Shown here piece by piece: positions 1 through 64,000 of a stretch of 64,000 nucleotides of DNA. The notes beneath the pieces were generated by a model that was not told the origin of the DNA, ran no database searches, and saw only the letters and a program-made list of their open reading frames with translations. The stretch is from Hyphomicrobiales bacterium. Lineage in GTDB: Bacteria > Pseudomonadota > Alphaproteobacteria > Rhizobiales > Rhizobiaceae. The number at the start of each line of letters is the position of its first letter. Within the stretch, counting starts at the first letter, position 1. Position numbers and translations under genes: made by a program. The stretch spans positions 38,188 to 102,187 of the forward strand of contig UBXM01000037.1 in NCBI GenBank assembly GCA_900469445.1, read 5' to 3'.

Positions 1-16
1 GGGGGGGGGGGGGGGG
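1..16. other. Poly-G run at window start (probable contig-end artefact)
   Basis: The window opens with sixteen consecutive G residues followed directly by ordinary sequence. Nothing similar occurs elsewhere in the window. Such runs are typical of read-end artefacts from two-colour sequencing at contig ends, so the true neighbour of livF is probably not represented. A real homopolymer cannot be excluded from the sequence alone. Confidence 0.6.
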
Positions 17-81
17 CCCATTCAGGCCCTGTGACGGTGCCGCATTTCCAAAAGCGGTGTATTTATAGCTCTCTCCCATCC

Positions 82-786
82 TCACACCCCCAGAACCTTG
101 TGCAGCGTCTCCATCCGTCCGGGCAGTTCGTCGACCGGGAAGTCGGCGACCATCTTGCCGTGGTCCATCAGGTAGAAACGATCGGCAACCTTGCTAGCGA
201 AACGGAAATTCTGTTCGACCATCAGCACCGTCATGCCGCGTTGCTTCAATGTCTTCAGCACTTCGCCGATGCGCTGGACGATGACGGGGGCCAAGCCTTC
301 CGTCGGTTCGTCGAGGATGAGGAGCTTGACGCCGGTGCGCAGGATGCGGGCGATGGCGAGCATCTGCTGCTCGCCGCCGGAAAGCTTCGTGCCGGGGCTG
401 GAGCGTCTTTCGTGGAGATTGGGGAAAAGCGCGTAGATCTCGTCGAGCGGCATGCCGCCTTCGGCGACGGCCGGCGGCAGCATCAGGTTCTCGTCCACCG
501 TCAGCGTCGAGAAGATGCCGCGCTCTTCGGGTACGAAACCGAGGCCCGCATGGGCGGTGCGATGAAGCGGAACGCCGAGCATATCCTTGCCGGCAAAGCG
601 GATTTCGCCCTTGCGCTCGCGGATGATGCCCATGATGGTTCGAAGCGTCGTCGTCTTGCCGACGCCGTTGCGGCCTAAAATGGTGATCGTTTCGCCTTCG
701 CCGACGGTCATGTTGACGCCGTGCAGGATGTGGCTTTCGCCATACCAGGCATTGAGGTTGGAGACCTCGAGAAGTGGTTTTGCCAT
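82..786 (-). CDS. livF: Branched-chain amino acid-type ABC transporter ATP-binding protein LivF
   Basis: This is one of two cytoplasmic ATPases of a HAAT-family (Liv) importer. The N-terminus LLEVSNLNAWYGESHILHGV is typical of LivF. Walker A (GRNGVGKTT) lies near residue 40, the ABC signature (LSGGEQQM) near 137 and Walker B (LLILDEP) near 157; at about 234 residues it has the usual LivF length. The ATG at 786 shares one base with the livG stop, and a GTG directly before it is an alternative start, so the two ATPases are translationally coupled. The gene is last in a binding protein-livG-livF unit. No LivH or LivM permease follows before the window edge, so the substrate cannot be inferred from the full operon. 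Confidence 0.93.
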   Translation of the reverse strand: MAKPLLEVSNLNAWYGESHILHGVNMTVGEGETITILGRNGVGKTTTLRTIMGIIRERKGEIRFAGKDMLGVPLHRTAHAGLGFVPEERGIFSTLTVDENLMLPPAVAEGGMPLDEIYALFPNLHERRSSPGTKLSGGEQQMLAIARILRTGVKLLILDEPTEGLAPVIVQRIGEVLKTLKQRGMTVLMVEQNFRFASKVADRFYLMDHGKMVADFPVDELPGRMETLHKVLGV

Positions 787-1568
787 CACGCGTCCTCCGT
801 ACCCATATAGGCGAGCCGTACGCGTTCATCTTTCGAGACGGTTGCGTAGTCGCCCTCCGCCAGGATTTCGCCGCGCTGCAGGACAGTCACCTGATGACAG
901 ATGTCGGCAACGACCGAGAGATTGTGCTCCACCATCAGTACCGCGCGGGTTTTTGCAACCTCGCGGATGATGTTGGAGACGGTGCCGATATCCTCCTGGC
1001 CCATGCCGGCCATCGGCTCGTCGAGCAGCAGAACTTTCGGATCGAGCGCCAGCGTGGTGGCAATCTCAAGCACGCGTTTGCGGCCGTAGGAAAGATCGGC
1101 GGCGATCGCATCGCGTTCGCGTTTCAGCCCGACAGTCTCGATCAACTCGTCGGCTCGGTCGTTCAGCCGGTCGAGCGCGGAGGTCGGCAGCCAGAACTGG
1201 GTGGACAATCCGTTCGGGCGCTGCAGCGCCACGCGGATATTGTCGAGGACGGTCAGATGCGGGAATACCGCGGAAATCTGGAATGAGCGCACCAGGCCCA
1301 TGCGGGCCACCTTGTCCGGCGGGGTTTTGGTGATGTCGGTTCCCAGAAGCGTGATCGAACCTGCCGTCGGCTGCAGGAATTTTGTCAGAAGATTGAACAC
1401 CGTCGTCTTGCCGGCGCCGTTCGGGCCGATCAGTGCATGGACGCGGGCATGCTGGATATCGAGATCGACATCCCGAACCGCCAGAAACGCGCCAAAACTC
1501 TTGGAGAGACCGCGGGCGGACAATACCACCCGCGGCTCCTCGTGCAGTTCCTGGACAGGCACTGCCAT
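786..1568 (-). CDS. livG: Branched-chain amino acid-type ABC transporter ATP-binding protein LivG
   Basis: This is the second ATPase of the Liv-type importer. Walker A (GPNGAGKTT) is near residue 46, the signature region reads LSYGRKRVLEIATTLA and Walker B reads VLLLDEPMAG; the LSYG form of the signature is characteristic of LivG rather than LivF. I place the start at the ATG at 1568, which overlaps the binding-protein stop by one base (TAATG). An in-frame extension of six codons upstream would run into that gene. The C-terminus ends in the LivG-like phrase GDYATVSKDERVRLAYMG. Both boundaries overlap neighbours, indicating a single transcript with the binding protein and livF. Confidence 0.92.
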   Translation of the reverse strand: MAVPVQELHEEPRVVLSARGLSKSFGAFLAVRDVDLDIQHARVHALIGPNGAGKTTVFNLLTKFLQPTAGSITLLGTDITKTPPDKVARMGLVRSFQISAVFPHLTVLDNIRVALQRPNGLSTQFWLPTSALDRLNDRADELIETVGLKRERDAIAADLSYGRKRVLEIATTLALDPKVLLLDEPMAGMGQEDIGTVSNIIREVAKTRAVLMVEHNLSVVADICHQVTVLQRGEILAEGDYATVSKDERVRLAYMGTEDA

Positions 1569-2770
1569 TATTTCACCAGCTCGCAACCAGCCTTGGCAGG
1601 ATCGAGATAGGCATCCTTGCCGGGAATGGTGGCGAGCACGTTGTAATAGTCGAAGGGCTCCTTGCTGTCGGCCGGTTTCTTGACCTGCAGGAGATACATG
1701 TCGTGGATCATGCGGCCATTGGCTGCGACCGTGCCGCCGCGGCCGAAGAAATCGTCGACCGGCATGTCGCGCATGGCCTTGGCCACTGCATCGGCATCAT
1801 CGGTGCCGGCCTTTTCCACCGCCTTGAGATAATGGGTCACGGCCGAATAGGTGCCGGCGTGAACCATGTTCGGCATTCTCTGGGTCTTGGCGAAGAATTT
1901 CTTGCCGAACTCGCGGCTCTGGTCGTCGAGGTTCCAGTAATAACCCTCGGTCAGGGTCAGTCCCTGTGCCGCTTCAAGCCCGAGGCCGTGCACCTCGGCA
2001 AGCGTGAACAGCAATGCCGCAAGGCTCTGGCCCCCTTGAACAATACCGAATTCCGCAGCCTGTTTGATCGTGTTCGCCGTATCGAGGCCGGCATTGGCAA
2101 GGCCGATTACCTTGGCGCCGGACGACTGGGCCTGCAGCAGGAAGGACGAGAAATCCTGGCTGGAGAGCGGGTGGCGCACCGAGCCGAGCACCGTGCCGCC
2201 ATTCGCCTTGACGTAATCGCTGGTCTGCTGTTCCAGCGAATAACCGAAGGCATAGTCGGCGGTCAGGAAGAACCAGCTGTCGCCGCCCTGCTTGACCATG
2301 GCGCCGCCGGTGCCGACGGCCAGCGCGTGAGTGTCATAGGCCCAGTGGAAACCGTAGGGGGTGCAGGCCTTGCCGGTCAGATCGACGGTGGCGGCACCGG
2401 TGTTGATGGTGATCTTCTTCTTGTCCTTCGACAGCGCCTGCACGGCAAGGCCGACCGACGATGTGGTCAGGTCCATGATCGCATCGACCTGCTCGGTATC
2501 ATACCACTGGCGGGCGATGTTGGAGGCGACGTCGGGCTTGTTCTGGTGGTCGGCATTGACGAGTTCGACCGGGACGCCGAGCACCTTGCCGCCGTAATCC
2601 TCGATTGCCATCTGGGCCGCCTGGACCGACGACTTGCCGCCGAAATCGGCATAGACGCCGGACTGGTCGTTCAGGATGCCGATCTTTACCTTGCCGTCGG
2701 ATGCTGATTGGGCGAATGCAGTGCCGCTCGCCAGCAGCACGGCCAGCGACGTCAGGAACGTCTTACGCAT
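1568..2770 (-). CDS. ABC transporter periplasmic substrate-binding protein (Liv/amide type)
   Basis: The 400-residue protein begins with a Sec signal peptide (MRKTFLTSLAVLLASGTAFA, cleavage after AFA) and continues with KVKIGILNDQSGVYADFGG, the usual opening of type I periplasmic binding proteins (Peripla_BP_6 family) that feed LivHMGF importers. A strong Shine-Dalgarno (GGAGGAGA) lies before the ATG. It is the first gene of a unit with livG and livF and is divergent from a LysR-type regulator that may control it. The ligand is not predictable: close relatives bind amino acids, amides, urea-like compounds or aromatic acids. Confidence 0.9.
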   Translation of the reverse strand: MRKTFLTSLAVLLASGTAFAQSASDGKVKIGILNDQSGVYADFGGKSSVQAAQMAIEDYGGKVLGVPVELVNADHQNKPDVASNIARQWYDTEQVDAIMDLTTSSVGLAVQALSKDKKKITINTGAATVDLTGKACTPYGFHWAYDTHALAVGTGGAMVKQGGDSWFFLTADYAFGYSLEQQTSDYVKANGGTVLGSVRHPLSSQDFSSFLLQAQSSGAKVIGLANAGLDTANTIKQAAEFGIVQGGQSLAALLFTLAEVHGLGLEAAQGLTLTEGYYWNLDDQSREFGKKFFAKTQRMPNMVHAGTYSAVTHYLKAVEKAGTDDADAVAKAMRDMPVDDFFGRGGTVAANGRMIHDMYLLQVKKPADSKEPFDYYNVLATIPGKDAYLDPAKAGCELVK

Positions 2771-2801
2771 AAGGTCTCCTCCCAGAGATTGCAGAGCGCT
2801 A

Positions 2802-2933
2802 ATCTGTTCAAAATTGGCTGGCCGCCCTCCTCAAAGCAGCTCTTCCGGCTCGCATGGTTGAGGAAAACGGTCGTTGACGCAAGAAGCGGAGCGCTATTAA
2901 TTGCGGACAGTATCTGTGCATTTTTGAACAGAT
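2802..2933. promoter_or_regulatory. Divergent promoter region with 12-bp inverted repeat
   Basis: The 186-bp gap between the binding-protein gene and the LysR gene contains ATCTGTTCAAAA at 2802-2813 and its exact reverse complement TTTTGAACAGAT at 2922-2933. Read outward toward each gene the element is TTTTGAACAGAT followed by WAG, and it ends 31 and 23 bases before the two start codons. It could be a shared operator or a pair of matching promoter cores; autoregulation by the adjacent LysR protein is the natural inference. Confidence 0.6.
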
Positions 2934-2956
2934 AAGGAAGCGGGCCGGGTGACAGC

Positions 2957-3880
2957 ATGAGCAGCAATGCCAGTTTCGGCCATCCCGGTTTTACCTGGGA
3001 TGATCTGCAGTATTTTCTGGCGGTGGCCCGCACCGGCCAGCTTTCCGTGGCCGCCCGGCAGTTGCGGACCAGCCATGCCACCGTGTCGCGCCGTATCGAC
3101 CGGCTGGAGTTCACCCTCAAGGTCAAGCTTTTCGAGAGAAACCCGCGCGGCTATGTGCTGACGGGGATCGGCCAGCGTTTCATCGATGCCGCGGAGCGGA
3201 TGGAGGCGGAAGCCGACCGGTTGCAGGCGGAAATCGCTTCAGGCAATGCACCGCATCAGGGTGTCGTGCGGCTGAGCGCACCGGAAGGGATCGCCAATTT
3301 TTTCCTCGCCCATCAGATCGGTGATTTCACCGCACAGCATCCGAACCTGTCCTTGGAACTGGTGACGATCCAGCAGATCATGTCGCTTTCCCGCAAGGAG
3401 GCGGATATCGCGATCTCGCTCGATCCGCCCAAGGGCGGGCCGTATGAGATCGAGAAGATCACCGATTACCGCCTGAATATCTATGGTGCCCGGAGCTATC
3501 TGGCGGACAAGCCCGAGATCACCAAACGGGACGAGCTGCTGCGGCATCCGTTCATCGGTTATATCCAGGACATGATTTTTGCGCCGGGGCTGGATTATCT
3601 CGGGGATGTGCATCCGGGCATCAAGCCGCGCTTCCAGAGTTCCAGCATTTCGGCGCAGCTGACCGCGACGCTGCAGGGGCAGGGGCTGTGCATCTTTCCG
3701 CATTTCATCGCGCGCCGATGGCCGGAACTGCAGATCGTCCTGCCGCGCGAGGTGCAGCTGACGCGGCACTATTACCTCGTGCGCCATCGCGACATGAGCC
3801 GGGTGCCGCGGGTGCGGGCAGTCGCCGACTATATGATGGCGGTGGTGCAGGAGAACCGGGAGATCTTTCTGGGAGGCTGA
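2957..3880 (+). CDS. LysR-family transcriptional regulator
   Basis: The 307-residue protein has an N-terminal winged helix-turn-helix (about residues 13-72; WDDLQYFLAVARTGQLSVAA and LRTSHATVSRRIDRLE) followed by a LysR-substrate domain of ordinary length. The extra leading residues MSSNASFGHPGF and the sequence RTSHATVSRRIDRLE resemble the LysR subgroup with AsnC-like spacing common in rhizobia. It is transcribed away from the Liv-type binding-protein gene across a 186-bp gap with an outward-facing repeated element, so it is probably the local regulator of that transporter. The inducer is unknown. Confidence 0.9.
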   Translation: MSSNASFGHPGFTWDDLQYFLAVARTGQLSVAARQLRTSHATVSRRIDRLEFTLKVKLFERNPRGYVLTGIGQRFIDAAERMEAEADRLQAEIASGNAPHQGVVRLSAPEGIANFFLAHQIGDFTAQHPNLSLELVTIQQIMSLSRKEADIAISLDPPKGGPYEIEKITDYRLNIYGARSYLADKPEITKRDELLRHPFIGYIQDMIFAPGLDYLGDVHPGIKPRFQSSSISAQLTATLQGQGLCIFPHFIARRWPELQIVLPREVQLTRHYYLVRHRDMSRVPRVRAVADYMMAVVQENREIFLGG

Positions 3881-3911
3881 TTTCGCCTCCCTGGATGTCG
3901 ATAAGCGCCGG

Positions 3912-4952
3912 TCAAAAGCTCGTGATGACGGCGATGCCGGGTGTCTCGGCCTTGTCGAGATTGACCAATTCGGAAACGCCTTCAATGAGGCTGACCCGCT
4001 TCGAGATAAGCTGCTGCGGCTTCATCCTGCCGGCGGTGAGCATGGCAAGCATCGCATCGTAACGCCAGGCCTGCATGCCGTGGCTGCCGTAGATTTCCAG
4101 CTCGTGGCCGATCACCTGCGCCATCGGGATCTTTGGCGTTGCATGTTCGCCGAGCATCAGGCCGACCTGGACGTGGCGGCCGCGGCGGCGCAGGTTCTTG
4201 ATCGAGTTGAAGCAGGTCGTCGGGTGGCCGAGTGCGTCGATCGAGACATGCGCGCCGCCCTTGGTGATTTCGCGCACGGCTTCCACGACATCCGGCACGG
4301 AACTGCCATTGATGGTGGCGACGGCGCCGCATTGACGGGCAAGCGCCAGCTTTTCTTCGGTCAGGTCGATACCGATGACGTTTGCGCCGAGGGCGGTTGC
4401 GATCATGATTGCCGAGAGGCCGACCCCGCCGCAGCCGTGAACGGCCACCCAGTCGCCGGGGCCGGTGCGGGCCTGATCGGCAACGGCGCGGAAGGAGGTG
4501 GCGAAACGGCAGCCGAGGCTTGCGGCCGTGGCGTCGTCGATTTCTTCCGGCAGGTGCACGAGATTGGTTTCGGCATAATCGATCGCGACATATTCGGCGA
4601 AGGAACCCCAATGGGTGAAGCCGGGCTGAAACTGGTCCGGGCAGACCTGTTGGTTGCCGGAATGGCACTCGGCGCAATGGCCGCAGCCCGAGACGAAGGG
4701 CACGGTGACGCGATCACCGACCTTGAAGCGCATGACGCCCTTGCCTTTCGCCACGACCTTGCCGGCAAGTTCATGGCCAGGAACGTGCGGCAGGCGGATG
4801 TCGGGGTCGTGGCCCTTCCAGCCGTGCCAGTCGCTGCGGCAAAGGCCCGTCGCGCCGACCTTGATGACCACGCCGCCGAAGGTCGGCTCGGGATCGGGAA
4901 GCGTCCTGATCTCCGGCATCTGTTCGAACGCTTCGTAATACATGGCCTTCAT
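3912..4952 (-). CDS. Zinc-dependent alcohol dehydrogenase (MDR family)
   Basis: This is a medium-chain dehydrogenase/reductase of about 346 residues. The catalytic zinc site is visible as the cysteine in [13 protein letters not shown] and the GHE in [11 protein letters not shown]; the structural zinc loop is [16 protein letters not shown] Rossmann NAD(P) site follows at [14 protein letters not shown], and [10 protein letters not shown] follows the second strand. I chose the ATG at 4952 because it has AGGCGAGG seven bases upstream; a TTG 21 bases earlier is less likely. Its 3' end faces the LysR gene with about 30 bases between. The exact alcohol or aldehyde substrate cannot be told. Confidence 0.9.
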
Positions 4953-4982
4953 GACGCATCCTCGCCTGTTCAATATCGCGAA

Positions 4983-5044
4983 GTCCCCGATCCCAAGCGG
5001 TCGGGGACAGTGATTTTCGTGTTACGGTAACGCGGCCGGCCGCG
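4983..5044. promoter_or_regulatory. Palindrome cluster in the divergent ADH-SDR promoter region
   Basis: The 330-bp divergent gap 4953-5282 holds three symmetric elements close to the alcohol dehydrogenase start. They are an 8-bp inverted repeat GTCCCCGA/TCGGGGAC (4983-4990 and 5001-5008), GTTACGGTAAC (5021-5031) and the perfect 14-bp palindrome CGCGGCCGGCCGCG (5031-5044). GTTAC-G-GTAAC resembles a repressor half-site pair. No regulator gene for them is adjacent. The rest of the gap shows nothing I can assign. Confidence 0.4.
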
Positions 5045-5282
5045 ATTACGAAGCCCTGTTTCCGTTCGCTCCCGACGATGGTGACGCGACCTGCCAGTAT
5101 CAGCGCGGCGGGCGTGATGCGACGGGCCGGCCCGGCTTTCGGGTGAAACGGCCGATCGCTCTGTGATCATGGTCCGCGATGATTTCGAGGTGGTTGGCGA
5201 GATGTGCTTGCAAACGCTTGGTCGCTGACCAATATATCGTCATATCAGGTAGTTATCCGGCGCAAGGCCAGGGAGTTTGTAT

Positions 5283-6020
5283 TTGGCGACCACCCCTTAC
5301 ATGCTGCTGACCGGCGCCAGCCGCGGCATTGGCCATGCGACCGTCAAGCTGTTCATGGAACATGGCTGGCGAATCCTGACCGTATCGCGGCAGCCGTTTT
5401 CCGAGGAATGCCGCTGGCCTTCCGCGCGTGAAAGCCACATCCAGGCCGATCTTGCCGACGTTTCCGGCATCGACGCGCTTGCCGAGACGGTGCGGGCGCG
5501 CTTGCCCGACGGCAAGCTTGCCGCGCTGGTCAACAATGCAGGTATTTCTCCCAAGGGATCTGACGGCAGCCGTCTGGGCGTCGCGGAGACCGATGCCGAG
5601 ACCTGGATGAAGGTCATGAACGTCAACCTCGTTTCGACGGCGCTTCTGGCGCGGGCGCTTTTGCCCGAGCTCGAGGCTGCGCGGGGTTCGATCGTCAACG
5701 TTACGTCGATTGCCGGCTCGCGCGTGCATCCGTTTGCGGGCGTCGCCTATGCGGCTTCGAAAGCAGGGCTTGCGGCGCTGACCCGGGAGCTGGCGCATGA
5801 ATTCGGGCCGCGTGGCATTCGCGCCAACGCGATTGCGCCGGGCGAGATCGCCACATCGATCCTGTCTCCGGGAACCGATGAACTGGTGCAGGCCGAGGTG
5901 CCGCTCGGTCGGCTCGGCACGACTGCCGAAGTTGCCAAGACCATCCATTTCCTCTGCACCGAACAGTCTTCCTATATCAACGGTGCGGAGATCCATATCA
6001 ACGGCGGTCAGCACGTCTGA
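5283..6020 (+). CDS. SDR-family oxidoreductase
   Basis: This is a classical short-chain dehydrogenase/reductase of about 245 residues. The cofactor motif TGASRGIG is at the extreme N-terminus, NNAG is near residue 84, the catalytic Ser is in VNVTSIAGS, and the YxxxK motif reads YAASK. The C-terminus ends SSYINGAEIHINGG, the usual family end. The best start is the TTG at 5283, seven bases after GGGAG; the only in-frame ATG (5301) would leave no room before the Rossmann strand. It is divergent from the zinc alcohol dehydrogenase and converges with the Ldh-family gene with only about eight bases between stops. The substrate is unknown. Confidence 0.88.
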   Translation: MATTPYMLLTGASRGIGHATVKLFMEHGWRILTVSRQPFSEECRWPSARESHIQADLADVSGIDALAETVRARLPDGKLAALVNNAGISPKGSDGSRLGVAETDAETWMKVMNVNLVSTALLARALLPELEAARGSIVNVTSIAGSRVHPFAGVAYAASKAGLAALTRELAHEFGPRGIRANAIAPGEIATSILSPGTDELVQAEVPLGRLGTTAEVAKTIHFLCTEQSSYINGAEIHINGGQHV

Positions 6021-6027
6021 TCCAGGC

Positions 6028-7047
6028 TCAGCCTGCGGCGAGCGCCTTCAGCTTCTCGTAGTTTTCGGCAGATAGCGGAATTCCGTGCTTTTCCGCCCTT
6101 ACGCGGGTCACATGCCGACGGTCGCCGGGCAGGCGTTCCTGGCCGGCCTCCAGCACGAGATCGCAGATGCCGGCGACACGTTCGGCGAAGATGTCGTTGC
6201 CGCCGCGTGCGGGATCGATGACGATGAAGAACTGACCGGTAAAGGGCGTTTGCGCGCCCTTGTGATTGCTCCAGTCGAATTCGCCGGAAAAATAGCCGCC
6301 GGTCAGCGCGGCGCTGAGGATTTCCACCATCAGGGCTATGGAATTGCCCTTGTGACCGCCGAAGGGCAGCAGCGCGCCACCGTCGAGGATTTCCTTCGGA
6401 TCCGTGGTCGGCTGGCCGTCGCGATCGACACCCATGCCGGGTTTCAGGTCGTGGCCGGCGCGGGCGGCGATCTGCACGTCGCCATGGGCAATCGCGCTGG
6501 ATGCCTGGTCAAAAACGAAGGGTGCAGCGCCTGCGCGCGGCGAGGCGAAGGCGACGGGGTTTGTGCCGAAAACGGCCTTCTTGCCGCCATGGGGCACAAC
6601 GCAGGCCATGCTGTTGACGACGCTGAGAGCGACAAATCCCTCGTCGGCAAAAGGTTCGACATCCGGCCAGAGCGCGCTGAAATGATGCGAGCGGCGGATG
6701 GCGAGAACGGCGACGCCATTTGCCTTGACCTTTTCGATCAGCAACGGGCGCGCGGCCAGCATGGCCGGCTGGGTGAAACCGCCCCTGGCATCGACGCGCA
6801 CGAAGGCCGACCCGACATCCTCGACTTCCGGTACAGCCTTGCCATCGACCCAGCCGCTGTTCAATGACGAGACATAACCGGCCATGCGGAAAATGCCGTG
6901 GCTGAGTGAGCCGTCACGTTCGCAGGACGCGCAGTTTTCCGCGAGAATCCTTGCATTGTGTTGCGAGACGCCGTTCCTGACGAAGATCTTCTGAAGCAGC
7001 GCCACGAGGTCTGCATAGGAGAGATGGATGTCGGGGGGGCTGCTCAT
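6028..7047 (-). CDS. Ldh/YlbC-family NAD(P)H oxidoreductase, possibly DpkA-like (pyrroline/piperideine-2-carboxylate reductase)
   Basis: The 339-residue protein belongs to the malate/L-sulfolactate dehydrogenase-type family, which has its own cofactor fold unrelated to classical lactate dehydrogenases. Visible family marks are SHGIFRMAGYV (residues about 54-64), RRSHHFSALWPDVEPFADEG, PHGGKKAVFGTNPVAFASPR and LLPFGGHKGNSIALMVEILS. The SHG.FRMxGY form and the HHFSALWPD segment are like DpkA enzymes that reduce cyclic imino acids in D-lysine/D-proline catabolism, but a diketogulonate-type reductase is also possible. AAAGGAGA precedes the ATG. It stands alone, converging on the SDR gene. Confidence 0.8.
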   Translation of the reverse strand: MSSPPDIHLSYADLVALLQKIFVRNGVSQHNARILAENCASCERDGSLSHGIFRMAGYVSSLNSGWVDGKAVPEVEDVGSAFVRVDARGGFTQPAMLAARPLLIEKVKANGVAVLAIRRSHHFSALWPDVEPFADEGFVALSVVNSMACVVPHGGKKAVFGTNPVAFASPRAGAAPFVFDQASSAIAHGDVQIAARAGHDLKPGMGVDRDGQPTTDPKEILDGGALLPFGGHKGNSIALMVEILSAALTGGYFSGEFDWSNHKGAQTPFTGQFFIVIDPARGGNDIFAERVAGICDLVLEAGQERLPGDRRHVTRVRAEKHGIPLSAENYEKLKALAAG

Positions 7048-7355
7048 GCCGTTCTCCTTTGTCGTGGCCGATGCGCTGGTTCATGGCTGCACGAAGATAC
7101 AAGCAAAGGCGTTGAACGCCATCGGGATTATGCTGCTTGCAGCGGTTTTACCATCGGCTAGAAGGGGGCTTCCCGTGGCCTTGGCCATTTTCGGCCCAGC
7201 GCCTGAGATACGTGCCGAAAATATCTCGGTGCAGAAATAAGGCAAACAAAAACAGTGGCTTGTGTTTCGTCATTTCTTCCGGTGTCAGCAGTTGTTGCTG
7301 TCTTGGGGATGTGTAATATCGCAAGCGACACGCGAATTTCAGGTGAGGACAAGCA
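7048..7355. other. Intergenic promoter region between Ldh-family gene and kdgF
   Basis: This 308-bp divergent gap has no credible ORF. It contains GAGATA at 7205-7210 and its complement TATCTC at 7222-7227, a weak inverted repeat about 130 bases before the kdgF start. The sequence is more AT-rich than the flanking genes near 7230-7330, as expected for promoters. A GAGG Shine-Dalgarno precedes the ATG at 7356. Confidence 0.5.
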
Positions 7356-7694
7356 ATGGCAGCAAGCGATCTTTTTGTTTCGGCGGATGACGCTGAATGG
7401 GTAAATCCAGAGCCCGGCGTCACACGTCGTATCATGACCTATCTGCCCGAGATGATGATGGTGGAGGTTGTCTTCGAGAAGGGGGCGATCGGTTCGAAGC
7501 ATTCCCATCCGCATATCCAGGCAAGTTATGTTGCCGAGGGCAGTTTCGAGGTCACGATCGACGGCCGGACGGAAACGCTGGCCAAGGGCGGCAGCTTCAT
7601 CGTGCCGCCGGATCTGGTCCATGGCGTCAAGGCGCTGGAGGCCGGTCGTCTGATCGACGTCTTTAACCCGCATCGGGCCGAGTTCCTGGCGTAA
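7356..7694 (+). CDS. kdgF: KdgF-like cupin (unsaturated uronate linearisation)
   Basis: This 112-residue single-domain cupin matches the KdgF pattern: VFEKGAIGSKHSHPH, YVAEGSFEVTIDG, a glycine-rich turn, then VHGVKALEAGRLIDVFNPHRAEFL at the C-terminus. Likely metal ligands are His49, His51, Gln55 and His89, the HxH-Q-H set of KdgF. KdgF enzymes convert 4,5-unsaturated monouronates released by pectate or alginate lyases to the open-chain keto form. Its position beside a TRAP transporter and UxaC/UxuA/UxuB/UxaA genes supports this. It is divergent from the Ldh-family gene and ends at a hairpin with a TTTT tail. Confidence 0.8.
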   Translation: MAASDLFVSADDAEWVNPEPGVTRRIMTYLPEMMMVEVVFEKGAIGSKHSHPHIQASYVAEGSFEVTIDGRTETLAKGGSFIVPPDLVHGVKALEAGRLIDVFNPHRAEFLA

Positions 7695-7733
7695 TTTTCC
7701 CCGGTCACGGTTGTGGCCGCAGCATGTGAAAGG

Positions 7734-7762
7734 GCCGGTCGCCAGGTTTGCGGCCGGCTTTT
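7734..7762 (+). terminator. Rho-independent terminator after kdgF
   Basis: A 9-bp stem with one G-U pair (7734-7742 with 7750-7758), a 7-base loop and a TTTT tail lie about 40 bases after the kdgF stop on the + strand. Confidence 0.7.
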
Positions 7763-7820
7763 GCATTTCCGGCGGCGGGCCGGTCGATCGTCCGTCGCCT
7801 CGGGCTGACGATGCCGAACG

Positions 7821-7849
7821 AAAAAAAACGCCCGGTGGAAGCCGGGCGT
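7821..7849 (-). terminator. Rho-independent terminator after TRAP large permease gene
   Basis: Read on the minus strand, an 8-bp GC-rich stem (7842-7849 with 7828-7835) and 6-base loop are followed by a run of eight T. It ends the uxaC-dctP-dctQ-dctM transcription unit about 30 bases after the dctM stop. Confidence 0.85.
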
Positions 7850-7877
7850 CTGATGTTCGTGCTTTGGGCTGTTGCTT

Positions 7878-9161
7878 TTAGTGCATCAGCAGGCGCGGCA
7901 GCCACATGGAGAATGTCGGCACGTAGGTGACCAACGCCATGGCGAGGAAGAGGGCGCTGTAGAAGGGCAGGATCGATTTCATCACCTCGCCGACCGAGAT
8001 CTCGCCGATGGCGCAGCCGATGAACTGCGTGGTGCCCACCGGCGGCGTGTTCAGGCCAAGCGCGCAATTGAGCAGCATGACCATGCCGAACTGGACCGGG
8101 TCCATGCCGTATTGCATGGCTATCGGCAGGAAGATCGGCGTGCAGATCAGGATCGTGCTCGCCATGTCCATGAAGGTGCCGAGCAGGAACAGGATGATGT
8201 TGATCATCAGGAAGATGATGATCGGGTTGGTCGAGATCTGCGCCATCAGCTCACCGGTCACTTCGGCGACGCCGTAGAGACCCATGAGGTACTGGAACAT
8301 GGTCGACACGCCGATCAGCAACAGGACGATACCCGTTGTCTTGACCGTCTTGGCTGCTGCCGCCAGGAAGGCTTCCCAGGTCATCGTGCGGTAGATGAAG
8401 AAGGTGAGAAGCATCGTGTAGAGCACGGCGATCGAGGCCGATTCCGTGGCGGTGAAGATGCCCGAAATGATCCCGCCGAGGATGATGAGCACGATCAGCA
8501 TGCCGGGTGCCGCGGCTGCCAGCGAACGCATGACGATATGCCAGCCGGGGAAGGTCCCTGCCGGATAACCGCGTTTTCTGGCGACGTAATAGGCGGCGCC
8601 GAGGTTGCAGACCATCAGAAGCAGGGCGGGCATGATGCCGGCTGCGATGAGGGCGCCGATCGAGGCCTTGCCGCTGGCGGCCAATGCATAGATGATCATG
8701 TTGTGGCTGGTCGGCATAAGCGCGCCGACGAGTGCTGCGTGGGTCGTGACGTTGACCGCGTAGTCGGCGTCATAACCTTCCTTCTTCATCATCGGGATCA
8801 TCACGGCGCCCATGGCCGACACGTCGGCAACGGGAGAGCCGGCGACACCGCCGAAGAGGGTGCAGGCGACGACATTCGACATGCCGAGGCCGCCGCGGAC
8901 ATGGCCGACCATGGCCTTGGCTGCGTTGACGATCTTGTCGGCGACGCCGCCATGCAGCATCAATTCGCCGGAGAAAATGAAGAAAGGAATGGCGAGAAAC
9001 GAAAATACGTTCATGCCCGCCATCATCTGCTGGAAGCCGACGGCGATCGGAAGACCTTCATAAAGAATAGTGCAAAGCGCCGACAGGCCGATCGCGAAGG
9101 CGACGGGGATCCCCGCAACGAGGAAGCCGACAAAAGTGATACAAAGAATGGTTAGTGCCAT
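7878..9161 (-). CDS. dctM: TRAP transporter large permease (DctM/SiaM type)
   Basis: This 427-residue, strongly hydrophobic protein has the repeated-helix pattern of the TRAP large subunit. Characteristic stretches are GIPVAFAIGLSALC near the N-terminus, PFFIFSGELMLHGGVADKIV, GGVAGSPVADVSAMGAVMIPMMKKEGYD and GLNTPPVGTTQFIGCAIG near the C-terminus. It is the ion-coupled transport subunit in the inner membrane. It overlaps the dctQ stop by ten bases. With hexuronate enzymes in the same transcription unit, it probably carries glucuronate, galacturonate or related uronates. Gene symbols for TRAP parts are generic. Confidence 0.93.
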   Translation of the reverse strand: MALTILCITFVGFLVAGIPVAFAIGLSALCTILYEGLPIAVGFQQMMAGMNVFSFLAIPFFIFSGELMLHGGVADKIVNAAKAMVGHVRGGLGMSNVVACTLFGGVAGSPVADVSAMGAVMIPMMKKEGYDADYAVNVTTHAALVGALMPTSHNMIIYALAASGKASIGALIAAGIMPALLLMVCNLGAAYYVARKRGYPAGTFPGWHIVMRSLAAAAPGMLIVLIILGGIISGIFTATESASIAVLYTMLLTFFIYRTMTWEAFLAAAAKTVKTTGIVLLLIGVSTMFQYLMGLYGVAEVTGELMAQISTNPIIIFLMINIILFLLGTFMDMASTILICTPIFLPIAMQYGMDPVQFGMVMLLNCALGLNTPPVGTTQFIGCAIGEISVGEVMKSILPFYSALFLAMALVTYVPTFSMWLPRLLMH

Positions 9162-9691
9162 GACGGTACGACCTCCGCCTTACGGAAAATGGCGATGATA
9201 TGTTCGATTGAAAACATGACGATCAGGACGCCCGAGACGGCGAGCGGAATGTAGCGCACGGCCTCCGTCACATGGAGATTGGGCATCAGGTAGGGGGCAA
9301 CCGACCAGCCGAGTATCCAGCCGTTATAGGCCATGGCGATACCGAAGATGCAGATGGCGATGTAGATGACCAGTTCTACATAACGTTGCATCCACTGCGG
9401 CAGGAGGACGGTCAGCGAGTCGAGGGCGATGTGACCGGCATCACGGACGCCGACGGCCGCTCCGATCATGGTGACGTAAAGAATGAGGACGATTGCCAGA
9501 TTTTCCGTCCAGCTGGGCGAATCGTTCAGCACGTAACGGCCGAACACCTGGTAAAAGACGACTGCCACAAGTGTCAGCAGACCGGCAATGGCCAGGATCA
9601 TACCGATCTTGGCAAGCGGTGCGTTGATGCTCGTCAGCCAGCCGGTCATCGCAGGTGGATGGCCGGCTTCAGATTTGCTGTGAGTGTTCAT
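9152..9691 (-). CDS. dctQ: TRAP transporter small permease (DctQ type)
   Basis: This is a protein of about 179 residues with four predicted membrane helices and the DctQ core (VFYQVFGRYVLNDSPSWTENLAIVL in two parts, then GAAVGVRDAGHIALD). I chose the ATG at 9691, which has GGGGGA just upstream; an ATG six codons earlier is in the same frame but poorly spaced. It is the middle gene of a P-Q-M TRAP set and overlaps dctM. The small subunit is needed with the large one for transport but has no catalytic motif. Confidence 0.9.
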   Translation of the reverse strand: MNTHSKSEAGHPPAMTGWLTSINAPLAKIGMILAIAGLLTLVAVVFYQVFGRYVLNDSPSWTENLAIVLILYVTMIGAAVGVRDAGHIALDSLTVLLPQWMQRYVELVIYIAICIFGIAMAYNGWILGWSVAPYLMPNLHVTEAVRYIPLAVSGVLIVMFSIEHIIAIFRKAEVVPSWH

Positions 9692-9847
9692 AATATCCCC
9701 CGGGCGCACCCGCCTGGAAACCTGGCTCGGTTTTCGGAGCGTCTAATGCGCGGTGTCTTGAGGTTCTTAAGTGCCCGGCGCCTCATATCCGGCGTGCAGG
9801 CTGCAGGAGGAGGAAGCAGCGCCGGACAGGCGCTGCTCCTTCATGGC

Positions 9848-10834
9848 TTACTTGGTTTCCTGGATCCGCTTGATCAGATCCTGCAGTTCGGGAGTCTTGG
9901 CGAACTGGTCATAAACAGGCTTCATGGCATCGATGAATTCCTGCTTGTCGTTGACGTCGCCGATGGTGCTGCCGGCCTTTTCGACGATTTCCTTCGACGT
10001 GGTTTCGCGTGCATCCCAGAGACGGCGCTGTTCAACAACCGAGTCCTTGGCAGCCTGACGGATCAGAGCCTGGTCTTCCGGCGGCAGCTTGTCCCAGATC
10101 GGCTTGGAGAAGAGCAGCAGTTCCGGCACCATGGCATGTTCGGTGCGGGTAAAATACTTGGCTGCTTCGTAGTGATGCGACGATTCATACGACGGGTAGT
10201 TGTTCTCGGCAGCGTCGATGATGCCGGTCTTCAGGCCGGTATAGACTTCGCCCATCGGCATCGGCGTTGCGTTGGCGCCAAGAGCCTGCACCATTGCCAC
10301 GAACATGTCGGACTGCTGAACGCGGATCTTCATGTTGTGAAGGTCTGCGAGCGTCTTGATCGGTTTCTTGGTGTACATCGAGCGCGCGCCGCTGTCGTAG
10401 AAGGCGAGGCCGATCATGCCCTGCTTTTCCAGTGCCTTCAGCACGTCTTCGCCGACCGGGCCGTCAAGGACGGCGCGTTCATGGGCCGTGGAGCGGAAAA
10501 TGAACGGCAGCGAGATGACGATGGTTTCCGGTACCATGTTGTTGACCACGGCGGCGCTGATGCGCAGCATGTCGAGACCACCGATACGCAGCTGCTCGAT
10601 GGTTCCGCGCTCATCACCCAATGCACCGTTCGGGAACACTTTGACGCCGAGGCGACCATCGGTGCGCTCGGAAAGCAGCTTGCCCATATACATGGCGCCC
10701 TGCACGGTCGGATAGTCGTTCGGATGGATGTCGGCGGATCTGAAATCGCGTGACAGAGCCGGAGATGCAAGCAGAACACCTGCCGCGCCGGCTGCCAGAA
10801 GCATCGTGCGGATCGTTTTAAACGTTCGTTTCAT
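9848..10834 (-). CDS. dctP: TRAP transporter periplasmic binding protein (DctP family), probable uronate binder
   Basis: This is a DctP-family protein of 328 residues with a signal peptide (MKRTFKTIRTMLLAAGAAGVLLASPALS in two parts). Landmarks are DIHPNDYPTVQGAMYMGKLL, FPNGALGDERGTIEQLRIGG and MGEVYTGLKTGIIDAAENN; an Arg that usually salt-bridges the ligand carboxylate sits in MKIRVQQSDMF. The ATG at 10834 has GGAGG eight bases upstream; the longer frame to 10915 lacks a signal peptide at its start. It follows uxaC in the same direction, and a hexuronate ligand is inferred from that context only. Confidence 0.9.
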   Translation of the reverse strand: MKRTFKTIRTMLLAAGAAGVLLASPALSRDFRSADIHPNDYPTVQGAMYMGKLLSERTDGRLGVKVFPNGALGDERGTIEQLRIGGLDMLRISAAVVNNMVPETIVISLPFIFRSTAHERAVLDGPVGEDVLKALEKQGMIGLAFYDSGARSMYTKKPIKTLADLHNMKIRVQQSDMFVAMVQALGANATPMPMGEVYTGLKTGIIDAAENNYPSYESSHHYEAAKYFTRTEHAMVPELLLFSKPIWDKLPPEDQALIRQAAKDSVVEQRRLWDARETTSKEIVEKAGSTIGDVNDKQEFIDAMKPVYDQFAKTPELQDLIKRIQETK

Positions 10835-10890
10835 TTGTATTTCCTCCATTAAAACCGATGAACCAGAGTTTTGGCCAGCCGTCGCCGATG

Positions 10891-10972
10891 CCGGGAATGG
10901 ATGCTGATGCTCCATTCCCGGCTCGCCGAAAGCCGATTTGCGATAGTCTCGTTCAGTTGACGCCTAGGCGTC
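10891..10972 (-). other. Intercistronic hairpins between uxaC and dctP
   Basis: The 140-bp gap between uxaC and dctP contains a perfect 11-bp stem (10891-10901 with 10911-10921, 9-base loop). A perfect 14-bp palindrome GACGCCTAGGCGTC lies at 10959-10972, directly after the uxaC stop. Neither has a T-tract, so they look like RNA-stability or attenuation structures that set the ratio of enzyme to binding-protein mRNA rather than full terminators. Confidence 0.5.
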
Positions 10973-10974
10973 GT

Positions 10975-12384
10975 TCAGAGCCGGTACGCCTTTTTCGCGA
11001 GCGTATAGGCAAGCTCCCTGGCCAGGTCGAAGGCTTCTTCTTCCCTGAGCCTGTGTTCGCTGACGAGCCGCGCCAGGAAAGCGCAATCGACCCGTCGAGC
11101 AACGTCGTGGCGCGCCGGTATGGACGGGAAGGCGCGCGTATCGTCATTAAAGCCGACCGTGTTGTAGAAACCGGCCGTCTCCGTCGTCATCTCGCGGAAG
11201 CGCCGCATGCCTTCCGGGCTGTCGTGGAACCACCATGCGGGGCCGAGCCGGAGTGCGGGATAGGCGCCTGCAAGCGGCGCCAGTTCGCGGGCATAGGACG
11301 TTTCGTCGAGGGTGAAGAGCACGACGGTCAGGTCGCGTTCCGCGCCGACGGCATCGAGCAGCGGCTTCAGGGCGCTGACATAGTCGGTGCGGCCCGGAAT
11401 ATCGAAGCCCATGTCGCGGCCATGATTGGCGAAGACGGTGGGCGAATGATTGCGCCTGGAACCCGGATGGATCTGCAGCACAAGTCCGTCATCCAGGCTC
11501 ATCTTCGCCATTTCGGTGAGCATCTGGCCGCGGAACAGCCTGTGATCATCCGTATCCGACTTGCCCGCACGTATCCTGCCGAAAAGGGCGGCAGCTTCCT
11601 GGTCCGACAGGTTGGCCGTATCGGCCGTCGCATGGCCGTGGTCCGAAGACGTGGCGCCAAAGGACTTGAAATATGCGCGGCGTTTTCTGTGAGCCGCGAG
11701 ATAGCCCGTCCAGGAGCCGGTATCCTCGCCGGTCATGTCGCCCAACTGGTCGAGATTGGCGGAAAAGCCCTCGAAATCGGGATCGACCACGGCGTCCGGC
11801 CGATAGGCGGTGACTACTCGCCCGTCCCAGCCGCTTTCGCGGATTGCCTTGTGCCAGCGGAGGTCATCGAGTGCCCCTTCGGTTGTTGCGATGACTTCGA
11901 TGTTGAACCGCTTGAAGAGTGCGCGAGGCCGGTACTCCGGCTGGCGCAGCTTTTCGGCAATCAGGTCATAGGTCTTGTTCGCATTGTGGGAGCCCAGAGA
12001 CTCATCGATGCCGAACAGATTGGACAGGACGAAATCCATCCACTGCCGCGTCGGCGTGCCGCGGAAGAGGTGATAGTTTTCGGCAAAAAGCCGCCAGATA
12101 CGGCGACCATCGGTTTCTACTGCCGAGCCATCGAGGCGGCGTACGCCAAGATCCTCGAGGCGGATGCCCTGGCTGAAAAGCATTCGGAAAATGTAATGAT
12201 CGGGAACGATCAGAAGCTGGGCCGGATCCGGAAACGGTTCATCCAAGGCATACCATTTGGGATCGGTATGACCGTGGGGGCTGATGATCGGAAGATCCGA
12301 AACCGTCTTGTAAAGTGCTTGAGCAATAGAACGAGTACTGTTTTCGGCCGGAAATAAAACGTCAGAATGTATAAGTGATTTCAT
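10975..12384 (-). CDS. uxaC: Uronate isomerase UxaC
   Basis: This 469-residue amidohydrolase-fold enzyme isomerises D-glucuronate to D-fructuronate and D-galacturonate to D-tagaturonate. The N-terminal metal motif is SPHGHTDPKWYALDEPF (HxH form), and other family phrases are MLFSQGIRLEDLGV, LQIHPGSRRNHSP and FNDDTRAFPSIPARHDVARR. The length equals that of typical UxaC. A strong AAGGAGG precedes the start, and a TTGACA at about 12442-12447 on the minus strand may be the -35 box. It leads the minus-strand unit uxaC-dctP-dctQ-dctM. It is divergent from uxuB across a 1-kb gap. Confidence 0.95.
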   Translation of the reverse strand: MKSLIHSDVLFPAENSTRSIAQALYKTVSDLPIISPHGHTDPKWYALDEPFPDPAQLLIVPDHYIFRMLFSQGIRLEDLGVRRLDGSAVETDGRRIWRLFAENYHLFRGTPTRQWMDFVLSNLFGIDESLGSHNANKTYDLIAEKLRQPEYRPRALFKRFNIEVIATTEGALDDLRWHKAIRESGWDGRVVTAYRPDAVVDPDFEGFSANLDQLGDMTGEDTGSWTGYLAAHRKRRAYFKSFGATSSDHGHATADTANLSDQEAAALFGRIRAGKSDTDDHRLFRGQMLTEMAKMSLDDGLVLQIHPGSRRNHSPTVFANHGRDMGFDIPGRTDYVSALKPLLDAVGAERDLTVVLFTLDETSYARELAPLAGAYPALRLGPAWWFHDSPEGMRRFREMTTETAGFYNTVGFNDDTRAFPSIPARHDVARRVDCAFLARLVSEHRLREEEAFDLARELAYTLAKKAYRL

Positions 12385-13362
12385 TGGGGAGCCGACCTCC
12401 TTTCGACGACATCAACGCTAGATTGCTGTCAATTGAGATGTCAATGATCTCACGGCGATGAGCCAAACGCTGTATTTCTTGACGTTTGTCTATTCTCGGT
12501 TGCGCCGATTTTGGGCAAAATCCGCATTGAATCATGGCGATAAAATCCCCATCGGCGATGCCCTCAAAATCACGGAAATCAGGGCTATGCCAAACGAACT
12601 GTGCGAAATTGTCGCAGGTACTTGCCATGTCGAGTCGAAGGTGTCGCAGCTTTTTTCGGGCCAGGGCGAACAGATCGGTGGCTTTGCGGTGTGGTCGCTG
12701 CACGAATTTGAAAACTGTTTTGGTCGACCCGTTGGCAGAATCACGAGGTACCGAACCCGCGATCGAAGAGATGGGATATCGTCATCATCTTTCTCATTAG
12801 TGATACATGCTCATGTATTTATAAGATTTAACTAACTGATTAATATCGGTTAATTTCCATGGCGTGATATTTTTCAATTTTTAGATGTCGATCAAAATGC
12901 CGCACGCAGATGTTGAATTTATCTGTTCAACTTCACCCATATGGTAGTATATGTATGTTGCAGCGCAGCCAGAGGAGAAAGGAATTGCCGCTAGCGTGAC
13001 CGGAGGACATGCCTGGAATGAGGAAGGTCAGCGATATCATGGAGGTTGAGTATGGTGTCGCGCGACGGTCGTTCGGATAGTTCGATGGCGGGGAGATCGG
13101 CAGGGATCGTGATCTGCGATTGCTGCTCCAACTCCCGCCTTGCGTGACTTCTTTATCCATCGGTTCGACCTTGTTGAACGGGTAAGCGCATATGGCGCCG
13201 GACGTCAGCAATGTCGTTAAAATCAATAATACGAAATGTGCGTAATACGTGTAATTTTGAGATGGGAAACCCGCGGCTTTATTGCGCCCGGAAGGACTGC
13301 GGAAAGTATATGCGGCAAGAGCGCTGCTCCGTGGATCTTCATGAAATAACCGAGGACCTTTC
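12385..13362. other. 978-bp AT-richer intergenic region between uxaC and uxuB
   Basis: No ORF here looks real: the open frames of 100-150 codons have no recognisable motif and poor codon bias. The stretch is clearly lower in GC than its flanks, especially 12800-12960 and 13190-13260. It contains the inverted repeat TGAGAT-N7-ATCTCA (12434-12452) just upstream of the uxaC promoter, and a second TTGAGAT-like half-site near 13257 before uxuB. Both divergent promoters of the uronate island must lie here. The unexplained middle could be a decayed gene or a leader RNA. Confidence 0.5.
12434..12452. promoter_or_regulatory. Candidate operator upstream of uxaC
   Basis: TGAGAT and ATCTCA form a perfect 6-bp inverted repeat with a 7-bp spacer, overlapping a TTGACA hexamer that could be the -35 element of uxaC. 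The nearby GntR/FCD protein is the obvious candidate ligand, but this assignment is inference. Confidence 0.4.
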
Positions 13363-14874
13363 ATGACTATCAATTTGAGAAATGATGCCGCCGCGAAACG
13401 TCTGAATAATGACGCGCTGACTGGTCTTCCCGCTGCAATCGAACGCCCTTCCTATGACCGCAAGGCAATCTCTCCCGGCATCGTTCATATCGGTCTTGGA
13501 GCATTCTGCCGCGCTCACGCCATGGTCTACACGGACGACGTCCTGCAGAATGGTGCAACCGATTGGGGTGTTGTCGGAGTTGCCCTGATGTCGCCCGCCA
13601 GTCGCGATGCGCTGAAGCCGCAGGACGGACTTTACACGCTGCTCAGCCGCGACAACGACAGGGATAACCTCCGTGTCATCGGCTCGATCCTCGATGTGAT
13701 GGTGACGGCGGAACAGAAATCCGAGGTTTTCGAGCTCCTGTGCAAGCCGGAGATCCGTATCGTGACGCTGACGGTTACCGAAAAGGGCTATTGCCTGGAC
13801 GGTGCGACCGGCAGCCTTGATGAGAAACATCCCGCAATCATCGCGGATCTGGAAAATCCGACGGACCCGCGCAGTGTTCCCGGTTTCCTGACCGAAGCGC
13901 TTCGTCTGCGCCGTGCGGCGGGGCAGGCGCCTTTCACTGTTCTCGTTTGCGATAACCTGGCGCAGAACGGTATCAAGGTTCGCAATGCCGTCACCCGCTT
14001 CGCCACGCTTCGCGATGAAGAACTGGGCCGGTTTGTCGCCGATAATGTCGCCTTTCCCTGCACGATGGTGGACCGGATCACGCCCGCCACGCAGGATGCA
14101 GACCGGCGGAAGGTTTCCGAGATGCTGGGGGTCGCAGATGCGTGGCCGGTCGTGACCGAGCCCTTCCGGCAATGGGTGGTCGAGGATCATTTTCCGCTGG
14201 GCAGGCCGGATTGGGAAAAGGCTGGCGCGATCATGGCGCAAGACGTTCTTCCCTATGAACTGATGAAACTGCGCTGCCTCAACGGCTCCCATTCGACGCT
14301 CGCCTATCTCTCGGTGATCGCCGGTATCGAGACGATTACCGATGCCATGGCGGATGAGGACCTGCCCCGGGTGATCCGCCGGCTGTGGGACGAGGATCTG
14401 GTCCCCACATTGCCACCGGTTCCGGGCACCGATGTCGTTGCCTACACGCATGACCTCGAAACACGCTTCCGCAATACGGGCGTGCGTCATCTGACCCTGC
14501 AGATTTCCTGGGACGGGTCGCAGAAGCTTCCGCCTCGCCTGCTGGAGGCCGCCGCCGAACTTTATTCTTCCGGCCGGGATCCGAAGGTCATTCCGCTTAC
14601 TGTTGCTGCGTGGATGAGATTTCTGTCGGGCAAGAACGAGCTTGGCCAGGATTACACTATTACCGACCCGCATGCGGCGCGGCTGACGGGCATCGTCAAG
14701 GATGCCGGTTCAGATGCCGCCAGACTGGCCAATGCACTTTTCGACATTCGGGAAATCTTCGGAGACGTGCTGCCCGGCAATGCGCATTTCCGTGCGGAGG
14801 TCATCAAACATTTATCGAGCCTGATGAGCCATGGGGTGCGCAAGACCCTGAAGGCATTTCTAGGCGAGGTCTGA
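13363..14874 (+). CDS. uxuB: Fructuronate reductase UxuB (mannitol dehydrogenase family)
   Basis: This 503-residue long-chain polyol dehydrogenase should reduce D-fructuronate to D-mannonate with NADH. The N-terminal cofactor region reads VHIGLGAFCRAHAMVYTDD. The catalytic region contains ELMKLRCLNGSHSTLAYL, the family signature KxRxLNGxHS. Middle phrases such as FPCTMVDRITPAT and PFRQWVVEDHF are usual for UxuB/MtlK enzymes. GAGGA precedes the ATG. Since no separate tagaturonate reductase (UxaB) is visible while UxaA is present, this enzyme may also serve tagaturonate, or UxaB is encoded elsewhere. It is followed after 45 bases by uxuA. Confidence 0.9.
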   Translation: MTINLRNDAAAKRLNNDALTGLPAAIERPSYDRKAISPGIVHIGLGAFCRAHAMVYTDDVLQNGATDWGVVGVALMSPASRDALKPQDGLYTLLSRDNDRDNLRVIGSILDVMVTAEQKSEVFELLCKPEIRIVTLTVTEKGYCLDGATGSLDEKHPAIIADLENPTDPRSVPGFLTEALRLRRAAGQAPFTVLVCDNLAQNGIKVRNAVTRFATLRDEELGRFVADNVAFPCTMVDRITPATQDADRRKVSEMLGVADAWPVVTEPFRQWVVEDHFPLGRPDWEKAGAIMAQDVLPYELMKLRCLNGSHSTLAYLSVIAGIETITDAMADEDLPRVIRRLWDEDLVPTLPPVPGTDVVAYTHDLETRFRNTGVRHLTLQISWDGSQKLPPRLLEAAAELYSSGRDPKVIPLTVAAWMRFLSGKNELGQDYTITDPHAARLTGIVKDAGSDAARLANALFDIREIFGDVLPGNAHFRAEVIKHLSSLMSHGVRKTLKAFLGEV

Positions 14875-14919
14875 AGCCGGCGGCTTCGGACAATATACAG
14901 ATTGAGGCAGGAGATTGAT

Positions 14920-16110
14920 ATGGAACAGACATGGCGCTGGTTTGGCCCGGATGATCCGGTAAGCCTGGAAAAAATTCGCCAGGCCGGCGCGACCGGCATC
15001 GTTACCGCCCTTCATCACATGAATCAGGGTGGCATCTGGCCGTCCGAGGAGATTGCCAAGCGCAAGGCGGAAATAGAAGCTGCGGGCCTGACATGGTCGG
15101 TGGTGGAGAGCATCGGCGTCGGCGAGGAAATCAAGACCCGCACCGGCAATTACCGCGAGAAGATCGACAATTACAAACAATCGATCCGCAATGTGGCACG
15201 GGCCGGCGTGAAGGTGATCTGCTACAATTTCATGGTGATCACCGACTGGAGCCGCACCAATCTGATGTACCGGCTGCCGAATGGCGGTTACGCGCTTCGT
15301 TACGACAGCGTCGATTTCGCGGCCTATGATATCTTCGTTCTTGGCCGAAAAGGGGCTGAAGCATCCTATTCGGCCGAGCAGGTCGCCACCGCCAAGGCTC
15401 GTTTTGAGGCCATGGACGACGCGAAGATTTCGGAACTGGAACGCAACCTCATCGACTGGCTGCCGGCGCGAGACTTTGCCTATACGCGGTCGACCTTCAA
15501 GGACATGCTCGAGCTCTACCAGCAGATCGGCGTCGAGGATCTTCGCGCCAACCTGATCGAGTTCCTGCGCGAAATCACGCCGGTGGCGGAAGAGGAGGGG
15601 GCGCGGCTGTGCATCCATCCCGACGATCCGGCCTTCCCGATCTTCGGTCTTCCGCGTGTCCTTTCGAGCGCGGATGATGTGCGGGCTTTGTTCAAGGGTG
15701 TTCCCCAGGAAGCCTGCGGCCTGACGTTGTGCACCGGCTCTTTCGGATCCAACCCGAAGAACGATCTGGTTGCCATGGCTAACGAGTTTGCGCCGCGCAT
15801 TCACTTTGCCCATTTGCGCAATACGACACGCGAGCCGGACGGCTCTTTCTACGAGGCGGATCATCTCGGGGGCGATACGGATCTTGTTGCAGTGGTGGCG
15901 GCGCTCATGGCGGAAGAAGAACGCCGCGCATCGATCGGTCATCCGGCGCCGCAAATCCCGATGCGTCCCGATCACGGACATCTGCTGGGCGATGATATCG
16001 GCCAGAAATCCAATCCCGGTTATTCCTTCGTCGGTCGCCTCAAGGGGCTGGCGGAACTTCGGGGTGTCATGCAGACCGTACAGGCTTTCAGGGAGGGGCG
16101 TGTGGCATAA
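14920..16110 (+). CDS. uxuA: Mannonate dehydratase UxuA
   Basis: This protein of about 396 residues has the UxuA opening MEQTWRWFGPDDPVSL and the family phrases TGIVTALHHMNQGGIWPSEEI in two parts, LCIHPDDPAFPIFGLPRV, and RPDHGHLLGDD near the C-terminus. It dehydrates D-mannonate to 2-keto-3-deoxygluconate in a TIM-barrel fold with metal ligands among the conserved His, Cys and Asp of those segments. I chose the ATG at 14920, preceded by GGAG; the track frame opens 18 bases earlier. It forms an operon with uxuB upstream, and the GntR regulator gene follows after 123 bases. Confidence 0.95.
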   Translation: MEQTWRWFGPDDPVSLEKIRQAGATGIVTALHHMNQGGIWPSEEIAKRKAEIEAAGLTWSVVESIGVGEEIKTRTGNYREKIDNYKQSIRNVARAGVKVICYNFMVITDWSRTNLMYRLPNGGYALRYDSVDFAAYDIFVLGRKGAEASYSAEQVATAKARFEAMDDAKISELERNLIDWLPARDFAYTRSTFKDMLELYQQIGVEDLRANLIEFLREITPVAEEEGARLCIHPDDPAFPIFGLPRVLSSADDVRALFKGVPQEACGLTLCTGSFGSNPKNDLVAMANEFAPRIHFAHLRNTTREPDGSFYEADHLGGDTDLVAVVAALMAEEERRASIGHPAPQIPMRPDHGHLLGDDIGQKSNPGYSFVGRLKGLAELRGVMQTVQAFREGRVA

Positions 16111-16233
16111 CAGACAGATTTCGCAGCCTAAAACAGCATCGATGGTCTACCGCCATCAAGGTTGCCGATACGCCGGAAATCTCGGAAAAGAGGATAATTA
16201 GCCCTGACCACAATAGAGAAGATGAGTGACTGA

Positions 16234-16944
16234 ATGGTGGATCGCAGCCGTTCCCGTTTGACGAGCCAGGTGTTCGACAAGATCCGGGAGGATATCATAT
16301 GCGGCTGTCTCGCTCCGGACGCACCCTTGTCCGAGGCAGACCTTTGTCAGCAGCTGGAAGTGAGCCGCACGCCCGTGCGCGAGGCTCTCATCAAGCTCGC
16401 CGAGGAAGAGCTGGTCGTCATCTACCCGCATTTCGGAACTTTCGTTGCACCGATTTCGCTCGAAGCCGTCACGGTTGGCCAGTATATTCGCGAGAAGCTG
16501 GAATGCGCCCTTGTCGAAGATGCGATAAAACGCATGAATGACGATGGGCGCGAGCGCATTCGCGCCAATCTGCGCGAGCAGGCTGCGGTCGTTGGAAACG
16601 GGGATGCGTTTTACAGGCTCGACAACGTCTTTCACGCCCTGATCGCCGAACTGAGCGGTTATGCGGGGGCATGGAATGCGATCTTGCGGGCAAAGACGCA
16701 GCTCGATCGCGTTCGGTATCTCACCACTCAGGACAGCGACCGGATGGCCGTTACCCTGATCGAACACCAGATGATCGCAGATGCAATGATCGCAGGTGAT
16801 GTCGAAACGACGGTGGCTCACATGCGTGCTCATCTTCGGACCGTTTTCGGGCATCTTGACGGGTTGGGGCTGGACGATGCCCGGCCTCGCCTGCCGTCTC
16901 GCAAACGTGGTGGCCGAGGCAATTCGGGCGCGAAAGATGCCTGA
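16234..16944 (+). CDS. GntR-family regulator, FCD subfamily (UxuR/ExuR-like)
   Basis: The 236-residue protein has an N-terminal winged helix (VFDKIREDIICGCLAPDAPL, QLEVSRTPVREALIKLAEEE), typical of the GntR superfamily, and an all-helical FCD effector domain with the usual metal/ligand-binding His residues (NVFHALIAEL, EHQMIADAM, HMRAHL). Such proteins often repress hexuronate genes and respond to uronates or their keto products. It lies between uxuA and uxaA in the same direction and is the only regulator of the island. The C-terminus has a basic tail (RLPSRKRGGRG) that is not part of the domain. Confidence 0.9.
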   Translation: MVDRSRSRLTSQVFDKIREDIICGCLAPDAPLSEADLCQQLEVSRTPVREALIKLAEEELVVIYPHFGTFVAPISLEAVTVGQYIREKLECALVEDAIKRMNDDGRERIRANLREQAAVVGNGDAFYRLDNVFHALIAELSGYAGAWNAILRAKTQLDRVRYLTTQDSDRMAVTLIEHQMIADAMIAGDVETTVAHMRAHLRTVFGHLDGLGLDDARPRLPSRKRGGRGNSGAKDA

Positions 16945-16995
16945 CGGCGGCTTCAGCCGGATGGCTTAAGGCGGGCAACAATTCAAAATTTCGAT

Positions 16996-17023
16996 GCATG
17001 GCCCGGGGGCCGGCCGGCCATGC
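16996..17023 (+). other. Hairpin in the uxaA leader
   Basis: An 8-bp perfect stem GCATGGCC/GGCCATGC (16996-17003 with 17016-17023) and a GC-rich loop occupy the 115-bp gap between the GntR gene and uxaA, ending 36 bases before the uxaA start. No T-tract follows. It could be an intercistronic stability element or an operator. Confidence 0.4.
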
Positions 17024-17059
17024 AACCGGCACGAGGGCCGGATCAGGAGAAAGATTAAC

Positions 17060-18577
17060 ATGATCAAGAACAGCATTTGCCTTCATCCTGCCGACAATAT
17101 CGAGATCGCATTGCGCGACCTCGCAGCGGGCGACATCCTGACGGCAAGCGGTGTTGCTGCCGGACAGGCCATCATGCGCGGACACAAGATCGCGACCGCT
17201 GCAATTGCCGCTGGCGGCAACGTCTTGCGTTACGGACAGATCATCGGTCAGGCCAAAATCGATATCGCGGCCGGCGATCATGTTCACGTCCACAATCTCG
17301 GCATGGGCGAACACGAACAGGACTATGCTTTCGCCAGCGCCAACACGCCGCTGCCGCAAGCCACCGAGGCCCGCACCTTCATGGGCTACAAGCGGGCGGA
17401 CGGAAAGGTCGGGACCCGCAACTATATCGGCATTCTGACGACGGTGAACTGTTCCGGTTCGGTCGCCCGTTTCATCACGGAAGCGGCCGAGAAATCGGGT
17501 TTTCTCGATGCGTTTCCGAATGTCGACGGCATCGTGCCGATCTCGCACGGCACCGGCTGCGGCATGTCCAATGATGGCGAAGGTTACGCCACATTGTTCA
17601 GGACGTTGTCCGGTTATGCGCAGAACCCAAATTTTGGCGGCATCCTGCTGGTCGGACTTGGCTGCGAAGTCATGCAGATCCCGGATCTGGTCGGCGGCCG
17701 GCGCATCCGCCAGGACGGCATGCTGCGTTACATGACGATCCAGCAGGAAGGCGGTACGCGCAAGACGATCGAAAGAGGGCTTGAAGAGCTTCGCGGCGTT
17801 GCCGAATTCGCCAACCGTACCACACGCAGCCCGGCTCCCGTTTCGGAAATCACCATCGGCATGCAATGCGGCGGCTCGGACGGGTATTCGGGCATCACCG
17901 CCAATCCGGCGCTCGGTTACGCCTCCGATCTGCTCGTCCGGCATGGCGGCACCACCATTCTTTCCGAGACTTCCGAAGTCTATGGCGCCGAACATCTTCT
18001 GACGCGACGGGCAGAAACGGCGGAGATCGGCAACAAGCTGATCGAACGGCTGAAGTGGTGGGAAGACTATTGCGCTCGCAATGGCGGCGAGATGGACAAC
18101 AACCCTTCGCCGGGCAACAAACGCGGCGGCTTGACGACCATTCTGGAGAAATCTCTCGGTGCGGTCGCCAAGGGTGGCACGGCTCCGCTGCTCGGCGTCT
18201 ACAAGTTCGGCGAAAAGATCGATCGCAAGGGCTTTGTGTTCATGGACAGCCCCGGTTTCGATCCGTGCTCGGTGACGGGCCAGGTCGCATCAGGCGCCAA
18301 CCTGATCGTCTTCACAACCGGCCGCGGTTCGGTGTCTGGCTACAAGCCGACGCCATGCATCAAGGTCTCGACCAATTCCGAAATGTACGAGCGGATGAAG
18401 GAGGACATGGACCTGAACTGCGGCGATATCGTCACCGAAGGGGTAACGATCGAAGCGAAGGGCAAGGAGCTTTTCGAGCTGATCATCCGGGTTGCATCCG
18501 GTGAACAGACAAAGAGCGAGGAGCTGGGTTATGGCGGGGCGGAATTCGTGCCGTGGCAGATCGGCGCCGTGATGTAA
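17060..18577 (+). CDS. uxaA: Altronate dehydratase UxaA
   Basis: This 505-residue enzyme dehydrates D-altronate to 2-keto-3-deoxygluconate in the galacturonate branch. An N-terminal SAF domain (about residues 1-95) is followed by the dehydratase core with FMGYKRADGKVGTRNYIGIL, SHGTGCGMSNDGEGY, GMQCGGSDGYSGITANPALG and MDSPGFDPCSVTGQVASGAN; the conserved Cys residues fit an iron-binding active site. The ATG at 17060 follows an AGGAGA box, and an upstream in-frame extension of 22 codons is probably leader. This is the last gene of the rightward uronate unit and is followed by a clear terminator. Confidence 0.93.
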   Translation: MIKNSICLHPADNIEIALRDLAAGDILTASGVAAGQAIMRGHKIATAAIAAGGNVLRYGQIIGQAKIDIAAGDHVHVHNLGMGEHEQDYAFASANTPLPQATEARTFMGYKRADGKVGTRNYIGILTTVNCSGSVARFITEAAEKSGFLDAFPNVDGIVPISHGTGCGMSNDGEGYATLFRTLSGYAQNPNFGGILLVGLGCEVMQIPDLVGGRRIRQDGMLRYMTIQQEGGTRKTIERGLEELRGVAEFANRTTRSPAPVSEITIGMQCGGSDGYSGITANPALGYASDLLVRHGGTTILSETSEVYGAEHLLTRRAETAEIGNKLIERLKWWEDYCARNGGEMDNNPSPGNKRGGLTTILEKSLGAVAKGGTAPLLGVYKFGEKIDRKGFVFMDSPGFDPCSVTGQVASGANLIVFTTGRGSVSGYKPTPCIKVSTNSEMYERMKEDMDLNCGDIVTEGVTIEAKGKELFELIIRVASGEQTKSEELGYGGAEFVPWQIGAVM

Positions 18578-18643
18578 CGGTTTTGCCTGGCCAAGGAGCG
18601 GTGTTTTTCTAAGCACTGCTGCTGTTGCGCCTGATGACTTGGG

Positions 18644-18680
18644 TGGCCCGGTGCATTCACATCGCCGGGCCATCTTTTTT
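18644..18680 (+). terminator. Rho-independent terminator after uxaA
   Basis: A stem of about 10 bp (18644-18653 with 18663-18672; core GGCCCGG/CCGGGCC) and 9-base loop are followed by TCTTTTTT, about 70 bases after the uxaA stop. Confidence 0.85.
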
Positions 18681-18839
18681 GTTTCCGCCGTCGTTGAAAC
18701 GTGATGGCGGCACGGGACGCGCTTTGACTGGCGGCGGCCGTTGATCTGCCGCAAGGTTGACATCTGCGACGCCGATTACGACGGTGCCGCGATATTCCGT
18801 AGATAAGCGGTGTTGTAAGAGCACGGATGACATAGACGC

Positions 18840-19556
18840 ATGAAAGTTCTGATCGTAGACGATGAAACCCTGGCCCGCGACGAGCTGAAATCGCTGCTCG
18901 CGGACGAGAGCGATATCGAAATCGTCGGCGAATGCGCCAATGCCATCGAGGGCATTGCAGCGATCAACCGGCTGTCGCCGGCCATCATGTTTCTCGATAT
19001 TCATATGCCGCAGGTTACCGGGCTGGAAATGCTGAGGATGATCGATCCCGACAGGATGCCGCGGATCGTCTTCCTGACGGCCTATGAGGAATATGCTTTG
19101 CGGGCTTTCGAGGAGAATGCCTTCGACTATCTCCTGAAGCCGATCCAGGAAGAGCGGCTGCAAAAGACGCTTGCCAGGCTCAGGAAGACGAATTCGGACC
19201 AGCAGGAAAAGCTGCTCGACGTTGCGCCGCCGCTGCGCCATATCCCGTGCACCGGTCTCAACCGGATACGGCTGATGAAGCTGGAAGAGGTCGAAGCTAT
19301 CTTTTCCAAGCCCGGCGGCATCTATGTGCTCGGTGATGACGGGCACGAGCATTTTACCGAATTGACGCTGCGCACGCTGGAAGAACGGACGAAGCTGATC
19401 CGCTGCCATCGCCAGTACATGGTCAACGCGGAGCATATCAAGGATATCGCGCTTGGCGATAACGGCGTTGCCAATATCCTGACCCTTGGCGGCCGTTCGA
19501 TCCCGGTCAGCCGGCGCTTTCTGGGGCCGTTGAAGGAACAGCTCGGCATTCTCTGA
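18840..19556 (+). CDS. LytTR-family response regulator (BtsR/LytR-like)
   Basis: The 238-residue regulator has an N-terminal receiver domain with acidic pocket Asp7/Asp8, phosphoacceptor Asp53 in FLDIHMPQ, Thr near 80 and Lys in DYLLKPI. A C-terminal LytTR DNA-binding domain follows (about residues 140-238; HRQYMVNAEHIKDI, IPVSRRFLGPLKEQLG). LytTR regulators work with LytS/BtsS-type kinases; one is encoded 2 kb away on the other strand, with a CstA-family transporter between. In E. coli the BtsSR pair senses pyruvate and induces the CstA-family transporter BtsT, so the same logic is likely here. It converges with the transporter gene. Confidence 0.9.
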   Translation: MKVLIVDDETLARDELKSLLADESDIEIVGECANAIEGIAAINRLSPAIMFLDIHMPQVTGLEMLRMIDPDRMPRIVFLTAYEEYALRAFEENAFDYLLKPIQEERLQKTLARLRKTNSDQQEKLLDVAPPLRHIPCTGLNRIRLMKLEEVEAIFSKPGGIYVLGDDGHEHFTELTLRTLEERTKLIRCHRQYMVNAEHIKDIALGDNGVANILTLGGRSIPVSRRFLGPLKEQLGIL

Positions 19557-19563
19557 AATTTCC

Positions 19564-19605
19564 AAAAAAACGAAACCCGGCGCATGTGGGAGACATGCGC
19601 CGGGT
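19564..19605 (-). terminator. Terminator between the LytTR gene and the CstA-family gene
   Basis: A perfect 13-bp stem (19575-19587 with 19593-19605) has a 5-base loop. On the minus strand it is followed by TTTCGTTTTTTT, so it terminates the transporter transcript. The same stem may block + strand read-through from the response regulator gene. Confidence 0.88.
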
Positions 19606-19645
19606 CTTGAGGCTTCGGGAGGAATTGAAGCCTCAGGGAAGCTCT

Positions 19646-21457
19646 TTATTCTGCGGGCGAGAGTGCGAGCCTTTCAGCCTCGCCATTCTGGCCGGTGCGC
19701 AGCATGTCCTTCCACCGGAAGAGTGCCGAAACCAGGACGATGACGCCGAGAACCATCATGATGATCGACAGGATGGCATTGACCGGATTGTAGCCCTTGG
19801 CGGCTTCGTTCAGGTAGACATTGGCGATCATCCAGTAGCCGGCATAGTTTACCGTGACGAACAGGTAGGCGAGCGGGATGAGGCAGGTGAGCATGTAGAT
19901 CCGTTTGGCCGACATGCGCAGGATGATGGTGGCGCCGATGGTGAGGCCGAGCGAGGCCATCATCTGGTTCGAGACACCGAACAGCGCCCAGACCGAGTTG
20001 ATATCGCCCGAGTTCAGAAGATAACCCCAGAGCAGGCAGGCGACGATGCTGGCGAAGATCGAGCCGGGCAGCCAGTTGATCTGTTTCATCGGAGCCCAGA
20101 GATCACCGAGGATGTCCTGGATGAGGTAACGGGCAACGCGGGTGCCCGAGTCGATGGCAGTCAGGATGAAGACGGCCTCGAACATGATGACGAACTGGAA
20201 GAAGTAGGCAGCCAGCGTCTTGAACCAGGGAATGCTGGTGAAGATTTCGGTCATGCCGACGGCGAGCGTCACGGCGCCACCGGTGCGGCCGGCGAGATCC
20301 ATGCCGATTGCCTGTTCGAGACGGGGCAGGTCCTGAACCGTCATGCCGAGTGTGGCAAAGACTTCCGGCGATGCGTTGATGGCGAAGTAGTCGGCCATCG
20401 GCAGGGCGGTTGCGGCGATCAGGGCCAGCACTGCGACGAGGCATTCGACCAGCATCATGCCGAAGGCGACGGGGCGGATGTCGCTCCACTTGTCGACGAG
20501 CTTAGGCGTGGTGCCCGAGCCGATGAAGGCATGGAAACCCGAGATTGCGCCGCAAGCAATGGTGATCGAGATGAAGGGCCATACCGGGCCGGCCAGAACC
20601 GGGCCGCCGCCATGGATGAAGTCGGTCAGGGCCGGCATCTTGATTTCGGGGTTGATGATGACGACGCCGACGACGAGAGCGGCAAACACGCCGATCTTGA
20701 GGAAGCTCGACAGATAACCGCGCGGGGTGAGCAGCAGCCAGACCGGCAGGGCGCTGGCGAGGAAAGCGTAGATCGGCAGCATGATGCCGAGCGTATCGTA
20801 GTGGAAGGTGAACCACTGGCCGAGCGCCGATTCCTGCACGTAAGGGCCGGCAAAAACCGAGGCGAGAATGGCGAAGAGACCGACATAGGTGGCGATCTTG
20901 CCGTTGCCGCCCATCTTTTCATAGAGGCCGACGGCCATGGCGATCGGAATGGTCATGAAGACGGCGAACGTGCCCCAGGGGTTGCGTTCCAGCGCATGCA
21001 CCACGACCATCGACAGGCCCGCCATGGTGATGGTGATGATGAACAGCATGGCAAGACCAGTGCACCATCCGGCGACGGGCCCAAGCTCCGCCTTGGCGAC
21101 TTCCGACAGCGACGAACCCTTGTGTTTCATCGAGGCGAACAGCACGACGGTGTCATGCACCGCGCCGCCGATGACGCAACCGACCAGCAGCCAGATGAGG
21201 CCGGGCAGATAACCGTATTGGGCGGCGAGAACCGGACCGACCAGCGGGCCGGCGGCGGCGATGGCCGCAAAGTGCTGGCCTGCATTCACCCACTTCTTGG
21301 TGGGTACGTAATTGCGTCCGTCAGCAAGCGTGTGCGACGGGGTTACTTCACTGTCGTCGACGCCCAGAACCTTGCGAACAAAGAAGATACCGTAAAAGCG
21401 GTAGCAGATCGCGAGGATACAGGCGGTGCCGATGACGATTGTCAGAGCGTTGGCCAT
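19646..21457 (-). CDS. CstA/BtsT-family transporter (probable pyruvate or peptide uptake)
   Basis: This 603-residue protein has many membrane helices. Family marks are HFAAIAAAGPLVGPVLAAQ near residue 62, GGAVHDTVVLFASM, GFHAFIGSGTTPKLV, FEAVFILTAIDSGTRVARYL and LLNSGDINSVWALFGVSNQ. It is about 100 residues shorter than E. coli CstA or BtsT, as is common in alphaproteobacteria. AAGGAGG is ideally placed before the ATG. It lies downstream of the LytS-type kinase in the same direction and faces the LytTR gene. This supports a BtsT-like pyruvate importer under local two-component control, although CstA relatives are also linked to peptides. Confidence 0.92.
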   Translation of the reverse strand: MANALTIVIGTACILAICYRFYGIFFVRKVLGVDDSEVTPSHTLADGRNYVPTKKWVNAGQHFAAIAAAGPLVGPVLAAQYGYLPGLIWLLVGCVIGGAVHDTVVLFASMKHKGSSLSEVAKAELGPVAGWCTGLAMLFIITITMAGLSMVVVHALERNPWGTFAVFMTIPIAMAVGLYEKMGGNGKIATYVGLFAILASVFAGPYVQESALGQWFTFHYDTLGIMLPIYAFLASALPVWLLLTPRGYLSSFLKIGVFAALVVGVVIINPEIKMPALTDFIHGGGPVLAGPVWPFISITIACGAISGFHAFIGSGTTPKLVDKWSDIRPVAFGMMLVECLVAVLALIAATALPMADYFAINASPEVFATLGMTVQDLPRLEQAIGMDLAGRTGGAVTLAVGMTEIFTSIPWFKTLAAYFFQFVIMFEAVFILTAIDSGTRVARYLIQDILGDLWAPMKQINWLPGSIFASIVACLLWGYLLNSGDINSVWALFGVSNQMMASLGLTIGATIILRMSAKRIYMLTCLIPLAYLFVTVNYAGYWMIANVYLNEAAKGYNPVNAILSIIMMVLGVIVLVSALFRWKDMLRTGQNGEAERLALSPAE

Positions 21458-21623
21458 GATGATGTCCTCCTTATGGATGACATCAAGCTACACAGGGCTA
21501 TCGCAAGCGGGAGTGGGCGTTTCGGTCAGTGGCGCCATCGCGCCGCGAGTGGCAGGGAATTGGACCCGAGTGGTGGAACGTTTTTGAGCCGCGCGGTTCT
21601 TTTGCGCCGTCCTCGAAGCTGGT

Positions 21624-23423
21624 TCAGGCTGTCGGCCAGAATCTTGCGACCTTTGAACGGTTCCGCGGTGATGCGTGGACGGGCTTGTCGTCTGCATGTT
21701 CATGCAGGCCGTGTCCGTGTTCGGCGTGATCACAACCGCTATCGCCCATCGGCAATCTCAGGCTGACGGTGGTGAAAACCTCCGGTTCCCACGTCACGTC
21801 GATGCCATAGGCTTCACCGAAATGGCCTTTCGTTCGGCGGTCGACGATGTTCATGCCGAGCCCCATATCCGCGCTCGGCTTTCTTTCGAAAAGGCCGGCA
21901 TTGTCGGTTACGGACACCAGAAGGGTGCCATTTTCACATCGGGCGGCAATGGTGATCCGGCCCTCGCCGATGAGCTGCGAGGTGCCGTGCTTGATGGCAT
22001 TTTCCACCAGCGGCTGGAGTGAGAAGGCGGGAAGATGTACCTGCGACAGCTCCTCCGGCACGTCGATCTCGACCTGCAGATGATCGCGGAAACGCGCCTT
22101 TTCGATCTGGAGATAGGCATTCACATGCTCGATCTCGTCGGAAAGCGCGACAATATCGTTGGTCCGCTTCAGGTTCTTGCGGAAGAAGGTGGAAAGGTTC
22201 TGCACGAGATTACGCGCTTCGCCCGGATTGATGCGGATGATGGCGGACAAGGTGTTGAGCGTGTTGAAGAGAAAATGCGGGTTGACCTGCGCATGCAGGA
22301 GCTTGATTTCGGATTCGACCAGCATCTGCTTCTGGCGTTCATAGCGCCCGGCCAGAACCTGTGCGGAGAGCAGTCGCGCCACGCCTTCACCGAGCGAGCG
22401 GTTGAAGGTCGAAAACAGCTTGGTCTTGGGTTCGTAAAGTTTGATCGTGCCGATGACGGCATTGTCCTCGCCTTTCAGGGGAATGACGAGCGACGATCCG
22501 AGCGGACAATTGGGATGGATCGAGCACTGGTAGCTCACCTCGTCACCATCGGCATACATGACCTTGTTTTCGGCAATCGCTTCCATGGTCTGGGCGGAGG
22601 TGATGGCGCGGCCGGGCAGATGGTGGTCGGCGCCGATGCCGATGAAGGCGAGGATCTTTTCGCGGTCGGTGATGGCGACGGCGCCGACATTGGCCTCTTC
22701 GTAAAGGATGCGGGCGACCTTGGTGCTGTTTTCGGCGTTGAAGCCGTTGCGGAGTACGCCTTCGGCGCGTTCGGCAATTTTCAGAGCCTTGCTGGAGAAG
22801 ATCGTCGAGTGGGTTTCGAAGAGTTTGCGGCGGTCTCCGAGGATGTTCATGAACATCGCAGCGCCGACGGTGTTGGCGACCATCATCGGCAGGGCAATGG
22901 TCTGTACGAGATGGGCGGAATCGATGAACGGATCGGCGACGATCAGAATGATCGACATCTGCACGACTTCGGCAAACAGGGTGACGCCGGCAATCAGCGG
23001 CGGCCAGAACAGCAGGTCGGTCTTGCGCTTTCGCAGCAGATAGCTGTGCACCAGTCCGCCGATCAGGCCTTCGGCGGTCGTTGCGATCGCGCAGGCAAGT
23101 GCTGTGAAACCGCCCATCGAATACCGGTGCATGCCGCCGGTGAGGCCAACAGCCAGGCCGACGAGCGGTCCGCCGAGGATGCCGCCGAGGACTGCGCCGA
23201 TCGCGCGCGTATTGGCGATCGCCTCATCGATATGCAGGCCGAAATAGGTGCCCATGATGCAGAACATCGAGAAGATGACGTAACAGGCCACCTTTCTCGA
23301 CGGGCGCACCGTGACCTGCATCAGCGGCAGGAAAAGCGGTGTCTTGCTGAACAGGTAGGCGATGACGAGATAGACGCAGGTCTGCTGCATCAGGCCGATA
23401 ACAAGGTCTGTCCAGCCGAACAT
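21624..23423 (-). CDS. LytS/BtsS-type sensor histidine kinase
   Basis: The 599-residue protein has an N-terminal 5TM-5TMR_LYT membrane sensor (about residues 1-190; NTRAIGAVLGGILGGPLVGL and GGMHRYSMGGFTA), a GAF domain (about 220-350), then a His_kinase domain with HAQVNPHFLFNTLNTLSAI, where the His of NPHFLFN is the phosphorylation site. An HATPase region follows (PLVENAIKHG, SVTDNAG, GMGLNIVDRRT split). The tail is His/Asp-rich (DHAEHGHGLHEHADD), which is unusual and might bind metal. It should phosphorylate the LytTR regulator encoded at 18840-19556. GAAGGA precedes the ATG. Confidence 0.92.
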   Translation of the reverse strand: MFGWTDLVIGLMQQTCVYLVIAYLFSKTPLFLPLMQVTVRPSRKVACYVIFSMFCIMGTYFGLHIDEAIANTRAIGAVLGGILGGPLVGLAVGLTGGMHRYSMGGFTALACAIATTAEGLIGGLVHSYLLRKRKTDLLFWPPLIAGVTLFAEVVQMSIILIVADPFIDSAHLVQTIALPMMVANTVGAAMFMNILGDRRKLFETHSTIFSSKALKIAERAEGVLRNGFNAENSTKVARILYEEANVGAVAITDREKILAFIGIGADHHLPGRAITSAQTMEAIAENKVMYADGDEVSYQCSIHPNCPLGSSLVIPLKGEDNAVIGTIKLYEPKTKLFSTFNRSLGEGVARLLSAQVLAGRYERQKQMLVESEIKLLHAQVNPHFLFNTLNTLSAIIRINPGEARNLVQNLSTFFRKNLKRTNDIVALSDEIEHVNAYLQIEKARFRDHLQVEIDVPEELSQVHLPAFSLQPLVENAIKHGTSQLIGEGRITIAARCENGTLLVSVTDNAGLFERKPSADMGLGMNIVDRRTKGHFGEAYGIDVTWEPEVFTTVSLRLPMGDSGCDHAEHGHGLHEHADDKPVHASPRNRSKVARFWPTA

Positions 23424-23791
23424 GAGAGGTCCTTCATTCTATCTTCGCCGACGGACAAGCCGTTCGAACACCGCGCCGAGACGATCCAGGCCGAAGACCA
23501 GCATGGCTGCGATGCCGGGCGGTACACAACAGCTGTCGCGGGCTTCACATCGACCTTTTACGCGATCAAGTGACGCCGTGCCACCGATTGTGGCCGGTGC
23601 CTTGTCATCAGTCTGAGGTGAGGTGGAGCGCATGTCTTTCGTCGCGGCGGCGGATCGTCCTTGATTGATCCGGCATGAAGCTCATCGGCCATCAGGTTGC
23701 GCATTGACCTGCCTCAAACAAGGAAAGCCGCTTCGATGCCGCCAGACCTGTTCGAGGCCGGTAATCCGGCCCCGAACGTTTTTTGATCGTC
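23424..23791. other. Intergenic region upstream of the kinase gene and downstream of pntB
   Basis: This 368-bp stretch has no convincing ORF. It should carry the kinase promoter and the pntB 3' end. A short GGCCGG/CCGGCC hairpin near 23754-23769 is followed on the + strand by a T-run, but no + strand gene precedes it, so I do not call a terminator. I see nothing else. Confidence 0.45.
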
Positions 23792-25237
23792 TTACCTGAT
23801 CATCGGCAGGAGTTCGGAGACGGACTTCTTGGCGTCGCCGTAGAACATCCGGGTATTCTCCTTGTAGAAGAGCGGGTTCTCGATGCCGGAATAACCGGTG
23901 CCCTGGCCGCGCTTGGAGACGAAGACCTGCTTGGCCTTCCAGACTTCCAGAACCGGCATGCCGGCGATCGGCGAGTTCGGGTCTTCCTGGGCGGCCGGAT
24001 TGACGATGTCGTTGGAGCCGATGACGATGACGACGTCGGTCGAGGGGAAGTCGTCGTTGATCTCGTCCATTTCCATGACGATGTCGTAGGGCACCTTGGC
24101 TTCCGCGAGCAGCACGTTCATGTGGCCCGGCAGACGACCGGCGACCGGATGGATGGCGAAGCGGACTTCCTTGCCGGCGGCGCGCAGCTTGCGCGTCAGT
24201 TCGGAAACTGCCTGCTGCGCCTGTGCGACCGCCATGCCGTAACCGGGAACGATGATGACACTGTCTGCATCGTTCAAGGCATTGGCGACACCTTCGGCAT
24301 CGATGGCGATCTGCTCGCCTTCGATTTCCATCGCCGGGCCGGTCGTGCCACCGAAGCCGCCAAGGATGACCGAGATGAAGGAGCGGTTCATCGCCTTGCA
24401 CATGATGTAGGAGAGGATAGCACCGGAAGAACCGACCAGCGCGCCGGTAACGATCAGCAGGTCATTGCCGAGCGTGAAGCCGATCGCCGCTGCCGCCCAG
24501 CCGGAATAGCTGTTGAGCATCGAGACGACCACCGGCATGTCGGCGCCGCCGATGCCCATGATCAGGTGATAACCGATGAAGAAGGCCAGGAGCGTCATCA
24601 GGATGAGCGTCCAGACGCCTGCGCCGTTGCAATAGGCAAGCAGCAGCAGAAGCGAGAGGCCTGCTGCACCGGCATTGAGGAAATGTCCGCCGGGCAGTTT
24701 TTTCGCCTTGCCGTCGACCTTGCCGGAAAGCTTGCCGAAGGCGACGACCGAGCCGGTGAAGGTGACCGCACCGATGAAGACGCCGAGGAAGACCTCGACC
24801 TTCATGATCGCCAGTTCGACCGGGTCCTTGTGGGCAAGGAGGGCGGAAAAGCCTTCGAGCGTTGCGCGTGCCGCCTCGTCCATGCCGCCGACGCGCCATG
24901 CCTCGATATGGGCATTGTAACCGATGAAGACGGCGGCAAGGCCGACGAAGGAGTGAAGGGCCGCCACAAGCTGCGGCATTTCCGTCATCTGCACGCGGGC
25001 AGCGACATAATAACCGGCGATCGAGCCACCGGCGACCATGAGAAGGATGATCAGGCCGATGCCGGAGCTTGTCGCGACGCCAGGACCGAAGAAGGTGGCG
25101 ATGACGGCGAGCGCCATGCCGATAATGCCGTACCAGACGGCGCGCTTGGCGCTTTCCTGGCCGGAAAGACCGCCGAGCGACAGAATGAAGAGAACCGCTG
25201 CAGAAATGTAGGCGGCCGAAACGATACCGATCGTCAT
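23792..25237 (-). CDS. pntB: NAD(P) transhydrogenase subunit beta PntB
   Basis: This 481-residue protein has about nine membrane helices in the first 280 residues and a C-terminal NADP-binding domain III. Domain III marks are [51 protein letters not shown], and [20 protein letters not shown] in the C-terminal quarter. With PntA it couples hydride transfer between NADH and NADP+ to proton translocation in the inner membrane, supplying NADPH. It starts 20 bases after the pntA stop, with AGGGGG before the ATG. Confidence 0.96.
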
Positions 25238-25257
25238 GATAATTACCCCCTACGCAC

Positions 25258-26832
25258 TCAAGACTTCTGGAACATGGCGAGCATGCGCCGTGTCACGAGA
25301 AAACCGCCGACGATGTTGATCGTCGCAACCAGAACCGACAACGCGCCGAGGATGACCACCAGCCAGTTGCCCGAGCCGATCTGCAGCAGAGCGCCGAGGA
25401 TGACGATGCCGGAAATGGCGTTGGTGACGGCCATCAGCGGCGTATGCAGCGAGTGCGAGACATTCCAGATGACCTGGAAGCCGATGAAGCAGGAAAGCAC
25501 GAAGACGACGAAATGGCTCATGAAGCTTGCCGGTGCATAGGCGCCGACGATGAGCAGCAACACGGTCGCGACGGCAAGCAGGATGGCCTGGTTCTTGGTC
25601 TGCGCCTTGAAGGCGGCAATTTCCTTGGCCCGCTTTTCCTCCGGCGTCAGCTCCTTGGCCTTTTCCTTCGGCTTCTGGGCTGCAATCGCCTGGATTTTCG
25701 GCGGTGGCGGCGGGAATGTGATCTCGCCATCCTTGGTGACCGTCGAGCCGCGGATGACGTCGTCTTCCATGTTGTGGACGACGATACCATCCTTGCCCGG
25801 CGTCAGGTCCGTCATCATGTGACGGATGTTGGTGGAATAGAGCGTCGAGGACTGTGCGGCCATCCGGCTCGGGAAGTCCGTATAACCGATGACGGTGACG
25901 CCATTGTCGGAAACGATCTTCTGGTCGGCGACAGTCAAGTCGCAGTTGCCGCCGCGTTCCGCTGCAAGGTCGATGATCACCGAACCGGGCTTCATCAGGG
26001 CCACCATGTCGGCGGTCCAGAGTTTCGGCGCGTCACGGCCGGGGATCAGCGCGGTTGTGATGACGATATCGATCTCAGGGGCGAGTTCGCGGAACTTTTC
26101 CAGCTGTTTCTCTCGGAATTCCGGCGAGGACGGGGCGGCATAACCACCGGTCGCGGCGCCATCCTGCTGGTTTTCCTTAAAATCGAGGAAGACGAATTCG
26201 GCGCCCATGCTCTCGATCTGCTCCGCCACTTCCGGGCGAACGTCGAAGGCATAGGTGATGGCGCCGAGCGAGGTGGCGGTGCCGATCGCGGCCAGACCTG
26301 CAACGCCCGCGCCGATGACCAGAACCTTGGCCGGCGGAACCTTGCCGGCGGCGGTGACCTGACCGGTGAAGAAACGGCCAAAGTTGTTGCCGGCTTCGAT
26401 GACGGCGCGATAACCGGCGATGTTGGCCATCGACGAGAGCGCATCCATCTTCTGCGCGCGCGAAATGCGCGGCACCATGTCCATGGCGATGACGTTTGCG
26501 CCCTTCGCCTTGGCGGCTTCAAGCAGGTCCTTGTTCTGGGCCGGGTAGAAGAAGGAGATCAGCGTCTTGTTCGAGCCGAGCTTGTCGACTTCCGCCACTT
26601 CCGGCGGGCGTACCTTGGCGATCACGTCGGAGGCTTCGATCAGCGCGTCAGCCGTCTCGACCACCGTCACGCCGGCAGCGCGATAGGCGTCATCCGAGAA
26701 ACCGGCAAGTTTGCCCGCACCCGCTTCGATCACACAGTCATAACCAAGCTTCTGCAGCGCCTGCGCACTGTCCGGCGTCATCGCCACGCGAGCCTCGCGG
26801 TCAGCGTGCTCCTTCAATACCCCAATCTTCAA
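25258..26832 (-). CDS. pntA: NAD(P) transhydrogenase subunit alpha PntA (single-chain form)
   Basis: This 524-residue protein carries domain I, homologous to alanine dehydrogenase, in residues 1 to about 370 (MKIGVLKEHADREARVAMTP, VLVIGAGVAGLAAIGTA, PEFREKQLEKFRELAPEIDI). A Pro/Lys-rich linker and four C-terminal membrane helices (about 425-520) follow. Many alphaproteobacteria split this subunit into PntAA and PntAB; here it is fused as in E. coli, with the linker (PPPPPKIQ, KPKEKAKELTPEEKRAKEIA) marking the junction. It binds NAD(H). It leads the pntA-pntB operon; the promoter must lie in the 324-bp region upstream. Confidence 0.96.
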   Translation of the reverse strand: MKIGVLKEHADREARVAMTPDSAQALQKLGYDCVIEAGAGKLAGFSDDAYRAAGVTVVETADALIEASDVIAKVRPPEVAEVDKLGSNKTLISFFYPAQNKDLLEAAKAKGANVIAMDMVPRISRAQKMDALSSMANIAGYRAVIEAGNNFGRFFTGQVTAAGKVPPAKVLVIGAGVAGLAAIGTATSLGAITYAFDVRPEVAEQIESMGAEFVFLDFKENQQDGAATGGYAAPSSPEFREKQLEKFRELAPEIDIVITTALIPGRDAPKLWTADMVALMKPGSVIIDLAAERGGNCDLTVADQKIVSDNGVTVIGYTDFPSRMAAQSSTLYSTNIRHMMTDLTPGKDGIVVHNMEDDVIRGSTVTKDGEITFPPPPPKIQAIAAQKPKEKAKELTPEEKRAKEIAAFKAQTKNQAILLAVATVLLLIVGAYAPASFMSHFVVFVLSCFIGFQVIWNVSHSLHTPLMAVTNAISGIVILGALLQIGSGNWLVVILGALSVLVATINIVGGFLVTRRMLAMFQKS

Positions 26833-27156
26833 TGTTCCGTCCCCATTTCGTTTTTCATCGGGCTCTCACCGGCTGCTAGCCAGCATTCTTGCCGGGTAGT
26901 GTTACGGCAAGGGTTTCTGCGCGGAAAGGTCAGCAATGGTACTTGCCGGTACGCCGAACACAAGAGGGGGAGCCTGTCGCAAGTCTTCCTTTCTGCCGCG
27001 TTTATTGTTCCGCGCCGTGATTTCACCTCGGGCAGGGCGGTTTTGCGGGATAATCCGTATGCCGGCAGCGACGATAGGTCGCTGGGCGATCGTGGATGCG
27101 AAATACGCTGTCGAGGTGTCCGGCAGAGTGTTTCGCGCTGATGTTGAACCGGGAGG
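26833..27156. other. pntA promoter region
   Basis: This 324-bp gap lies between the pntA start and the amidase stop (both minus strand). No supported ORF, repeat or hairpin was seen. It presumably holds the pntAB promoter and the end of the amidase transcript. Confidence 0.5.
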
Positions 27157-28635
27157 TCAGGCTATCGCGGTCACATGTATCTTGGGTAACTCGCCCGAAT
27201 TCCATTTGCCGCCGATCGCCCGTTCGATCTGGGCTGCCAGCTGAAGCAGCAGTCCGTCGCGGGCAAGACCGGTCTGGATCTGCATGCCGAGCGGCAGGCC
27301 GTTGGCGTGCCTTGCAAGCGGCAGGCTGAGGCCGGGCGTGCCACAGAGATTGCTGAATGGAGTGTAGGCGAAAAAGCCCCAGAGATTGGCGAACCAGTCG
27401 AGCGCCGATGGATTGTCGGTCATGGTCAGATATTCGGTCGTGCCGATCGGCGGCGTTTCCCGCGCGGTGATCGGCGTCAGCACGATGTCCCATGTCTCGT
27501 AGAATTCACCGAAAGCGCGGGCTGTCTCGTTGAAGGCGAGCTGCATTTCGGCGCGTTCTGTATAGGTCGCATCCTTGCCCTGTTCCCAGATGCGGATGTT
27601 CATTGGTTCGATCAGATCGGCCGGCGGCTTGTCGAGACCGCGCATGCGCAGGAGGTTGTTCACCGTCTGGGCGAAGTTGGTGATGTAGCAGGCCGTCTGG
27701 GCGGCATAGGCTTTTTCGAAGTCGATCGATGGTTTGACCCATTCGACATGATGGCCGAGGCTTTCGAGGAAACGCGCGGTGCGTTCCAGTTCCGAGGCGA
27801 TATGCGGTGTTGATCTATACGGTCCCCACTCATGGGAGACTGCGATGCGCAGCGGTTTCGGATCGCGCTCGATCAGGCTGAGGAAGGGTTCGTCGGGCGA
27901 CCAGTAGTGCATGAATTCACCGGGTGCGGCGCCACGGCAATTGTCGACGAAGGCTGCCGTATCCCGCACGGTTCTGGTGATGCAGCCCTGTGTCGAGACG
28001 ACGGAGGTGAAGTCGGAACCGGCGGGTGCAATCGAGAAGGTGCCGCGGGAGGATTTCAGCCCGATCGCGCCGTTGACGCCAGCCGGAATGCGGATCGAGC
28101 CGCCGCCATCCGTTGCATGGGCAAGCGGCACGACGGCGGCACCGACCATGACGGCGGACCCCGCCGAGGAGCCGCAACTGGTGAAACCCGTGTTCCAGGG
28201 GTTGCGGGTGACATAAAGCGCCGGATTTTCCGCCGAGCTGCAGCAGCCGAATTCCGGTGTCGTCGTGCGGCCGATGATGTTGAGGCCGGCGGCCTTCATT
28301 CTCGTGGTCAGGAAGGTGTCGGAGGTCGGGCGGTTGCCCTTCATGAAGAGCGAGCCCTGTTCCTGCAGCCGACCTGCAAGTGTCGGGCCGAGATCCTTCA
28401 GGAGAAAGGGCAGGCCTGCAAATGCACCTTCAGGATTTGCGCCGTTGATCGTGGCATCCGACACGGCATCTTCGAAAATCTCGATCACGCCGTTGATCTG
28501 CGGGTTGACCGCTTCGATTGCTGCTGCTGCCTGCGCGGCGAGTTCGGACGCGGTTACTTCACCATCTTTCACCAGGTCCGCGAGGCCAAGTCCGTCTTTG
28601 CCGAACCATTCGGCCCAGCTCATCACCAGTGTCAT
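27157..28635 (-). CDS. Amidase signature-family hydrolase
   Basis: This is an amidase of about 492 residues with a Ser-cisSer-Lys triad. The Lys is in GLPFLLKDLGPTLAG near residue 82, and the two Ser are in the signature GSSAGSAVMVGAAVVPLAHATDGGGSIRIPA (split; about residues 155-185). The family cleaves amides of many kinds; the N-terminus (DLVKDGEVTASELAAQAAAAIE) and the phrase HATDGGGSIRIP resemble the 6-aminohexanoate cyclic-dimer hydrolase subgroup, but that does not fix the substrate. I prefer the ATG at 28635, which is six bases after GGGG. It may be transcribed alone; it lies downstream of the secretion operon. Confidence 0.88.
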   Translation of the reverse strand: MTLVMSWAEWFGKDGLGLADLVKDGEVTASELAAQAAAAIEAVNPQINGVIEIFEDAVSDATINGANPEGAFAGLPFLLKDLGPTLAGRLQEQGSLFMKGNRPTSDTFLTTRMKAAGLNIIGRTTTPEFGCCSSAENPALYVTRNPWNTGFTSCGSSAGSAVMVGAAVVPLAHATDGGGSIRIPAGVNGAIGLKSSRGTFSIAPAGSDFTSVVSTQGCITRTVRDTAAFVDNCRGAAPGEFMHYWSPDEPFLSLIERDPKPLRIAVSHEWGPYRSTPHIASELERTARFLESLGHHVEWVKPSIDFEKAYAAQTACYITNFAQTVNNLLRMRGLDKPPADLIEPMNIRIWEQGKDATYTERAEMQLAFNETARAFGEFYETWDIVLTPITARETPPIGTTEYLTMTDNPSALDWFANLWGFFAYTPFSNLCGTPGLSLPLARHANGLPLGMQIQTGLARDGLLLQLAAQIERAIGGKWNSGELPKIHVTAIA

Positions 28636-28787
28636 CTGCATTCCCCAATGTTTTCGTTCTAGCGAAATTCTGTTTTGAAAAAGCCCAAGGCAGATCGGCG
28701 TGGGCCACGCCGTGCAGGGGTGCAGCTAATCACGCTTGAGAGAACGTGTCTCAGAGAATCGATTGTGGCCGTGGAAAAGAATGAGCA

Positions 28788-30488
28788 CTAACGCCCGTTC
28801 CGGCTGGAGAGGTTTTGCGGCGCATCTTCCCTCAAGTCCTGCTCATGCAGGTAGCGAAGATAGGCGATGTATCCGGAGAGGTAGTGTTCGACATCGTCAA
28901 TGCGCACGCGGAAGGCGTGATGGCGGATGAAGAAGGAACCGACGATCTTCTTGGGGTCGCGCATGAACATCGCCATTTCGGGCCAGAAATGCCCGTTGAG
29001 AAGGTAATGCGCCCGTTTTTCCAGCGCCCGCTCGAAGCGGTCGGGGTTTATTTTATCCAGGAGATGGGGAAAACGGCCGTCGATCTGCAACCGCGCCAGG
29101 ACCTGACGCGTCGCCATCATCAGTTCCAGGAGCGTCGGAAACGTCGTGATCCGGTTCGCGACGAAATCGAGATGGCCGGCGATGTTGTCGACGGCGAAGC
29201 GGTAATATCGCTCCTCGGGGCGATGCCGCGTCAGTTCGTTGGCGCAATAGGCAAGCCAGTGGTCGTGATGGCGCGCGTGGTCGTTGCGAATGAAATGGCC
29301 GAAGGCGAGTTCGACGGCGTTGAGCCAGCGTTCGTCACGGATCTGGTCGTAAAGCCGCATCAGGGCGAAAGCGGCTTCGCCTTCATAGTAGATCGTGCGA
29401 AATTCCTGCCGGGTCTCCAGACTGGGGAAGGTGAGGACGTGGCGGAATGCGCCGGTTTTCTCGTCCTGCATGAAGCAGATGCCGGAGGCGAGCCTTTCCA
29501 TGAGCTGATGATGTTTCTCGTCATCGAAGACGCTCGCATATTTGGCAAGCGCCAGCAGTGCCACAGCGTTGCCGCCAAGCTTGATCTCGTTGTTGGCTTC
29601 GACGAGGAAGGCGGCGATCCTGCCATTGGGTAAAAGGGCGTGTACGATCAGGTCGCGCGTCAGGCAGGAAATCGACTGGGAGATCGCCTCGCGCAATATT
29701 GGGCTGCAGGTCAGTTCGTATGCCTCGATCATCGCAAAGGTGGTGCTGGCATGGCGAAGCGTGTTGTAAGTGCCGATCTGCCTGTCGAAACAGGGATGAT
29801 AGCCATAAACGAAACGGCCGTCGGGACCGACCTGTCGCGCCAGGAATTCGGAAGCGTCATAGATCAGCGAGGTGACCTGCCCGACATCCAGCTTGTCGAT
29901 GATCCGGCGTCCCGCATTCAGGCCGGAAGGATGGAGAGGGTAAACCGTCGCGCCGTCGAAAAAGGCGCCCGTACTGGCAAACGGATAGATCAGCAGGTCA
30001 TCCGCAAAGTCCGGCGGCTGGCGGTCAGGGAAATGAGCGTTGAAATAGAGAAGGAAGTTCTTCTCGTTCAGCTGTGCCGCGACGGTCTGGTTGCCGCCGT
30101 AGAGCATTGCGTTGGCGTTCAGTTCCTGTTCCAGAAAGGCGGTTTCGAACCGATCGTCCAGGGCTATGCCGAGGCGGAAGTAGTTGCGTTTCGTGTTTTC
30201 CAGCACGTCGCGGAGCTCAGCCCAGGTCGAGGCTTCGAGAGCGGTTGGCCAATCGACGCGCAACCAGCGATGCCGGCCGGATTGACGGCGCTGGATCGCC
30301 TGCACGGCATCCATGCCAGTCTGCCATGCCGCCTCGAAAGACGAGCCGCGGGCGATGGTCACGCTGGCCCGCTCCTCGCCATCGGAGCAGGAGAAGAACA
30401 GAACATAGGCCGGATAGGGCGCGGGCAAGGGGCGGCAGGTGGAACGTACATGTTCCTGCAGCAAGGTCATATCCGGTGGCGTCGTCAT
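28788..30488 (-). CDS. Unknown protein coupled to the type I secretion operon, probable (alpha/alpha) toroid
   Basis: I do not recognise this 566-residue protein with certainty. It has no signal peptide or membrane helix. Residues 1-100 form a small domain (FSCSDGEERASVTIARGSSF, AWQTGMDAVQAIQ). Residues about 170-540 show repeated helical hairpins with aromatic/Gly turns (GPDGRFVYGYHP, YNTLRHASTTFAMIEAYE, IYYEGEAAFALMRLY, FVYGY-like motifs), reminiscent of six-hairpin glycosidase, epimerase or LanC-type toroids. It starts 14 bases after the adaptor gene stop with a GGGAGG box, so it is the fourth gene of adhesin-ABC-HlyD-unknown. A cytoplasmic role in modifying or preparing the adhesin or a glycan is inferred only. 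Confidence 0.6.
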   Translation of the reverse strand: MTTPPDMTLLQEHVRSTCRPLPAPYPAYVLFFSCSDGEERASVTIARGSSFEAAWQTGMDAVQAIQRRQSGRHRWLRVDWPTALEASTWAELRDVLENTKRNYFRLGIALDDRFETAFLEQELNANAMLYGGNQTVAAQLNEKNFLLYFNAHFPDRQPPDFADDLLIYPFASTGAFFDGATVYPLHPSGLNAGRRIIDKLDVGQVTSLIYDASEFLARQVGPDGRFVYGYHPCFDRQIGTYNTLRHASTTFAMIEAYELTCSPILREAISQSISCLTRDLIVHALLPNGRIAAFLVEANNEIKLGGNAVALLALAKYASVFDDEKHHQLMERLASGICFMQDEKTGAFRHVLTFPSLETRQEFRTIYYEGEAAFALMRLYDQIRDERWLNAVELAFGHFIRNDHARHHDHWLAYCANELTRHRPEERYYRFAVDNIAGHLDFVANRITTFPTLLELMMATRQVLARLQIDGRFPHLLDKINPDRFERALEKRAHYLLNGHFWPEMAMFMRDPKKIVGSFFIRHHAFRVRIDDVEHYLSGYIAYLRYLHEQDLREDAPQNLSSRNGR

Positions 30489-30502
30489 GCGATCCTCCCT
30501 TT

Positions 30503-31699
30503 CTACCGCTCGCGCATCGCCTCTTTGGCCTTGTTGAAGGGTTTCAGCAGATAATCCATCACGCTTTTCTGGCCGGTATGGATGTCGACGGTGGCGACCA
30601 TGCCGGGCGAGATCGGGAATATCTTGCCGGCGTGGTTTTCCAGCGCGTCCTTCTCCGTCTTCACGAAGACGCGGTAATAATAGATCTCGGGGTCAACCTC
30701 ATCCTGGATCGTGTCCGGCGAGATGGTGACGACCTTGCCGTCGAGCCCGCCATAGATGGCATAATCATAGGCGGTGATCTTCACCGTTGCGCGCTGGTCG
30801 GGGTGGATGAAGGCGATGTCGCGCGGCAGGATGCGGGCCTCGATCATCAGCTGGTCGCCGAGCGGGATGATATCCATCAGCTTGCCATTGGGCGGCACGA
30901 CACCGCCGATGGTGGATACCTCGATATTCTTGACGATGCCGCGCACGGGAGAGCGCAGCGTCAGCCGGGCGAGACTGTCCGAGCGCCCCTTGATGACGGA
31001 GATGAGCGAACTGACCTCGGCATTGGCCTTGGCCAGCTGTTCGCGGGCTTCGACGACATATTGGGTGCTGGTCTCGACCTTCTTCAGCTCTAGTTCCGCA
31101 CGCTCGCGTTTCAGGCGGATGATCTCGACGCTGCTCGCCGCACCCATCTTCGACAGGTCCTCATTGACCGCCAGTTCCTGGCGGCTGAGCGCCAGCGATT
31201 CATCGATCCATTGGAGCGTCTCTTTCAGATTATGCTGGCGGGCTTCGTAAAGCCTCGTCTCCGAGGCGATCAGGTCGGGATAGTCGTTCAGCTCGTCGGG
31301 GAAAGTGAGGGGGGTCTGGTTGACTTCTGCCGTCAGTCTCGCCGAACTCGCCAATGCCGCGCGGTAGGTAGCAGCGGATTCGCCGACGCCGGATTCGGTG
31401 ATCGTCGGGTCGAACTGGGCGATCAGCTGGCCGCGTTCGACCACCTGGTTTTCCTGAACCATCAGCTTGGAGACGATGCCGCCTTCCAGCGACTGGATGA
31501 CCTGTTCCTTGCTGATCGGCACGACCTTGCCGTCGCCGGTGGAGACTTCATCGAGAATGGCGAAATAGGACCATACGAGGGCGACGGTGATGAGAAGGGC
31601 CATGACCCAGACGACCGTCTTGGCCTTCGACAGGCGAACCTCGTCTTCGCCGCCATATTGCCAGCTTTCATCGACGATACGGGGAAATGACATGGCCAT
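30503..31699 (-). CDS. Type I secretion periplasmic adaptor (HlyD/PrtE/LapC family)
   Basis: The 398-residue membrane-fusion protein has one N-terminal membrane helix (about residues 28-47, VVWVMALLITVALVWSYFAI) and a first half-barrel with GDGKVVPISKEQVIQSLEGG. A long coiled-coil hairpin (about 100-240, rich in E, L, R and K) precedes the returning half-barrel SPVRGIVKNIEVSTIGGVV and the C-terminal HlyD signature SPGMVATVDIHTGQKSVMDYL. It links the inner-membrane ABC exporter to the TolC-like outer-membrane protein. It starts two bases after the exporter stop, indicating tight coupling. Confidence 0.94.
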   Translation of the reverse strand: MAMSFPRIVDESWQYGGEDEVRLSKAKTVVWVMALLITVALVWSYFAILDEVSTGDGKVVPISKEQVIQSLEGGIVSKLMVQENQVVERGQLIAQFDPTITESGVGESAATYRAALASSARLTAEVNQTPLTFPDELNDYPDLIASETRLYEARQHNLKETLQWIDESLALSRQELAVNEDLSKMGAASSVEIIRLKRERAELELKKVETSTQYVVEAREQLAKANAEVSSLISVIKGRSDSLARLTLRSPVRGIVKNIEVSTIGGVVPPNGKLMDIIPLGDQLMIEARILPRDIAFIHPDQRATVKITAYDYAIYGGLDGKVVTISPDTIQDEVDPEIYYYRVFVKTEKDALENHAGKIFPISPGMVATVDIHTGQKSVMDYLLKPFNKAKEAMRER

Positions 31700-31701
31700 G
31701 G

Positions 31702-33963
31702 CTAACTCCCGCTCTTGACGCTGCGCAGCTGCTGGGCAGGTTTTTCGCCTTTGAGAACGCGCAATGCTTCCTCCTTGTCGGCATCGAGCACAATGCGGCC
31801 GCCATCGAGTGCGACCACCCGTTCGACCAGATCGAGAACCCGCATCCGATGGGTGGCGATCACCACGGTCTTGTTTTTCGCCCAGGCGGAGAAACGCTGG
31901 ATGAACTGTCGTTCGGTCGCCTCGTCCATGGAGGCCGTCGGTTCGTCCAGAAGTACGACGGAGGGGTTACGGATCAACAGCCGGGACAGAAGCAATGCCT
32001 GCTGCTGGCCGCCGGAAAGGCCGCGGCCACCTTCATCGATCAGGTGGTCGATGCCTTTGGGGAGCATGCGGATGAATTCGTCAGCCCCGGTCATCTGCAG
32101 CGCTTCCAGCATGGCCTGCTGCGAGGCGCTCTGTGCGCCCATCAGCACGTTTTCGCGAATGGTGCCGTGGAACAGGCGCGAACTCTGGGTGATCAGCCCG
32201 ACTTCACGGCGCAGGTCGGAGGGATCGATATGGTCGAGGGCGAGACTGTCGATCAGTGCTTCGCCCTTATGCGGTTCCAGCTGGCCTGAAAGCGCCTGCA
32301 GCAGCGTGGATTTGCCGGCACCGTTCTTGCCCAGAAGAGCGATGGTATCGCCGGCCTTGATGGAAAGCTCGGTGAGCGAAAGCGCCGGGCGGCCGGCCGG
32401 TTCGCCGTAATAATAGACTGCGCCGCGAAAACGGTAGTCGCCAAGCAGCGAGCCGACCGAAAGCCGGGTCTCCGCCGGCGGATGATCGACCGGCATTTTC
32501 ATGATCGTGTTCAGGCTCGCCAAGCCGATCTTGGCATGCTGCAGGCGGCTGAGAACCTGGGTCAGCTGCGCCATCGGTGCCATCATGCGGGAGCCGAGGA
32601 TGGAGCAGGCGACCAGCGAGCCGGTGCTCATGTCGCCGGCCATGACAATCGGTGCGCCGCAAAAGACGATGACGGCAAAGACGCTGGTCTGGACGCCATG
32701 GCCCCAGCTGGTCAGCGTGCTGGTGATGGAGCGGAGTTTGACCTGCGCATCGGCGCTTGCGGCATTGAACGTGTTCCATTTCTGCTGGAACACGCTTTCG
32801 GCCTGCAGCGACTTGATGTCTTCGATACCCTGGATGGATTCCACCAGCATGGCGTTGCGCAGCGAGGATTCGCGCATCGCAAGGCTGGCATTCCGCTTCA
32901 GTTTTCCCTGCGCCAGCAGGCCCGGCGCGACCATGACCAGAAGGGCGACTGCCGGAATGACCGCAAGCCAGCCGCCGATATAGGCGAAAAGGCCGAGGAA
33001 AAGCAGGAAGAAGGGCAGGTCGGCAATGGCCGATACCGTCGTCGAGGTCAGCATTTCGCGGACCTGTTCGAGCTCGCGCAGTTGCGCGATGAAGGTGCCG
33101 GTGGCCTTGGGTCGGTTCTGGTTCTTGACCCGCAGCGCATGGCCGAAGACGACGTCGGAGATGCGGATATCCGCCCGTTTGCCGACGACGTCGATGATTG
33201 CGGTTCTGACCTTGCGCATGATGAAGTCGAAGACGACCGCCACGCCGACACCGATGAACAGGACCACGAGCGTGCTCATCGAATTGGCGGGCACGACGCG
33301 GTCATAGACCTGCATGGAGAAGATGACGCCGGCAATGGACAGGGCGTTGGCGACGAAGGATGCAAGCAGCACGTAGCTGTAGGGCCGCAGGTCGTTCAAT
33401 GCCAGCTTGCGGAACCAGCCTTGCGTATCGGGGGCGATATAGGCGTCGATCCGTTCATCGGGACGTGTTCTTGCGTCGCGGGCGATCAGGAGGTGGATGA
33501 TCCGGCCTTCCAGTTCGGAGCGCGGGATCCAGGTCCATTGGCCGTTGTCGCCGGCAAAGGTGATCTTCACCTCGTCCTGGTTGATCTCCGTCACCAGCCC
33601 GATATCGCCATAGGTGAGTTCGAGCAGCATCGGCAGGCGACGGGCGGTCATGCCCTTGGCAAGCGGTTCGACGGGCTTGGCGTCGAGACCGAAACGCCGC
33701 GCCAGCTTGCCGATCCGGTGAAGCGGAGGGGCGGCTTCCTGCATGATGGAAATGTAGTTGGTGGCAAATTTGGAATGGGCGATGCCATAATGCTGCGCCA
33801 GCAGCCCCATGATCTCGATCCAGTCTTTTGCGTGACTTACGGTGTCTGCGTTCGTCTCTGTTGTCTTCTCACTGCTGGTTTCGGGATTGGGTGGGGGAAG
33901 GGCTGGCGCCCTTTCCCCATCTGCTGCAAAAATCCTCTCGGAAGGCGCCTGTTTGGCATCCAT
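31702..33963 (-). CDS. Type I secretion ABC exporter with degenerate C39-like domain (LapB family)
   Basis: This 753-residue exporter has an N-terminal C39-like domain (about residues 45-165) without the peptidase Cys, typical of LapB/HlyB adhesin exporters. A six-helix membrane domain (about 195-470) and a nucleotide-binding domain follow, with Walker A GKNGAGKST, signature LSGGQQQALLLSR, Walker B VVLLDEPTASMD and the switch His in ATHRMRVL. The first 40 residues are Pro/Glu/Thr-rich and probably flexible. The start lies 17 bases after the adhesin stop, so it should export that adhesin. Confidence 0.95.
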   Translation of the reverse strand: MDAKQAPSERIFAADGERAPALPPPNPETSSEKTTETNADTVSHAKDWIEIMGLLAQHYGIAHSKFATNYISIMQEAAPPLHRIGKLARRFGLDAKPVEPLAKGMTARRLPMLLELTYGDIGLVTEINQDEVKITFAGDNGQWTWIPRSELEGRIIHLLIARDARTRPDERIDAYIAPDTQGWFRKLALNDLRPYSYVLLASFVANALSIAGVIFSMQVYDRVVPANSMSTLVVLFIGVGVAVVFDFIMRKVRTAIIDVVGKRADIRISDVVFGHALRVKNQNRPKATGTFIAQLRELEQVREMLTSTTVSAIADLPFFLLFLGLFAYIGGWLAVIPAVALLVMVAPGLLAQGKLKRNASLAMRESSLRNAMLVESIQGIEDIKSLQAESVFQQKWNTFNAASADAQVKLRSITSTLTSWGHGVQTSVFAVIVFCGAPIVMAGDMSTGSLVACSILGSRMMAPMAQLTQVLSRLQHAKIGLASLNTIMKMPVDHPPAETRLSVGSLLGDYRFRGAVYYYGEPAGRPALSLTELSIKAGDTIALLGKNGAGKSTLLQALSGQLEPHKGEALIDSLALDHIDPSDLRREVGLITQSSRLFHGTIRENVLMGAQSASQQAMLEALQMTGADEFIRMLPKGIDHLIDEGGRGLSGGQQQALLLSRLLIRNPSVVLLDEPTASMDEATERQFIQRFSAWAKNKTVVIATHRMRVLDLVERVVALDGGRIVLDADKEEALRVLKGEKPAQQLRSVKSGS

Positions 33964-33980
33964 CAGGTCATTCCTTCCCG

Positions 33981-36900
33981 CTACACGACCGGCAGCCTTT
34001 GCGTGGCAAGATCGTCATCCTGGTTGAGCGGTTCGAACGGATCGGGCAGAGGCGTTTCCACCGCATCCGGGACCGCATCGACGCCACCCGGCAAGTCGAC
34101 ATTGGCAGCCACGTCCAGCCCCGTATCTCCACCGCCGTCGACGGTTACCGACGTATCTCCCGTGAGGTTATCGAGCGCACTCAGATCGACTTCCTCTCCT
34201 CCCTGAACAAGCAGGCTCAGACCGTCCTCCGCGTTCAAGGATGCTTCGACCGGTTCCTGCGAGGATGCCGTGGCGTCGGAACCATCGGCAACGGCAACAT
34301 CCAGAGGAGCGTCATCCGTTGTCGCAGCATCCACCGGATTATCCGTATCGGGTGCATCGGAAGACGTGTCGTTGTCAGCCGCCGTCCTTGCTGTGGCGTC
34401 AGGATTGTCGGTCACGTCACTGCCGCCGCCATCGTCGGCAAAGGCGAGGCTCATCGTCTCGTCGGATGCCGAGGCCATGGTGATGGCGCTGGTATCCTGC
34501 ACCTCGACATCGATGGTGAGATCGGAAGACAGTTCGTTGCCGGTCACCGGATCGACGACGACAATGGTGAAATCGTCTGTTCCGCCTGCCGTCGCATTGG
34601 TGTGAGGGGTGTAGATGTAGCTTCCGTCGGCATTAAAGACGAGCGTGCCGAAAGCCCCTTCTACCGTTACCGTGCCGTTGACGAGAACGTGGGTGATACC
34701 GTTAAAGTCAACTTCGGCGATGCGCAGATCATCGGTATCGCCGGTGGCGGCCGCGTCGATGAAGTTGCCTTCCGCCCTTTCGCCGACGCTGATCTGGACG
34801 TTCTCGACCTGGTCGGTCGCCGTGACCGAGATTTCCCGAAGCGTTCCGATACCCAGTGTGATGCCGGGATTGGGGACGAGGGTTGCACGATACTGACCGG
34901 CATCGAGGTCGGTGAGGGTGATTTCGCCGGTCGGCGCCCCAAGCAGGTTCAGCTGCAGAATGCCGTTATTGACATCGTCCGTGCCATAGGCTCCCCGCAC
35001 CCATGCGGTACCGTTCCAGCGCTCGATGATCACTGAATAGTTGCTGAGCACGCCGACATTGACGAGGCCGCCGATCCGCAGATCCAGATCGACCGAGTTG
35101 GTGTCGCCGGCAAGGTTGAAGTTGACGACCGGGTTGGTCGCCGAGCCGAGGTTGACGCTCAGCAGGTTGCCGAGGGTCAGGGAAAGCAGTGCCGTGACCG
35201 TTGCGGTGGCCGTCGACGGCGTGGCTTCGTTCTGACGCGTGATCGTCTGGTCGAGGATGGCCGTGTCAGTCGCATTGGTCAGCGCGAAATCGACACCAGG
35301 CGCCGTGGCCGTTGCCGGACCGGAGACGTTGCCTGCCGCATCCTGCTGCGTGACGTCCAGTTCCTGGCCGTTCACCTGCGCCGGCGACAGGCCGACGCTG
35401 AACGTGCCGTTGGCGGCGACCGTGCCGGTGCCGATGACGGCACCGCCCGTGCCGGTCACAGTGATGGTTGCTCCCGGTTCACCCGTGCCGGTCAGTTCGT
35501 TGCCGGCGGGGCTGACGGCAAGGTCTTCCGGCGGGTCTGGCGGCAGCAGGTCCGGCGTGTCGGTTATCACCGAGGGTGACTGATTTCCGGCTGCGTCGGC
35601 GAGAACGACGGTCAGATTGCCGCCATCGTTCTGTGTCGGATTGAGGGTGATATTGAAGGTTCCACCCGCAGTCACGGTTCCGGTGCCGACGACGACGCCA
35701 TCGGCATTGGTAACCAGAACCGAAGCTCCAGCCTCGCCGCTGCCGGTGATGGCGGTTCCTGCGCCGTTGACATCGACACCGGTCGGTGCGGCCGGGGCGA
35801 CAAGATCGGGGGAATTGACCGATGCCGTATCGGATTGGTTTCCTGCGCCATCCGTCAGCACGACTTCGAGTTCACCGCCGTTTACCTGCGAAGGCGAAAG
35901 GCCGATGCTGAATGTACCGTCAGGTGCAACCGTGCCGGTACCGACCACCTGGCCTGCGGCATTGGTGACGGTCACGGTGGAGCCGGGCTCGCCGCCGCCG
36001 CCGATCAGCGTGCCGGAACTGTTGACGACGAGGCTTGTCGGTGGTTCCGGCCCGGTCTCATCCGGCGAGGCAATGGTGCCGGGGCCGGAAGTGTTGTTGG
36101 CCGCGTCGGTCAATACAACACTCAGATTTCCGCCATCCAGCTGAGCCGGATTGAGTGTGACGGTGAAAGTGCCGTCCTCATCGACGGTGCCAGTGCCGAC
36201 GACGGTGCCTGCGGCATTGGTAACAGTGATGTCCGCACCGGCTTCGCCATTACCGGTCAGGGCAACGCCTGCATCGTCAAGGACGAGATTGGTCGGCGCA
36301 TCGGGGGCTGTCGTGTCCGTCGTCGAGACAGTGCCTGGGGCGGAAACATTGCCGGCGGTATCGGCCAGCACGACCTCCAGTTCGGCGCCATCTACCTGGG
36401 GCGGGTTGAGCGCGATGGAGAAGGTTCCACCCGGACCGACGGTGCCGGTTCCGACGACGACGCCTTCCGCCGTCGTCACGGTGATGGCCGCACCTATTTC
36501 GCCGGCACCGGTGAGCGTGACGCCGTTCGCGGTAAGGACGAGGCTGGTCGGTGCGTCGGGTGGCGTGAGATCCGGCGTCGTCGCCGTGCCCGGATCGGAC
36601 GCATTTTCGTCGGCATCCGTCAGCACGACATTAAGCGAGCCGCCGTCGGTCTGCGGCGGGGTCAGGCCGAAGGAGAAGTTGCCGTTGGCACCCACAATGC
36701 CGGTGCCGACGGAGTTGCCCTCGGCATCGGTGACCGTGACCGTAGCACCCGGTTCGCCCTTGCCGCTGATGACCGTGCCGGTGGCGTTGACGTTCAGATT
36801 GGTCGGCGCGTCGGGGGCGGTGAGGTCGTCGGTTGCGACTATGCCGGGTTGCGATGTGCCGCTGGGGCTGGTCAACGTGACCTGCAGGTTACCGCCATCG

Positions 36901-39900
36901 TTCTGTGCCGGAGAAAGGGAGATGGAGAAGTTGCCGGTCCCATCGACCGTGCCTGTGCCGACGACCTGCCCGGCTGCATTCCTGACGGTTACGGTTGTAT
37001 CTTCTTCGCCCTGTCCGGTTAGGATAGTGCCGTTGTCGATGACGTCCAGATTTGTCGGTGCGGGGGGCGCACCTGGGTCCGGAGCCAGAACGGTCGCCGG
37101 ACCGGATGGATTGAGGGCAGTGTCGGTCAATACGACCGTGAGCTGCTCTCCCTCTATTTGAGGCGGCGCGAGGGGGATGGAGAAAGTGCCGTCCGTCCCG
37201 ACGATACCGGTCCAGCTGTTGCCTGCGCCATTGGTGACCGTCACGGTTGCCCCCGGTTCGCCTTCACCGGTCAGTAAATTACCGGCCGCATTTACCAGGA
37301 GATCGGTTGCCGGTGCCGGCGGCTGGATATCGCCGAGTTCCACTGGCTCTGAGGGTGAAACATTGCCGGCCGTATCCGTCTGGGTCACGGTGACCGTGCC
37401 TCCTTCCGTTTGCGGCGGGGTGAGCGTAACGGTGAACGAACCGTCCGTATCGACAGTGGTGGTACCGACGACGACATTGTCTGCGTCACGGACGATGATT
37501 GTCGCGCCCACTTCGCCCCGACCGGAAATTTCCGTTTGTTCGTCGTTGGCAAGAAGGTCGGTTGGTGCCTCGGGCGGGGTAAGGTCCGGGGTAGCAATGC
37601 TGACGGGTGCCGTGGGGTTGCCAGCTACGTCACTCAGAACAACCTGCAAGTTACCGCCGTCATTCTGTGCCGGTGTCAAGGGAATGGTGAAGGTACCATT
37701 GGCGCCTACCTGTCCGGTCCAGACGTCGTCACCATTGGTCACCGTGACCGTCGAGCCTACCTCGCCGCGACCGGTGATCTGCGTTCCGTCCGCGTTGACG
37801 GTGACATTGGTCGGCAATGCGGGCGGGGTTTCATCAACGGAGGCGATGGTGCCCGGAGCGGATGCATTGCCTTCGGTATCGGTCAATACGACCTGCAGGT
37901 TACCACCATCGATCTGCGGCGGATTGAGGGGGATGCTGAAGGAACCGTCGTCCTCTACCGTACCTGTGCCGACGGTCTGGCCGGCTGCGTTGGTGACGGT
38001 TACCTCGGTACCGGGTTCGCCAGTGCCGGTCAGGATCGCGCCACCGTCCTCGACGCCGAGGTTGCCCGGTGCCACAGGGGGCGTCGTGTCCTGTGTCGTG
38101 ACTGTTGCGGGATCGGAGACGTTGCCGCTGCCGTCCTCAAGCGTGACACTCAGACTTCCGCCATCCGTCTGGGCGGGGCTGAGGCCGATCGTGAATGTGC
38201 CGTCCGGGCCGACGGTCCCGGTGCCGACGGTCTGGCCGGCCGCATTGGTGACGGTGACCGTCGTGCCGATTTCCCCGGAGCCGGTCAGGACCGTGCCGCC
38301 TGCATTGACGGCCAGATTTTCGGGCTGCTCCGGGTCCAGAGCATCGGGAGAGGTTACGGTGACTGGCGGGGATGCATTGCCGGTTTCGTCGGTCAGCACC
38401 ACGGTCAGGTCGCCGCCATCCGTCTGCGCCGGATTGAGCGGAATGCTGATTTCACCCGTTGGTCCGACGGTGCCCGTGCCGACCGTCTGGCCGGCTTCGT
38501 TCGTAACTGTGACGGTCGAGCCGGGTTCACCGTTACCGGTCAGCGTGGTGCCGCCATTGCCGACGGTAATGCCCGTCGGAGCATCGGGGCCGATGAGATC
38601 GGGTGACAGGATGAGGGTCGGATCCGATTCATTGCCACCAACATCAGTGAGAACGACCTGAAGATCACCGCCGGCGGTTTGCGGCGGGGTAAGTCCGATG
38701 CTGAAGGTGCCGTCCTGCGCAACCGTGCCGGTTCCTACCGGCTCTCCGGCTTCGTTGGTGATCGTCACCGTTGCGCCCGGCTCGCCGCGGCCGGTCAGGA
38801 CCGTTCCGGCGGCGTTGACGTTGAGATCGGAGGCGGGATCGGGGCCGGTCAGATCCGGCGTCGGCGTTGTGGTGATGGGCGATGTATTGCCTGCCGCATC
38901 CTGCTGCACGACCCTGAGCAGTCCGCCACTGTCCTGCGCGGGGGCAAGGTCGATCGTGAAGGTACCGGTGTCGCCCACCGTGCCGGTGCCGACGATGACG
39001 CCATTCGCGTCCCTGACCGTCACGGTTGCGCCTGCTTCGCCCTGGCCGGAAATCTGGCTGCCGTCGCCGTTGACCGTAACGCCGGCCGGAGCCGCAGGCG
39101 CGACAAGGTCGGGGGTCGCAACGGTTGCCGGTGGTGAGAGGTTTTCACCGCCGTCTTCAAGAACGACGGTCAGGTCGCCGCCGTCCGTCTGGGCCGGGGA
39201 GAGGGTAATGGTGAAGGTTCCGTTGCCGTTGACCGTGCCGGTGCCGACCTGCTCGCCGGCGGCATTGGTCACGGTGACGGTGGTGCCGGGTTCGCCGCGG
39301 CCGGTCAGTACGGTCCCGGCATCGTTGACGGCAAGATTGGTCGCCTCGGTCGGGTCGGTCAGATCCGGCGAAAGCGTCGTGGCCGGTTGGGATGTGCCGT
39401 TGGCATCCGTCTGCGTGGTTCTCAATTCGCCGCCGTCTATCTGGGCGGGGTTGAGAGTGATGGAGAAGCTGCCGTCACCCAGGACGGTTCCCGTACCGAT
39501 AAGCGTTCCGGCTGCATTGACGACCCGCACCGTTGCGCCGGGCTGCCCTTCACCGGTCAGTATGGTTCCGTCCTCGTTGACCACCACATCGGTCGGAGCC
39601 GGCGGCGCATCGGGGTCCGGTGCCAGGACGGTGCCAGGCGTGGAGGCATTGCCCGCCGCATCCGTCAGCACGACATCCAGCTCACCGCCATCCAGCTGGG
39701 CGGGATCCAGATCGACGCTGAACGTGCCGTCGGGGTCGACCGTATCTTCGCCGATCACCTCGCCGGCTGCATTGGTGACGGTCACCTTGGTTCCGGGTTC
39801 GCCACGGCCGGTCAGAACCAGCCCCGTGTCATTGACCGCCAGATTGGTCGGTGGTGCCGGCGACTGCGCGTCGTCCAATGCCACCGTTGCGGGATCGGAC

Positions 39901-42245
39901 GTATTTCCGGCGGCATCCTGCTGCACGACCTTCAGCTCGCCGCCATTGTCCTGGGTGGGGTCGAGATTGATGGTGAACGTGCCGTTTCCGGCAACCGTGC
40001 CGGTTCCGATCACCGTGCCATTCGCGTCTCTTACCGTCACCGTTGCACCGGGTTCGCCCCGGCCGGTGAGGACTGTCCCGTCATCGTTGACATCGAGAGA
40101 GGTCGGCGCGTCGGGGGCAACAAGGTCGGGGGACGAGATCGTTGCAGGTGGTGAGTCATTGCCGGAGGCGTCTTCAGCCACGACCTGCAGCTCGCGACCG
40201 TCGGTCTGGGCAGGGTCGAGCGGAATGTTGAAAGTGCCCGTCGGGCCGACGGTTACCGTGCCGACAACGACACCATCGGCATCCGTCACGGTTATCTTCG
40301 CACCCGGTTCGCCGCGGCCGGAAAGGACGGCGCCGTCATCGCTGATGCTCAGATTGGACGGAGCCGCGGGGCCGCTCAGGTCCGGCGCTTCGGTTGTTCC
40401 CGGCAGGGATTCATTGCCTGCAGCATCGGTCAGTATGACTTCGAGCGTGCCGCCATCCGTCTGGGCCGGATCGAGCGTGACGGTGAACGTGCCGTTCGGG
40501 CGCACCGTCGCCGTACCGATCTCGTCGCCAGCGGCATTGGTAACCGTCACCGTCGTGCCGGGCTCGCCGCGACCGGTGAGCGTGGTTCCGGCATCGTTGA
40601 CGTCAAGATTGGTCGGCGCGGCCGGGTCGATCAGGTCGGGAGAGGATATCACGCCCGGCTGCGAGGTGCCGTTGGCATCGCTCTGGACGACCCGCAGCTC
40701 GCCGCCATCGATCTGGGCGGGGGCGAGCGTGACGGAGAAGGTGCCGTCAGTGGCGACGGTCGCCGTGCCGACGATCTGGCCGGCGGCATTGGTGACCCTG
40801 ATCTGGGCGCCGGGTTCTCCCTCGCCGGTGAGCGTGGTTCCGGCATCGTTGACGTCCAGATCCGTCGGCGCAGGGAGTGCGTCCGGGTCAGGTGCTTGCA
40901 CGATGCCGGGCGTGGATGCGTTGCCGGCAGCGTCGGTCAGCACGACTTCCAGCTCGCCACCGTCAAACTGTACGGGATCGAGGTCGATGCTGAATGTGCC
41001 ATCGGCGGCAACCGTTCCGGTACCGACCTCATCGCCGTCGGCATTGGTGACGGAGACCGTGGTGCCGGGCTCGCCGCGCCCCGTCAGTACGGTACCATCG
41101 TCATTCACGCCAAGATTGGTCGGCGGAAGCGGCGCCTGGATGTCATCGACGTCGACGGTGCCGGGTTCGGAGGCATTGCCGGCCGCGTCCTTGAGGATGA
41201 CCTCCAGTTCGCCGCCATTGTTCTGCAACGGATCGAGATCGATCGAGAACGTGCCATCAGGCCCGACCGTGCCTGTCCCGACGGTTACGCCGTCGGCATC
41301 CGTGACCGTTATGGTCGCTCCCGGTTCGCCGCGTCCGGTCAGGATCGCGCCGTCCTCGCCGATTGCAAGATTGGTCGGCGCATCCGGGGCAACAAGATCC
41401 GGTGACAGTGCCGTGCCCGGGTCGGAGACATTGCCGGCTGCATCCTCCAGAACGACGCTCAACTCGCCGCCATCGATCTGGGGGGGATCAAGCGTGATGC
41501 TGAACGAGCCATTCGCGCCGACGATGCCGGTACCGACCACGACACCCGCCGCATTGGTGACGATCACCTCCGCTCCCGGCTCGCCGCGTCCCGTCAGGGT
41601 CGTGCCGGTCTCATTGACAGTAAGGTTGGTCGCAGGTTCCGGCGCTTCGGTATCTGAATCGGAATCCGAGTCTGCGTCGGCGTCGGCGTCGGCGTCTGCA
41701 TCGGCATCCGCATCGGCGTCGGCATCCGCATCAGCATCAGCGTCTGCATCGGCGTCTGCATCGGCATCCGCGTCTGCATCAGAATCCGCGTCTGAATCGC
41801 TATCATCCGAGTCGCTTCCGCCCGAACTTGCGCCGATACCTATCGCAGCTGCTCCGAGTCCGAGTGCTGCTGCGAGGCCGAGGACCGAAGCGCCGCCACC
41901 GGCGCCGGCGCCGGCTGCTGCTCCTGCCAGCTGGTCGATCGGGGCGCCTTCGACGAATTCGAAATTGGCAAGTTCATCGGTATATTCGCCCTGCCAGACA
42001 TTGCCGGAGCTATCCTCCAGAACGAGCTCGCTGCGCTCAGCGCCATCACCGGTGTAGAAATTTTCGATCCGGATATCCGGGCCGTTGCGGACGTCGATGA
42101 TCAGGTCGTTGCCGGAGCGAGTGGTCGCGGCGACCTGCTCGGGAGATAAGGAGAGTTTTACGGTGCTCGGCTTGGAAAGGACGATGTCGTTGCCGTTTAC
42201 AGTGGTGGTTTGTCCGTTTGCCTTGTCCAATATTACAGCGACCAT
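33981..42245 (-). CDS. Giant BapA-like Ig-repeat adhesin secreted by type I secretion
   Basis: This 2754-residue surface protein has no Sec signal. Residues 1-100 match a BapA-prefix type module (TTRSGNDLIIDVRNGPDIRI, NFYTGDGAERSEL). A Gly/Ala-rich hydrophobic segment (about 105-142) and an Asp/Ala/Ser tract (about 143-199) follow. Twenty-five Ig-like repeats of about 84 residues (consensus PTNLxVNxxGTxLTGRGEPG, VTNAAGxVVGTGTV, DGTFSI, LTDAAGN) come next. The last 430 residues hold a VCBS-like stretch (TLVFNADGSYIYTPHTNA) and an acidic tail with EVDLSALDNL. I saw no RTX nonapeptides. The start has GGGAGAG upstream. Repeat copy number may be affected by assembly. Role: adhesion or biofilm matrix, inferred from architecture and operon. 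Confidence 0.9.
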   Translation of the reverse strand: MVAVILDKANGQTTTVNGNDIVLSKPSTVKLSLSPEQVAATTRSGNDLIIDVRNGPDIRIENFYTGDGAERSELVLEDSSGNVWQGEYTDELANFEFVEGAPIDQLAGAAAGAGAGGGASVLGLAAALGLGAAAIGIGASSGGSDSDDSDSDADSDADADADADADADADADADADADADADADADADADADSDSDSDTEAPEPATNLTVNETGTTLTGRGEPGAEVIVTNAAGVVVGTGIVGANGSFSITLDPPQIDGGELSVVLEDAAGNVSDPGTALSPDLVAPDAPTNLAIGEDGAILTGRGEPGATITVTDADGVTVGTGTVGPDGTFSIDLDPLQNNGGELEVILKDAAGNASEPGTVDVDDIQAPLPPTNLGVNDDGTVLTGRGEPGTTVSVTNADGDEVGTGTVAADGTFSIDLDPVQFDGGELEVVLTDAAGNASTPGIVQAPDPDALPAPTDLDVNDAGTTLTGEGEPGAQIRVTNAAGQIVGTATVATDGTFSVTLAPAQIDGGELRVVQSDANGTSQPGVISSPDLIDPAAPTNLDVNDAGTTLTGRGEPGTTVTVTNAAGDEIGTATVRPNGTFTVTLDPAQTDGGTLEVILTDAAGNESLPGTTEAPDLSGPAAPSNLSISDDGAVLSGRGEPGAKITVTDADGVVVGTVTVGPTGTFNIPLDPAQTDGRELQVVAEDASGNDSPPATISSPDLVAPDAPTSLDVNDDGTVLTGRGEPGATVTVRDANGTVIGTGTVAGNGTFTINLDPTQDNGGELKVVQQDAAGNTSDPATVALDDAQSPAPPTNLAVNDTGLVLTGRGEPGTKVTVTNAAGEVIGEDTVDPDGTFSVDLDPAQLDGGELDVVLTDAAGNASTPGTVLAPDPDAPPAPTDVVVNEDGTILTGEGQPGATVRVVNAAGTLIGTGTVLGDGSFSITLNPAQIDGGELRTTQTDANGTSQPATTLSPDLTDPTEATNLAVNDAGTVLTGRGEPGTTVTVTNAAGEQVGTGTVNGNGTFTITLSPAQTDGGDLTVVLEDGGENLSPPATVATPDLVAPAAPAGVTVNGDGSQISGQGEAGATVTVRDANGVIVGTGTVGDTGTFTIDLAPAQDSGGLLRVVQQDAAGNTSPITTTPTPDLTGPDPASDLNVNAAGTVLTGRGEPGATVTITNEAGEPVGTGTVAQDGTFSIGLTPPQTAGGDLQVVLTDVGGNESDPTLILSPDLIGPDAPTGITVGNGGTTLTGNGEPGSTVTVTNEAGQTVGTGTVGPTGEISIPLNPAQTDGGDLTVVLTDETGNASPPVTVTSPDALDPEQPENLAVNAGGTVLTGSGEIGTTVTVTNAAGQTVGTGTVGPDGTFTIGLSPAQTDGGSLSVTLEDGSGNVSDPATVTTQDTTPPVAPGNLGVEDGGAILTGTGEPGTEVTVTNAAGQTVGTGTVEDDGSFSIPLNPPQIDGGNLQVVLTDTEGNASAPGTIASVDETPPALPTNVTVNADGTQITGRGEVGSTVTVTNGDDVWTGQVGANGTFTIPLTPAQNDGGNLQVVLSDVAGNPTAPVSIATPDLTPPEAPTDLLANDEQTEISGRGEVGATIIVRDADNVVVGTTTVDTDGSFTVTLTPPQTEGGTVTVTQTDTAGNVSPSEPVELGDIQPPAPATDLLVNAAGNLLTGEGEPGATVTVTNGAGNSWTGIVGTDGTFSIPLAPPQIEGEQLTVVLTDTALNPSGPATVLAPDPGAPPAPTNLDVIDNGTILTGQGEEDTTVTVRNAAGQVVGTGTVDGTGNFSISLSPAQNDGGNLQVTLTSPSGTSQPGIVATDDLTAPDAPTNLNVNATGTVISGKGEPGATVTVTDAEGNSVGTGIVGANGNFSFGLTPPQTDGGSLNVVLTDADENASDPGTATTPDLTPPDAPTSLVLTANGVTLTGAGEIGAAITVTTAEGVVVGTGTVGPGGTFSIALNPPQVDGAELEVVLADTAGNVSAPGTVSTTDTTAPDAPTNLVLDDAGVALTGNGEAGADITVTNAAGTVVGTGTVDEDGTFTVTLNPAQLDGGNLSVVLTDAANNTSGPGTIASPDETGPEPPTSLVVNSSGTLIGGGGEPGSTVTVTNAAGQVVGTGTVAPDGTFSIGLSPSQVNGGELEVVLTDGAGNQSDTASVNSPDLVAPAAPTGVDVNGAGTAITGSGEAGASVLVTNADGVVVGTGTVTAGGTFNITLNPTQNDGGNLTVVLADAAGNQSPSVITDTPDLLPPDPPEDLAVSPAGNELTGTGEPGATITVTGTGGAVIGTGTVAANGTFSVGLSPAQVNGQELDVTQQDAAGNVSGPATATAPGVDFALTNATDTAILDQTITRQNEATPSTATATVTALLSLTLGNLLSVNLGSATNPVVNFNLAGDTNSVDLDLRIGGLVNVGVLSNYSVIIERWNGTAWVRGAYGTDDVNNGILQLNLLGAPTGEITLTDLDAGQYRATLVPNPGITLGIGTLREISVTATDQVENVQISVGERAEGNFIDAAATGDTDDLRIAEVDFNGITHVLVNGTVTVEGAFGTLVFNADGSYIYTPHTNATAGGTDDFTIVVVDPVTGNELSSDLTIDVEVQDTSAITMASASDETMSLAFADDGGGSDVTDNPDATARTAADNDTSSDAPDTDNPVDAATTDDAPLDVAVADGSDATASSQEPVEASLNAEDGLSLLVQGGEEVDLSALDNLTGDTSVTVDGGGDTGLDVAANVDLPGGVDAVPDAVETPLPDPFEPLNQDDDLATQRLPVV
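35300..41640 (-). repeat. 25 tandem Ig-like repeat units (about 254 bp each)
   Basis: Twenty-five in-frame units of 83-85 codons fill this span of the adhesin gene. Units are moderately diverged (roughly two thirds alike by eye), and the DNA shows recurring blocks such as GTGCCGGTNCCGAC. Some linkers recur at fixed intervals: units 3, 8 and 18 end APDPxAxPA and are followed by units (4, 9, 19) ending GTSQPG, giving a five-unit super-period. Confidence 0.92.
41650..41819 (-). repeat. Asp-Ala/Asp-Ser hexanucleotide tract
   Basis: About 170 bp of (GAN GCN)n and (GAN TCN)n codons encode alternating Asp-Ala and Asp-Ser after the hydrophobic segment of the adhesin. The six-base period preserves frame on gain or loss of units, so length may vary between strains. 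It probably acts as an extended, charged linker across the cell envelope. Confidence 0.88.
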
Positions 42246-42568
42246 CTAACTCTCCCTGAGATGCCCTGGGCATCATGCCCATTTTGGAGTGCCGCCGCCC
42301 GTCTCCCGAGGCAGGTCCATCCGTTCCTCGTCACCGTTCAGGGCGGACGCGGTTCGTTGGATGTCGTTTGCAGCACACACGAATGAAGTTGCTGTAATTC
42401 ATGCAATCTTCAATTAGATGTCGCTTATGTTTGTCGTTGTGGCTTAAGGAAGGGTAAACGCGCGACCCGAAATGAAGCGGGGCTGTGCCGAGCCGCGACA
42501 AAGACCGCCTCTGGGCGCTTCATCCCGATATGCTTTTGTCATGTGACTGTGGAAAACCGGAGTTCCAG
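42246..42568. promoter_or_regulatory. Adhesin promoter and leader with alternating GGGCAT half-sites
   Basis: This 323-bp gap separates the TolC-like gene from the adhesin. At 42261-42280 the + strand reads ATGCCC-T-GGGCAT-C-ATGCCC, two overlapping 6-1-6 palindromes that end 16 bases before the adhesin start codon and would lie in its mRNA leader as two mutually exclusive small hairpins. A second bulged inverted repeat is at 42385-42411 (GAAGTTGC with GCAATCTTC). No ORF is supported. The adhesin may therefore have its own regulated promoter. Confidence 0.5.
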
Positions 42569-43996
42569 TCAGATCCGAGGCGCGCGAAGCGGCATCTTTT
42601 GAGCGTCTGCCGAGATCTGTTCCGGAGAGCGAGAAGATAGTCCAAAAGCGTCTCGCAGCTTGCCTGCCGCATAGGCGCATTCGACGTTCAACTTATAGAG
42701 ATCGAAGCGCGTGTTGATTTCGTCGAAGCGTGCGGCATGCAGTTCCTGGTCGGCGTTGAGGACGTCGAGCAGCGTTCGGGTGCCGAGGTCGAGAAACTGT
42801 TTCTGATACAGATCTCGCGTTTCACGCATCATCGTCTGCCGTGACCCGAGCGATTTCAGAAGCGTGCTCAGGCTGCTGACCTGCGAGGCCGACTGGATCC
42901 ATGATCTCTGGGCGTCAAATCTTCCGACGGCGATGGCTGCGTCGGATGCCTGTGCGCCATACCGGGCGGCGTTCTGGCGGGCTCTGAAGGAGCTGCCGTT
43001 GTAAAGGTCGCTCTTTACGGTCACGCCGATCATGTAGTCGCTATCGCCGCCGCCCCATGTCTTCATTCTGGTCGTGCCTTCCAGTGCGATCGTCGGCAGC
43101 ATGTCGGCACGGGAAAGCTTGACGCGGGCGTCGGCCTCTCTCTTGCGGGATTTGGCCGCAAGAACGGTCGGCACGGTTTCCCAAACGGGTTCGGGGCCGG
43201 CGCAAGCCTTGCTTAGGGAGGAGGGGAAAGATGGGCGCAGTCGAACGTTGTTCATCTGACCGAGCAGCGAATTCAGTGAGCCCTCCCAACGCTGCTTTTC
43301 GGCATTGATTTCAAGCGCGGTGGATTGTGCGGCCTGGATGCGCGCCTGGGCCTGCAAGTTGTCCGATCGCGTGCTTGCGCCCCGATCGGTTCTGGCCGTC
43401 ACCAGTTCGGCGATGGCCGAGACGTCGTTGACCTGCTCTCTGGCGACGGCTGCAAGCCTTGCATTGCGCATGACCTCAACGGAGGCCAGCACGGTTTCCC
43501 GGATGGTATCGTCGACCGTGGCGAGAAATTCCGCGCGCCGGACATCCGAGATGGCGGATTCCGCTTCGACGCGGCCCGATACCTTGCCGAAGTCGTAGAT
43601 CATCTGGCTGGCGGTGGCATTAAGCCTCGGCGCCCAGTCCCCGCGGTCACCTTTCTGTGCGGCGAGATCGATGCCGCCTCCGATCGAGGGGAGATATCCC
43701 GAGCGTGCATCCGCAATCAGTTCGTTCTGCTGGCGAATACGCCCCGCGGCCTCCTGGATCGAAGGATGCCAGCTGACCACGCGACGGACTGCGCTATCGA
43801 TATCGGTAACCGGCGCCGGCGGCGCAATCGATCCGGTCACTTCGGGCGACGGTTTTTGCGACGATGCCGCAAGCGTCTGCGCCTTGGCTTCGGGCTGCTT
43901 TTGAGCAGCATTCCTGTGCGATGTCTGGCTGCATGACGTCTGGATGAGGGCAGCCGCTATCAATAGGCCAAGTTTGATGGTGCGACTTGAACGCAT
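42569..43996 (-). CDS. TolC-family outer-membrane channel of the type I secretion system
   Basis: This 475-residue TolC-family protein has a signal peptide ending LIQTSCSQ, which could be a weak lipobox with Cys22, so it may be acylated. Two outer-membrane efflux repeats follow (about residues 65-265 and 270-460), with VVSWHPSIQEAAGRIRQQNELIADARSGYLPSIG at the first (split) and AKSRKREADARVKLSRADMLPTI at the second. It provides the outer-membrane channel for the adhesin exporter encoded downstream. It lies 323 bases upstream of the adhesin in the same direction, and may share a transcript or have its own promoter. Confidence 0.9.
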   Translation of the reverse strand: MRSSRTIKLGLLIAAALIQTSCSQTSHRNAAQKQPEAKAQTLAASSQKPSPEVTGSIAPPAPVTDIDSAVRRVVSWHPSIQEAAGRIRQQNELIADARSGYLPSIGGGIDLAAQKGDRGDWAPRLNATASQMIYDFGKVSGRVEAESAISDVRRAEFLATVDDTIRETVLASVEVMRNARLAAVAREQVNDVSAIAELVTARTDRGASTRSDNLQAQARIQAAQSTALEINAEKQRWEGSLNSLLGQMNNVRLRPSFPSSLSKACAGPEPVWETVPTVLAAKSRKREADARVKLSRADMLPTIALEGTTRMKTWGGGDSDYMIGVTVKSDLYNGSSFRARQNAARYGAQASDAAIAVGRFDAQRSWIQSASQVSSLSTLLKSLGSRQTMMRETRDLYQKQFLDLGTRTLLDVLNADQELHAARFDEINTRFDLYKLNVECAYAAGKLRDAFGLSSRSPEQISADAQKMPLRAPRI

Positions 43997-44408
43997 CTAG
44001 TCTCCATAGACCGACGATCGAAAGCTGAACCGGCCTACGCGACACTACTGGCTGGAGAAAGGCTCCCAAGCACTTAGATTCGCTAGATATATAAGTGATT
44101 CGTGAGGTACTGCAAACTTGAGTTGAACGGCTGTCGCTGCGGCTCGCGCTCATGGTGGGCCAAGCTGGCGTATGTGGACAGTCGTAATGTGAAAACCGGA
44201 AGCAGGTGCGGTGGCTGAATTTGTTTTAATCCAGGCTTTCCCCGCTTGCTGAAAATTTAATAAAATTCGACTAAGTGTCGAATGTGCTTCTGTAAATATA
44301 TCGTAACCATTTCCCTTGTTTGTATTTGAATGGCACGCCGGTGTGATGCTTGATGTGCGGGAAGACAGGATGTCTTTGTAAGATAGCGGATGTTTTGTTT
44401 TGCTCTCC
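43997..44408. promoter_or_regulatory. Divergent AT-rich promoter region with ATTCGAC-N5-GTCGAAT
   Basis: This 412-bp gap between the TolC-like gene and the WecG-type gene is AT-rich from about 44210 to 44400. It carries a perfect 7-bp inverted repeat with 5-bp spacer (44266-44272 and 44278-44284), about 125 bases before the glycosyltransferase start. It is a good operator candidate for the exopolysaccharide genes. No ORF is supported. Confidence 0.5.
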
Positions 44409-45203
44409 ATGGCCCTTGAAGCGGACGATATAAAAGTCTCTCGGATGGCTGACTGGCCTCAGGTCGTGCTCGGCGGGTTGCCTATCGTGCGTTCGACAAT
44501 GGCGGAAGCGGCGGCCGGTTTTATCGAGCAAGCCCTTCGTGCGCGTGGCCAGAATAATCTTCCCTTCTATTCCACCTCGGCAAACGGCCAGGTTCTGGCC
44601 ATGTGCGTGCGTGACCGCGGGCATATGAAGCTCATGCTTGAAGCGGATCAGATCCATGCCGACGGCATGCCCATGGTTCATTGCTCGAAATTTCTCTGCG
44701 AGACAGCCTTGCCCGAGCGGGTGGCGACGACCGACCTCGTCCATGCGGTGGCAGAACGGGCGCAGGATGAAAACGTCAGCTTCTATTTTCTCGGCGGAAA
44801 TGAAGAGGTCAACGCCCAGGCGGTTGCCGCGATGCAGAAGCTTTATCCGCGTCTGCGCTTCGTCGGGCGTCGCAACGGCTATTTCCGCCCCGACGAGGAA
44901 GACGAGATTGTCGCGGATATTCGCGCCAAGCGTCCCGATATCCTCTGGGTCGGTCTCGGTTTTCCGTTCGAGCAGAAATTCGTCAGCCGTAATCTGGAAA
45001 AGCTGCGTGGCGTCGGCGTGATCAAGACCTCGGGTGGACTGTTCGATTTCCTGTCGGGCAAGAATCCCCGCGCACCGATGTGGATGCAGCGTCGTGGGCT
45101 GGAATGGGCCTATCGGATGTATAACGAACCGAGACGCCTGACACTTCGCTACATGCTGACAAACCCGGTCGCCGTCTACGCGTTGCTGCGCTACTCGCGA
45201 TAG
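44409..45203 (+). CDS. WecG/TagA/CpsF-family glycosyltransferase
   Basis: This is a GT26-family enzyme of about 264 residues that adds the second sugar to a polyprenyl-linked intermediate at the inner face of the membrane. Family marks are LPFYSTSANGQVL, ADGMPMVHCSKFL, FYFLGGNEEVNAQAVAAM, GYFRPDEEDEIV, ILWVGLGFPFEQKFVSRN and TSGGLFDFLSGKNPRAP. The start is uncertain: ATG at 44409 or 44445, neither with a strong ribosome site. It begins the polysaccharide region and converges with the Wzz-like gene across a hairpin. Confidence 0.9.
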   Translation: MALEADDIKVSRMADWPQVVLGGLPIVRSTMAEAAAGFIEQALRARGQNNLPFYSTSANGQVLAMCVRDRGHMKLMLEADQIHADGMPMVHCSKFLCETALPERVATTDLVHAVAERAQDENVSFYFLGGNEEVNAQAVAAMQKLYPRLRFVGRRNGYFRPDEEDEIVADIRAKRPDILWVGLGFPFEQKFVSRNLEKLRGVGVIKTSGGLFDFLSGKNPRAPMWMQRRGLEWAYRMYNEPRRLTLRYMLTNPVAVYALLRYSR

Positions 45204-45240
45204 CGATAACAGCGTTTCCAAAAGCAGATGCGAATTGAAG

Positions 45241-45264
45241 CGGCGCCCCCGAGGCGCCGTTGTT
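45241..45264. terminator. Bidirectional hairpin between WecG-type and Wzz-like genes
   Basis: A perfect 7-bp stem CGGCGCC/GGCGCCG (45241-45247 with 45253-45259) and 5-base loop sit between two convergent stops, followed by TTGTT on the + strand. It is probably a terminator for the + strand gene, weaker for the other. Confidence 0.6.
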
Positions 45265-45273
45265 CATTGCGTG

Positions 45274-46797
45274 TCAGGCCCGTTGTTCATCTTCAGACCG
45301 CTTGAACAGCAGGCTCAGCAGGCCGAGGCCGACTGCGATCATGCAGCCGAAAACGAAGCCGCCAAACAGACCGCCTGCGGTCAGATAAAGCGTGCGGGGT
45401 GGATAGCTGCGTGTATTGGGAATAGTCGGAGGCGAGATCACCCTAACATTCGTGGTGTTGATCTGCTGACGTTCGGCAATCTCCTTGGCGCGCGCCATGA
45501 AGGCCTGATAGACCGTCGACTTGGATTCCGCCTCGCGCTCGAGCTGGCGAAGCTGCACGAGGGCGTCATTGTCTCCGAAGACAACCGATTTCATCGTATT
45601 CGCCTGGTTCTGCTGCGCCATCAGGGCGGCTTCGGCCTGAGCCAGTTCCGATCTGGCAGCTGTCAGAATGCGGCTCTGTTCGCCTGTTATCTGAGCCTGG
45701 ATTGCTTCCAGCTGTGGCCGCATTGCCGAAATTCTCGGGTGCCTTGCACCGAAGACGGCGGATTGTGCGTCGAGTTCGCGTTTGACCGCGGCGTATTGGG
45801 TCCGCAACGCAGTCATCGTCTGGGATTCGATCGATGCGCTGTCGAGGCGATTGTCCGGGCTGCCCGTCGAGAGTTCCTGGTAACGGCTGCGCGCCCGGAT
45901 GACGCGCGCCTGGGCATCAACGAGCTGGGTATTGGTCTGGTTGGCGACGATGCTGCTTACCAATTCGCCGGAGCTTGAAAGGATGTTGTGCTCTCGCTTG
46001 AACTTCTGCACCGCTTCATCGGCCAGGGATACCTCATCCTTCAGCGCATCCAGACGGCCGGTCAATTCGGTTGCGGCCCTGCCTGCACCTTCGGCCTGGG
46101 CCTTGACCAGTTCATCCTGGAAATTGGTGATGATGGAATTGGCGATTTCCAACGCCTTGGGCGCCGATTGGCTCCAGACATCGAGATTGACGACGAAGGA
46201 GTTTTCCTCGCGCTTTGCCAGCACATGTTTTTCGAGCGAGCGTAACGCAGCCAGGCGACCCGATTGTGCATCGCTGGCATCCTCGTCGCCGAATTCCGGG
46301 TCCTGATCGAGATGCAGCGCATCGATGACGCTGTTGAGCACGTTTGCCGACGTCAGGATGCGCAACTTGCTTTCGACGTCATAGATCTGCATGTCGAGCT
46401 GGTTGTTGGGCGCGAAGATATCATCGGTCACGACCCTCAAATTGGTCGGATCGATGAAGATCTGCGAGCCCACGGTGAATTTCGCTTTGGAAAAGTTTCC
46501 AAAGCCGAATCCGGCAACAGCACCGAGGATGATGAACAGAAGGACCAGCCATTTACCGGCCCAGAGCCAGCCGAGCACCATGGCCGTGCTGATATCCGGC
46601 CATGCCAATGGCGATGATATAGGCTGCGATGCAGGTCTGGCAGGGGACGAAACGGTCTTCGGCTCGTCGTCCGCACCGAGATAGGAAAGCAGGGAATGCT
46701 GGCCGGGCGAAGGGACGCGATGGCTCACGGTCTCGTCGGCTTTGTTCGAAGCCGCGTCCCGCCGAAGAAATTTGGGTGGTCTTAGCATGGCATACAT
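45274..46797 (-). CDS. Wzz/GumC-like polysaccharide chain-length and export protein
   Basis: This is a PCP-family inner-membrane protein of about 507 residues. A Pro/Ser-rich cytoplasmic N-terminus (about 75 residues) precedes the first membrane helix (LVLLFIILGAVAGFGFGNF). A long periplasmic region (about 100-460) contains a Wzz domain and coiled coils (EVSLADEAVQKFKREHNIL). A second helix follows near the C-terminus, with the Pro/Gly motif RVISPPTIPNTRSYPPRTLYL in two parts. There is no fused tyrosine kinase; a separate BY-kinase was not seen in the window. The start at 46797 follows AAAGGCAGG; an upstream ATG adds nine residues. Role: chain-length control of a Wzy-type polysaccharide. Confidence 0.88.
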   Translation of the reverse strand: MYAMLRPPKFLRRDAASNKADETVSHRVPSPGQHSLLSYLGADDEPKTVSSPARPASQPISSPLAWPDISTAMVLGWLWAGKWLVLLFIILGAVAGFGFGNFSKAKFTVGSQIFIDPTNLRVVTDDIFAPNNQLDMQIYDVESKLRILTSANVLNSVIDALHLDQDPEFGDEDASDAQSGRLAALRSLEKHVLAKREENSFVVNLDVWSQSAPKALEIANSIITNFQDELVKAQAEGAGRAATELTGRLDALKDEVSLADEAVQKFKREHNILSSSGELVSSIVANQTNTQLVDAQARVIRARSRYQELSTGSPDNRLDSASIESQTMTALRTQYAAVKRELDAQSAVFGARHPRISAMRPQLEAIQAQITGEQSRILTAARSELAQAEAALMAQQNQANTMKSVVFGDNDALVQLRQLEREAESKSTVYQAFMARAKEIAERQQINTTNVRVISPPTIPNTRSYPPRTLYLTAGGLFGGFVFGCMIAVGLGLLSLLFKRSEDEQRA

Positions 46798-46889
46798 GGG
46801 GCCGGACCTGCCTTTCGCTGCCAATGAAACTCTATCTACGCTAATAAGCGGTAAACCATGCCCGGGAAGAACGTGCTGACAACGGTTTA

Positions 46890-48104
46890 TTGGTACATCG
46901 TTCTTCAGTCTGGGCGCAAAAGTTTAAGATTTATCGGCTCTGGTTGGGGCAAATCCCTGAATTGAATGGATCGCCGAAATTGACGCGCTATCTCGTGCTT
47001 AGATCCGATGCCACGACTTTATGTGGTGTGGAGGCTTTTACCCGTAATCTGGCTGCACGGCTGGGTTCACGCGCCGTCAGCGACGTTCTCGACGGAAACT
47101 CCCGCCGCCTGTCGGAGCGTCTGGCAGAGGTGGATGCGGTCGTCTTCAACTTTCCCATCGTTGCCTGGAAAAGGCGGCTTATCGAGCCGTTCGCAGTGGC
47201 GGCATTGGCGAAACTGAAGCGCAAGCGGGTGATTGTCGTTCTGCACGAATGGGCAAGTCTCGATTGGAAACGGCGACTGATCCTCTGGCCGGTCTTGCTC
47301 ATCGCCGACGCCATTCTCTTTTCTGCACCGGAAGTCCGGCAGGAATGGCTGGAGAGCCGTTATCCCATTGGCCGAAAATCGACCGCCATCGTTCCGATCC
47401 CCCCCAATCTTCTGCCCAGCGGGCAGGAGCAGGCGGGGCCGGCGGCGCTTGCCATTCGCGGGCTGCGTGCCAATGGGTGTGCCAGTGGGCGTACCGGTGG
47501 GCGCACCATCATCGGCCAATTCGGCTCGATCTACCCCAAAAAGAACTGCGCCGAACTTCTTGCGATCGCTCGGTCGCTGGTAGACAGGGGGCAAGAAGTC
47601 GGGGTTGCCTTTGTCGGCTCCTTCATCAAGGGCATGGACAATGTCGAGGAGGATTTCCGCAACCGCGTCGAGGCGCTCGGTCTTGCAGACCGCGTGATGG
47701 TGACAGGATATCTCGCCACGGATGAGGAAGTCTTTGCGGCGTGCCGGGAGGTCGATATCTTCTGTTATCGGTTTTCTGAAGGGCTTACCGCGCGCCGCGG
47801 CAGCGTGCTGGCGGCGGCACTGGGCGGCCGGATCGTCGTTACCAACGCACCGGCCGATCCCAAGGGGCTGGAACATCATGGCCTGTTTCAGACGCTGATC
47901 CGAAACGGCAATATCGTCGTCTGCCCGCATGATGCCGATATTGAGGCGATGGCGGAGGCCGTTCGTGGGGTGATCGGGCGCGTGCCGCCCTCGCTCGATA
48001 TCGATGCCGAGATCACGTCGCTGTGGAGAGCCATCATAGGTGAACTCGATGCCGTCGGCGGCGTCGAGAGGTCCGAAGCGCGACCGGTCGCAAGCTCCCG
48101 CTAA
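46890..48104 (+). CDS. Glycosyltransferase (GT4-like, GT-B fold)
   Basis: This GT-B protein has about 404 residues or fewer. The C-terminal half carries a GT4-like donor domain: GQFGSIYPKKNCAELLAIA, VGVAFVGSFIKGMDN, LADRVMVTGYLATDEEVFAACREVDIFCYRFSEGLTARRGS (in parts) and a clear-cut nucleotide-sugar site there. The N-terminus is poor: an in-frame TTG at 46980 (LTRYLVLRSDATTLCGVEAFTRN) may be the real start, which would shorten it by about 30 residues. It faces the DUF6492-like gene, and their stop codons overlap (CTAA). Confidence 0.8.
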   Translation: MVHRSSVWAQKFKIYRLWLGQIPELNGSPKLTRYLVLRSDATTLCGVEAFTRNLAARLGSRAVSDVLDGNSRRLSERLAEVDAVVFNFPIVAWKRRLIEPFAVAALAKLKRKRVIVVLHEWASLDWKRRLILWPVLLIADAILFSAPEVRQEWLESRYPIGRKSTAIVPIPPNLLPSGQEQAGPAALAIRGLRANGCASGRTGGRTIIGQFGSIYPKKNCAELLAIARSLVDRGQEVGVAFVGSFIKGMDNVEEDFRNRVEALGLADRVMVTGYLATDEEVFAACREVDIFCYRFSEGLTARRGSVLAAALGGRIVVTNAPADPKGLEHHGLFQTLIRNGNIVVCPHDADIEAMAEAVRGVIGRVPPSLDIDAEITSLWRAIIGELDAVGGVERSEARPVASSR

Positions 48105-48988
48105 CTCCAGAGATTGCGGGTCAGCGCCACACGCCGGATCAGGGAAGGTTCGGTCAGCGTGTGTGACTGGATGGCGATTGCGTATTGATTGTCGCCCATG
48201 CCGTCGATCAGTCGTCCGATGCCCGCCTCGTCCAATGCCGGTCCGCTCCAATAGGTGGCGCAAAGGCTCTGTTCGATAATCCTGTGGCGGCCCATGAGGG
48301 ACGGATTGCTGGCCACGCCAGTGCCGTAGAGAATATATTCGGAAAAATCCCGAGCCTTGCAGAGCGCCTTCCACCACGCAAGACCGGTCACGGCTTCAAT
48401 CCTGTCGATGATGGTATTCAGGCTCTCGCGATCCCAGACGATCATCTGGCCGATATAGTCGTCACCCGGCAGCGGCGGCTCCTGCGCATCGATAAGGCGA
48501 TAGGCATTCTTCTGCCAGACGACATGGTTCGGGCGGGTTTCGTTGACGCCGCCGAGATCGGCGTAGAGAGGCGAAAGCAGGTCACCGGCAATTCGTCCGA
48601 CGTCGAAGGGTTTGACGAAGCAATTGTCGGAATCGATGCACATGACGCGTTCGCCTGACTGCAGCAGCGCCATCGCGAGCTTTCGCAATTGCTGAACGTG
48701 CCAGCCGTAGACCGGCAAGCCCGCACCTGGCGCCCAATAATACTGGCGCCCTTTCCACTTGAGGAAATCCGGGAGCGCGTGAAGTTTGCCCGGTAGCAGA
48801 ACCGAATCCGGCAGCACGAGCCGTTTTTCATTGCCGAGCTTCGAGAAAAGCTCGAGGTCGCTATCGGCCACCAGCAGATAATGCCGGTCGTAACCGGTCA
48901 CGCAGGCATCGATTGAATCGCACAGAAGGCGACATGACTCGAAGTCCCGATAATAGGTTGGCGTAACGAGACTGACAGTGGCGGTCAT
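48101..48988 (-). CDS. DUF6492-like glycosyltransferase-type protein
   Basis: This protein of about 295 residues starts at the ATG at 48988 (MTATVSLVTPTYYRDFESCR) with GGAG upstream; the longer frame would overlap the divergent flippase gene. It has a GT-A-like layout with an early nucleotide-binding-type strand and a DSD triad (VMCIDSDNCFVKPF near residue 120) that resembles a metal-binding DxD. Other segments (GKLHALPDFLKWKGRQYYWAP, WWKALCKARDFSEYILYG) match, as I remember them, DUF6492 proteins of rhizobia. It probably transfers a sugar to the exopolysaccharide; the donor is unknown. Confidence 0.65.
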   Translation of the reverse strand: MTATVSLVTPTYYRDFESCRLLCDSIDACVTGYDRHYLLVADSDLELFSKLGNEKRLVLPDSVLLPGKLHALPDFLKWKGRQYYWAPGAGLPVYGWHVQQLRKLAMALLQSGERVMCIDSDNCFVKPFDVGRIAGDLLSPLYADLGGVNETRPNHVVWQKNAYRLIDAQEPPLPGDDYIGQMIVWDRESLNTIIDRIEAVTGLAWWKALCKARDFSEYILYGTGVASNPSLMGRHRIIEQSLCATYWSGPALDEAGIGRLIDGMGDNQYAIAIQSHTLTEPSLIRRVALTRNLWS

Positions 48989-49155
48989 TCGATGATCAAG
49001 GCTCCGGGCAAGAAGAAGCCAGACTGCCAAGGTTCGACCTAATGCTCCGTTAATCCCGTTCATGCATAGTGCTGGCGGGCGCGAATATCCGAGGATAGAC
49101 AGCCGCACCGGCATGCAGGCCTTGGCGAAATTGAGGCCGCCGGTTGGAGGTATGA

Positions 49156-50475
49156 GTGGGATTGAGGTCCAAGCACGAATTCCGGCAATTCGCCCGTCAT
49201 CTCGGATCCTATGTCGGATCGAGCGGAGCACTGCTCGCGTCGAGCGTCACCATGCTCTTGACCTTCGCGCTGCTCGCCCGTCATCTCGGCCATGAACAGT
49301 TCGCACTCAATGCGACGATCACCGCGCTGACCAATCTCGGCATCCAGGTTTGCGGTCTGGGATCACAAGAATCGCTTGTCCGGCGTGTCGCGCAGGAACC
49401 GGGTTTCTATCCCGACATGCTCGGGCATGTGCATATTCTCAATCTCGTCTCGGGTGCGGTTCTGGTGATTGCCGGCATGATCGCCATTCCGCTGATGTTT
49501 CCGGTCTCCGACCACCTGCTGACGACGCTTGTCGCTACGGCGCTGATCCTTTTTACCAACATCATCCTGCTGAAGGTCATCTGGCTCGCCACCAACAGCT
49601 ACATCGCGCATTCGCGCTTTTCGGTCGCGAACAGGATCGAATTCCTGTTCGCGATATTGCGCATGGCGGCAGCCGCCGTCAGCTGCCTCGTGTTCAACAT
49701 CACCACGGTGGCGGAATGGGCGGTTTGGAATTTTGCAGCGCATGCGGTCGTTGCGATCATTGCGCTGATCGCGATCCGCCGGCTGGGCCGCCCGAAGTTC
49801 AGGATCGTTCGCGAAGAAGTTCCGATCGGCATCATGTTCGCCAGTCAGTTCTTCTTCAAGGCCGGGCGCAGCAATGCCGACATTCTCGTGCTGAGTGCGG
49901 TGGCCGGGTCGGAAATCGTCGGCAGCTATTCGATCGCCCGCCGTTTAACGGAAGCCTCCTATATGGCGGTCGAAGCACTTAACCGGATCGTCTATCCCAG
50001 TTACGCGTCCGCGGCTCTCAGTGGCATCGGGGCGGTTCTGGGGCGGGCCAGGCAGATGCTGGTTCTGACGACCGGCATCGGTATTGCCGCCGGCCTTTTC
50101 GTCTGGATCATCACGCCATGGCTGCCGCTTCTGTTCGGCCATGAATATGTCTCGCTGTCGTGGATGGCGCGCGCCTTGTGCTGGGCGGTGATCCCGATCG
50201 CGATCAGCGCGACGGCTTTCGAAGCATTGGGTGCGTCCAGCCTGCAGAGCGTGCGGGCGAAGATCCTCAATGCCTCAAATATCATCGGCGCAGGTCTTGT
50301 GGCTCTGGCTGCCTATTACGCTGGTGTGAGCGGTGTGATCGCGACCACCTATGTGCTGGAAATCCTGATCGCACTTCTTGCCTGGCGCGCGCTTTTCCAA
50401 GCACAGAATGCGCTCGGGCGTTCATCGCAGCCTGCCGATGCCGAGCCTGAAACGGCAAAGCAGCGTACGGCCTGA
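49156..50475 (+). CDS. Polysaccharide flippase (Wzx-like, oligosaccharide flippase family)
   Basis: This 439-residue protein has about twelve membrane helices (for example ASSVTMLLTFALLARHLG, SGAVLVIAGMIAIPLMF, GIAAGLFVWIITPWLPLLFG) and matches the MATE/MviN-like polysaccharide export superfamily. The start is a GTG at 49156 five bases after GGAGG. It should flip the polyprenyl-linked repeat unit to the periplasm for polymerisation. It is divergent from the DUF6492-like gene and converges with a GT2 gene. Confidence 0.88.
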   Translation: MGLRSKHEFRQFARHLGSYVGSSGALLASSVTMLLTFALLARHLGHEQFALNATITALTNLGIQVCGLGSQESLVRRVAQEPGFYPDMLGHVHILNLVSGAVLVIAGMIAIPLMFPVSDHLLTTLVATALILFTNIILLKVIWLATNSYIAHSRFSVANRIEFLFAILRMAAAAVSCLVFNITTVAEWAVWNFAAHAVVAIIALIAIRRLGRPKFRIVREEVPIGIMFASQFFFKAGRSNADILVLSAVAGSEIVGSYSIARRLTEASYMAVEALNRIVYPSYASAALSGIGAVLGRARQMLVLTTGIGIAAGLFVWIITPWLPLLFGHEYVSLSWMARALCWAVIPIAISATAFEALGASSLQSVRAKILNASNIIGAGLVALAAYYAGVSGVIATTYVLEILIALLAWRALFQAQNALGRSSQPADAEPETAKQRTA

Positions 50476-50488
50476 CGTTTTTCTCGGC

Positions 50489-51475
50489 TCAGCTTTCGGT
50501 GATGTGTCGGCCGGCTTTCAGCGCCGGCGGGATTTCGCTGGCCTTGTAGGGCACGGGAAGAAACCCGAAGCTTGCCGTTATTCGGCCGATCGACGTCAGG
50601 ATGGGATGGGTGGCGGGCAGAAGGTGTCTTGTCCGTACCAGAAGCCCGATCGCCTTGAAGATGCTGAGGCCCAACGAAACGACGTTCTTGGCCTGAAGTT
50701 TTGCCACGACAGCCGGACCTGCCATCCGCTTGCTGTCGATGACGTAGTTGATGCTTCCGGTGCGGATCGAACGGCGCATGATCCATCTGGGTTTCGTGCG
50801 TTCCACCGCCACGGTCTCGTGAATGACCGCTTCCTCGCACCACCAGAAGATAAAGCCGGCAGCGCGGCAGCGGGCGAAGAAATCCATGTCGCCACCGCCG
50901 AGGAAGTTGAAGGCGACGTCGAACAGCATCGGCTCCAGACGGGTAAAGACATCGCGGTGGATCAGGCAGTTTCCCGTACCGTGGATGACCGGCACCTGAC
51001 GCGTCGGGCCGCTGATGAAGCCGTAAAGCGGGTGCAGGCTGACGGCCTCCGATACAGGCACGTCGAATTGTCGGATGACCGGACCGCCGACGATCCTGGC
51101 TCCGGTGCGGTTGGCTGTCGAGACCATCTGCGCCAGCCATTCGGGGCTTGCGATCTCGTCATCGTCGATCATCAGGAAATGTTGTGCAGACGCAAAACGC
51201 TCGCGGGCCTCTGTGAACGCGCGATTGATGGCGTGGCAGTTGCCCTGGCGGGTTTCGATCACGACAAGAGACGGAATACCGGAGCCGTCGAGCAGCTTGA
51301 GTGCGGATGCAGCGCCTACCGGGTTTTCGGCGTCATTTTCAACGACGACGATTGCAAAGCGAGTGCCGCCCTTTTGTGCCAACAATGATTGAAGCGTACG
51401 CGCGACGCCCTCCGGCCGACGGAAGGTCGGAATGCAGATGACGGCTTCCACCGAAGCTTTGCTTTCGTCCTGCAC
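50489..51475 (-). CDS. GT2-family glycosyltransferase
   Basis: This GT-A protein of about 328 residues has VICIPTFRRPEGVARTLQSL at the N-terminus, FAIVVVENDAEN and a DDD motif (FLMIDDDEIASPEWLAQM) near residue 105 in place of DxD. A downstream WWCEEAVIHET with possible catalytic acids follows. I chose the GTG at 51475 with GGAG eight bases upstream; the longer frame begins with a TTG and an unrelated peptide. It adds a sugar to the growing repeat unit. It reads toward the flippase gene. Confidence 0.85.
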   Translation of the reverse strand: MQDESKASVEAVICIPTFRRPEGVARTLQSLLAQKGGTRFAIVVVENDAENPVGAASALKLLDGSGIPSLVVIETRQGNCHAINRAFTEARERFASAQHFLMIDDDEIASPEWLAQMVSTANRTGARIVGGPVIRQFDVPVSEAVSLHPLYGFISGPTRQVPVIHGTGNCLIHRDVFTRLEPMLFDVAFNFLGGGDMDFFARCRAAGFIFWWCEEAVIHETVAVERTKPRWIMRRSIRTGSINYVIDSKRMAGPAVVAKLQAKNVVSLGLSIFKAIGLLVRTRHLLPATHPILTSIGRITASFGFLPVPYKASEIPPALKAGRHITES

Positions 51476-51603
51476 GCTTGGCTCTCCGGTTGTCTGTTGC
51501 GTCGCACACCCATCGCTACACGGTTCAATACGAAAGGAAATCAGCGAATACAAATGTATGTTGGGCTTTGAGTTAACATGGAGTGGAGTTCACAGAACCC
51601 GTT

Positions 51604-52905
51604 TCAAGCCTGCCGGGACTGCAGGCTTGCGCTGGCCTGCAGTCTCAATCCGAACACGGCAATGAGCATGGTGAACCAGAGAGGGCCGTTGTTGACGAAG
51701 AAAAGGTTCTCGAGGCCAGCCAGAAGGATCGAGAAGATCCAGATGCGCAGGAACAGCCGTGTCAATGTCGGATCGTTCTGCGTCGCAAAGGCCTCGCCCG
51801 CATCTCTTAAAGGCAGGATGAGAAGCCAGAGGATCATGAGTATGAGCGCAGGCAAGCCGCCATTGAGAAGCGTCTCAAGAAACGAGTTATGCGAGTGCGC
51901 GGCGAGATAGGCCCAGGATTCCGTCGTGATGTCGCGCAGGAACTCACTTCCCCACAACAGTTGGAAGCCATAGCCCATGATCGGGGCTTCGGAGATGCGC
52001 GCGAGGGCGAAAGCCCAGATCGAGCTTCTGCCGGTGAATGTTGCGTCGATCCCGAGGCTGGCCAGTAGCGAGCTGGTGGCCGGCGAGCTTGAGAGCCCGA
52101 TGAGGATGACGTTCATCGCAATCACGATGCCGATCGTGACGAGGGCGCGCAGCGGCCTGCAATGCTCGAACAACCAGGCCAATATCAACACGGTCGGAAG
52201 CATGGCGGTTGCAGTCTTGCCTCCGGCGAACAGGAGAAAAATTGCGGATAAAATCGTAACGAGCGATCCCAGCCGCGGGTAGGACGCTTTGCGCAGGTAA
52301 AGGCCGAATAGGACGAAATAGACCATGCCTGCCGCAGCGGAATTCTTGTGCCCGAAAATACCACGCCAATCCCCGGCCAGAGCCGCTTCGACTTCATCTG
52401 TGCCGTGAACCCCCACGACCGGAACGGCGAAAATGGCGAAATAACTGAGCAGAAGGACGATCAGCGTGCCGGTGGCCAGAACTCTTGCGAAGTCGCGGCT
52501 ATCGCGTGGCAACAAAAGTGCGGCATTGGCGCAGCCGCAAACGAGCAGTGCGTAGACGATCCTTCGAAACGCCGTGGCTGGATCGAAGGAGAAGAGCGAG
52601 ACGAAGCAGAGCCAGAGAATGATCAGGGTAAGCAGCACGCGCGGGCTGAAGAGTGCAGCTCTGCTCGGGTTGCGCCACAGGCTTGCAATCGCTGCCGTGA
52701 ATAGAACCACGACAACAATCTGGGTCAGAAGGCTGCCGGCGGACGGGAGGCCACCCCTGCCGTCTGAATGGGCAAAGGGTGCAAGGCCGATCCAGAAGTA
52801 GGTAAAAAGCAGGAGCAGGATCACAGAGCCAAAGCTCCATGTGGCGCGGTCGGAAGAGGTGGCCGACAACGCTCCTGCCCGAGATATCGTCCCTGCTTCC
52901 CTCAA
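51604..52905 (-). CDS. O-antigen ligase/polymerase-family membrane protein (Wzy/WaaL type)
   Basis: This 433-residue protein has about eleven helices. The family's periplasmic loop region reads GDWRGIFGHKNSAAAGMVYFVLFGLY, and a later HSHNSFLETLLNGG matches the Wzy_C domain. It is probably the Wzy polymerase or ligase of the exopolysaccharide. The annotated start is a TTG (MREAGTIS); the true start may be up to 30 codons downstream. The gene is transcribed toward the GT2 gene and is divergent from the GH10 gene. Confidence 0.85.
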   Translation of the reverse strand: MREAGTISRAGALSATSSDRATWSFGSVILLLLFTYFWIGLAPFAHSDGRGGLPSAGSLLTQIVVVVLFTAAIASLWRNPSRAALFSPRVLLTLIILWLCFVSLFSFDPATAFRRIVYALLVCGCANAALLLPRDSRDFARVLATGTLIVLLLSYFAIFAVPVVGVHGTDEVEAALAGDWRGIFGHKNSAAAGMVYFVLFGLYLRKASYPRLGSLVTILSAIFLLFAGGKTATAMLPTVLILAWLFEHCRPLRALVTIGIVIAMNVILIGLSSSPATSSLLASLGIDATFTGRSSIWAFALARISEAPIMGYGFQLLWGSEFLRDITTESWAYLAAHSHNSFLETLLNGGLPALILMILWLLILPLRDAGEAFATQNDPTLTRLFLRIWIFSILLAGLENLFFVNNGPLWFTMLIAVFGLRLQASASLQSRQA

Positions 52906-53091
52906 ACTGGTGGATCCTGTCGTGCTGCTCGAAATCTCGGTTCAGCTCAACAGGAGACCGATATACGTTAACCGCCGGTGAAAAATCTTCCTCGGGCGGA
53001 GTAATATTATCATAACGCCTCACGGCTAGCCTCCCGTTGTCCTGTCGGCGGCAGCGACAAGCGGCTCCTTCGATTGGTGCGAGAAAGATCC

Positions 53092-54150
53092 ATGCGCAGA
53101 CGGGATTTCGTTCAGGGTAGTCTTGCCGTCGCGGCACATGCAGCGCTTCAGATGCCGGCGGCCAATGCCGCCGCGCCGCCGCGGCAGATACCCTACGGTT
53201 CGGCGGTGCGCGGCGATGCGCTCGTGGATGACCCTGCCTACCGTACGGCGCTTGCCGACTACTGCCAGCTGGTCGTGCCGGAAGGCGGCTTGAAGTGGGA
53301 CACGGTGAGGCCTTCCGAGGACCGGTTCGATTTCTATGAAGGCGACAAGCTCCTCGCTTTCGCCGAACAGAACGGCATGAAGATGCGTGGCCACACGTTG
53401 ATCTGGTATGCCGCGATGCCTGACTGGACCTCCTCCATCCGCGGTGGCAAGGCGGCTGAAAAAGCGCTGACCAAGCATATCCGCACGGTGGTCGGGCAAT
53501 ATAAGGGACGAGTTCCGAGCTGGGACGTGATCAATGAGGCCATCGCCGAAGATCCGCGCGGCTCGGACTATCTGAGGCCCAATCTCTGGCTTGAGAACAT
53601 GGGCAAGGGATATATCGAAAGCGCGTTCCGTCAAGCAGCGGAAGCCGATCCGAAGGTGCAGCTCGTAATCAACGAGTACGATATCGAATGTGTCGGGGAG
53701 CAGTTCAAGAACAGACGGAATGCACTATTGCGCGTCGTGCGCGATCTTCGCGACCGTGATGCCCCAATTCATGCGGTCGGCTTTCAGGGACATCTGAAAG
53801 GCGAGCATGAAATCGACAAGGAAGGCGTGTCGTCTTTTGTCGCCGAACTGAAGGCGATGAATGTCGACGTACTGGTTACGGAACTCGATGTGATCGACAA
53901 GTTTCTGCCGTCCGACGAGAAACAGCGCGACGACGTCATCGCCGGCCGGGTTACCGATCTTCTGCAGGCGATCTCGGATGCGAACCGGCCGACGGCGATC
54001 CTGACCTGGGGTATTTCCGATCGCTATACCTGGGTGCCGATGTATTTCACCCGCGATGACGGCAGTCCGAACCGCCCGCTGCCTCTGGACCGCGATTACA
54101 AGGTGAAGCCTTTGATGAAGGTCATCGACCGCTTTACGGCTCGCGTATAG
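53092..54150 (+). CDS. Secreted GH10 glycoside hydrolase (endo-xylanase family) in the EPS cluster
   Basis: This GH10 enzyme of about 352 residues has a Tat-like signal (MRRRDFVQGSLAVAAHAALQ, twin Arg). The acid/base Glu is in SWDVINEAIAED near residue 140, and the nucleophile Glu is in VLVTELDVIDK near residue 262. GHTLIWYAAMPDW is the usual GH10 substrate strand. Although the family is named for xylanases, an EPS-cluster member such as PssW of Rhizobium leguminosarum suggests it trims the exopolysaccharide made here. It starts at the ATG at 53092 with a GAGAAAG box. The 187-bp gap upstream is a divergent promoter region. Confidence 0.9.
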   Translation: MRRRDFVQGSLAVAAHAALQMPAANAAAPPRQIPYGSAVRGDALVDDPAYRTALADYCQLVVPEGGLKWDTVRPSEDRFDFYEGDKLLAFAEQNGMKMRGHTLIWYAAMPDWTSSIRGGKAAEKALTKHIRTVVGQYKGRVPSWDVINEAIAEDPRGSDYLRPNLWLENMGKGYIESAFRQAAEADPKVQLVINEYDIECVGEQFKNRRNALLRVVRDLRDRDAPIHAVGFQGHLKGEHEIDKEGVSSFVAELKAMNVDVLVTELDVIDKFLPSDEKQRDDVIAGRVTDLLQAISDANRPTAILTWGISDRYTWVPMYFTRDDGSPNRPLPLDRDYKVKPLMKVIDRFTARV

Positions 54151-54591
54151 GGCGAAAACGCCAGTCTTCAAATCCGGCCGCATAAACCGTAAACCATGCT
54201 TCAGACTACGACACTTGTGCCTGAGAATGGTTCGGCTGTAGTAGTGTGAGGCATTTTAGCTCGCAGCTGAGAATATATCGGAATTTTTCCGAATATTTGT
54301 CGGAATTCAAGTAACGGTTCATTAGCAACGCCTCCCAGTGAATTCTAAACCCTAAACAAAATTGGCCGGGAAAAATGCGCTCCAAAGCGGTGCAGAGCGC
54401 GGTGTTATTAACCCCTCATTCTTGGTTGCGGCATATTTTCCACTCGACTGCAATGCAATTGAAGGTTGCGGTTGTGCGTCGGCGACCGGGGGACGTCGCC
54501 GCCTGCGAAAGCTAGGCGCGGGAGTTTGGGCTCTGCTCTCTCTTTCCCGGATGTGATGACGACGGACTATCGGCAGGGGAATATCTCGACA
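54151..54591. promoter_or_regulatory. Promoter region of the HAD-UbiA operon with CGGAAT repeats
   Basis: This 441-bp gap is without a supported ORF. At 54272-54297 a bulged 11-bp inverted repeat (AATATATCGGAA with TTCCGAATATT, 3-base loop) is followed by a third CGGAAT at 54301. The area is AT-rich (54250-54380), as expected for a promoter. It is the best operator candidate for the downstream operon. Confidence 0.5.
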
Positions 54592-56031
54592 ATGAATGTG
54601 CGTTTAAAGAACATCGTTGACATACCTTTGGCGGTCGACCTAGACGGGACGCTGATTTCCACGGATCTTCTGTGGGAAAGCGTTTTTCAGCTTCTGAGAA
54701 CAAATCCGCTCTACCTGTTTCTTATTCCGATCTGGCTGTTTTCCGGCAAGGCGCGCCTGAAGACGGAGATCGCGCGTCGCGTTCCGTTTGATGCCGCTCA
54801 TCTGCCCTATCGCGAGGACTTCGTTTCCTATCTGCGTGCAGAGCGTGTTCGGGGACGTGAACTCATTCTGGTGACGGCTGCGGCCGAACCCTTTGCCAAA
54901 GCCGTGGCAGCACATCTCGGTCTCTTCAGCGCCGTCTACCACACGGATGAAGCGACCAATCTTGCGGCACATCGCAAAGCTGCGTTGCTGGCGAAACTCT
55001 ACGGCCCGCAAGGGTTCGATTATGCGGGTAATGACCGTGCGGATATCGCGGTTTTCCAGGCTGCGCGGAACGCTATCGTGGTTGCCCCGGACGCCGTCGC
55101 GGACCGGTACCAAAAAGCCCATGCGTCGATGCGCTTCGATGCCAAGCGCGCCAACATGAAGACCTATATCAAGATGCTGCGCGTGCATCAGTGGCTGAAG
55201 AATTTTCTCGTTTTCGCCTCTCCCGTGCTTGCGCATACGGTGCTCATGCCGGAGACGCTGTTTGCAACCACGCTTGCCATGGTCGCGTTTTCGTTTTCGG
55301 CTTCCGCCATCTACATCATCAACGACATTCTCGACCTGCCGCTCGATCGGCAGCATCCGACCAAACGGAACCGGCCTTTCGCCAGCGGCGCCATCTCCAT
55401 TCCTTTCGGTCTCATGGTTTCCGCGCTGCTTCTCTTAGCCACCGCTGCCATCTGCCTGCTGCTGCCATTGCAGTTTGCAGCGGTCATCGTGCTTTATTTG
55501 GTGGTCACGACAGCCTATTCGCTGGCCTTGAAGCGGATGCTTCTAATCGACGTGCTTTGCCTTGCCGGGCTCTATGCCCTGCGCATCCTCGGCGGCAAGG
55601 CGGCCACCGATCTGCCGCTGTCGTTCTGGCTGATGGCTTTCGGGCTGTTCTTCTTCCTGTCGCTGGCGCTGGTGAAGCGTTATGTCGAGCTGCGTTTTAC
55701 GACGGTGGATGTGGGAGACCGGATTGCGGGCCGCGGTTACCGTCCGGAAGATATCCATATCGTCGCCCAGAGCGGTGTCTCCTCGGCTTTCGCCGCAGCA
55801 CTGGTCCTGTCGCTTTACATTCAGTCGGAGGATATCCGGGCGCTTTACAACGAGCCTTGGGTGATCTGGCCGCTGGTGCCAATGGTGCTCTATATCAATG
55901 TCCGCATCTGGATCCTTGCTCATCGCAAGGAGCTGGATGACGATCCGGTCGTCTTCATCGCAACCGATTGGCGCAGCCAGCTGGTGATTGCGATCGGGGT
56001 TGTGCTCTTCGTCCTGGCGAGTGTGCTGTGA
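54592..56031 (+). CDS. HAD phosphatase-UbiA prenyltransferase fusion (DPPR-synthase-like)
   Basis: This fusion of about 479 residues has a HAD hydrolase (residues 10-190) with motif I VDLDGTLI, motif II ILVTAAAE and motif IV region FDYAGNDRADIAVF. An eight-helix UbiA domain (about 195-475) follows, starting YIKMLRVHQWLKNFLVF and containing NDILDLPLDRQHPTKRNRPF, the Asp-rich motif of UbiA enzymes. The NDxxDxxxDxxHPxKxxRP form matches the decaprenyl-phosphate phosphoribosyltransferase Rv3806c. The HAD part may replace the separate 5-phosphatase. I chose the ATG at 54592 after AGGGGAA; the longer frame upstream is unlikely. The next gene overlaps by one base. Confidence 0.85.
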   Translation: MNVRLKNIVDIPLAVDLDGTLISTDLLWESVFQLLRTNPLYLFLIPIWLFSGKARLKTEIARRVPFDAAHLPYREDFVSYLRAERVRGRELILVTAAAEPFAKAVAAHLGLFSAVYHTDEATNLAAHRKAALLAKLYGPQGFDYAGNDRADIAVFQAARNAIVVAPDAVADRYQKAHASMRFDAKRANMKTYIKMLRVHQWLKNFLVFASPVLAHTVLMPETLFATTLAMVAFSFSASAIYIINDILDLPLDRQHPTKRNRPFASGAISIPFGLMVSALLLLATAAICLLLPLQFAAVIVLYLVVTTAYSLALKRMLLIDVLCLAGLYALRILGGKAATDLPLSFWLMAFGLFFFLSLALVKRYVELRFTTVDVGDRIAGRGYRPEDIHIVAQSGVSSAFAAALVLSLYIQSEDIRALYNEPWVIWPLVPMVLYINVRIWILAHRKELDDDPVVFIATDWRSQLVIAIGVVLFVLASVL

Positions 56032-57368
56032 TGCAGGCGAGCCTCGACAGTTTCGGCCGTATCAGTCGCCATTCCAGGCAAGCCATTGCCTTCGAACAGG
56101 CGGTCAATGCCTTGCGCGGCGGCATGGCCGGCCGATCCGGCCTGTTGGCCTTCGGAAACGGCAAGTCCTATGGAGACAGCTGCCACAACGATGCCGGTTC
56201 TCTCGTGCCGATGCGGCAGCAGAAATCCGTGCTCGGCCTCGATCTCGAGACGGGCATCGTGGAAGCGGAAGCGGGCATCTCGCTGGAAGAGCTGATCGCG
56301 CATGTCGCTCCACACGGCTTTTTCCTGCCGGTGACGCCGGGCACCCGTTTCGTCACGCTGGGCGGCTCGATCGCCAATGACGTTCACGGCAAGAACCATC
56401 ATCGTCGCGGGACATTCGGCTGCCATGTCGAAAGCTTCGAACTACTGCGTTCGGATGGGCGGACCTATCGCTGCAGCGCGGCTGAAAATACGGATCTGTT
56501 TTCTGCGACAATCGGTGGGCTGGGCCTGACCGGTCTCATCCTGTCGGCGCGGCTGAAGCTGATGAAGGTCGGCTCGCTCGACATCGACGAAAAGGTGACA
56601 GCCTTTTCCAGCCTCGAAGGTTACTTCGATCTTGCCGCGGATGCCGATGAGGAGAACGAATATTCCGTCGCCTGGCTGGACCAGCTGGCATCCGGGAAAG
56701 CCTCCGGCCGAGGTGTGCTGATTACCGGCAATCATGCGGAGAACGGCAATTTCCGCACCGAAGGCGTCAAGGCCAAGCTCAGCGTTCCGTTCGAGCTGCC
56801 GTTTTCCGCGCTGAACCGGGTAAGCCTCGGCTTGTTCAATACGGCCTTTTTCACGGCCAACCGGCTCAAGTCCAAGCCACATCTGGCCGGTTACGGCAAG
56901 TTCTTCTATCCGCTCGACGGCGTGGGGGACTGGAACCGGCTTTATGGCCCGACCGGTCTCTATCAGCACCAGAGCGTCATTCCATTCGAGGCAGGGCGCT
57001 CTGTCATCCCGGCCATGCTCGAAGCGAGCCGCAAGGCCGGACTGTCGTCCTTCCTCACCGTATTGAAGCGTTTTGGCGATGTTGCGTCACCGGGCTTCAT
57101 GTCGTTTCCACGTCCCGGCTACACACTGACGATGGATTTTCCCAATCACGGTGCGCGGACGCTCGAGCTTTTGACGCTTCTCGACCGGATGACGCTCGAT
57201 GCCGGCGGGCGGGTCAATCCCTACAAGGATAGCCGCATGAGCGCCGAAATGTTCAAGGCCGGTTTCCCGGAATGGCTGCAGCTGGAAAAGCTCCGGGACG
57301 AAAGCTTCTGCTCTGATTTCTGGCGCCGCACGGCGCTTGCCACGGATCACCCACGAGGACGCCCATGA
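56031..57368 (+). CDS. DprE1-like FAD-dependent oxidase (decaprenylphosphoryl-ribose 2-oxidase family)
   Basis: This 445-residue FAD-linked oxidase has a PCMH-type domain with GNGKSYGDSCHNDAGS, a GFFLPVTPGTRFVTLGGSIA stretch and NDVHGKNHHRRGTFG in residues 45-130, the closest family marks being those of mycobacterial DprE1. Such enzymes oxidise the 2-hydroxyl of polyprenyl-phosphoryl-ribose to the keto intermediate on the way to arabinose. Its start (ATG at 56031) overlaps the fusion gene stop (TGATG), and its own stop overlaps the next start (ATGA), so the three genes are translated together. Confidence 0.88.
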   Translation: MQASLDSFGRISRHSRQAIAFEQAVNALRGGMAGRSGLLAFGNGKSYGDSCHNDAGSLVPMRQQKSVLGLDLETGIVEAEAGISLEELIAHVAPHGFFLPVTPGTRFVTLGGSIANDVHGKNHHRRGTFGCHVESFELLRSDGRTYRCSAAENTDLFSATIGGLGLTGLILSARLKLMKVGSLDIDEKVTAFSSLEGYFDLAADADEENEYSVAWLDQLASGKASGRGVLITGNHAENGNFRTEGVKAKLSVPFELPFSALNRVSLGLFNTAFFTANRLKSKPHLAGYGKFFYPLDGVGDWNRLYGPTGLYQHQSVIPFEAGRSVIPAMLEASRKAGLSSFLTVLKRFGDVASPGFMSFPRPGYTLTMDFPNHGARTLELLTLLDRMTLDAGGRVNPYKDSRMSAEMFKAGFPEWLQLEKLRDESFCSDFWRRTALATDHPRGRP

Positions 57369-57781
57369 AATATATCCCGTTCATCCTCTTCACGGTGCTG
57401 ACCAATGCGGCGGCGCAATTGCTTCTGAAACAGGGCATGCTGTCGCTTGGCCCGCTGAGCTTTTCGGCCGATACGATGATCCAGCGGATCTTTCAGATCG
57501 TCTTCAATCCGTGGGTCTTCTTTGGCCTTGCCACATTCGTCATCTCGATGGCGTCGCATCTCTATGTGCTGAGCAAGGTCGATCTGTCCTTCGCCTATCC
57601 TTTCCTCAGCCTCGCCTATGTCGCCGTCGCGGTTCTGGCCTGGCTTCTGTTCAAGGAAGAGCTTGGGGCGATGAAGATTGCCGGCATCGCCTTCATCTGC
57701 GTCGGCACCGTGCTGATCGCGCAGAGCGGGCACAAGGAAATACCGGACCAGACGGCGTCCATCGAACGCGCCAATTCCTGA
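57365..57781 (+). CDS. Small SMR/EamA-type membrane transporter, possible lipid-sugar flippase
   Basis: This 138-residue, four-helix protein contains TVLTNAAAQLLLKQGML, FFGLATFVISMASHLYVLSKVDLS, YPFLSLAYVAVAVLAWLLFKEEL and GIAFICVGTVLIAQ, the pattern of SMR/EamA-type small transporters that includes ArnE and ArnF. In this operon it may flip the polyprenyl-phosphoryl-pentose across the inner membrane. The start overlaps the DprE1-like stop by four bases. It has the conserved Gln/Lys at QLLLKQG and Glu in FKEEL seen in ArnE-like proteins, but the substrate is inferred. Confidence 0.8.
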   Translation: MKYIPFILFTVLTNAAAQLLLKQGMLSLGPLSFSADTMIQRIFQIVFNPWVFFGLATFVISMASHLYVLSKVDLSFAYPFLSLAYVAVAVLAWLLFKEELGAMKIAGIAFICVGTVLIAQSGHKEIPDQTASIERANS

Positions 57782-57823
57782 CTAATTCAATTCAGAACCG
57801 ACAGAACGACGGGGATTTAAACC

Positions 57824-58834
57824 ATGAGACATATCATTTTCGGCGGTGACGGTTTTGTAGGGCGTCACCTCGCACCGAGATTGCAGGCTGAAGGCCATGA
57901 GGTCATCATTGCCGACATCGCAAAGAGTGATCTGCCGCATTATGACGAGATCCGGTTCGAAAATGTCGACGTGACCGATCCGGCCTCGATCGCCAGGGTC
58001 GGCATCAAGGCCGACGACATGGTCTACAATCTTTCCGCCAAGATGCTGTCGCCCTTGCAGGTTCGCGCCAAGCGGCACGATTTCTTCTTCCCGGTCAACT
58101 ATTACGGTACCGAGAACATCATCAAGGCGATGGATCAGGCCGGTGCTGCGTCGCTCGTCCATTTCACCACCGACATGGTCTATGGCCACACCTATGTCTG
58201 GCCGCAGACGGAGGAGCATCCGGTCGCGCCGCTTGGCGAATACGGGCTTTCCAAGCTGAAGACCGAGGAACTGGCGGTCGAATGGCGCAAGCGCGGCATG
58301 AATATCTCGCTGTTTCGCCCGCGCCTGATCATCGGCCCCGGTCGTCTCGGCATCCTGTCCAAGCTGTTCAAGCTGATCGACAACAACCTGCCGGTGCCGA
58401 TGATCGGCTCGGGCAAGAACCCGTATCAATTCATCTCGGTGTTCGACTGCGCCTCTGCAGCCCATGCGGCGTTCAATGCCGGCGTGCCGAACGAGGTCTA
58501 CAATCTCGGTTCGCTCAATCCGCCGCCGGTGAGAAAGCTGCTCGGCGATCTGGTCAAGCACGCGGGCTCGAAGTCGATCCTGTTGCCGACCCCGGCATGG
58601 GCGGTAAAACGCACGCTCGACCTGTTCGACCTGATCAACATGCCGATCATGGATCCGGAACAGTATCTGATCGCCGACGAAATGTGCGTGCTCGACGTGT
58701 CGAAGGGCGAGCGCGAGCTCGGCTGGGTGCCGCAATATCGCGACGAGGACATGCTGATCGCCGCCTATTCCGAATATCGCAGGGGGCTTGCCGGCGGTTC
58801 GCAGGACAATGTCGCTCACGCCAAGGCAGCTTGA
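57824..58834 (+). CDS. Extended SDR, NAD-dependent epimerase/dehydratase family
   Basis: This 336-residue extended SDR has a cofactor motif GGDGFVGRH at residues 8-16, acidic residue Asp31 (IIADIAKSD) favouring NAD, a catalytic Thr in HFTTDMVYG and a Tyr/Lys pair in EYGLSKLKTEE. The C-terminal lobe is typical of sugar-nucleotide epimerases. In this operon it may reduce the keto-pentose-lipid, the step done by DprE2 in mycobacteria, or act on a sugar nucleotide. It lies 42 bases after the small transporter and 13 before the aminotransferase. Confidence 0.85.
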   Translation: MRHIIFGGDGFVGRHLAPRLQAEGHEVIIADIAKSDLPHYDEIRFENVDVTDPASIARVGIKADDMVYNLSAKMLSPLQVRAKRHDFFFPVNYYGTENIIKAMDQAGAASLVHFTTDMVYGHTYVWPQTEEHPVAPLGEYGLSKLKTEELAVEWRKRGMNISLFRPRLIIGPGRLGILSKLFKLIDNNLPVPMIGSGKNPYQFISVFDCASAAHAAFNAGVPNEVYNLGSLNPPPVRKLLGDLVKHAGSKSILLPTPAWAVKRTLDLFDLINMPIMDPEQYLIADEMCVLDVSKGERELGWVPQYRDEDMLIAAYSEYRRGLAGGSQDNVAHAKAA

Positions 58835-58847
58835 AGAGGGAAGAACG

Positions 58848-60323
58848 ATGGCCACTGTAGTCAGCCTCAACAAACACGATGACAATGCGATGATCGATCT
58901 TTCCGCCAATCCGGTCCGCGAGCCGGTCGCCAAGCCGGCGCTTCTCTCGGTCGAGGAGGCCAAGGCTCTCGACGTGGCGAAGATGACGGATCTCTTTACC
59001 CGTCACCTCAATCCCGGCCAGCTTCATTTCATGAAGCTGCTCGGCTTCCACAAGGTGAAGATCGAGCGTGCCGAAGGCATGTATTATTACGACCAGAACG
59101 GCCGCAAGATTCTCGATTTCTTCGGCGGTTTCGGTTCGCTGGCGCTCGGCCACAATCACAGCCGTGTTCTCGATGCGCGCCGCAAGTTCCAGGATGAGCA
59201 CCGCCAGGAGATCGCCATCGCCTTCATGTCGCAATATGCGACCGCTCTGGCGCATAACCTTGCGGCCTGCTCGCCGGGCGAACTCGACATGGTCTTCCTC
59301 GGCTCTTCCGGTTCGGAAGCGATGGAGGCGGCGATCAAGGTAGCCGAACGCGCTGCCGGTCCGAAGCGGCCGAAGATCGTCTATGCGGAAAACTCCTTCC
59401 ACGGAAAGACCAAGGGCGTTCTGTCGATCACCGACGGTTCGCTTTATCGCGGCGAGTTCAAGCTTACCGACAATACGGTGAAGGTTCCGTTCGGCGATAT
59501 CGATGCGATCGAAAACGCCTTCCGCAACGATCCGGAAATCGGCGTGATCGTCTTGGAAACGGTGCAGGGCGGCGGCGGCATCATTCAGGCCGAAACAGCC
59601 TTCTGGAAACGCCTGCGCGAACTCTGCGACAAGCATGGCGTGCTCTGGGTCGCCGATGAAGTACAGTGCGGTTTCGGCCGTACCGGCAAGTTCTACGCGT
59701 TCGAGCATCATGGCGTCGTGCCGGATGTGACGGCGCTGGCCAAGTCTCTCGGCGGCGGCAAGTCGGCCGTCGGTGCGATGATCGCCAAGCGCGACGTCTA
59801 CATGAAGGCCTATGGCACGCCGAAGACGGCGATGATCCATGCGATGGCGACATTCGGCGGCATCGGCGAAGCCTGCGTGACGGCGATCGAGGCGATGAAC
59901 GTGCTCTATGACGAGCACCTGATCGACAATTCGGCGAATACGGGTGATTATCTGTTGCAGCGCCTGAAGCAGCTTCAGGTCCGCTATCCTTCGCTGCTGA
60001 AGGAGGTGCGCGGTCAGGGCATGATGGTGGGCATCGAGTTCCACGATCTGTCGAAGACCATGCCGCTGGTGCTGCGCCCGGTCGTCGCCATGCTGGACGA
60101 CAAGCTGAAGGGCTCGCTGCCGGGCTTTATCGGCAGCCATCTCCTGCGCGATCACGGCGTGCTGGTGGCCTTTACCGAATATAATCGCAACGTCATCCGC
60201 CTCGAACCGCCGCTGATTGCAGAACGCAGCCATGTGGATGATTTCATCACGGCGCTCGACGAGGTGATGTCGCGCGGCATCGTGCGGATCGTCAAGGATT
60301 TCGTGGCGGCACAGGTGAAGTAA
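58848..60323 (+). CDS. Class III PLP-dependent aminotransferase
   Basis: This 491-residue protein of aminotransferase fold class I, class III has YYDQNGRKILDFFGGFGSLALGHNH (split), FLGSSGSEAMEAAIKVA for phosphate binding, AENSFHGKTKG, the Asp of WVADEVQCGFGRTG and the PLP Lys in TALAKSLGGGKSAVG. The chain is 60 to 80 residues longer than ornithine aminotransferase types, with an extra N-terminal segment (LTRHLN, MKLLGFHKVKIERAEGMYYYD area). It starts at the ATG at 58848 after GAGGGAAG, the last gene of the operon. Its substrate is unclear: a keto-sugar lipid or a free metabolite are both possible. Confidence 0.88.
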   Translation: MATVVSLNKHDDNAMIDLSANPVREPVAKPALLSVEEAKALDVAKMTDLFTRHLNPGQLHFMKLLGFHKVKIERAEGMYYYDQNGRKILDFFGGFGSLALGHNHSRVLDARRKFQDEHRQEIAIAFMSQYATALAHNLAACSPGELDMVFLGSSGSEAMEAAIKVAERAAGPKRPKIVYAENSFHGKTKGVLSITDGSLYRGEFKLTDNTVKVPFGDIDAIENAFRNDPEIGVIVLETVQGGGGIIQAETAFWKRLRELCDKHGVLWVADEVQCGFGRTGKFYAFEHHGVVPDVTALAKSLGGGKSAVGAMIAKRDVYMKAYGTPKTAMIHAMATFGGIGEACVTAIEAMNVLYDEHLIDNSANTGDYLLQRLKQLQVRYPSLLKEVRGQGMMVGIEFHDLSKTMPLVLRPVVAMLDDKLKGSLPGFIGSHLLRDHGVLVAFTEYNRNVIRLEPPLIAERSHVDDFITALDEVMSRGIVRIVKDFVAAQVK

Positions 60324-60350
60324 AGCCGCTGCCAATCAAGAGAATAGGGG

Positions 60351-60384
60351 AGGCCGGGACTTGTGCCCGGCCTTCACTGTTTTC
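60351..60384 (+). terminator. Terminator after the aminotransferase gene
   Basis: An 8-bp stem (60351-60358 with 60366-60373, core GGCCGGG/CCCGGCC) and 7-base loop are followed by TTCACTGTTTT. It lies between convergent genes, with the membrane-protein stop immediately beyond it. Confidence 0.75.
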
Positions 60385-62047
60385 CGGCAAGAATATCGGG
60401 ACGCAGAAGAAGGTCCCAGCAGGGATGGACCGACACGACCTGACGGTCTTTCAGCGCTTCCTTATAGTGGGCGAAGAGCAGGCGGCGCCCGGTCGTCAGG
60501 GGGCATTTCGGCTGCAAAACTGCCGCCGTCTCCTTGATCGAGCGGATTGTTTGCTCATTGAGGGGCGGAACGGTCCGGTAAGGGTCCGCGCCGATCTGGA
60601 TATGCTTCGTTGCGTCACGATTCAAAAGCCAGGGGAAGGGATTGGTGAAGTCGAGGTTCATCAGGCTCTCCAGCCGGACGTTGTTCTGCGCTTCGAATGC
60701 CTTCAGGGATTGCACGAGGCTGTTGGCCGAAATGATCCAGTAGAGCTGGAAATCCAGTTCCGAATAATACTGCCAGCTCGGCAGCTGGCCGTGTGCCGAC
60801 AGGTCCGCATAGGCGGACGCATAGTTCTGGTAGTGAGTTTCGAGATAGAATGCCCGATCGATGATGTCCTGCCGCTGCAGGACTTGTTGCATGTTCTTCA
60901 TGTCGGGCAGGTGCAATTGCCGATAGGACGGGGCAACGACCGCCGCGCGTAGCGTCTTGTGCGCCACCTTGGTGAAAGTCGGGATGACGCAGAACGCCGC
61001 CAGCACGATGAACGCCATCTTCGGTCCCTGGTCGAGAAGCCTGATGCGTTCGAAGATCATCAGCAGAACCGGCCAGATGAAGATGAATTCCTGGCTGCCT
61101 GTATTCTGCGTCTCGTAAATCGCGCCGCCTGCCATGACGACCGAGAACCACCAGAAACTACGATCGAAGAAGCGGATCGTCCTGTCGGTGCGGGTCCAGT
61201 CCAGCCATATCAACAGCAAAGTCAGCAGCCCCGCCGGCAGAAGTACGTCGAGCTTCAGCGATGCGACGGTCAGGAAGCGGGGAAGGAGCAAACCCTCATT
61301 TATCCCGGCGAGCTGCACGATTTCGAGAACGTAGCCTGAGACGAACCCGGTTGTCAGCTCGGCGATGACGAGCGGGATCAGAAAGAGCAGGACGGAAATG
61401 ATGCAATAACGCAGCGAGATGCGGCCGGATAACAGCGTCAGCAGGCAGAAAAGCCCACCGACCAGAAAACCCGTTATCTTGGTCAGAAACAATGCCAGCA
61501 TGGCCGCGGCGACCAGTACCGCCAGTCGACGACCGTCTTTAAGGAAAACCAGACCGCTGGTCAGAACGTAAAGAAAGATGACGCCGTGGCGGTTGTAGAT
61601 GCCGAACCCATCCAGTGTGGGAGCCGGATGATAGGCGGCGACATTGGACGGGAAAATGGCGAATACGAGGAAGGGTACGAGCAGCGCAAAGGCATAGGGT
61701 CTGTTGCGCCTGGAAAGATCGGCAAGGACGAGAGCAAGCAGGGGGGCGGCGACCGGCAGGATGCACCATTGCGCCAGAAGAAGCGGCTGCGCATTGTCGA
61801 ACAGCTTTAACCCTGCCGCGAAAAGATAATAGGGGAGGGGACCGACCGGGGTCGAGAAGTCGACGTTCGGGATCTGGCCCATCCATATCCGCTGTGCGGC
61901 ATCGAGATAGAGATAGGTGTCCCAGTACATCGGCCCAATCGGCGTCGCGATCGGGATCAGCAGAAGCAAGATCAACGGGACAAAGGCAGCGTATATCCAG
62001 AACACGGGCCGCGAGAAAACGCTTCGGAAAGTGGATACGCCAGCCAT
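60374..62047 (-). CDS. Multi-pass membrane protein of GT-C glycosyltransferase appearance
   Basis: This 557-residue protein has about ten to twelve helices. The early acidic periplasmic loop (IGPMYWDTYLYLDAAQRIW, residues 32-50) with an Asp after the first helix is where GT-C enzymes hold their catalytic acid. A soluble C-terminal region (about residues 370-557) is rich in aromatics. GT-C enzymes use polyprenyl-phosphoryl sugars as donors, which would fit the adjacent DprE1-UbiA operon that may make such a donor. The exact family could not be recognised. It converges with the aminotransferase gene and has its own promoter region with a 16-bp palindrome. Confidence 0.6.
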   Translation of the reverse strand: MAGVSTFRSVFSRPVFWIYAAFVPLILLLLIPIATPIGPMYWDTYLYLDAAQRIWMGQIPNVDFSTPVGPLPYYLFAAGLKLFDNAQPLLLAQWCILPVAAPLLALVLADLSRRNRPYAFALLVPFLVFAIFPSNVAAYHPAPTLDGFGIYNRHGVIFLYVLTSGLVFLKDGRRLAVLVAAAMLALFLTKITGFLVGGLFCLLTLLSGRISLRYCIISVLLFLIPLVIAELTTGFVSGYVLEIVQLAGINEGLLLPRFLTVASLKLDVLLPAGLLTLLLIWLDWTRTDRTIRFFDRSFWWFSVVMAGGAIYETQNTGSQEFIFIWPVLLMIFERIRLLDQGPKMAFIVLAAFCVIPTFTKVAHKTLRAAVVAPSYRQLHLPDMKNMQQVLQRQDIIDRAFYLETHYQNYASAYADLSAHGQLPSWQYYSELDFQLYWIISANSLVQSLKAFEAQNNVRLESLMNLDFTNPFPWLLNRDATKHIQIGADPYRTVPPLNEQTIRSIKETAAVLQPKCPLTTGRRLLFAHYKEALKDRQVVSVHPCWDLLLRPDILAGKQ

Positions 62048-62167
62048 TCTTGCCCCCGGAATTCACATCGTCGGCGATATCTCCAGCGGTCTGAAGCAGA
62101 TAGCGCGCGTTAGACGAGGCCCTGACGTTAAGGCCAAGGATAATGGCTCAGATATACTCCCGAAAAT

Positions 62168-62183
62168 ATAATGAATTCATTAT
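62168..62183. promoter_or_regulatory. Perfect 16-bp palindrome upstream of the GT-C-like gene
   Basis: ATAATGAATTCATTAT is a perfect palindrome in the 282-bp gap 62048-62329, about 120 bases upstream of the GT-C-like start. The gap is otherwise without an ORF. It is a strong candidate operator. Confidence 0.5.
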
Positions 62184-62288
62184 CGTCGGCCGCTTGCCGC
62201 GGAGAGCGGCGTTTTGGTCGCGGCTGCTTTGCTCTCCTGTGTGAAGACTTTGACCAGGCTGGATGCCGTGTGTCAGCAACGCGAAAGG

Positions 62289-62322
62289 AGCCGTGGGCTG
62301 CAAGCTGATCAGCGCCACGGCT
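62289..62322 (-). terminator. Possible terminator after the FocA-family gene
   Basis: An 8-bp perfect stem AGCCGTGG/CCACGGCT (62289-62296 with 62315-62322) just downstream of the FocA-family stop has a long loop containing the palindrome GCTGATCAGC. The tail (CCTTTCG) is a poor T-tract, so termination is only plausible. Confidence 0.4.
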
Positions 62323-62329
62323 GTTCTCA

Positions 62330-63238
62330 TCAATGATGATCGGGCTTGCCCGGGCGACGATAGATGAACCAGTAGACCGCACCGACGAGGAGAGCGCCAC
62401 CGACCCAGTTGCCGGCGGTGACAACAGCAAGATTGTTCAAAACGCCGCTCAAGGGAATTTCGCCGGGTGCATGACCGATGGCCGTCCAGAAGCTTTCGGG
62501 CGCGCCGTAACGGATCATCAGGCCAAGGCTCAAATAATACATGTTGGCGACGCAGTGCTCGAAGCCTGCAGCGACGAAGGCCGTCACCGGGAAGATTATG
62601 GCGAGAATTCTGTCGGAAACCGAGCGTCCAGCCAGAGCCAGCCATACCGCGAGGCAAACCAGAATATTGCAGAGGATGCCAAGCGAGAAAGCTTCGACGA
62701 TCGGCAAAGCAGCCTTCGCTTCTGCATAATGCATGGCGGCGATACCGATCGCGTTGTTGCCGAATGTGTACTGGCCCGAAAGGAACACCAGTCCGGCGAT
62801 GAAGACAGCACCGACCAGATTGCCAAGCCAGACCAGCACCCAGACGCGGACCATGCGTCTTGTCGCTATACGGCGGCTTGCCCAGGCCATCACCATCAAC
62901 ATGTCGCCGGTGAAAAGCTGGGAACCGCCAATCAGCACGAGTATCAGTCCGAGCGAGAAACTCAACCCGGCCAGAAGCCGGGTGAGTCCGAAAGGCAAGA
63001 TTCCGTCGGCGCCCGCGACGGTCGTGGTTGCGAACATGGCAGCAAGGCCGATGAAAGCACCTGCAAGGACAGCCAGGCCCAGCAGGGTCAACGTGTCGTA
63101 ACTGGCCTTCTTGACGCCCATTTCTTCCGCCGCGATGGCAATGGCGTCAGGGGTCAGGGAACCTCCCGCCTCCGGCCCTCGAAAGAAGGCCGAAGTCATC
63201 TTGTCCCGGCTTTCCGGGTCTTGCTGAGCTATGTTCAT
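62330..63238 (-). CDS. FocA/NirC-family (FNT) formate-nitrite-type channel
   Basis: This 302-residue FNT-family protein has six helices. Features are [40 protein letters not shown] and [15 protein letters not shown], plus [16 protein letters not shown] with the conserved His of the central gate. FNT channels conduct formate, nitrite, lactate, acetate or hydrosulfide as monovalent anions. Its ATG overlaps the pta stop by four bases (ATGA). Coupling to phosphate acetyltransferase suggests acetate or formate flux. An internal ATG at 63199 is an alternative start. Confidence 0.92.
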
Positions 63239-64000
63239 GCGCTAATCGCGTTCTTCTTTGCCGGATCGGAACCCGCTCGGCCCTCAGTGGCGGATTGCTG
63301 ATCGGCCTGAATGGCGGTGAGGGCGATGGTGAAGACGATGTCATCGACGAGAGCGCCGCGCGACAGGTCGTTGACCGGTTTGCGCAGACCCTGCAGCATC
63401 GGGCCGACCGAAACGACATCCGCCGAGCGCTGGACTGCCTTATAGGTGGTGTTGCCGGTGTTCAAATCCGGGAAGACGAAGACGTTGGCGCGACCGGCGA
63501 CCGGGCTGTTCGGTGCCTTGGAACGACCGACGCTCTCGACACTTGCCGCATCGTACTGGATCGGGCCGTCGATCAGCAGATCGGGCTTGCGCTGTTTGGC
63601 AAGTTCGGTTGCCTCGCGCACCTTGTCGACGTCACCGCCGGTACCGGAGGTGCCGGTCGAGTAGGAGATCATTGCCACCCGCGGATCGATGCCGAAGGCC
63701 CTTGCCGTGTCGGAAGACTGGACGGCGATTTCCGCCAACTGGTCTGCCGTCGGGTTGGGGTTGATGGCGCAGTCGCCATAGACCAGGACCTGATCGGGCA
63801 TCAGCATGAAGAAGACAGAAGAGACGATGCTCTGGCCCGGTTCGGTCTTGATCAGCTGCAGGGCGGGGCGCACCGTGCTTGCCGTGGTGTGAACCGCACC
63901 GGAAACGAGACCGTCGACTTCGCCGACGGCGAGCATCATCGTGCCGAGGACGACGGTGTCTTCGAGCTGGGCGATCGCCTGGGGAGGTGTCATGCCCTTG
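63235..64000 (-). CDS. pta: Phosphate acetyltransferase C-terminal part (partial at window edge)
   Basis: The frame is open to the last base of the window, so the protein continues beyond 64000; only the last 255 or so residues are visible. They match the PTA_PTB domain: [25 protein letters not shown] (split), [78 protein letters not shown] and [18 protein letters not shown]. It makes or uses acetyl phosphate from acetyl-CoA. The stop overlaps the FocA-family start. The C-terminal tail after [12 protein letters not shown] is variable and Ala/Ser-rich. Confidence 0.93.

Follow-up and report, generated by a model that had tools for sequence, protein, structure and literature searches.

The mycobacterial route to decaprenyl-phosphoryl-arabinose is described as comprising Rv3806c, Rv3807c, DprE1, DprE2 and Rv3789 (main text of PMC11127046); DprE2 makes the arabinose. 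The same text presents a three-component system in Citrobacter youngae O1/O2 (ORF12-15; Kelly et al. 2024), whose ORF15 makes the HAD-UbiA fusion a biochemically shown enzyme type. A DPA-like route is also described in rhizobia, where NoeCNHOP arabinosylate Nod factors in Azorhizobium and Rhizobium sp. IRBG74 (sections on these genes in PMC5080398); this rhizobial precedent for arabinosylation, invoked by the original prediction, is real. For puromycin, the Pur10/Pur4 pair is described as carrying out oxidation and then transamination on a ribofuranose ring, a likeness by description in which the substrate is a nucleotide and the position is C3 (passages on this pair in PMC11641026).

We analysed a window of 64,000 nucleotides (the whole stretch of DNA under study) from a bacterium of the Rhizobiaceae, in which the original prediction had placed a lipid-linked pentose pathway adding D-arabinofuranose or a variant. 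Every protein it named is present at 54592-62047; its gene list omitted a class III aminotransferase, here called AT3, that lies within this span (58848-60323, PF00202 288 bits). Judged by its sequences, the gene set may well make a PRPP-derived lipid-linked aminodeoxy-pentofuranose, through the action of the DprE1-like oxidase and then AT3, for the SMR protein to flip and the GT-C enzyme to transfer.

Gene content and comparison with known systems

The locus contains the following features:

54592..56031, + strand: HAD-UbiA fusion (NF006088 619 bits; 8j8j E 3e-30; HAD and UbiA motifs)
56031..57368, + strand: DprE1-like FAD oxidase of the AT3-linked type (T368, N397, Y399; NF053785, 4aut and pocket signature)
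57365..57781, + strand: SMR/EamA-type four-helix protein, predicted flippase (PF00892; ArnF; 4 hydrophobic segments)
57824..58834, + strand: extended SDR of the epimerase/dehydratase type (PF01370 124 bits; GGDGFVG, YxxxK)
58848..60323, + strand: AT3, class III PLP aminotransferase (PF00202; PigE 4ppm; AKSLGGGK)
60349..60375, + strand: terminator-like hairpin 3' of AT3, from a consensus scan only (12 sites across the region vs 7.6 expected)
60374..62047, - strand: GT-C-type glycosyltransferase, convergent with the operon (fold comparison of the AlphaFold model)

The operon frames overlap or almost abut (TGATG at 56029-56033, ATGA at 57365-57368), and AT3 starts after a 13-base gap from the preceding frame. 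We found the order HAD-UbiA, DprE1, SMR, SDR, AT3 to be identical in 17/17 named relatives, across which the SDR and AT3 are highly conserved. Hence, the gene set reflects more than chance.

The predicted HAD-UbiA fusion scores far above the NCBIfam cut-off of 351 bits, and its UbiA part matches a solved phosphoribosyltransferase at the E-value listed above (E-values, like the Fisher values of this analysis, ignore kinship among sequences). The HAD part carries DLDGT at residue 16 and GNDxxD at 146, and the UbiA part NDxxDxxxD at 244 and KRYxE at 362. From these, the UbiA part is predicted to be a polyprenyl-phosphate phosphoribosyltransferase, of the type found in the DprE1/DprE2 arabinose pathway, and the HAD part a 5'-phosphatase. 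The motifs coincide with the tested residues of polyprenyl phosphoribofuranose synthase given in the main text of PMC11127046. The joining of phosphatase and transferase, singled out by the original prediction, does occur here but is not new, having been shown earlier in Citrobacter (same text).

The small transporter, predicted to be ArnE-like, has 138 aa, an EamA match (PF00892 34 bits) and ArnF as its best NCBIfam model, with both curated cut-offs unreached (ArnF 58 of 99 bits, ArnE 40 of 92 bits). Its 4 hydrophobic segments agree with the small four-helix flippase gene of the Kelly et al. system. Searches of Pfam and NCBIfam at E 0.001 returned nothing for the GT-C protein; in agreement with its predicted class, the AlphaFold model (pLDDT 93.0) retrieves fold lists headed by GT-C enzymes, with ArnT first. 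A GT-C transferase likewise belongs to the three-component system.

Thus the locus shares with Citrobacter the HAD-UbiA protein with the tested motif residues, the small flippase and the GT-C protein and, with O2, an extended SDR (as described in PMC11127046), whereas the DprE1-like oxidase and the aminotransferase are extra here. With the mycobacterial route it shares a UbiA phosphoribosyltransferase, a DprE1-type oxidase, an SMR-type flippase and GT-C transferases, but here the phosphatase is a fused HAD domain, DprE2 is absent, the DprE1 pocket is altered, and AT3 and an extended SDR are added. The Noe proteins, compared by description, are separate, and the relevant sections of PMC5080398 mention no aminotransferase. 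The locus also resembles the Arn (Ara4N) system in its proposed lipid-linked amino-pentose, its SMR flippase and a GT-C protein with ArnT as the best match to its modelled fold. The proposed sugar source here is PRPP, whereas the Arn pathway starts from UDP-glucuronate and uses a different class of aminotransferase.

No description of this gene set was found in the open-licence PMC literature among the matches listed. The words 'aminotransferase', 'Rhizob' and 'Brucella' are absent from the main text of PMC11127046, and the sections consulted of the envelope papers PMC10787603 and PMC5767591 name no amino-pentose for Brucella.

AT3 in place of DprE2

AT3 matches PigE (4ppm, E 7e-77), which together with putrescine aminotransferase is its nearest solved relative, and its motif AKSLGGGK holds the expected PLP lysine. 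The usual substrates of class III aminotransferases are terminal aldehydes, and their usual products terminal amines; the hopanoid aminotransferase HpnO was also considered, without a lead emerging.

The predicted SDR is present, with GGDGFVG at residue 7 and YxxxK at 140, but is of the extended epimerase type and not a classical SDR of the DprE2 type. We therefore rejected it as the operon's DprE2, and the locus holds no DprE2 reductase. A DprE2 elsewhere in the genome was also rejected; the best match to the DprE2 model reached 74.5 bits, whereas five control genomes of the DprE2 type gave 178-196 bits. The SDR is present in 27/29 AT3 loci. It is missing from four loci with AT3 and DprE1 (L082, L136 and, in the hold-out, L205 and L229), two of which lack it genome-wide, and in L070, L073 and L135 it stands alongside UbiA and SMR without DprE1. 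A search for kinship with Citrobacter ORF13 returned SDR relatives in many phyla, none tied to ORF13 among the 120 of 625 proteins listed.

A DprE1-like protein was present in 58 loci. AT3 occurs in 29 of them, none having DprE2 within 3 kb, and DprE2 in 27, none having AT3. L084 has neither nearby, its SMR-SDR-AT3 lying elsewhere. In 14 AT3 genomes, no genome-wide match to the DprE2 model exceeded 85.3 bits. The genome G043 has no AT3; it carries the DprE1 (its only one) and SDR of the module, along with a DprE2 match of 196 bits. DprE1 is present in 21/21 AT3 genomes vs 39/376 other genomes, and AT3 was found in 106/199 sampled genomes of the window's family.

The hold-out comprised 69 loci, from 63 of 104 new AT3 genomes (about one per genus) and 6 further new genomes. 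DprE2 occurs in 0/69 of these AT3 loci. Seven lack DprE1, which lies elsewhere in each genome, in six with a DprE2-type pocket. With at most 30 first-look candidates scored per genome, DprE2-like matches (E 1e-26) appeared in four of the 69 AT3 genomes: G814 (198 bits), G911 (176), G836 (139) and, marginally, G827 (102), the genes of G911 and G836 adjoining DprE1. Given the conserved order, the spread across the family and the hold-out loci, we rejected the linkage of AT3 as a local accident.

The altered pocket of the DprE1-like oxidase

The DprE1-like assignment stands, with a match to the DprE1 structure 4aut (E 5e-70) and 348 bits for NF053785. The latter is below the equivalog cut-off of 500, a shortfall that alone cannot separate the types because DprE2-linked relatives also fall under it. 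Of 48 relative loci collected, 24 entered the DprE1 comparison and the remaining 24 showed no DprE1; L067 was excluded: the contig ends within its DprE1, whose 135 bits fall under the 150-bit limit.

We found three strongly fixed columns, and only three, that split AT3-linked from DprE2-linked proteins at the 90/85% level. All three map to the substrate pocket (residues 368, 397 and 399, counting the codon at 56028 as residue 1; pocket residues from the structural passages of PMC6128881 and PMC9525719). In the hold-out, DprE1 proteins beside AT3 have the same residues in 62/62 cases. The N-P-Y pocket motif offers a quick marker of DprE1 type. The AT3-linked proteins form one side of a single branch (98/81). 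Hence, the AT3/DprE2 exclusion represents few independent events.

Proposed pathway and competing readings

In many relatives of the rhizobia, a gene set with a mycobacterial-like start and an aminotransferase replacing the last step makes a lipid-carried amino sugar probable. The aminodeoxy-pentofuranose would be assembled in the cytoplasm on polyprenyl phosphate, with PRPP as its source. The DprE1-like enzyme would oxidise the ribofuranose to a keto-pentofuranosyl lipid, with C2, the mycobacterial site, as the likeliest position. At this carbonyl AT3 would introduce an amino group in place of the reduction to arabinose by DprE2, as the replacement, linkage and pocket change suggest. The extended SDR, absent from a few loci, may determine the stereochemistry of a different carbon; the SMR protein would flip the lipid-sugar across, and the GT-C enzyme would transfer the amino-pentose onto a surface acceptor. 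The basis for this is gene content, conservation, the AT3/DprE2 exclusion, the pocket signature and predicted folds. The predicted pathway is therefore retained, by homology, in its UbiA/DprE1-type core with fused phosphatase, flippase and GT-C, but D-arabinofuranose as its product is unsupported, since there is no DprE2 and AT3 takes its place among relatives; the words 'or a variant' left room for such an outcome.

It is about an even prospect that lipid-linked amino-pentoses have a second route in nature, one that starts from PRPP and in which an aminotransferase has replaced DprE2 and DprE1 has been retuned. If it exists, a nitrogen-bearing sugar joins the lipid-linked pentofuranose pathways, a cationic pentofuranose functionally like Ara4N is carried on an undescribed envelope molecule, and the DprE1-type enzyme without DprE2 in many Rhizobiaceae is explained. 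The locus suggests a surface modification, probably cationic and not yet described, among bacteria living in soil or associated with plants and animals. DprE1 belongs to a known drug-target family, and the label 'arabinose' is unsafe for it without checking the partner gene.

It is possible, though doubtful, that the product is plain lipid-linked D-arabinofuranose or another neutral pentofuranose, the SDR reducing the keto product of DprE1 and AT3 serving another substrate. With DprE2 missing, the SDR is the sole other dehydrogenase of the operon and accompanies AT3 in nearly all loci; known systems also set the pentose via SDRs and DprE1/E2 (main text of PMC11127046). However, this reading leaves aside the four AT3 loci without the SDR and the three SDR loci without DprE1, and DprE2 is excluded by AT3, not by the SDR only.

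The position of the amine is a separate matter, and C2 is likelier than C5 or C3. The altered pocket could alternatively mean another oxidation site. A 5-amino-5-deoxy-pentofuranose would arise if the HAD domain exposed the C5 hydroxyl, the changed pocket directed oxidation there and AT3 aminated the resulting aldehyde. The terminal amines usual for class III enzymes point to C5 and count against C2, and AT3's kinship to PigE and putrescine aminotransferase also favours C5. We nevertheless consider C5 unlikely: five genomes (G161, G788, G830, G783 and G824) pair AT3 with a DprE1 whose pocket is unchanged and give no DprE2 match, which favours C2, and in G043 the changed DprE1 is paired with a DprE2-like gene. 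Less likely still is a 3-amino-3-deoxy-pentofuranose, in which the SDR oxidises C3, AT3 aminates it and DprE1 acts separately. The SDR adjoins AT3, the two occur together in 6 hold-out loci with only an unchanged-pocket DprE1 elsewhere, and Pur10/Pur4 are thought to act in this manner for puromycin (passages on this pair in PMC11641026); but the SDR is missing at four AT3 loci, and DprE1 accompanies AT3 in 21/21 genomes. That AT3 serves some other amine as an accessory enzyme and has no part in the lipid-linked sugar is very improbable; class III aminotransferases often belong to broad-specificity families, but AT3 has a conserved position after the SDR, excludes DprE2 and is tied to the DprE1 pocket.

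Gene layout and pathway steps

We found six genes in the interval, five of them on the + strand and separated by short gaps or overlapping:

54592-56031, +, HAD-UbiA (predicted phosphatase-phosphoribosyltransferase fusion)
56031-57368, +, DprE1-like oxidase
57365-57781, +, small transporter (SMR, predicted flippase)
57824-58834, +, SDR
58848-60323, +, class III aminotransferase (AT3)
60349-60375, terminator-like hairpin (consensus match only), between the five-gene run and the convergent gene
60374-62047, -, GT-C-type membrane protein, convergent with the five-gene run

These are the genes of the original prediction, except that the aminotransferase at 58848-60323 was left off its list. The source assembly is 6.29 Mb (completeness 99.99, contamination 4). 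Among named relatives, Rhizobium wenxiniae, R. smilacinae and two further Rhizobiales come closest (HAD-UbiA protein identity 90-92%). The order HAD-UbiA, DprE1, SMR, SDR, AT3 is identical in 17/17 named relatives (Rhizobium, Agrobacterium, Devosia, Falsochrobactrum, Brucella and other Rhizobiales, MAGs among them), and 14 of the 17 have the GT-C gene. In distant relatives, identity to the window proteins is 80-87% for SDR and AT3 vs 60-70% for HAD-UbiA and DprE1.

The module adjoins a polysaccharide-type cluster (46890-54150) of GT4-like, DUF6492, GT2 and Wzy_C-type proteins, together with a GH10 protein of the xylanase family and a likely Wzx-type protein (no Pfam match); similar genes also adjoin the module in Devosia relatives. 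Further upstream, a locus for a type I secreted adhesin is suggested by a 2754-aa protein (BapA-type N-terminus, about 25 Big_6 Ig-like domains) beside an ABC transporter (31702-42245), and by an outer-membrane efflux protein (42569-43996).

HAD-UbiA reaches 619 bits with the NCBIfam model NF006088, and its membrane part is similar to the mycobacterial phosphoribosyltransferase of known structure. Since NF006088 is matched, motif residues tested by Kelly et al. 2024 (PMC11127046) are present, and within the order 73 of 297 genomes exceed the NF006088 cut-off, the phosphatase-transferase fusion highlighted in the original prediction is real but already established. Hence, the early pathway steps are of a known kind.

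The late steps differ from those of mycobacteria. The oxidase, homologous to DprE1 (E 5e-70 to 4aut), scores under the equivalog cut-off, and the SDR belongs to the extended epimerase type. We found no DprE2, the classical-SDR reductase that gives arabinose in mycobacteria, in the module's own genome (best match 74.5 bits). The original interpretation is supported in part; assignment to the DprE1/DprE2 arabinose pathway fails on DprE2.

AT3, DprE2 and the DprE1 pocket

The first comparison set comprised 102 loci (neighbourhoods of 78 HAD-UbiA or UbiA places plus 24 of 48 earlier loci), and in 58 of them a DprE1-like protein reached the 150-bit threshold. AT3 was found in 29/58, with SDR in 27 of those 29 and DprE2 within 3 kb in 0/29; DprE2 was found in 27/58, with AT3 in 0/27. 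Hence, AT3 and DprE2 are mutually exclusive in these loci, and this exclusion counts as few events because the AT3-linked DprE1 proteins share one branch. Three DprE2 genes checked reached 149-192 bits to NF053786 (cut-off 250 not reached), with DprE2 as second-best family behind PRK07102. Fourteen AT3 genomes scanned with the DprE2 model gave no match above 85.3 bits. Two loci are exceptional: for L084, SMR-SDR-AT3 lies elsewhere in its genome (G274), and G043, the genome of L117, lacks an AT3 orthologue and carries a single DprE1 plus a free-standing DprE2-like gene (196 bits).

Aligning 59 DprE1 proteins, we found only three columns fixed differently between the AT3-linked (at least 90%) and DprE2-linked (at least 85%) proteins: window residues 368, 397 and 399 (residue 1 = codon at 56028). 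Looser levels gave six columns (80/80%) and nine (70/70%). By alignment to the solved enzyme, the three correspond to Cys387, Tyr415 and Ala417 of mycobacterial DprE1; the adjoining Lys418 is retained. Cys387 sits in the catalytic pocket according to PMC6128881, and PMC9525719 lists Tyr415, Ala417 and Lys418 as pocket contacts. The AT3-linked proteins, L084 and L117 included, lie on one side of a single branch (98/81), with L082 as basal row (AT3 present, SDR absent, pocket unchanged). T368, N397, Y399 and K400 occurred in 62/62 DprE1 proteins of a hold-out of 69 new AT3 loci; over both sets, N397 is found in 91/92 AT3-linked proteins and Y397 in 27/27 DprE2-linked ones. Judging from these residues, DprE1 appears to have changed its pocket in the AT3-linked group.

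Distribution and hold-out loci

With a model built from AT3 alone (A1), we found AT3 in 7/398 genomes of the phylum sample (all seven from the module's own order), 21/397 of the order sample (ten family codes) and 106/199 of the family sample (63/109 genera). Hence, the module is widespread in its family. DprE1 was found in 60/397 order-sample genomes, 21/21 with AT3 vs 39/376 others (Fisher 1.9e-19, kinship ignored). Brucella, classical species included, has AT3 relatives at 81-86% identity (as in loci L045 and L048), generically annotated as 'aspartate aminotransferase family protein', 'ornithine--oxo-acid transaminase' or 'PigE'; L045 (Brucella pseudintermedia) has the full module.

The hold-out loci contained SMR (69), SDR (67), HAD-UbiA (66) and DprE1 (62), and DprE2 was in 0/69 neighbourhoods. 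All seven genomes whose locus is without DprE1 encode one elsewhere: one has the changed pocket and adjoins a HAD-UbiA (L236), and six have the DprE2-type pocket; in G836 and G911 this DprE1 adjoins a DprE2-like gene. G814 has a DprE2-like gene of 198 bits in addition to the module, and G827 a marginal match (102 bits). At E 1e-26, 65/69 hold-out genomes had no DprE2-model match; 5/5 DprE2-type controls and G043 had one. The exceptions may hold two pathways with a common 2-keto intermediate, or their AT3 may act on a different carbonyl.

Site of amination and related gene sets

AT3 would require a carbonyl substrate, and every AT3 genome examined for DprE1 has one. The simplest account is that DprE1's 2-keto product would be aminated by AT3. 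In five genomes (G161, G788, G830, G783, G824), AT3 accompanies a DprE1 whose pocket is unchanged, and the DprE2 model has no match. SDR is missing from AT3 loci L082, L136, L205 and L229, and genome-wide for L082 and L136 (completeness 100 and 91). Terminal aldehydes are the main substrates of class III aminotransferases, so amination might instead fall at C5; it might also fall at C3, since SDR and AT3 are adjacent. A different carbon is the probable target of the SDR: it occurs with UbiA and SMR, and with neither DprE1 nor AT3, in L070 and L073 (both Helicobacter) and in L135 (one genome of the module's own order).

The module would function as a hybrid between the Citrobacter three-component system and an Ara4N-type donor; we found no description of the proposed product in the literature searched. 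The UbiA-SMR-SDR set of L070, L073 and L135 resembles one tied to xylofuranose by Kelly et al. (PMC11127046), with its SDR as a candidate orthologue of ORF13, and is possibly of the xylofuranose type. In four loci (L132, L137, L138, L152), HAD-UbiA, DprE1 and DprE2 are accompanied by a different extended SDR and a protein resembling FAD/NAD(P)-binding oxidoreductases; these may be another variant of the pathway. Many HAD-UbiA loci without DprE1 (including L097-L100, L104, L106, L109, L113, L118 and L121) have a small protein of GtrA-like type and a membrane protein of 430 aa close by (clusters c11 and c8, no NCBIfam match), and these are possibly ribofuranose systems using other transferases.
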